A stretch of DNA of 21,919 nucleotides from a virus. Positions 1 to 21,919 of this stretch are shown here, piece after piece (positions within the stretch are counted from its first letter, which is position 1; each line of letters starts with the position of its first letter). The position numbers and the translations under genes were made by a program. The notes beneath the pieces are model-generated. The model had not been told where the DNA came from, searched no databases, and worked only from the letters and a program-made list of their open reading frames with translations. Location: IMG/VR virus record IMGVR_UViG_3300044491_003288, positions 1-21,919 of that record; one strand, 5' to 3'.

Positions 1-91
1 TCATCGTAATCAGGGGTATGATTACATATATTTATGATGGGGACTTACATCAAGTTTTATCACCCCTGACTACGCTTGATTGCCCCTTTAA
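1..91 (-). other. Intergenic region with stem-loop and weak promoter-like boxes
   Basis: No credible ORF is seen between the left edge and the stop codon of the 70-aa gene. A perfect 7-bp inverted repeat (GTAATCA, loop of 6, TGATTAC) lies at 6-25; no U-tract follows it on either strand, so it is a weak candidate terminator. On the minus strand a CATAAATA box (29-36), one base off the late promoter consensus, could drive a gene beyond the left edge. Confidence 0.35.
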
Positions 92-304
92 TTACTTCAC
101 AATCTCCCAATGGTCGTCTGCTGATTCGTTCATCCAAAAGAAGTATTTACCACTGATAGATGCAAGAAATACTTTACCATCTTCACGTTTCTCTACACGA
201 CAAGAGTGTAGATTATGCATTTGATTAGAAAAACGATTCTTTGCTTTGGAACTTCTAGGTTTTACGCAGATAAATTCTGTCTTAGAAGCTTTGATAGTAG
301 CCAT
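92..304 (-). CDS. Conserved small phage protein, function unknown
   Basis: This 70-aa, basic protein begins MATIKASKTEF and ends in an aromatic-rich tail (KYFFWMNES...HWEIVK). I chose the ATG at 302-304 over an in-frame GTG 18 bases upstream, because a GGAGG Shine-Dalgarno sequence (316-320) lies between the two and could serve only the ATG, though at a long spacing of 11 bases. A good sigma70-type promoter (329-356) sits directly upstream, unlike the T4-type late boxes seen elsewhere in the window. That suggests early or middle expression and a role outside the virion. I recall similar short proteins in cyanomyovirus genomes but no assigned function. The Lys/Arg-rich first half could bind nucleic acid; this is a guess. 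Confidence 0.8.
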   Translation of the reverse strand: MATIKASKTEFICVKPRSSKAKNRFSNQMHNLHSCRVEKREDGKVFLASISGKYFFWMNESADDHWEIVK

Positions 305-328
305 TCCTTGATTAACCTCCACAGAGTT

Positions 329-356
329 ATTTTACAGGGTTTTTAGAACTTGTCAA
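329..356 (-). promoter_or_regulatory. Sigma70-type promoter
   Basis: On the minus strand TTGACA (351-356) and TAAAAT (329-334) are separated by 16 bases, a near-consensus host-type promoter. It lies just upstream of the Shine-Dalgarno sequence of the 70-aa gene, giving a short leader. The -35 box overlaps the last codons of the small upstream ORF. Confidence 0.7.
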
Positions 357-438
357 GTAGTAGTGCAGTTACACGAGTTCCCCATTGCATCATCCATACA
401 AAGGACGCAATGAAGATTAGTTTGTGTGTGGTGGTCAT
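343..438 (-). CDS. Possible 31-aa membrane peptide
   Basis: A short ORF encodes a 31-aa peptide: MTTTHK, then a hydrophobic stretch (LIFIASFVWMMQWG), then RVTALLLDKF. The profile fits one membrane-spanning helix with a basic N-terminus. A G-rich run lies immediately before the ATG, closer than a normal Shine-Dalgarno sequence, so initiation is uncertain. A weak sigma70-like promoter (542-571) lies upstream, and the promoter of the next gene overlaps its end. Short hydrophobic peptides are common in phage early regions. I cannot tell whether this one is translated; the supporting evidence is its coherent composition and tight fit between regulatory signals. Confidence 0.45.
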   Translation of the reverse strand: MTTTHKLIFIASFVWMMQWGTRVTALLLDKF

Positions 439-468
439 ACCCCCTGTGTGTTGTATGCACCTACTATA

Positions 469-485
469 AGACCCCCTGAGGGTCT
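469..485 (-). terminator. Stem-loop, possible weak terminator
   Basis: A perfect 6-bp stem (AGACCC and GGGTCT) with a 5-base loop lies after the chaperone gene. Only a short, imperfect U-run (TCTTAT) follows on the minus strand, so termination would be inefficient or factor-dependent. A second short stem (GACAC/GTGTC) lies at 501-518. Confidence 0.35.
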
Positions 486-541
486 CAGAGGGCATCAGGG
501 GACACTTACACGGGTGTCATAGGCACTGGGTAGTGGGTCGC

Positions 542-571
542 ATAATCTTTGATGTAATTTAGTGGTGTCAA
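542..571 (-). promoter_or_regulatory. Weak sigma70-like promoter
   Basis: A perfect TTGACA (566-571) is followed 18 bases later by GATTAT (542-547), which matches TATAAT at four of six positions. It lies just after the chaperone stop codon and points to the 31-aa ORF and 70-aa gene. Confidence 0.35.
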
Positions 572-581
572 TTATGCAGGA

Positions 582-1091
582 TTAAGATGCAGCACCACCC
601 TCATATCGATATCCAGACCAGTAAATGTATGGCTGATCAGGCCAAGCCACTTCATGAGGGAAACCATCAGTGTTCGGTAAGTCACGTAGTGCTTGACGAT
701 AAGTAGTCCATTCTGCAGCTACTGATTCTGAAAGCTGAGTATCAGTAAGTTGTGTCCAATCTGATTCAGATAGTTTGGTGTCACGAGTTTGACGAACACT
801 ATTTGCAGCAGTTGCATCAACGCCTGCTTTATAAGCAGCTTCGTTATCTGCTGCTGTAGTTACAACGCCATCATCAGTGGTGTCAGTAAAGACTGGACCC
901 ACGATAAACTTCGTAAACCACTGTCCGTTGATCTCTTTGATACCAACAGGTGGTCTAAGGTTGCTAGGAGGCACCACAAGGGGCTTATATGAAGGTAGAG
1001 ATGCTCTTGGTACTTCTAGTACTGCATCAGGCATTAGAGGCGCTTCTGGAAGCACCAATTGTGGGAAGTTAGGTATCTCTTCCCATTCCAT
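582..1091 (-). CDS. Tail-fibre assembly chaperone-like protein
   Basis: This 169-aa protein resembles the phage tail assembly chaperone family (Phage_tail_APC type). The C-terminal half shows the usual pattern: RQTRDTKLSESDWTQL, then WTTYRQALRDLP, then GFPHEVAWPDQP. The N-terminal half has a proline-rich opening and a conserved-looking segment around GIKEINGQWFTKFIVGPVFT. Proteins of this type help fold or attach tail-fibre tips and are normally coded just downstream of the fibre they serve. Here the nearest fibre is the S74 protein at 1653-3707, separated by two small genes. Its ATG shares one base with the stop of the 53-aa gene (TAATG), so translation is probably coupled. A paralog lies at 6870-7334. 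Family assignment is by recall of the motif, not a search. Confidence 0.8.
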   Translation of the reverse strand: MEWEEIPNFPQLVLPEAPLMPDAVLEVPRASLPSYKPLVVPPSNLRPPVGIKEINGQWFTKFIVGPVFTDTTDDGVVTTAADNEAAYKAGVDATAANSVRQTRDTKLSESDWTQLTDTQLSESVAAEWTTYRQALRDLPNTDGFPHEVAWPDQPYIYWSGYRYEGGAAS

Positions 1092-1252
1092 TATTTAGTT
1101 GGGAACAATCCAGCTTCAACAAAGGCAACTACTTTATCATCAACATCATTATCAGTTGATTTAGCGTATGCCTTAAGGAGATCAAGAATAAGAAACTTGA
1201 CCTTTTCTGATTTCATAAATGAAAATAGGATTGGACGGATAAGTGTAATCAT
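1091..1252 (-). CDS. Small conserved protein (53 aa) with hydrophobic N-terminus
   Basis: This 53-aa ORF begins MITLIRPILFSFMKSEK, continues with an amphipathic helix (VKFLILDLLKAYAK), and ends in an acidic segment and a hydrophobic tail (VVAFVEAGLFPTK). It starts two bases after the stop of the 102-aa gene, and its TAA shares a base with the ATG of the chaperone gene. The spacing shows a compact translational unit. The protein may associate with the membrane through its N-terminus or be a small helical virion or assembly factor. I recall similar short proteins beginning with a hydrophobic segment near fibre genes in marine phages, without a known role. No Shine-Dalgarno sequence is seen; initiation probably depends on ribosomes finishing the gene upstream. 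Confidence 0.85.
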   Translation of the reverse strand: MITLIRPILFSFMKSEKVKFLILDLLKAYAKSTDNDVDDKVVAFVEAGLFPTK

Positions 1253-1254
1253 AA

Positions 1255-1563
1255 TTAGGACCAAGGAAGACCAGATGCTTTAGTAGGAGCTGCTTGCTCA
1301 TCAAGTTGTGTTTGAAGTGCTGCTTCAATTTCAGTTACTTTTTCTTCACCGCCAAGTGCTTCTTTTACCCAACCCACAACTGTCTCTTCTGTGAGATCAG
1401 CAAAAGGTACAAGGGTCTCAGGCTTTTCAAAGCCAATTGAACCGTATGCACCAGCACTGTAGGTTTCGTCAGTAGCGTTTACGGTGTAGTGAGCAGTGAA
1501 TACATAACCGTCAGCAGTTTCGCGGTCAAGTGAAGCGATGTTCCAAGTAGTAGTTGTAGCCAT
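1255..1563 (-). CDS. Conserved marine-phage protein of unknown function (102 aa)
   Basis: A small acidic protein that begins MATTTTWNIASLDRETADG and ends in a short KASGLPWS tail. The pattern 'W.I..L.RETADGYV..AHYTV' followed by 'GAYGSIGFE' and a helical C-terminal half is one I recall as a domain of unknown function (possibly DUF7936) frequent beside fibre genes of marine phages; the family name is from memory. The first half is probably beta-rich and the second helical. It is the first gene after a strong terminator (1597-1621), but I see no TATAAATA box in the 33 AT-rich bases before its ATG, so it may depend on read-through from the fibre gene or a divergent promoter. It is tightly linked to the two downstream genes. 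Confidence 0.8.
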   Translation of the reverse strand: MATTTTWNIASLDRETADGYVFTAHYTVNATDETYSAGAYGSIGFEKPETLVPFADLTEETVVGWVKEALGGEEKVTEIEAALQTQLDEQAAPTKASGLPWS

Positions 1564-1596
1564 GATAGTTAATTAATTTAAATAAGAGTGAATAAT

Positions 1597-1621
1597 AAAA
1601 AGCCCCGCTGTGACACGGGGC
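1597..1621 (-). terminator. Rho-independent terminator after the S74 fibre gene
   Basis: On the minus strand GCCCCG and CGGGGC form a perfect 6-bp GC stem with an 8-base loop, followed by five T residues. It lies 32 bases past the stop codon of the 684-aa fibre gene. Confidence 0.9.
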
Positions 1622-1652
1622 GGGATACCGCTAGGCGATGTAGTGAGTAGGA

Positions 1653-3707
1653 CTACGACGCTTCAAGCGCTGTCACTCGGGCAAGCAGATCTTCAATGAG
1701 TTGCTGCTGAGCCTCGATCTTTTCGTTGGCTTCTTGAAGCGCCTTAAGAAGGATGAACGGAATAACGGACCGCTTCAGTTCCTTGGTTTCATTTTCGCCT
1801 TCGCCTTCGGTTCTGATCAGACCAGGAAAAACTTGCTCGACTTCCTGGGCAATCAGGCCAAGTTCTTTGGGCTCGGAATCGTCTTGAGTTTTCCAGTGAT
1901 ATTTAACAACACGAAGATTAGCCACATCTTCAAGGTATCCATCACGAGTCGATTCAACATTCTTCTTCAGGCGAATGTCTGACGGGGTTCCAGTGGTTCC
2001 GTTGGTAAAGATTGAGTAAATTGCTGTGCCGTTTGTGTTATCAGTAGCAGAATGCAATCCGTAAAGCAATCTAGCTGCTGTCCCTGAAGATGAAGCATTA
2101 CGCAGCTCAATAGTGCTTGTGTTGTTGTTGCTAAAACATCTTGTTTCGCCTACGTTATTTATGCGCATGTGCTCCGTCGGAGAACTCGCACCATCCGCAG
2201 TAGTGGAGAACACTAGGCGGCCTGGCATATCATTAGCGCCAGGGGTACCGTCTACAAGGCATCTAATGTTTGCAGCACGCAGCATTGCAGAGCCATCAGC
2301 ACCGAGAAACTGAATCTCTCCAAGTGTGTCGCCAGACTGGACAATGGTGTTTGAGTTTAATGTAGCTCCACGGCTTTTCCCTATAAGAAGCAATGGATTA
2401 GCATCTGCGTTTTGGTTATTAACAATAGACAAACCGCAGGCAGGATAGTCCGTTGTTTCTATTTGAATCCCCATTGACTGACTTAATAATGTACGCGCAC
2501 TAGTCGTGCCAACTAAGAGCCTGCCCGAGCTGTCGATTCGCATCGCTTCCGCATATGAGCTAGCGCCAGTACGTTGGTTGAAAACAAATGCACCTTGATT
2601 ATCTGCTGTTCTCACATAGGCCAAGCTGCCAGAAGAAGTCGCACCACTTGCAACATTAAATTGGATCCCTGTGTAATTATTAGCGCCAGTCCCGTCACTT
2701 CCGTTGGTGTTTAATAGCTTTAACCCAACGTTGTCGTTACTTATGTTTCCTGTTGAGCTATACGCATTGGTGCTACTAAGCGCAAAGGTTGAAAGAACAG
2801 TGCTGCTGGTCGCTCCAAGGATCAACCGCCCCGAGCTGTCGATTCGCATCCGCTCGGTATTGTTGGTTGTAAATGTCATAGGCCATGCTGGAATAGTCCC
2901 AAGTGCTAAAGCACCACTGGAGAAATCCATGCGCGTAAAGCCACGCTCGGTGGCGTTGGCGTAGTAATCCACACCTGCGGTGCCCTCGCCGCTTGCATTC
3001 GTGAAACGAAGGCGTCCTGTATTATCACTAATATGTAGTTTTGCCGCCGGACTATTAGTTCCAATCCCCACATTACCCGAGCTGTCGATTCGCATTCGCT
3101 CGTTGCCACCGATTTCAAAAACAAGTGGATCACCTGCTGTAACATCCAATACTGGACCAAAGGTATCAAATCTTATATTTAATTTGTTATTAGTTGCTCC
3201 TTCAAAAGTTGAAACAAGTGTTCCGTCATTTGCTCCAGATTTAGCATGAAGAATGGCAATTGGCGAGGATTGATTAATCCCAACTCGGCCCGAGTGCTCG
3301 ATTCGCATTCGCTCGGTGCCAGCAGTCTCTACAGTAAATGTATCAGCAGCAGGGAACCTAATGGCAGTATTAGTATCACCAGTATGAATAATCTTATCAG
3401 CAATAGATACATCACTTTGTGCTGTGATGATACCAACTGAGTCAATATTAGTTACATCTTCGTATGTAAGGACACCAGTGAATGTTGCCGCAACACCAGT
3501 AATGTTTCTTACGGCAATATCAGGTGTTCCAGTTAATCCTGTTGCATTACCTGTAACATTACCTGTAAATGAAGTTGCTTTTACAGCACCACCAACATCA
3601 AGGGTTGTCGTTGGAGTTGTAGATACGATACCAACTCTATTATTGGTTGCATCAACTACAAATGTATTACTATCTGCTATTTCAGCAAGTGTTACTGCTC
3701 TTGTCAT
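1653..3707 (-). CDS. Tail fibre or spike with C-terminal S74 self-cleaving chaperone domain
   Basis: This 684-aa protein has three parts. Residues 1-140 form the shared fibre module, with GVLTYEDVTNIDSVGIITA and IIHTGDTNTAIRFPAADTF, the latter nearly identical to a segment of the 435-aa fibre. Residues 140-560 form a beta-rich shaft with repeated 'ERMRIDSSG..(G/L)(I/V)GT' units. The C-terminus is an intramolecular chaperone of the endosialidase type (peptidase S74) starting at SDIRLKKNV, then 'LGLIAQEVEQVFPGLI' and a coiled-coil end. Such domains trimerise the fibre and are then cut off; by analogy cleavage would fall before Ser576, with Ser576 and the nearby Lys as catalytic residues. The DNA of the shaft and chaperone is visibly more GC-rich than the N-terminal module, suggesting a swapped tip. 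A TATAAATA box (3727-3734) precedes it. Confidence 0.92.
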   Translation of the reverse strand: MTRAVTLAEIADSNTFVVDATNNRVGIVSTTPTTTLDVGGAVKATSFTGNVTGNATGLTGTPDIAVRNITGVAATFTGVLTYEDVTNIDSVGIITAQSDVSIADKIIHTGDTNTAIRFPAADTFTVETAGTERMRIEHSGRVGINQSSPIAILHAKSGANDGTLVSTFEGATNNKLNIRFDTFGPVLDVTAGDPLVFEIGGNERMRIDSSGNVGIGTNSPAAKLHISDNTGRLRFTNASGEGTAGVDYYANATERGFTRMDFSSGALALGTIPAWPMTFTTNNTERMRIDSSGRLILGATSSTVLSTFALSSTNAYSSTGNISNDNVGLKLLNTNGSDGTGANNYTGIQFNVASGATSSGSLAYVRTADNQGAFVFNQRTGASSYAEAMRIDSSGRLLVGTTSARTLLSQSMGIQIETTDYPACGLSIVNNQNADANPLLLIGKSRGATLNSNTIVQSGDTLGEIQFLGADGSAMLRAANIRCLVDGTPGANDMPGRLVFSTTADGASSPTEHMRINNVGETRCFSNNNTSTIELRNASSSGTAARLLYGLHSATDNTNGTAIYSIFTNGTTGTPSDIRLKKNVESTRDGYLEDVANLRVVKYHWKTQDDSEPKELGLIAQEVEQVFPGLIRTEGEGENETKELKRSVIPFILLKALQEANEKIEAQQQLIEDLLARVTALEAS

Positions 3708-3726
3708 TATGCTGAGACTTTTTTTC

Positions 3727-3734
3727 TATTTATA
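3727..3734 (-). promoter_or_regulatory. T4-type late promoter box for the S74 fibre gene
   Basis: A perfect TATAAATA on the minus strand, extended as CTATAAATAGAAAAAAAG, lies 19 bases before the ATG. It follows a terminator, so the gene appears to be a separate late transcription unit. Confidence 0.75.
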
Positions 3735-3739
3735 GACAT

Positions 3740-3766
3740 AAAAAAAAGGAGGGTTAAAACCCTCCT
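3740..3766 (-). terminator. Rho-independent terminator
   Basis: A perfect stem (AGGAGGG with CCCTCCT, loop TTTTAA on the minus strand) is followed by eight T residues. It lies 9 bases after the stop of the small HNH-like ORF and 5 bases before the late promoter of the S74 fibre gene. Confidence 0.95.
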
Positions 3767-3775
3767 TGTGATTTA

Positions 3776-3979
3776 TTAAGGTGTGGTTAGAACCCATGCT
3801 GTTGCTGGGTCTGCATCATAATTACTTTCGTTCCATACATAATACTTATTTGCTGCCACTTCATCATTTGCTTTTTTCACACTGCGAGTATTGACCACAT
3901 CAATATTTTTTTCGTTAGGGTTGACATGATGAAACACTAGATTTTCAGTTACCCCACAAAATAAGCAATCAGTTGCCAA
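3776..3979 (-). CDS. C-terminal part of a small HNH-like protein, out of frame with its N-terminal part
   Basis: Taken alone this frame could start only at a TTG and would give 67 aa, beginning ATDCLFCGVTENLVFHH. The CxxC followed by a HH pair is the opening of HNH-type endonuclease folds; the second zinc-binding CxxC or CxxxH and the final HNH histidines are missing, and the end (YVWNESNYDADPATAWVLTTP) does not look like HNH. No Shine-Dalgarno sequence or promoter serves the TTG. The frame stays open upstream to about 4040, through ERKRVKDYIRSL, which reads as the natural helix before the CxxC. Joining it to the ORF at 3997-4089 by a -1 shift gives 104 aa. It is either made by frameshifting, broken by a one-base indel, or an eroded remnant. 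Nuclease activity is doubtful. Confidence 0.5.
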   Translation of the reverse strand: MATDCLFCGVTENLVFHHVNPNEKNIDVVNTRSVKKANDEVAANKYYVWNESNYDADPATAWVLTTP

Positions 3980-3996
3980 ACTTCTTATATAATCTT

Positions 3997-4089
3997 TTAC
4001 TCTTTTTCTTTCTTTTTTTTTGCCTGTGCTTTATATTCCAAATACTTGTCGTAATCGGCATATGTAGTATTCTCAAACTTAGATACCAT
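3997..4089 (-). CDS. N-terminal part (30 aa) of the split HNH-like protein
   Basis: A 30-aa ORF beginning MVSKFENTTYADYDKYLEY and ending in a lysine-rich run. The ATG lies 22 bases downstream of a perfect late promoter box (4112-4119), so this is where the transcript should start being read. Near its end the sequence GCA AAA AAA AAG contains the heptamer A AAA AAG in the correct phase for -1 slippage (4012-4018). A slip there continues into the frame that ends at 3776 and yields a 104-aa product with the helix ERKRVKDYIRSL and the CxxC-HH motif at residues 42-55. Without slippage the ribosome stops at TAA (3997-3999) after only four more codons. The basic, helical N-terminus before a CxxC-HH motif is common in small phage HNH proteins. 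Confidence 0.55.
   Translation of the reverse strand: MVSKFENTTYADYDKYLEYKAQAKKKKEKE
4012..4018 (-). promoter_or_regulatory. Candidate -1 ribosomal frameshift heptamer
   Basis: A AAA AAG, in zero frame of the 30-aa ORF, is the same heptamer used by Escherichia coli dnaX. It is part of a run of nine A residues on the minus strand (4013-4021). I see no obvious downstream hairpin or upstream Shine-Dalgarno-like stimulator, so a one-base indel in the homopolymer, biological or from sequencing, is a serious alternative. Confidence 0.45.
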
Positions 4090-4097
4090 GTTGCATT

Positions 4098-4130
4098 AAA
4101 AAGACCCCTTCTATTTATAAGAGGGGGTCT
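4098..4130 (-). terminator. Rho-independent terminator with a promoter box in its loop
   Basis: Bases 4102-4112 pair with 4120-4130: an 11-bp stem with one G-T wobble and a 7-base loop. Five T residues (4102-4098) follow on the minus strand. It ends transcription after the 87-aa gene. The loop is almost exactly the late promoter box. Confidence 0.85.
4112..4119 (-). promoter_or_regulatory. T4-type late promoter box inside a terminator loop
   Basis: A perfect TATAAATA on the minus strand, extended as TTATAAATAGAAGGGG, lies 22 bases before the ATG of the 30-aa ORF. It occupies the loop of the terminator at 4098-4130, so the new transcript should begin within the 3' arm of that hairpin. Confidence 0.65.
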
Positions 4131-4182
4131 CTGAGAGGTCTTGTGGACAGTTTGTGGGTTGGTCTTTGTTTGTTATATGTAA

Positions 4183-4190
4183 TATTTATA
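4183..4190 (-). promoter_or_regulatory. Possible late promoter box overlapping a stop codon
   Basis: A perfect TATAAATA overlaps the stop of the 87-aa gene. Any transcript from it would run straight into the terminator at 4098-4130, so it may be chance in AT-rich sequence or a source of a short RNA of about 80 bases. Confidence 0.3.
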
Positions 4191-4449
4191 AAGTATTGGA
4201 GGATGCCTCTAGTTCGGTAATTTGATCTGCGATTACATCACGAATAATAATTGCTTTGAGTTGCTCAGTTTTATGTGATTCAACCAGACCAATTAATCCA
4301 TCACGGAACTCAACCATTGCAGGATTGTTTACGTGTTCATCATTAATTTTAGCAATAGCGCGTGTGTAGTTGTCAATGTTAATTTGGTAATTAAGAATCT
4401 CATCATTACGAGGTTCAAGAGCTGATTGAAGAGTTTGAAGTTTATTCAT
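4186..4449 (-). CDS. Small helical (coiled-coil) phage protein, function unknown
   Basis: This 87-aa protein (MNKLQTLQSALEPRNDEIL...) is rich in Leu, Ile, Asn, Glu and Lys, with heptad-like spacing of hydrophobic residues through most of its length and no Cys or Trp. It is probably an all-helical coiled coil that forms oligomers. It starts 14 bases after the stop of the propeller gene and is the last gene before a strong terminator, so it is co-transcribed with the fibre cluster at 4464-9981. No Shine-Dalgarno sequence is seen in the T-rich gap. Position suggests a small structural or assembly protein, perhaps partnering the propeller protein; there is no direct evidence. Confidence 0.75.
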   Translation of the reverse strand: MNKLQTLQSALEPRNDEILNYQINIDNYTRAIAKINDEHVNNPAMVEFRDGLIGLVESHKTEQLKAIIIRDVIADQITELEASSNTL

Positions 4450-4463
4450 AGTAAAAAAATTAA

Positions 4464-5519
4464 TTAGGTAACAGGGGTGAATTCGGCACCCCAGACAGTA
4501 CCGCCGGGTAATGTTGAAGGGTCAGAATATTTAGTGCCAAACCCTGAGTCCCATTTGTAAACAGTAATGTAAGGACTAGAACTGTGTCCCACAGCTAAGA
4601 GCGTTCCGTCAGGATTAAATTTAACGCTTATTCCACTAGATGGAGGCAATGTTGAAGGATCTGCATACTTAGTCCCAAAACCTGATCCAGACCAAGGATA
4701 AACATTAATATAGGGGCTACTAACATTCGATACAGCTATAGTTGCACCATCAGGACTAAAAGAAACACCTCTTCCAGTAGATGGAGGTAATGTTGAAGGA
4801 TTTGCATACTTAGTCCCAAAACCTGATCCAGACCAAGGATAAACATTAATATAAGGGCTTTGGTCATGGGCTATAGCTACATTTGCTCCGTCAGGAGTCC
4901 AATCTACTCCGTAACCCAGCACCTCAGGAAAGTTACTGGGGTCTGCATACTTTGTCCCAAAACCTGATCCAGACCAAGCATAAGCTGCAACAGCAGATTG
5001 CCAAGAACCAGGACTTCCCAATCCTGAGTGTCCTACTACTAGGGTTGCTCCATTAGGACTAAAGGCAACAGACTCGCCCCACCCAGTAGATGCAGGTAAT
5101 GTTGAAGGGTTTGAATACTTACTGCCAAAACCTGATCCGGACCAAGCATAAGCTGTGATGTAAGGGCTACCATTATGTGCTAAAGCTATAGCTGACCCAT
5201 TAGGGCTAAATGCTACATCATTAGCTCTTCCTGGCGGTAATGAAGAAGGGTTAGAATATTTAGCACCAAAACCTGAAGACCAAGGATAAACGCTTATGTA
5301 GGGGCTACTATTGTGCCCAACAGCTACATCCGTACCATCAGATTTAAGTGAAATTCCATATCCAGTGCCTGTAGGCAATGTTGAAGGATCTGCGTATTTA
5401 GCACCAAAACCGTTAGACCAAGGATAAGCAACAATATAGGGGCTGCTACCAACAGCTAGAAGTATATCCCCCATATACCCAGCAACACCACCAAGTCCAA
5501 GAAACATTTGTTGCATCAT
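4464..5519 (-). CDS. Seven-repeat beta-propeller protein (WD40-like)
   Basis: This 351-aa protein is built from seven repeats of about 45 aa. Each carries 'SPYI.(V/A)Y.WS..GFG.KY(A/S)(D/N)PS.LP', then 'G.....FSPDG..(I/L)AV(G/A)H'. The 'SPDG...AVGH' segment is the typical strand pair of WD40/YVTN-like blades, so seven copies predict one closed propeller. Repeat 4 is the most divergent (SAVAAYAWSG, and an insert before it). The short N-terminus (MMQQMFLGLGGVAGYMGD) is hydrophobic; it may insert into the virion or act as a weak signal, and is too short for a fibre shaft. Unlike its neighbours it has a true Shine-Dalgarno sequence, AAGGAG (5530-5535), which overlaps the stop of the gene upstream. 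I recall related repeat proteins in marine phages; the role is probably binding a cell-surface ligand or decorating the virion. Confidence 0.85.
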   Translation of the reverse strand: MMQQMFLGLGGVAGYMGDILLAVGSSPYIVAYPWSNGFGAKYADPSTLPTGTGYGISLKSDGTDVAVGHNSSPYISVYPWSSGFGAKYSNPSSLPPGRANDVAFSPNGSAIALAHNGSPYITAYAWSGSGFGSKYSNPSTLPASTGWGESVAFSPNGATLVVGHSGLGSPGSWQSAVAAYAWSGSGFGTKYADPSNFPEVLGYGVDWTPDGANVAIAHDQSPYINVYPWSGSGFGTKYANPSTLPPSTGRGVSFSPDGATIAVSNVSSPYINVYPWSGSGFGTKYADPSTLPPSSGISVKFNPDGTLLAVGHSSSPYITVYKWDSGFGTKYSDPSTLPGGTVWGAEFTPVT

Positions 5520-5529
5520 ATCTAAATAT

Positions 5530-5536
5530 CTCCTTA
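5530..5536 (-). promoter_or_regulatory. Shine-Dalgarno sequence overlapping a stop codon
   Basis: TAAGGAG on the minus strand holds the TAA of the 435-aa fibre gene and the ribosome-binding site of the propeller gene, 10 bases before its ATG. Most other fibre-gene starts in the window lack such a site. Confidence 0.7.
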
Positions 5537-6841
5537 TGTTAATTGTGAACCAGAAATAGCAAACTCATTAGAAGCAGTACAAACAATCGTACACATTCCT
5601 TTTGCTGCTATTGTTCTAGTTCCAGTTGCTGCATCAGCAGTATTATATAATGTAACTCCCGTACCTTGTACGACTGTATTATTACCACTAGAGACATTGA
5701 AGACTGAAATCATATCACCAGCAGTGAATATGTTTTGGTTGAGAGTAAGAGCAGAACCACTCCCTGATGATCTTATAATTTTCCCAGCATCACCAACAAC
5801 AAATGCATAGGCCCCAGACTGACCGTTAACTCCAAGTCTTCTCAGTGGACCTATTGAGTCGCTGACTGTGCCAGTAAATGTAGCAGCACCAGCTGCTGAT
5901 ATGGTAAGTCTTGTTGGTGCTCCACTACCAGTTCTACCACTTACAAACCTTAAATCTCCCTCAGAGTCAAGTGACCAACCATTACTATCATTATAAAAAC
6001 GTAATTTTCCAGTTGCATTACTAGTTTCAAAAAAGACGGGAGTTTGACCATCACCAGTTTTAAATACGTGAAGTGCGTTACCTGGAAGAACAGTTCCAAT
6101 ACCTACATCACCCGTAGAACGTACACGAAGTCTTTCACTACCATTAGTCTCTACTGTAAATGTATCAGCAGCAGGAAATCTTATAGCAGTATTTGTGTCT
6201 CCAGTGTGGATAATTTTGTCTGCAATTGATACATCACTTCTTGCAGTAATGATACCAACAGAATCAATGTTAGTTACATCTTCGTATGTAAGGACACCAC
6301 CAACATTAAGATTACCACTGACGGTAGCAGCACCACTTACATTAATACCAGTAGAGAATGTTGGAGCACCAGTTCCTGCTTTGTTAGTAAAGTTATCTGC
6401 CCTAACTCTTCCACCAGCACCTGAAAGTGGTGTAGTTCCTGCTGTAGATAGTCCTAAAATATCAGGAACAAAATCATCACCATCAGCAACAATAAAATCT
6501 ATTCCTGATTCAACAGAAATCTCTTCATATTGAGTATATGCAACATTACTATTAGATACATCAGGAACATCTACAGTGATGTTTCCAGCAATTCCTAATA
6601 TTTTATCAGTATAATAAATTACAGAACCTGGACCACTATCAGAAAGTGCTGTTCCTAATCCTGCACTTGCAACACCCTCAAGATTTGAACCATCACCATA
6701 AAATGCAGTTGCACTAACAATACCAGCAACATTTAACTTTGCTGTTGGATTCTCACTACCAAGACCAACACGACCAGTCGTTCCGTCAGCAGTAAAATTA
6801 GTTGGATTACTTAACCTTGATAGGTCGCGTGCTCTTGACAT
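5534..6841 (-). CDS. Tail-fibre-like virion protein (435 aa)
   Basis: The N-terminus (MSRARDLSRLSNPTNF..., then TGRVGLGSENPTAKLNVAG and YGDGSNLEG) is a typical marine phage fibre start. Residues 180-250 carry GVLTYEDVTNIDSVGIITAR and IIHTGDTNTAIRFPAADTF, shared almost unchanged with the S74 fibre. Residues 250-320 hold shaft-like 'ERLRVRSTGDVGIG' units. The last 110 residues (from about GPLRRLGVNGQSG to the end) resemble a globular C-terminal tip I recall from cyanophage structural proteins, with 'AGDMISVFNVSSGNNTVVQGTGVTLYNTADAATGTRTIAAKGMCTIV'-like order of strands; key pieces are YNTADAATGTRT and AKGMCTIVC. There is no S74 domain, so the tip probably stays attached. An AT-rich element with ACTAAATAACTAAAAAG precedes the ATG. 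Confidence 0.85.
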   Translation of the reverse strand: MSRARDLSRLSNPTNFTADGTTGRVGLGSENPTAKLNVAGIVSATAFYGDGSNLEGVASAGLGTALSDSGPGSVIYYTDKILGIAGNITVDVPDVSNSNVAYTQYEEISVESGIDFIVADGDDFVPDILGLSTAGTTPLSGAGGRVRADNFTNKAGTGAPTFSTGINVSGAATVSGNLNVGGVLTYEDVTNIDSVGIITARSDVSIADKIIHTGDTNTAIRFPAADTFTVETNGSERLRVRSTGDVGIGTVLPGNALHVFKTGDGQTPVFFETSNATGKLRFYNDSNGWSLDSEGDLRFVSGRTGSGAPTRLTISAAGAATFTGTVSDSIGPLRRLGVNGQSGAYAFVVGDAGKIIRSSGSGSALTLNQNIFTAGDMISVFNVSSGNNTVVQGTGVTLYNTADAATGTRTIAAKGMCTIVCTASNEFAISGSQLT

Positions 6842-6857
6842 CTTATTACTTTTTAGT

Positions 6858-6865
6858 TATTTAGT
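6858..6865 (-). promoter_or_regulatory. Degenerate late-promoter-like intergenic element
   Basis: ACTAAATA followed by ACTAAAAAG on the minus strand, 16 bases before the ATG of the 435-aa fibre gene. It matches the element found before the propeller genes but departs from TATAAATA at the first two positions, so promoter activity may be weak. Confidence 0.4.
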
Positions 6866-6869
6866 AATT

Positions 6870-7334
6870 CTAATGACCTGGTTCTTCAGGCCAATCTATG
6901 TTATGTGGGAAACCTTCTTGAGTTGTAATATCTCTCAGTTCTTGACGATACTGTCTCCATTCATCACTCATAATAACATCAGAACAACCCATCCAATCAG
7001 TTTTTGATATCAAACTATTTCTTTGAGTTCTAATATTCTCAGATACTTGAGTATCGATCCTTAATCTATATGAGTCCTCTTCTTCTTGATTAGTGAAGAT
7101 AGGCCCAATTACATACTTCTTAAACCACATACCTTTAATCTCCTCAACACCCTGTCTTACAACAGTTTCATATGGTGGAGTAACTTGTGGTTGTGCTCCC
7201 TCAAGAACTGCATCAATACCATATGAATCTAAAACATATGTTGGTAAAGGTTTAGGGAAAGATATATTTGGATACTTATAATAAAAATCTCTTTCACTGA
7301 TTACTTCACCAGTTTCTCTAATCCTTAGTTCCAT
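6870..7334 (-). CDS. Tail-fibre assembly chaperone-like protein (paralog)
   Basis: This 154-aa protein is a diverged paralog of the one at 582-1091. Shared segments are 'GVEEIKGMWFKKYVIGPIFT' (compare GIKEINGQWFTKFIVGPVFT), 'RTQRNSLISKTDWMGCSD', 'WRQYRQELRDI' and 'GFPHNIDWPEEP'. The N-terminus is different: MELRIRETGEVISERDFYYK, as in proteins that keep the whole chaperone fold. It lies three bases downstream of the 652-aa adhesin gene, the usual place for a chaperone devoted to the preceding fibre tip. Its coding sequence is AT-rich compared with the adhesin just upstream, so the pair may not have been inherited together. Substrate assignment is inferred from position. Confidence 0.8.
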   Translation of the reverse strand: MELRIRETGEVISERDFYYKYPNISFPKPLPTYVLDSYGIDAVLEGAQPQVTPPYETVVRQGVEEIKGMWFKKYVIGPIFTNQEEEDSYRLRIDTQVSENIRTQRNSLISKTDWMGCSDVIMSDEWRQYRQELRDITTQEGFPHNIDWPEEPGH

Positions 7335-7337
7335 ATA

Positions 7338-9296
7338 TTATGCGATTGCGAGGAAGATGTAAGTGCCGCCACTAGCGTTAAGAGCAGCGGGAGCAGTCGA
7401 TGTTACTGTAAATCCAGCATTAAGCGGGTCAATGTAGTCAGTAGTTGTGACTTCGGCGGCAGTGCTATTCAACAAGAGGTAAGGGTCATTACCACTTACA
7501 ATTCCACGAGCAGTATCCCAGAAATACCAATCACCAGTGGAGTCGGTACGTTTAATTAATACAAACCTTGCACCATTAGTAAATCCGCAGTCAACATTTA
7601 TTGCATTACCAGTACCAGTGTAACTACTTACTTTACTGATGCCGGGTAGGGTTGCGAATAGGAGGGCGATGTAGGTGCGACTTGATACGTTTACATCGTT
7701 ACCTGCATTGAGTGAAAACACAGAATTTGTGGGCCTTGTGTTGTTCCACGGTCCTGGGCTACCGGTAAGCGCCGCAAAGTTACGATCAAACTCCATGTAT
7801 TGATTTGCGCTGAGCTGAGCAGAGTACAGTACCCACGCAGACGCATCTGAACGGGTTTTAACAATCGTCAACTCCGGCGCCACACCAAGGTTATGGTTCA
7901 CCGTTCGCGCTACGCCCGTCCCCGTATAAGCAACTACATCAAAGAAACCTGGGGCACGTTTGAATCCAAATAAAATCTGCTGCAGAGCTCCTATCCCTCT
8001 GGTTCCTTGCATTTGTGTATTTGAATCAAAATCTGGTCCAGGTCCAAAGTTAATTTCAGCATCAGCACTGTTTATTCTTAGTGTCCGACCAGATCCTTGT
8101 AATCTGCTGAATGAAAAATTATCCCATGTATCACCAGTTGTTTTTTGCCACCCAAAATCAACAGGAAACCCAGTAGTGACATAAGTAGAATCAGATGGAA
8201 CAAGATTCACTGCAAACACTTCCGTCGCAGCCTCGGGCGGCTTATTCGGACGGCGGATTGCTATGTAGATGAAGGTTTCTCCAGACGTATTGACAACAGA
8301 ATACTGAGATGCAATTGGGTCTATTGTGAACCCAGTGGAATTAAAATCAACAAGATTTGTGCTGGGGTACATGTTTGCACCGCCCTCTTCTGTTGTCAAG
8401 TTTGCCGCGAGCATCACATCCGATCCCCCGGTCGTAACGCCACGCATATTGTCAAAGATTGCCCAGTTGGTAAAAGGAGACGTTACACCTGAAGCCTTTT
8501 TTACAAGCAGCCATTGCGGCTCCCATCCTAGGTTCACTGGAACCGCAGATGCTGAGCCCGTATAACTCCCACATTTAATAATGCTTTCATTACCACCCGT
8601 GCCAAACGATGCGTCGTCATGAGCAAAGATGTAGGCGACGTAGTCCTGCCCGGAGTAGTTGGTTACGCTCTGGACGGTAAACTCTGAAGCTGTCGGTGCG
8701 GTATTGGACCATGGCCCAGCTCCCGTGGAGGCAAAGTCTGTTGTATTTAAACGCAGGTACTTGGTTGGCCCTTCACTTGCGTGATACACGTACCAATCTG
8801 ATGTGTTACTAGTCGATTTCACAATCATCACGCCGGGTACGCTGCCCAAATTATGCGAAACAGTCCGTCCAGCTACACCATCTCCTGTATAAGTAACTAC
8901 ATCAAAGAAACCAGGCGCTTTGCGGAAGGACCAGGAAACCATATCCTCGCCAGGTGGATTGCCGTTGTTAAAGTTTAATCCAAGGCTAAATCCATTATTG
9001 TTAAAAGATGTAAGACTATATGTTGGAGAGCTGGTTAAGTCGTATTGTGCGCTAGTTTGATCACTCCGTAGATATTTTCTACCTCTTTCAGTGTCGAAGA
9101 CTAACTGCGCACCAGCCGAAGTCCTAGACTTAAGCCAAACCAATCCACCTTCACCGGCTAAATCAATTCCATTCGTAATTGTCTGTGCGCTGCCTGTACC
9201 GTCATACAAAAACGTACTAAAAACATCATCAACGTAAACCTTGTCTCCAGATGCTCCAGCAGCACCCATCATCATTGCTCTTGTTAAGTTACTCAT
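7338..9296 (-). CDS. Large fibre or adhesin with lectin-like repeats
   Basis: This 652-aa protein begins MSNLTRAMMMGAAGASGDKVYVDDVFST, an opening I recall from marine phage fibre proteins of the DUF7483 type (name from memory). Four related units are visible: around 130 (KAPGFFDVVTYTGDG, VSHNLGSVPGVMIVK), 240 (IIKCGSYTGSA, VNLGWEPQWLLVKK), 450 (RAPGFFDVVAYTGTG, VNHNLGVAPELTIVK) and 555 (GISKVSSYTGTG, FTNGARFVLIKR). In each a 'YTGTG' strand is followed by 'V.HNLG..P..(I/L)(I/L)VK' and an aromatic-rich segment, suggesting beta-sandwich, lectin-like folding. There is no S74 domain. Much of the DNA, mainly around 7640-7950 and 8210-8970, is clearly more GC-rich than the flanking genes, a sign of acquisition. 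It starts one base after the short fibre gene ends and precedes a fibre-assembly chaperone. Confidence 0.85.
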   Translation of the reverse strand: MSNLTRAMMMGAAGASGDKVYVDDVFSTFLYDGTGSAQTITNGIDLAGEGGLVWLKSRTSAGAQLVFDTERGRKYLRSDQTSAQYDLTSSPTYSLTSFNNNGFSLGLNFNNGNPPGEDMVSWSFRKAPGFFDVVTYTGDGVAGRTVSHNLGSVPGVMIVKSTSNTSDWYVYHASEGPTKYLRLNTTDFASTGAGPWSNTAPTASEFTVQSVTNYSGQDYVAYIFAHDDASFGTGGNESIIKCGSYTGSASAVPVNLGWEPQWLLVKKASGVTSPFTNWAIFDNMRGVTTGGSDVMLAANLTTEEGGANMYPSTNLVDFNSTGFTIDPIASQYSVVNTSGETFIYIAIRRPNKPPEAATEVFAVNLVPSDSTYVTTGFPVDFGWQKTTGDTWDNFSFSRLQGSGRTLRINSADAEINFGPGPDFDSNTQMQGTRGIGALQQILFGFKRAPGFFDVVAYTGTGVARTVNHNLGVAPELTIVKTRSDASAWVLYSAQLSANQYMEFDRNFAALTGSPGPWNNTRPTNSVFSLNAGNDVNVSSRTYIALLFATLPGISKVSSYTGTGNAINVDCGFTNGARFVLIKRTDSTGDWYFWDTARGIVSGNDPYLLLNSTAAEVTTTDYIDPLNAGFTVTSTAPAALNASGGTYIFLAIA

Positions 9297-9297
9297 A

Positions 9298-9981
9298 TCA
9301 ATTAACGTAATCTACTAGTGATGAACCTCTAAATCTTGTTCCACCATCATCGGTGATGAACATAAACAAGTGTGTCTTACCTGTTGTAAGTGTTGGTGCT
9401 GTATCTGCAGGGAACTTGACTGATGCTGGCCATGTTACAGTTCCACTTGTATGTGTTAGTTCTAATGTGAAAGCATATGCACAACCTGTTGGTACATTAG
9501 CAAAGGTGAATGTGCTATCACCACTAATAGTCTTTGTAAAGTAATTTCCTTGTGAACAATCAACCTCCAATGCACCCATTGCAGTGATGTTTTCTTTATA
9601 AGGTCCAGTTAGACTTACTCCTGCACCTATTGTAGAAATACCAGCAGTGACGACAATACCACCAGCATTAACTCTTACTCCAGTTTGTGCAGTTACAATA
9701 CCAACAGAATCAACGTTCGTTACATCTTCATAAGTTAGGACACCAGTGAATGTAGCACCAACACCAGTAATGTTTCTGACTGCGATGTCTGGTGTTCCAG
9801 TTATTCCCTGTGCGTTGGTTGCAGTAGTAGCAGTAGTTGCAGTAGTAGCAGTAGTTGCAGTAGTAGCATTACCACTAAATGTCGTAGCAGTAGCAACACC
9901 AGTTACAACTACACCATTAGGAAACAGAGGAGCACCTGTAGCTTCTCTATCAACAATTCTATCAGCTCTAATTCTCGACAT
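9298..9981 (-). CDS. Short tail-fibre-like protein (227 aa)
   Basis: The protein has the shared fibre start MSRIRADRIVDREATGAPLF, 'GVVVTGVATATTFSGN', a low-complexity run of about five ATT tripeptides (residues 38-56), then GVLTYEDVTNVDSVGIVTAQ near residue 85. The last 100 residues (from ENITAMGALEVDCSQGNYF to the end) form a different C-terminal domain with 'KTISGDSTFTF' and 'GGTRFRGSSLVDYVN', which I recall as a recurrent tip in cyanophage structural proteins. It is the first gene after the terminator at 10014-10047 and so opens a new transcription unit that runs to 4186. The TGA is one base before the next ATG. It may be a short fibre or a collar/whisker-type decoration. Confidence 0.85.
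   Translation of the reverse strand: MSRIRADRIVDREATGAPLFPNGVVVTGVATATTFSGNATTATTATTATTATTATNAQGITGTPDIAVRNITGVGATFTGVLTYEDVTNVDSVGIVTAQTGVRVNAGGIVVTAGISTIGAGVSLTGPYKENITAMGALEVDCSQGNYFTKTISGDSTFTFANVPTGCAYAFTLELTHTSGTVTWPASVKFPADTAPTLTTGKTHLFMFITDDGGTRFRGSSLVDYVN
9821..9868 (-). repeat. In-frame tandem repeat coding for Ala-Thr-Thr
   Basis: An 18-bp unit (gcagtagtagcagtagtt on the plus strand) occurs about two and a half times, each built from two nearly identical 9-bp units. It codes for ATT tripeptides, a flexible linker after the N-terminal fibre module. Unit length is a multiple of three, so gains or losses would change linker length without a frameshift. Confidence 0.8.
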
Positions 9982-10001
9982 CCTTCTAGAATCTTTCTAG
10001 T

Positions 10002-10009
10002 TATTTAGC
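10002..10009 (-). promoter_or_regulatory. Degenerate late-promoter-like element
   Basis: GCTAAATA followed by ACTAGAAAG on the minus strand, 20 bases before the ATG of the 227-aa fibre gene and five bases after a terminator. Some promoter is needed here; this is the best candidate, though it departs from TATAAATA at the first two positions. Confidence 0.4.
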
Positions 10010-10013
10010 ACAT

Positions 10014-10047
10014 AAAAAAGACCACCTAGTCTATTGACTGGTGATCT
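10014..10047 (-). terminator. Strong rho-independent terminator after the propeller gene array
   Basis: On the minus strand AGATCACCAGTC pairs with GACT-A-GGTGGTCT around an AATA loop, with one bulged A and one wobble, followed by six T residues. It separates the six-gene propeller array from the downstream fibre unit. Confidence 0.93.
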
Positions 10048-10069
10048 GTGGCAATTTATTATTTTTTAG

Positions 10070-11878
10070 TTATTGTCTAATCAAGATTTTTGTGTCTGAT
10101 ATAGAAGTACCAGCAACTACTGATGGATCACCAGCAGAAGTGGCAAGAGTACCATTTCCTTGAACATAGTATGTCTTAGCAGTGGTAAGACCAGTTTGAC
10201 CACTATTAACTCCACCTAAAACATTGATTTTACCAGTTGCCGTATTAGAAATTGCTTCTGCTGCAATACCAATATAGTTTTCTGCAGTTAGGTTTGTTGA
10301 TAAAGTATCAGTAGTAATGACCGCATATGTGACATAGTTAGAGTTACCACTATCCTGATAAGCAACAACTGTTTTTTCATTAGTAGAGTCATATACACAT
10401 GAGATGTAGTTACTACCATTAGTATTAAACACTGTCTCATTACTAAAACTAATACTAGTGCCAGATACAGTACCATTTATTACTGTTCCATTACCAGCAT
10501 CATTATAAGCAATAACTACTTTATTCTTAGTAGAGTCAAATGTTATTCTACTGTAATTAGTATTGGCAGTATTAAATACTGCAGCAGTACCAAAACTAAT
10601 ACTAGTACCTGATACAGTACCTACAATTGCTGTACCATAGCTAGAGTTACCATTATCCTTATAAGCAATAACTACTTTTTGGTTAGTGGAGTCATATGTT
10701 GCTGAACCAACCTCGACGTTTTCAGATTCAAATACAACAGGAGTGCCAAAACTAATACTAGTTCCACTTACTGTCCCAACTACTGCTGTTCCATAGTTAG
10801 AGTTTCCCTGATCTCGATAAGCAATTACTACTTTACCATTAGTAGAGTCAAATGCACATGATTCAAATCCAGTACTTCCACTGTTAAATACTGCCTTAGA
10901 ACCATAACTGATACTAGTACCAGATACAGTACCAACTAGTGCTGTGCCACGAGTACCATTGCCATTATCTGAGTAAGCAATAACTACTTTACCATTAGTG
11001 GAATCAAATGTTGATGTGATGTAATCAATATTATTAGTTTCAAATACTACCTTAGTGCCAAAACTAATACTAGTACCAGATACAGTTCCAACAATTGCTG
11101 TGCCATCAGAACTGCTACTACTATCCGTATAAGCAATAACTACTTTTTCATTGGTAGAGTCATATACACATGAGATGTAGGATGGAAAACCACCACTATT
11201 AAAGGTTACTTCAGAACCAAAAGTAATATTAGTGCCAGATACAGTACCAACTCTTGCTCTACCATCACTATTTAAATTTCCATATGCAACAATTACTTTA
11301 TTGTTGGTAGAGTCATATGCACATCCCGTGCTATAAGTCGCTAAACTAGCAACTGAAACTGAGGAACCACTACTTGGATCTGCAGAACCAGATAAAGTAA
11401 CAATACCAACAGTCCCATCTGTTTTGATAATTACTGTTTGACCATTACCAATGTCACCACTTGCAACAAAATTTTGTGTTCCAAGTTCAATACCAGATAA
11501 TTGTGATCCATCTCCATAATAAGTAGCAATTCCACTAACTGCGGAAACACTTTGTCCTGCTCCTATTCTAATACCACTTCTTGCCGTTATAAGACCAACA
11601 GAATCAACATTAGTTACATCGTCATACGTTAAAACACCACCAACTGATACATTACCACTAAATGTAGAAACACCAGTAACTACTATGCCAGATGTATTTG
11701 CTTGTACTTTTATATTACCACCAGAGTCTTTTAGTGCAGTAGCATCAATACCACTTAGTCCGCTGGCATTACCACTAAGACTGGTAGCGGTAACAACACC
11801 AGTTACAACAATTCCAGATGGTGCTCCAATAGCACCACCTGTTCTATTTTTTATATTGTCAACGAATAATTGTGACAT
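10070..11878 (-). CDS. Propeller fibre paralog 6 (last of the array)
   Basis: The 602-aa protein has an N-terminal module (1-170: MSQLFVDNIKNRTGGAIGAP, GVLTYDDVTNVDSVGLITAR, YYGDGSQLSGIELG), seven blades (about 172-528) and a C-terminal module (529-602, NLTAENYIGIAAEAIS to KILIRQ). Six of the seven blades end in a 'GTVSGT(S/N)I(S/T)(F/Y)' turn, the fourth strand of the unit 'YDSTN.KVVIAY.D.GNS.YGTA'. The seventh blade leads into the C-terminal module instead. Its first 100 codons are identical in DNA to those of the next paralog upstream, while the 'IELGTQNFVAS' joint matches the far paralog at 19280-21142, so it looks mosaic. No S74 domain or membrane segment is present. The protein is probably a virion-attached receptor-binding or cell-surface-binding fibre; no homolog function is known to me. 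Confidence 0.88.
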   Translation of the reverse strand: MSQLFVDNIKNRTGGAIGAPSGIVVTGVVTATSLSGNASGLSGIDATALKDSGGNIKVQANTSGIVVTGVSTFSGNVSVGGVLTYDDVTNVDSVGLITARSGIRIGAGQSVSAVSGIATYYGDGSQLSGIELGTQNFVASGDIGNGQTVIIKTDGTVGIVTLSGSADPSSGSSVSVASLATYSTGCAYDSTNNKVIVAYGNLNSDGRARVGTVSGTNITFGSEVTFNSGGFPSYISCVYDSTNEKVVIAYTDSSSSSDGTAIVGTVSGTSISFGTKVVFETNNIDYITSTFDSTNGKVVIAYSDNGNGTRGTALVGTVSGTSISYGSKAVFNSGSTGFESCAFDSTNGKVVIAYRDQGNSNYGTAVVGTVSGTSISFGTPVVFESENVEVGSATYDSTNQKVVIAYKDNGNSSYGTAIVGTVSGTSISFGTAAVFNTANTNYSRITFDSTKNKVVIAYNDAGNGTVINGTVSGTSISFSNETVFNTNGSNYISCVYDSTNEKTVVAYQDSGNSNYVTYAVITTDTLSTNLTAENYIGIAAEAISNTATGKINVLGGVNSGQTGLTTAKTYYVQGNGTLATSAGDPSVVAGTSISDTKILIRQ

Positions 11879-12127
11879 CTTGTGATATTTTTAGTTATTT
11901 ATATCTTATCTGACTAAGATTTTTGTATTTGAAATAGCAGTACCAGCAACTACTGATGGATCACCAGCAGAAGTGTCAAGAGTACCATCATTTTGAACAT
12001 AATATGTTTGTGCTGTTGTGAGTCCAGTTTGACCTGTATTTACTCCACCTAGAATATTTACTTTACCAGTTGCTCCATTAGAAATTGCTTCTGCTGCAAT
12101 ACCAATATAGTTTTCTGCAGTTAGGTT
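11571..12127. repeat. 557-bp direct repeat, copy 1
   Basis: Base-for-base identical, as read by eye, to 13404-13960. It covers the last 74 codons of one propeller gene, the intergenic promoter element and the first 100 codons or so of the next. Identity stops at 12128/13961 and just before 11571/13404. Confidence 0.9.
11896..11903 (-). promoter_or_regulatory. Late promoter box before propeller paralog 6
   Basis: A perfect TATAAATA followed by ACTAAAAATATCAC, 17 bases before the ATG. It lies inside the 557-bp repeat, immediately after the stop of the gene upstream. Confidence 0.6.
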
Positions 12128-13711
12128 GGTTACTAAACTACTATTAGTAAAAACAGCTGCTGTACCATAAGAATAGTTGTCCACATCCGAATAAGCAATA
12201 ACTGTTTTTTCATTATGACTATCATATGCCGCACTAACCCAAGAAACTATAGCACTTTCAAATACAACTTCACTACCAAAACTAATACCAGTCCCACTCA
12301 CAGTTCCTTGAATTGCTGTTCCATAATTAGAATTGCCGCCATCTCTATAAACAATAACTACTTTGTTTTCAGTAGAATCAAATGTAATTCCTGGAAAAGA
12401 AGTTGAAGCATTATTAAATATAGCAGGAGTACCAAAACTAATACTAGTTCCACTCACAGTTCCCACAACTGCTTTACCTTCGTAAATGTTAGCAGAATTA
12501 TTATAAACAATAACTAATTTATTATTAGTAGTGTCAAATGCACTTGACATTCTGCTGATGATAGTACCAGGATCAAATGCAACTTCACTACCAAAACTAA
12601 TTGATGTGCCACTTATAGTGCCAACTATTGCTGTGCTAGTATTACTATTAGTACTATCGATATAAGCAATAACTACTTTGCCATTGCCAACAGATGTAGC
12701 TTTAATACTATAAGTATTAGCATTAAATTGAGTAGGACTACCAAAACTAATTGATGTGCCACTTACTGTTCCAACAATTGCTAAAGCAGTATTATTACTT
12801 TCATTTTTATAAGCAATAACTACTTTATCGTTAGTGCTGTCATAAGCGATTGATTCATAAGAAGCAAAAACTGATTGGAATACAACTTCACTACCAAAAG
12901 AAATGCTAGTACCAGATACAGTTCCAACAATTGCTGTTCCATAACTAGAGTTTCCACCATCACTATAAGTGACAACTACTTTTCCACTCCCGACAAACGC
13001 TACCGAAAGACTTCCAGTATTACCAGCATTAAACACTACCTCACTACCAAAACTAATGCTAGTCCCTGAAACTGTGCCAACAATAGCTGTGCCATGTCCA
13101 GAGTTGCCATCGTCCGTATAAACAACAACTACTTTGTTGTTGGTTGAGTCAAATACTACATCTGGTGTGGAATTGCCAGCATTAAATACAACAGGAGTAC
13201 CAACAGATGGATTTGCAGAACCTGTTGCAGTAACAACACCAACAGTTCCATCAGTGTTAATGACTACTGTAGCACCATTAGGAATAGTACCACTTGCTAC
13301 AAAATTACCAACACCAGACTCAACACCAGTAAGTTGTGATCCATCACCATAATATGTAATTATCCCACTGACCGCACTTATACTTTGACCTACACCAATT
13401 TTAATACCACTTCTTGCCGTTATAAGACCAACAGAATCAACATTAGTTACATCGTCATACGTTAAAACACCACCAACTGATACATTACCACTAAATGTAG
13501 AAACACCAGTAACTACTATGCCAGATGTATTTGCTTGTACTTTTATATTACCACCAGAGTCTTTTAGTGCAGTAGCATCAATACCACTTAGTCCGCTGGC
13601 ATTACCACTAAGACTGGTAGCGGTAACAACACCAGTTACAACAATTCCAGATGGTGCTCCAATAGCACCACCTGTTCTATTTTTTATATTGTCAACGAAT
13701 AATTGTGACAT
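11906..13711 (-). CDS. Propeller fibre paralog 5
   Basis: The 601-aa protein shares the paralog layout. Its seven blades vary: blades 2 and 4 use 'VGSGKVVV' or 'VGNGKVVIAY' in place of 'DSTN.KVVIAY', and blade 5 has 'YNNSANIYEGKAVV' where most have 'GNS.YGTA'. The turns 'GTVSGTSISFG' are almost unchanged. Both gene ends lie in copies of the 557-bp repeat: its start matches paralog 6 and its end matches paralog 4, so only the propeller and the joint before it are private to this gene. The joint reads 'SGVGNFVASGTIPNGATVV', as in paralogs 2 and 4 of the array. The AT-rich coding DNA and late promoter box match its neighbours. Confidence 0.88.
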   Translation of the reverse strand: MSQLFVDNIKNRTGGAIGAPSGIVVTGVVTATSLSGNASGLSGIDATALKDSGGNIKVQANTSGIVVTGVSTFSGNVSVGGVLTYDDVTNVDSVGLITARSGIKIGVGQSISAVSGIITYYGDGSQLTGVESGVGNFVASGTIPNGATVVINTDGTVGVVTATGSANPSVGTPVVFNAGNSTPDVVFDSTNNKVVVVYTDDGNSGHGTAIVGTVSGTSISFGSEVVFNAGNTGSLSVAFVGSGKVVVTYSDGGNSSYGTAIVGTVSGTSISFGSEVVFQSVFASYESIAYDSTNDKVVIAYKNESNNTALAIVGTVSGTSISFGSPTQFNANTYSIKATSVGNGKVVIAYIDSTNSNTSTAIVGTISGTSISFGSEVAFDPGTIISRMSSAFDTTNNKLVIVYNNSANIYEGKAVVGTVSGTSISFGTPAIFNNASTSFPGITFDSTENKVVIVYRDGGNSNYGTAIQGTVSGTGISFGSEVVFESAIVSWVSAAYDSHNEKTVIAYSDVDNYSYGTAAVFTNSSLVTNLTAENYIGIAAEAISNGATGKVNILGGVNTGQTGLTTAQTYYVQNDGTLDTSAGDPSVVAGTAISNTKILVR

Positions 13712-13960
13712 CTTGTGATATTTTTAGTTATTTATATCTTATCTGACTAAGATTTTTGTATTTGAAATAGCAGTACCAGCAACTACTGATGGATCACCAG
13801 CAGAAGTGTCAAGAGTACCATCATTTTGAACATAATATGTTTGTGCTGTTGTGAGTCCAGTTTGACCTGTATTTACTCCACCTAGAATATTTACTTTACC
13901 AGTTGCTCCATTAGAAATTGCTTCTGCTGCAATACCAATATAGTTTTCTGCAGTTAGGTT
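13404..13960. repeat. 557-bp direct repeat, copy 2
   Basis: Second copy of the junction repeat, offset 1833 bp from the first. It covers the end of the gene at 13739-15547, the late promoter element and the start of the gene at 11906-13711. Confidence 0.9.
13729..13736 (-). promoter_or_regulatory. Late promoter box before propeller paralog 5
   Basis: A perfect TATAAATA followed by ACTAAAAATATCAC, 17 bases before the ATG, identical to the copy at 11896-11903. Confidence 0.6.
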
Positions 13961-15547
13961 TGTTACAATTGCTGATGGTTTATAAACAACAGTAGCACCA
14001 CTACCAGAATTGTTATCCCACCTGAATCCTATCACCATTGCATTTTGATCTGGATCATACACCATTCCTGGATATTCCTCCGACGTATTTCCACTAAAAA
14101 CAAGCACTTCATCTCCAAAACTAATTGTGTCTCCACTTATAGATGCTTCTCGAAGACCACTATTTGCACCTCTATAAACTATGATGGTTTTTGCTGAAAT
14201 TGGATGATATTCTACTGCTACTTGTGATGTAGATGCACTACTAAACACTTGTGGACCAGCAAAAGAAATTGATGTGCCACTTACAGTTCCAACAATTGCT
14301 GTTCCATGATCACCGCTGCTCTCATCAACATAAACAACAACTACTTTTTCATTTGCAGAATCATAAGATACTGCAATGTCAGTACTGTTTATTGCTCCAG
14401 ACTCAAATAGTGTTTCAGACCCAAAACTGATTGACGTGCCAGATACAGTTCCTACAATTCCTTTACCTTTATTAGAATCACTATTATCTTTATAAACAAT
14501 AACTACTTTTTGGGAAGCTACATCGTATACAATATCTTTTCCATAGACTCTTCCACTATCAAATGTTGCTTCACTTCCAAAAGAAATTGATGTTCCAGAT
14601 ACAGTTCCAACTATAGATTTCCCTACATAAGAACTAGTATTTGTACTATAGACAATTACAACTTTTTGTGCATTTTCATCATAGGTAATCCTTGGCCAAT
14701 CACATGTTTCACTTGTAAATTGCACTTCACTTCCAAAACTGATTGATGTGCCACTTACGGTTCCAACTTTAGCATAACCTGTGTTGTCTTCACCTCTATA
14801 AACATAGACTACTTTACCAGTATTTGAATCGTAACAGATATCGTGATACGATACATTTGTGTTGATTGCTTGTACATTAGTTCCAAAAGAAATTGATGTC
14901 CCTGAAACTGTTCCTACTTTTGCGTCGGAATCGAGTCCTGTAGAACTTACATATACAAATACTACTTTGTCATTAGCAGTATCATATGTTCCTCTTACAT
15001 CTGTCATGACATCACTAGTTAATACTGTAGGAGGACTAGTAAAAGTTGTTCCAGCACCAGCAGTTGCAACACCTGTTACAGTTCCATCTGCTTTAATGAT
15101 TACTGTGGCACCATTAGGAATAGTACCACTTGCTACGAAGTTACCAACACCAGACTCAACACCAGTAAGTTGTGATCCATCACCATAATATGTAATTATC
15201 CCACTGACCGCACTTATACTTTGACCTACACCAATTTTAATACCACTTCTTGCGGTTATAACACCAACAGAATCAACATTTGTTACATCTTCATAAGTCA
15301 GTGTTTTGCCAACTGATACATTACCACTAAATGTAGAAACACCAGTAACTACTATACCAGATGTATTTGCTTGTACTTTTATATTACCACCAGAGTCTTT
15401 TAGTGCAGTAGCATCAATACCTGTAAGTGATGCTCCAGAACCAACAAAACTTGTTGCAGTAATAACACCAGTGACAACTATTCCAGATGGAGCTTCAATA
15501 GCACCATCCAATTTATTTTTTATATTGTCAACGAATAATTGTGACAT
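13739..15547 (-). CDS. Propeller fibre paralog 4 (most divergent blades)
   Basis: This 602-aa paralog has the shared ends but the least regular propeller. Seven blades can still be counted by the 'KVV.VY' strand and 'SGTSISFG' turn. Most lack the common 'GNS.YGTA' segment (for example VYVSSTGLDSDAKVG, VYRGEDNTGYAKVG), and blade 6 is short, with 'EASISGDTISFGD' in place of the usual turn. Blade 7 contains 'DPDQNAMVIGFRWDNNSGSG'. The N-terminal module uses 'FVGSGASLTGIDATALKD' and 'VGKTLTYEDVTNVDSVGVITAR', closer to the paralogs at 17406 and 19280 than to its downstream neighbour, whereas its C-terminal module is identical to that neighbour's. The protein therefore appears assembled from differently inherited parts, and its ligand may differ most from the others. 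Confidence 0.87.
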   Translation of the reverse strand: MSQLFVDNIKNKLDGAIEAPSGIVVTGVITATSFVGSGASLTGIDATALKDSGGNIKVQANTSGIVVTGVSTFSGNVSVGKTLTYEDVTNVDSVGVITARSGIKIGVGQSISAVSGIITYYGDGSQLTGVESGVGNFVASGTIPNGATVIIKADGTVTGVATAGAGTTFTSPPTVLTSDVMTDVRGTYDTANDKVVFVYVSSTGLDSDAKVGTVSGTSISFGTNVQAINTNVSYHDICYDSNTGKVVYVYRGEDNTGYAKVGTVSGTSISFGSEVQFTSETCDWPRITYDENAQKVVIVYSTNTSSYVGKSIVGTVSGTSISFGSEATFDSGRVYGKDIVYDVASQKVVIVYKDNSDSNKGKGIVGTVSGTSISFGSETLFESGAINSTDIAVSYDSANEKVVVVYVDESSGDHGTAIVGTVSGTSISFAGPQVFSSASTSQVAVEYHPISAKTIIVYRGANSGLREASISGDTISFGDEVLVFSGNTSEEYPGMVYDPDQNAMVIGFRWDNNSGSGATVVYKPSAIVTNLTAENYIGIAAEAISNGATGKVNILGGVNTGQTGLTTAQTYYVQNDGTLDTSAGDPSVVAGTAISNTKILVR

Positions 15548-15564
15548 CTTATGGTATTTCTAGT

Positions 15565-15572
15565 TATTTATG
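15565..15572 (-). promoter_or_regulatory. Late-promoter-like box before propeller paralog 4
   Basis: CATAAATA followed by ACTAGAAATACCAT, 17 bases before the ATG. One base differs from TATAAATA. Confidence 0.5.
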
Positions 15573-15574
15573 TC

Positions 15575-17386
15575 TTATCTGACTACGATTTTTGTGTCTG
15601 AGATCGCAGTACCAGCAACTACTGATGGACTACCAGCAGAAGTGCCAAGAGTGCCATCTGTTTGAACAAAATATTTTTGTGCTGTTGTGAGTCCAGTTTG
15701 ACTCTTATTAGTTCCAGTGACAACATTGATTTTACCAGTTGCTCCATTAGATATTGCTTCTGCTGCTATTCCAATATAGTTTTCTGTTGTTAAATTGGTT
15801 GTTTGACTTGTAGCACTAAAAACAACTGCTGTCCCGTAAGAAGAGTTTCCATTATCATCGTATGCAATAACTACTTTTTGATTGGTAGAATCATATGTTG
15901 CTGAAATGTATTCAGCTTCAGCAGATTCAAATACTGTCTCACTACCAAAACTAATTGATGTACCGGATACAGTTCCTGTAATTACTGTTCCATAATTGAT
16001 ATTTCCATTGTCCTTATAAGCGATAACTACTTTATTGGCAGCAGAATCATATGCTGCTCCAACAAAAGATGTCGCACCTGAATTATATAAAACAGGAGTG
16101 CCAAAACTTATAGATGTTCCACTAACAGTTCCCACAACTGCTGTCCCGTAAGAAGAGTTTCCATTATCATCGTATGCAATAACTACTTTTTGATTGGTAG
16201 AATCATATACGGATGAAATGTAACCGGTACTAGCAGATTCAAATACTGTCTCACTACCAAAACTAATACTAGTGCCAGATACAGTTCCAACAATTGCTGT
16301 TCCATAACTAGAGTTTCCACCATCACTATAAGCAATAACTACTTTATTATTAGCAGAATCATATGCTGCTCCAACAAAAGATGTCGCACCTGAATTATAT
16401 AAAACAGGAGTGCCAAAACTAATTGATGTTCCACTTACGGTTCCAACAACTGCTGTCCCATAATTTGAATTTCCTCGATCCCTATAAGCAATAACCACTT
16501 TATTATTAGTAAAGTCATATACTATTGCAATGTTGTCAGTATTGGCAGATTCAAATACAACAGCAGAACCAAAACTAATTGATGTACCACTTACAGTACC
16601 TACGATTGCTGTTCCATTTAAACTTACCTCATCTTTATAAGCAATAATTACTTTTTCGTTACTGGAGTCATATGTTAATGAAAAATTAGTAGCAGCGCCA
16701 GCAAATGCAACAGGAGTGCCAAAACTAATTGATGTGCCTGATACAGTTCCTACAACTGCTGTTCCATAAGTAGAGTTTCCATAATCCGTATAAGCGATGA
16801 CTACTTTCCCATTAGTGGGATCATATGTTGCTGAATTATAAGTAACTTGAGCAGATTCAAATACAGCAGGAGTACCAGCACTTGGAGTATTAGAAGTTGA
16901 TAAAGTAACAATACCAACAGTTCCATCAGTATTGATAACTACTGTTTGTCCATTAGCAATAGTACCACTCGCAACAAAATTAACTACACCAGATTCAACC
17001 CCAGATAATTTTGATCCATCACCATAGTAAGTAACAATCCCACTGACTGCAGAGATACTTTGTCCTGCACTAACTTTAATCCCATCTCTTGCTGTTATGA
17101 TACCAACAGAATCAACATTAGTTACATCTTCATATGTTACTACACCACCTACAGAAACATTGTCAGTGAATGTGGATACACCAGTAACAACAATTCCAGA
17201 GGTATTTCCCTGAACCTTTACATTACCACCAGAGTCTTTTAGTGCAGTGGCATCAATACCACTTAGTCCGCTGGCACTACCAACAAAACTTGTTGCAGTA
17301 ATAACACCAGTTACAACAATTCCAGATGGTGCTCCAACAGCACCACCTGATCTACTTGTTATATTGTCAACTAATACCTCTGACAT
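15575..17386 (-). CDS. Propeller fibre paralog 3, with internal two-blade duplication
   Basis: The 603-aa protein starts MSEVLVDNITSRSGGAVGAP and has the most uniform propeller of the array: nearly all blades read 'YDS.N.KVVIAY.D.GNS.YGTA(V/I)VGTVSGTSISFG'. Blades 4-5 and 6-7 are recent copies of each other; 'PVLYNSGATSFVGAAYDSA' and 'YDSTNQKVVIAYDDNGNSSY' occur twice, 312 bp apart, and long stretches of DNA are identical. The joint reads 'SGVVNFVAS', and the C-terminal module is the 'GKINVVTGTNKSQTG' variant, also present in the paralog at 19280 but not in the four others, which have 'LGGVN(T/S)GQTG'. Expression should be late, from the box at 17403-17410. Confidence 0.88.
   Translation of the reverse strand: MSEVLVDNITSRSGGAVGAPSGIVVTGVITATSFVGSASGLSGIDATALKDSGGNVKVQGNTSGIVVTGVSTFTDNVSVGGVVTYEDVTNVDSVGIITARDGIKVSAGQSISAVSGIVTYYGDGSKLSGVESGVVNFVASGTIANGQTVVINTDGTVGIVTLSTSNTPSAGTPAVFESAQVTYNSATYDPTNGKVVIAYTDYGNSTYGTAVVGTVSGTSISFGTPVAFAGAATNFSLTYDSSNEKVIIAYKDEVSLNGTAIVGTVSGTSISFGSAVVFESANTDNIAIVYDFTNNKVVIAYRDRGNSNYGTAVVGTVSGTSISFGTPVLYNSGATSFVGAAYDSANNKVVIAYSDGGNSSYGTAIVGTVSGTSISFGSETVFESASTGYISSVYDSTNQKVVIAYDDNGNSSYGTAVVGTVSGTSISFGTPVLYNSGATSFVGAAYDSAANKVVIAYKDNGNINYGTVITGTVSGTSISFGSETVFESAEAEYISATYDSTNQKVVIAYDDNGNSSYGTAVVFSATSQTTNLTTENYIGIAAEAISNGATGKINVVTGTNKSQTGLTTAQKYFVQTDGTLGTSAGSPSVVAGTAISDTKIVVR
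15822..16105. repeat. Internal two-blade duplication, copy 1
   Basis: Blocks at 15822-15896 and 16041-16105 recur nearly unchanged 312 bp to the right (104 codons, two blades of 52 aa). The DNA between the blocks differs at scattered sites. Confidence 0.8.
16134..16417. repeat. Internal two-blade duplication, copy 2
   Basis: Second copy of the two-blade unit in the 603-aa propeller gene, matching 15822-16105 with an offset of 312 bp in both identical blocks. Confidence 0.8.
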
Positions 17387-17402
17387 CTTATTACTTTTTA
17401 GT

Positions 17403-17410
17403 TATTTATG
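17403..17410 (-). promoter_or_regulatory. Late-promoter-like box before propeller paralog 3
   Basis: CATAAATA followed by ACTAAAAAGTAATAAG, 16 bases before the ATG. The stop codon of the gene upstream (17406-17408) is inside the box. Confidence 0.5.
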
Positions 17411-19259
17411 ATTTCCATACTAAGACTTTTGTAGATGATATAGCAGTACCAGCAACTACTGATGGATTACCAGCAGAAGTAGCAAGAGTACCATCATTTT
17501 GAACATAATATGTTTGTGCTGTTGTTAATCCAGTTTGACCTGTGTTTACTCCACCTAAAATGTTTATCTTACCAGTTGCTCCATTAGCAATTGCTTCTGC
17601 TGCTATTCCAATATAGTTTTCTGCAGTTAGATTGGTTGATTGAGATGTTGATGTAATAACAACTGCTTCTCCAGTTGCCGCAGCCCTGTAAGCATGAACT
17701 ACTTTACCAGCATTGCTGTCAAATGTACTACCTTCTTCACCATAGTAGATCTGACCAGATTTGAACACAACAGGAGTACCAAAACTAATTGTTGTGCCAC
17801 TAACAGCTCCATCAATTGCTGTTCCACTTCCACTATTATCATTATCTGCATAATTTATATGCATTCTCTGTGTTGTAGAGTTATAAGCCATTGAAATATA
17901 GTTAACAGCACTATCAAATTCAACTGGGGTACCAAAACTAATACTGGTCCCACTTACTGTACCAACAGCAGCTTTTCCAGCATTGCCGTCATTTTGATCG
18001 GCATATGCAACTACTATTTTGTTATTTGTAGAATCAAACTCTCCATGAATATCATAACAATCAATATTAGCAATAACAACTTCACTACCAAAACTAATTG
18101 ATGTACCAGATATGCTTCCTATTATTGCTGTTGGATAGCTATTGTTTCCGTTATCTTCATAGACAACAACTGCTTTAACAGCATTAGAATCCCATGTAAC
18201 ATCAAGATCAGAAGTATTAGAATCATTGAATCGTGTTTGACTGCCAAAACTAATGCTATTTCCACTTACAGTTCCAACAATTGCATATCCATGATAACTA
18301 TTACTACCATCTCTATAGACAATGACTACTTTACCACTTTCGGTATATGTCATTCTCATTGGATTGGCATTATTGCTTATGAATGTTGTAGGTGAACCAA
18401 AACTAATACTGGTTCCACTTACTGTTCCAACAATTGCTCGACCTCTGGTATTAGTACTATCATAATAAGCAATAACTACTTTATTACTATTACTATCAAA
18501 AACGATAGAGTTATAATTAGAATCAACAGAAGCATAAACAACAGCAGCACCAAAACTAATTGTTGTGCCACTTACAGTTCCAACAATTGCTGTTCCATAG
18601 TTACTATTACCATTATCTTCCCAAGCAATAACTACTTTATTTGAATTACTATCAAATGTTGCTGAAATCCAATTACATGTTGCATTCTCAAATGTTACTG
18701 GAGAACCAGCAGAAGTAGGAGTACCGGATACTGCAACGGGTGTAACAGTTCCATCTGCTTTAATGATTACTGTGGCACCATTAGGAATAGTACCACTTGC
18801 TACGAAGTTACCAACACCAGACTCAACACCAGTAAGTTGTGATCCGTCACCATAATATGTAACAATTCCACTGACTGCACTTACACTCTGTCCTGCACCA
18901 ATTCTAATACCACTTCTTGCGGTTATGAGACCAACAGAATCAATGTTAGTTACATCTTCATATGTTAGTGTACCACCTACAGAAACATTACCACTGAAAG
19001 TTCCGGTAGTTCCTGTTATATTACCACTAAAAGTAGTTGCAGTTGCAACACCAGTAACCACTATACCAGAAGTATTTGCTTGTACTTTTACATTACCTCC
19101 AGAGTCTTTTAGTGCAGTAGCATCAATACCTGTGAGTGATGCTCCAGAACCACTAAAACTAGTAGCAGTTATAACACCAGTTACAACGACACCATCAGGA
19201 AATGTTGGAGAAGATCCTGCGGTCTCTCCTCTTAAATTACTTACTCTTAAACCTGACAT
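17406..19259 (-). CDS. Propeller fibre paralog 2
   Basis: This 617-aa protein starts MSGLRVSNLRGETAGSSPTF, a different attachment end from the MSQLFVDNI paralogs. It is about 16 aa longer because the N-terminal module holds an extra 'GNITGTTGTFSGNVS' segment, shared with the paralog at 19280. The seven blades are quite diverse: 'VVIAWEDNGNSNYGTA' in blade 1, 'YTESGKVVIVYRDGSNSYHG' in blade 3, 'RMHINYADNDNSGSGTA' in blade 6, and 'EGSTFDSNAGKVVHAYRAA' in blade 7. The C-terminus ends KVLVWKS. The joint 'SGVGNFVASGTIPNGATVIIK' is nearly the same as in paralog 4. The stop lies within the late promoter box of the next gene, so the junction is under selection for both. Confidence 0.88.
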   Translation of the reverse strand: MSGLRVSNLRGETAGSSPTFPDGVVVTGVITATSFSGSGASLTGIDATALKDSGGNVKVQANTSGIVVTGVATATTFSGNITGTTGTFSGNVSVGGTLTYEDVTNIDSVGLITARSGIRIGAGQSVSAVSGIVTYYGDGSQLTGVESGVGNFVASGTIPNGATVIIKADGTVTPVAVSGTPTSAGSPVTFENATCNWISATFDSNSNKVVIAWEDNGNSNYGTAIVGTVSGTTISFGAAVVYASVDSNYNSIVFDSNSNKVVIAYYDSTNTRGRAIVGTVSGTSISFGSPTTFISNNANPMRMTYTESGKVVIVYRDGSNSYHGYAIVGTVSGNSISFGSQTRFNDSNTSDLDVTWDSNAVKAVVVYEDNGNNSYPTAIIGSISGTSISFGSEVVIANIDCYDIHGEFDSTNNKIVVAYADQNDGNAGKAAVGTVSGTSISFGTPVEFDSAVNYISMAYNSTTQRMHINYADNDNSGSGTAIDGAVSGTTISFGTPVVFKSGQIYYGEEGSTFDSNAGKVVHAYRAAATGEAVVITSTSQSTNLTAENYIGIAAEAIANGATGKINILGGVNTGQTGLTTAQTYYVQNDGTLATSAGNPSVVAGTAISSTKVLVWKS

Positions 19260-19276
19260 GGATTTATATTTTTAGT

Positions 19277-19284
19277 TATTTATG
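19277..19284 (-). promoter_or_regulatory. Late-promoter-like box before propeller paralog 2
   Basis: CATAAATA followed by ACTAAAAATATAAATCC, 17 bases before the ATG. It contains the stop codon of the upstream gene (19280-19282). A second similar box, TATAAATC, lies nearer the ATG (19261-19268). Confidence 0.5.
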
Positions 19285-21142
19285 ATTTTTGCACTATGAT
19301 TTTTGTATCTGAAATAGCAGTGCCAGCAACTACTGATGGATTACCAGCAGAAGTAGCAAGAGTACCATCATTTTGAACATAATATGTTTGTGCTGTAGTA
19401 AGTCCAGTTTGACTCTTATTAGTTCCAGTGACAACATTGATTTTACCAGTTGCTCCATTAGATATTGCTTCTGCTGCTATTCCAATGTAGTTTTCTGTAG
19501 TTAAGGTGGTTGTTATTGTGATAGAAGTATCAATGATAACTGCTGTTCCATAGTTAGAGTTACCTCCATCCCGATAAACAACAACTACTTTTTTATTAGT
19601 GGAGTCATATGTTGCTGAAACATAACTAGTATTAGCAGAGTTAAATACGACAGGAGTATCAAAACTAATTGATGTACCACTTACGGTTCCAGTAACTACT
19701 GTTCCATAGTCAGAATTATCACTATCCTTATAAGCAATAACTACTTTATCATTAGTAGAGTCATATGTTGCTGAAATCTCGAAAGTAGAAGCACTCTCAA
19801 ATACAACAGGAGTACCAAAACTGATATTAGTACCAGATACAGTACCAATGATTGCTTTTCCATAGTTAGAGTCTGTTTGATCCCTATAAGCAATAACTAC
19901 TTTACCATTGGTGGAGTCAAATGTGGTTGAGAATCGTCTGTCACCAGCAGTGGAATTGCTATACACAACTTCAGAACCAAAACTGATACTAGTACCAGAT
20001 ACAGTACCAACTATTGCTGTTCCATACTGAGAGTTACCAACATCCTGATAAACAATAACTATTTTACCATTGGTGGAGTCAAATGTGGATGAGAAGGCGT
20101 TAGTTTCTGCACTATTAAATGTAACTTCACTACCAAAACTAATACTAGTACCACTTACAGTTCCAACTCTTGCTTTACCATAGTTAGAGCTACCCCTATA
20201 AGCAATAACTACTTTACCACTACCAACAAATGTGGTTGTGGCGTATTCAGCTGTTGTACTAAATACTGCTTCACTACCAAAACTGATACTAGTTCCTGAA
20301 ACTGTACCTACAATTGCTGTTCCATAATAAGAGTTGCCATCATCCCTATAAGAAATAACTACTTTATTGTTGCTAGAGTCATATGCACATGAGTTGTAGT
20401 AACTAGCTGCACTATTATACACTACTTCAGAACCAAAACTGATACTATTACCAGATACAGTACCAACTATTGCTGTGCCATAGTTAGAGTTACCAGCATC
20501 TGCATAAACAATAACTACTTTACCATTAGTAGAGTTATATGCACATGAAATGTCTTGAGTACTTCCACTATTAAATACTACTTCAGTGCCAGCAGTTGGG
20601 CCAACAGTTGATTGAGTGATAGTACTTACAGTCCCATCTGCTTTAATTATTACTGTTGCACCATTAGGAATAGTACCACTCGCAACAAAATTTTGTGTTC
20701 CAAGTTCAATACCAGATAATTTTGATCCATCACCATAGTAAGTAACAATCCCACTGACTGCAGAGATACTTTGTCCTGCACCAATTTTAATACCTGCTCT
20801 AGCAGTAACAACACCGACAGAATCAATATTAGTTACATCTTCATAAGTCAGTGTTTTGCCAACTGATACATTACCACTAAAGGTTCCTGTAGTTCCTGTT
20901 ATATTACCACTAAATTGTGTAGCACTAGAAACTCCAGTTATACTAACTCCAGAGGTATTTCCTTGTACCTTTACATTACCACCAGAGTCTTTTAGTGCAG
21001 TAGCGTCAACACCACTTAGTCCACTACCATCACCAACAAAACTTGTTGCAGTTGCAATACCAGTAATAATTGCACCATCAAGTAATGATGGAGAAGTTCC
21101 TACTTTTCTACCCCTTAAACTTGCAACTCTTAAGTCAGACAT
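19280..21142 (-). CDS. Propeller fibre paralog 1 (first of the array)
   Basis: The 620-aa protein begins MSDLRVASLRGRKVGTSPSL. I use the ATG at 21140-21142; a TTG one codon upstream is in frame but unlikely. The TGA of the gene upstream shares a base with this ATG (TGATG), so there is no separate promoter and translation should be coupled. Seven blades follow the common pattern, with a shorter blade 3 (VGSGKVVIAYRGSSNYGKARV). The joint is 'SGIELGTQNFVASG', as in paralog 6, while the C-terminal module is the 'VVTGTNKSQTG' type of paralog 3, with the end KIIVQKS like that of paralog 2. These mixtures argue for exchange across the array. The product is a probable virion fibre or decoration protein. 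Confidence 0.88.
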   Translation of the reverse strand: MSDLRVASLRGRKVGTSPSLLDGAIITGIATATSFVGDGSGLSGVDATALKDSGGNVKVQGNTSGVSITGVSSATQFSGNITGTTGTFSGNVSVGKTLTYEDVTNIDSVGVVTARAGIKIGAGQSISAVSGIVTYYGDGSKLSGIELGTQNFVASGTIPNGATVIIKADGTVSTITQSTVGPTAGTEVVFNSGSTQDISCAYNSTNGKVVIVYADAGNSNYGTAIVGTVSGNSISFGSEVVYNSAASYYNSCAYDSSNNKVVISYRDDGNSYYGTAIVGTVSGTSISFGSEAVFSTTAEYATTTFVGSGKVVIAYRGSSNYGKARVGTVSGTSISFGSEVTFNSAETNAFSSTFDSTNGKIVIVYQDVGNSQYGTAIVGTVSGTSISFGSEVVYSNSTAGDRRFSTTFDSTNGKVVIAYRDQTDSNYGKAIIGTVSGTNISFGTPVVFESASTFEISATYDSTNDKVVIAYKDSDNSDYGTVVTGTVSGTSISFDTPVVFNSANTSYVSATYDSTNKKVVVVYRDGGNSNYGTAVIIDTSITITTTLTTENYIGIAAEAISNGATGKINVVTGTNKSQTGLTTAQTYYVQNDGTLATSAGNPSVVAGTAISDTKIIVQKS

Positions 21143-21840
21143 CAAAGAGCACCAATGTCAAGCACATCAATAACCATAGTCTTACCTGTGCCAACTGTAA
21201 CAGCCACACCAGAGTTAATCTCAATATTAGGACTGACACTCACAATAATTGATGTATTAACACCAGCATTTGTAGCATCAAGAAGTAAATTTTCATTTAC
21301 TTGAACATATCTATCAATATAACTGAATGGAGAATCTGTGGCACCATCAGAGTATTTAATAGCAGTTCCTAAACCACCTCCTCCACCGCCACCAGCAATA
21401 CTAATATTAACAGTATCTCCATCCATGGCAAATGTATTGCCAGCACCAATGAAGTTTAGTGTTTTTGCAGCACCAACAACAGTTCCTGTTGATTGAATAC
21501 CAATAGCAGCACCAGTAAGGGTGCCAGTAACAGTTAAATCACCCTGAATGGTTTGTGATGCTTCTGCAGAAACAATTGCATCAGCAACTCTAAAGTCATC
21601 AAAGACTTGGAATTCTAATGTATCACTTAAGTTTGCTGGAGATAATAGGGTAACACTAGACCCATCTCTTGCAGTAAAGTCTGCACCATCTGCAAGTCTT
21701 ACACCATTGCGAAAGACGGCAATGGCATTTATTCTATAACCACCAGTGACCGTAAACAGAGTTTGATCTGCTGTTGCAGTAACACTGATGGATTTAGACG
21801 CAACATTATTGGTTAATGTAATTGGATTTCCAATCGCCAT
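21142..21840 (-). CDS. Virion structural (fibre-like) protein, 232 aa
   Basis: The N-terminal 85 residues (MAIGNPITLTNNVASKSISV, 'FTVTGGYRINAIAVFRNGVRL', 'DFTARDGSSVTLLSPANLSD') resemble a beta-sandwich domain that I recall at the start of marine phage structural proteins. It is followed by a short shaft-like part (IQGDLTVTGTLTGAAIGIQSTG), a run of seven glycines near residue 153, and a C-terminal beta-rich domain ending IDVLDIGAL. The glycine run is a flexible hinge. It stands first in the transcription unit with the six propeller genes and is coupled to the first of them, so it may be the part that anchors them to the baseplate or neck. That role is an inference from position. No Shine-Dalgarno sequence is seen before the ATG. 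Confidence 0.85.
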   Translation of the reverse strand: MAIGNPITLTNNVASKSISVTATADQTLFTVTGGYRINAIAVFRNGVRLADGADFTARDGSSVTLLSPANLSDTLEFQVFDDFRVADAIVSAEASQTIQGDLTVTGTLTGAAIGIQSTGTVVGAAKTLNFIGAGNTFAMDGDTVNISIAGGGGGGGLGTAIKYSDGATDSPFSYIDRYVQVNENLLLDATNAGVNTSIIVSVSPNIEINSGVAVTVGTGKTMVIDVLDIGAL

Positions 21841-21845
21841 TATTA

Positions 21846-21919
21846 TTAATCGTTTTTTCTATTTATAATCAAACCAGTCCAACCTTTATGAGTTTTTCTT
21901 TCACCAGAAACAACAGGGA
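21846..21919 (-). CDS. C-terminal end of an unidentified ORF (partial)
   Basis: One minus-strand frame is open from the right edge to a TAA at 21846-21848 and would end the protein with PVVSGERKTHKGWTGLIINR and three more residues. The 'SGERKTHKGW' pattern recalls the end of small DNA-binding or homing-endonuclease-associated proteins in cyanophages, which is weak evidence from memory. Its last codons overlap the late promoter box of the next gene. Only 24 codons are visible; the other two frames also have stops in this stretch, so the call is tentative. Confidence 0.4.
   Translation of the reverse strand, partial: PVVSGERKTHKGWTGLIINRKND
21860..21867 (-). promoter_or_regulatory. T4-type late promoter box for the structural protein and propeller array
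   Basis: A perfect TATAAATA, extended as TTATAAATAGAAAAAACG on the minus strand, lies 19 bases before the ATG of the 232-aa protein. The TATAAATAGAA form also precedes the S74 fibre gene and the split HNH-like gene, and differs from the ATAAATAACTAAAAA form within the array. Confidence 0.75.

Follow-up and report, generated by a model that had tools for sequence, protein, structure and literature searches.

Six adjacent genes of a marine virus of bacteria encode predicted seven-bladed propellers, probable interchangeable tail-fibre tips

Introduction

The closest described systems are single propellers on phage particles and propeller lectins. Phage phiKZ gp131 (PDB 4GBF) is a baseplate-peripheral protein with a C-terminal seven-bladed propeller, and its gene is one of several neighbouring paralogs (PMC4901313, PMC5105663), two properties in which it resembles the proteins described here. 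However, the match of gp131 to gp133-135 is confined to about its first 390 residues, and the propeller is not shared by sequence. Hence, we rejected gp131-135 as the precedent for a multi-propeller array, and comparison of gp131-135 with the genes of our locus by a repeat HMM and blastp gave no meaningful similarity. The receptor-binding protein (gp45) of Staphylococcus phage phi11 has a trimeric stem and a propeller platform that is thought to bind the receptor (PMC4901313). Unlike the array, it has five blades, is encoded by one gene and has tower domains after the propeller, and no sequence relation was detected. The PLL, PHL and BP39L lectins have the propeller architecture, but are only 8-12% identical to the array protein that we modelled and gave no sequence match.

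Exchange of fibre parts is also known. In Alteromonas phages A5 and V22, tail-fibre modules move between distantly related phages (PMC10579305), but there the unit is a fibre-chaperone module, whereas here a single folded ring is swapped inside conserved ends, both within and between phages. The cultured-phage homolog of the array proteins is an uncharacterized protein of Lentibacter phage vB_LenP_ICBM2 (A0A3G2YRE6; Foldseek E value 7e-26), which differs in being encoded by a lone gene and in having repeats too divergent for an HMM count (four were found). According to an earlier note on this DNA, no described system of this form was known. This must be qualified for lone propellers, given phi11 and phiKZ gp131, but we found no description of a multi-propeller array.

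Results

Six adjacent paralogs with near-constant ends

The six open reading frames lie side by side on the minus strand of the window (the whole 21,919-nucleotide stretch analysed), which comes from a marine virus of bacteria. Their products are 601-620 aa long, as counted from ATG, and have fibre-like ends in common. The genes are A1 (10070-11878, 602 aa), A2 (11906-13711, 601 aa), A3 (13739-15547, 602 aa), A4 (15575-17386, 603 aa), A5 (17406-19259, 617 aa) and A6 (19280-21142, 620 aa), the last of which starts at a TTG further upstream (21145) in the list of open reading frames. A1 consists of a stem, a predicted seven-bladed propeller and a C-terminal module; A2, A3, A5 and A6 are built like it, and A4 is the paralog chosen for modelling. 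The paralogs are 56-68% identical to the first of the array, with the ends almost constant, and where copies in the window share stretches of identical DNA, the longest fall in these ends. The initial 310 bases of A2 and A1 are identical, and A3, the propeller of which is the most divergent of the array, has a 3' tract of 222 bases identical to that of A2.

Each protein carries seven repeats of about 52 aa (42 in total), and the repeat HMM gave exactly seven matches per protein at 27-89 bits, far above chance. Six full repeats per protein close with a GTVSGTSISFG turn, giving 36 turns over the array, and the seventh lacks both the turn and the outer strand. The earlier counts of six adjacent genes with shared ends and of exactly seven repeats in each were thus borne out by the coordinates, the near-constant ends and the HMM.

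The array lies among tail-fibre and fibre-chaperone genes

Upstream of A6 is a tail-fibre-like gene (21142-21840, 232 aa; phrog_18345, tail fiber) preceded by TATAAATA (21860-21867), and a similar gene also precedes the array in three related contigs (L010, L012 and L088). On the other side of the array are two stem/tip pairs. A fibre-stem-like protein (9298-9981, 227 aa) is the upstream partner of a DUF7483 tip-like protein (7338-9296, 652 aa), a domain that also occupies the fibre position of roseophage CRP-603, and a second fibre-stem-like protein (5534-6841, 435 aa) is the upstream partner of a WD40-like propeller of a second type (4464-5519, 351 aa, seven repeats of about 46 aa) that is unrelated to the array. 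The 154-aa gene between the pairs (6870-7334) resembles, by eye, the tail fibre assembly chaperone-like protein (PF16778) encoded at 582-1091, and a fibre protein with a terminal S74 (chaperone of endosialidase) domain is encoded at 1653-3707, again with TATAAATA upstream. All of these genes are on the minus strand.

Residues 1-146 of the array stem match annotated cyanophage tail fibres by tblastn, in keeping with the fibre stem proposed earlier. Scans of three of the window paralogs gave no PHROG family match. Two contigs carrying relatives could be placed, one (L010) as T4-like by its ssDNA-binding, baseplate wedge and head-closure genes, and another (L024) as a cyanophage by products that, on inspection by eye, look like those of psbA, psbD and talC. 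A gp23 search made for the same purpose matched nothing, controls included, and hence was uninformative. A cellular origin was considered and set aside: a scan of genome contigs, with patterns taken from outside the repeats, matched a single Prochlorococcus MAG contig, at the stem. A bacterial source of the propeller itself is possible.

Given these neighbours, it is improbable that the propellers are virion surface proteins other than tail tips, namely head fibres or decorations, which would keep the phage close to cell surfaces or mucus-like polysaccharide instead of determining infection. Almost the same sequence pattern would be expected of head fibres and of other kinds of surface display, and short podovirus-type relatives (about 485 aa) lack the long stem. 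However, the array is flanked by fibre proteins and a tail-fibre chaperone, and the corresponding position in HMO-2011-type podoviruses, which DUF7483 or WD40-like domains can take instead, comes after the tail genes. Moreover, the distant ICBM2 homolog is encoded between two tail-assembly chaperone genes.

Most array genes have their own late-type promoter motif

Just upstream of the start codon, five of the six genes have ATAAATAACTA (5 matches against 0.06 expected), which corresponds to the T4-late-type core NATAAATA of cyanophage late promoters (PMC2984593). The minus-strand motifs lie before A1 (11892-11903, TATAAATAACTA), A2 (13725-13736), A3 (15561-15572), A4 (17399-17410) and A5 (19273-19284). 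Those before A1-A3 may be common in part by descent of the duplicated genes. Only A6, which abuts its upstream gene, has no such motif of its own. Hence, the proposal of a single transcription unit is in part incorrect, as the array is not one simple unit. As most of the genes have their own late-type promoter motif, several of the proteins are probably made in one infection.

It is very doubtful that function is confined to a single gene or a small subset of the array, the rest being a silent recombination reservoir or recent duplicates nearing decay. The long identical tracts between copies do show recent exchange, but all six genes are open and full-length with seven blades kept in each, five have their own late-type motif, and three-gene arrays with slot-specific ends recur in many relatives.

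The repeats are predicted to form a closed ring with one variable face

In an AlphaFold2 model of A4, residues 165-528 (15803-16894) form a closed beta-propeller of seven four-stranded blades, with pLDDT of about 97 across the repeats, so that the fold proposed from the repeats was reproduced by prediction. The last blade seems to be completed by an N-terminal strand, as read from DSSP. Residues 1-164 (16895-17386) comprise the fibre-like stem, which had low pLDDT when modelled as a monomer, together with the N-terminal half ('ASGTIANGQTVVINTDGTV') of a module that brackets the propeller, and residues 529-603 (15578-15802) are the C-terminal half of that module (NYIGIA...YFVQ.DGTL...VVAGTAIS), all on the minus strand. 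By VIA-align the model matched YncE (Z 32.7, rmsd 2.5, 305 aligned residues) and the seven-bladed PLL, PHL and BP39L lectins (Z about 29-32). Sequence searches of the PDB gave no match, either with A4 at E <= 10 or with a profile at E <= 1. A cyclophilin-like fold of the repeats was rejected, as the Pfam matches were barely over the cut-off, came from one protein and covered a stretch of about 40 aa, and the propeller model contradicts them.

Variation is focused on the DA and BC loops, which lie on one face, and the CD turn is constant. Entropy was higher in DA/BC than in AB/CD, the difference being 1.4 bits for the window (p 0.0006) and 1.2 bits for 1,152 blades (p 0.0003), in agreement with the proposed variable face on a constant frame. 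Blade identity is not set by position, as same-position blades across the paralogs are 50% alike and others 48%. An enzymatic role for the propellers, as sialidase-like or other glycan-degrading depolymerases instead of binders, is very unlikely. Their Foldseek matches do include sialidases and the glycoside hydrolase BT3686, and propellers act as enzymes in some phage tailspikes, the endosialidases (PMC4901313), but the array scans gave no enzyme family match, YncE and lectins were the top structural matches, and the loops in which a catalytic site would lie vary more than any other positions.

Blade number in relatives is seven or twice seven

Among 136 distinct complete relatives, the count was 7 repeats in 110 and 14 in 12, and the exceptions were mostly divergent or one detected repeat short. 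In the 14-repeat relatives, repeats 7 and 8 are spaced 57-108 aa apart, where the median spacing is 52. One such protein was modelled and gave two rings, at about residues 36-399 (Z about 30) and 427-784 (Z 34.7), joined by a linker of low confidence. These data support a blade number that is quantised as 7 or 2x7. The free variation between three and ten repeats that would have spoken against a fixed number was not seen among the relatives.

Propellers are exchanged between slots and viruses

Propellers 97% identical were found on differing ends, that is, in different slots, and 25 of the 41 propeller pairs at >=70% identity sit on different ends. A cyanophage-type and a podovirus-type protein have propellers 73% identical. 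In one related phage pair the first 60 residues of orthologous slots are 93-100% identical and the propellers 20-63%. In L012 and L088, orthologous slots retain their ends but differ in propeller, and the propeller of L012 slot III matches that of L088 slot I. In one podovirus-type group, proteins in the same slot have N-termini 82% and C-termini 88% identical, whereas in different slots these values are 35% and 57%; the propellers are 45% identical whether the slot is the same or different. These sequence comparisons show that the whole propeller is the unit of exchange, both from slot to slot and from one virus to an unrelated one. Such exchange most likely serves to alter which bacterial surfaces the virus can grip. 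No reverse transcriptase (RVT_1, as for a diversity-generating retroelement, DGR) was found in 15 records, which may be fragments.

Discussion

We think it likely that the six genes encode interchangeable receptor-binding tail-fibre tips that are diversified mainly by whole-ring recombination. The tail location, receptor binding, trimerisation and joint display of several tips are parts of this reading that we infer. Each gene would give a tail-fibre protein having an N-terminal stem followed by the propeller, inserted between the halves of a small bracketing module and displayed as an exchangeable tip. The conserved ends would dock the protein at its place in the virion, and the DA/BC face would contact a ligand of the host surface, most likely a glycan. 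As sequence searches give no relative with a solved structure, a glycan ligand is suggested by analogy of fold. The array would carry several specificities, with several tips probably made during the same infection. Diversity would come from point changes in the loops but mainly from recombination in the conserved ends, which would swap whole propellers between slots and phages, and such swapping would hold the blade number at seven, or at 2x7 where two rings are joined in series.

A broader proposal, which we put forward tentatively, is a cassette system of marine phages. Closed seven-bladed propellers of two unrelated repeat families, single or 2x7, together with DUF7483, would be interchangeable tips on slot-specific docking ends, with whole-domain exchange across slots, genomes and phage morphotypes, and several tips would be displayed together to give multi-specific virions.

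The proteins by which the abundant marine cyanophages and HMO-2011-type phages recognise their hosts are mostly unannotated. The array family supplies candidate receptor-binding domains for marine phages. It also shows a constant blade number alongside a changing loop face, and it points to a concrete evolutionary mechanism, whole-ring exchange anchored in conserved ends. If this reading holds, ligand specificity should be predictable from the loop face, and ICBM2, the source of protein AYP28108.1, offers a cultured relative.

Predicted fold of the six paralogs

The minus strand at 10070-21142 carries six neighbouring paralogs of 601-620 aa each, A1 to A6 (10070-11878, 11906-13711, 13739-15547, 15575-17386, 17406-19259 and 19280-21142). 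A repeat HMM built from these proteins finds exactly seven repeats of ~52 aa in each, and the total of 42 counted in an earlier note on this DNA is correct. The GTVSGTSISFG turn closes six repeats per protein, and the seventh ends after its third strand. AlphaFold2 modeling of A4 with 40 related sequences gave regular strand repeats with pLDDT ~97 across most of residues ~165-528. By VIA-align 2 the model matched E. coli YncE (Z 32.7, rmsd 2.5, 305 residues) and the propeller lectins BP39L, PLL, and PHL (Z 29-32), all of which are seven-bladed. As identity to these structures is just 8-12%, the matches argue for a shared fold and do not show kinship. In the model the final blade appears to be completed by an N-terminal strand. 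Hence, the closed seven-bladed propeller proposed earlier is borne out as a prediction, modeled for A4 alone, the other five paralogs being assigned by 56-68% identity and their seven repeats. The A4 stem (residues 1-130) was modeled with low confidence, in line with a protein that may need to trimerize in order to fold.

The earlier note had also described variable blades with a nearly constant turn. Per-column entropy of the 42 blades peaked in the D-to-A and B-to-C loops, which share one face in propellers, and was lowest in the C-to-D turn. The top loops exceeded the bottom ones by 1.39 bits (permutation p 0.0006) in these blades and by 1.23 bits (p 0.0003) in 1,152 family blades. Because DSSP and the alignment were used to place the loop borders after the data had been seen, these p-values serve as a guide. 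Blade identity by position was not preserved between A1-A6.

Blade number among relatives

Of 136 distinct complete proteins from IMG/VR and phage records, including A1-A6, seven repeats occur in 110 and fourteen in 12, counts given without a p-value because the relatives are not phylogenetically independent. Repeat number is clearly not freely variable, in keeping with the fixed blade number claimed earlier and unlike the free range from three to ten that the earlier note had named as evidence against it. The other 14 proteins include some with one or more divergent repeats under threshold (among them L103, L027, and L028, which have lengths that fit seven), the apparent fragment L110 (267 aa) and the long divergent L136, L144, and L174. 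The L110 gene (7277-8077), the second (slot II) of its array, is seemingly cut to four repeats, either as a broken gene or by assembly error. In 14-repeat proteins the spacing from repeat 7 to 8 is 57-108 aa (median elsewhere 52), and in the model of one of these (L018, 9992-12550) a poorly predicted linker connects two distinct rings. Many weaker propeller-type repeats also occur in L142, L149, L136, L144, and L145, divergent proteins of about 840-1,795 aa (open-ended in some cases) that may hold several rings per chain.

Neighboring fibre genes and promoter motifs

The remainder of the window is fibre genes: a stem (9298-9981) paired with a DUF7483 tip (the end domain), a stem (5534-6841) paired with a WD40-like seven-repeat propeller, an S74 fibre protein, and a fibre chaperone. 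The WD40-like propeller (4464-5519) has seven ~46-aa repeats, and its relative in the HMO-2011-like record MW202701 (L178, 11384-13528) has exactly 14 and lies near a tail assembly chaperone; the rule of 7 or 2x7 thus appears, from sequence, to recur in an unrelated repeat family. As Roseobacter phage CRP-603 has a DUF7483 match in the protein after its tail-fibre gene and MW202701 has the WD40 protein, tip domains of all three kinds seem to have a common role in the two phage types. Other relatives (L024, 8993-11080; L010, L162, L029) also have two-gene units of stem then tip gene, the latter often starting with a short peptide that resembles KKESP and a stretch rich in glycine (MKENFKKESPLLGLEGSGGG is one example). 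In those checked the tip is DUF7483-like, and in L024 it is a propeller. A 110-kb contig (L170, 7814-19567; L171) has a lone propeller tip and a long run of what by eye are sugar-nucleotide/glycosyltransferase-like genes.

Taxonomic marker genes are absent from the window, whose stem and fibre sequences best match Synechococcus phages. The array-bearing relative L010 lies within a T4-like contig.

The window has five copies of the motif ATAAATAACTA (0.06 expected), all of them directly 5' of A1-A5; the late-promoter core of cyanophage S-PM2 is NATAAATA (PMC2984593). All 11 HATAAATA sites in the window are on the coding strand, their number by itself being only modestly above chance. A6 adjoins a tail-fibre-like gene that has its own TATAAATA. 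A near match, CTAAATAACTA, accompanies the two stem genes (9981 and 6841) and is absent from the tip genes behind them. Given the motifs before five of the six genes and before the neighbor of A6, the array probably comprises several late units and not the single transcription unit of the earlier note, with read-through possible.

Known propeller proteins of phages

Phage propeller proteins are known, which qualifies the earlier claim of novelty: the receptor-binding protein of phi11 has five blades rather than seven, and phiKZ gp131, at the baseplate periphery, is seven-bladed and belongs to a paralog family (PMC4901313, PMC5105663). Similarity of gp131 to its paralogs (gp131-135 compared) is confined to roughly its first 390 residues, and none of these proteins resembles the window repeats. 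No description of multi-propeller arrays was found in the open-access literature searched. The array is a real feature, its fold and count are well supported, and A1-A6 are probably receptor-binding tips.

Conserved ends and exchange of rings

In nearly all relatives the propeller is flanked by N-terminal ASGxIxxGxxVxxNxDGTV and C-terminal YIGIA...YFVQxDGTL...AGTAIS segments (N-terminal cases missed by a too strict pattern search were judged by eye); L024 has neither, its propeller standing alone behind a separate stem gene. Many podovirus-type contigs have three neighboring propeller genes, each slot with its particular N-terminal peptide. The terminase of one of these (G007) is 92% identical to that of CRP-603 and 74% to that of HMO-2011. 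A conserved gene of ~87 aa (MKTIVETSTKLSKYLLADD...) lies between slots I and II in many of the three-gene arrays (L018, L019, L023, L086, L119, and others).

In the L089/L093 group of relatives, identity within a slot is 82% for N-termini and 88% for C-termini vs 35% and 57% between slots, whereas propellers are 45% identical in both comparisons. Propellers at least 70% identical have different ends in 25 of 41 pairs. Different ends also flank the 97% identical propellers of L019_8214 and L023_8505. Between orthologous slots of L012 and L088 the first 60 residues are 93-100%, the C-terminus 68-100% and the propeller 20-63% identical, and the propeller of L012 slot III is 57-93% like that of L088 slot I. 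The propellers of L009, which has a cyanophage-type stem, and of L087, which has podovirus-type ends, are 73% identical.

The longest identical DNA tracts between window paralogs (310, 222, 113, and 101 bases) are all in the ends; inside the propellers just one tract of at least 40 bases was found, shared by different blades. A1 and A2 are identical for 310 bases from the start codon and A2 and A3 for 222 bases at the 3' end, a pattern indicative of recent exchange among neighboring copies. From the pattern as a whole we infer that recombination anchored in the conserved ends would move whole rings and thereby hold blade number at seven. Such whole-ring exchange is the point of greatest interest in the array.
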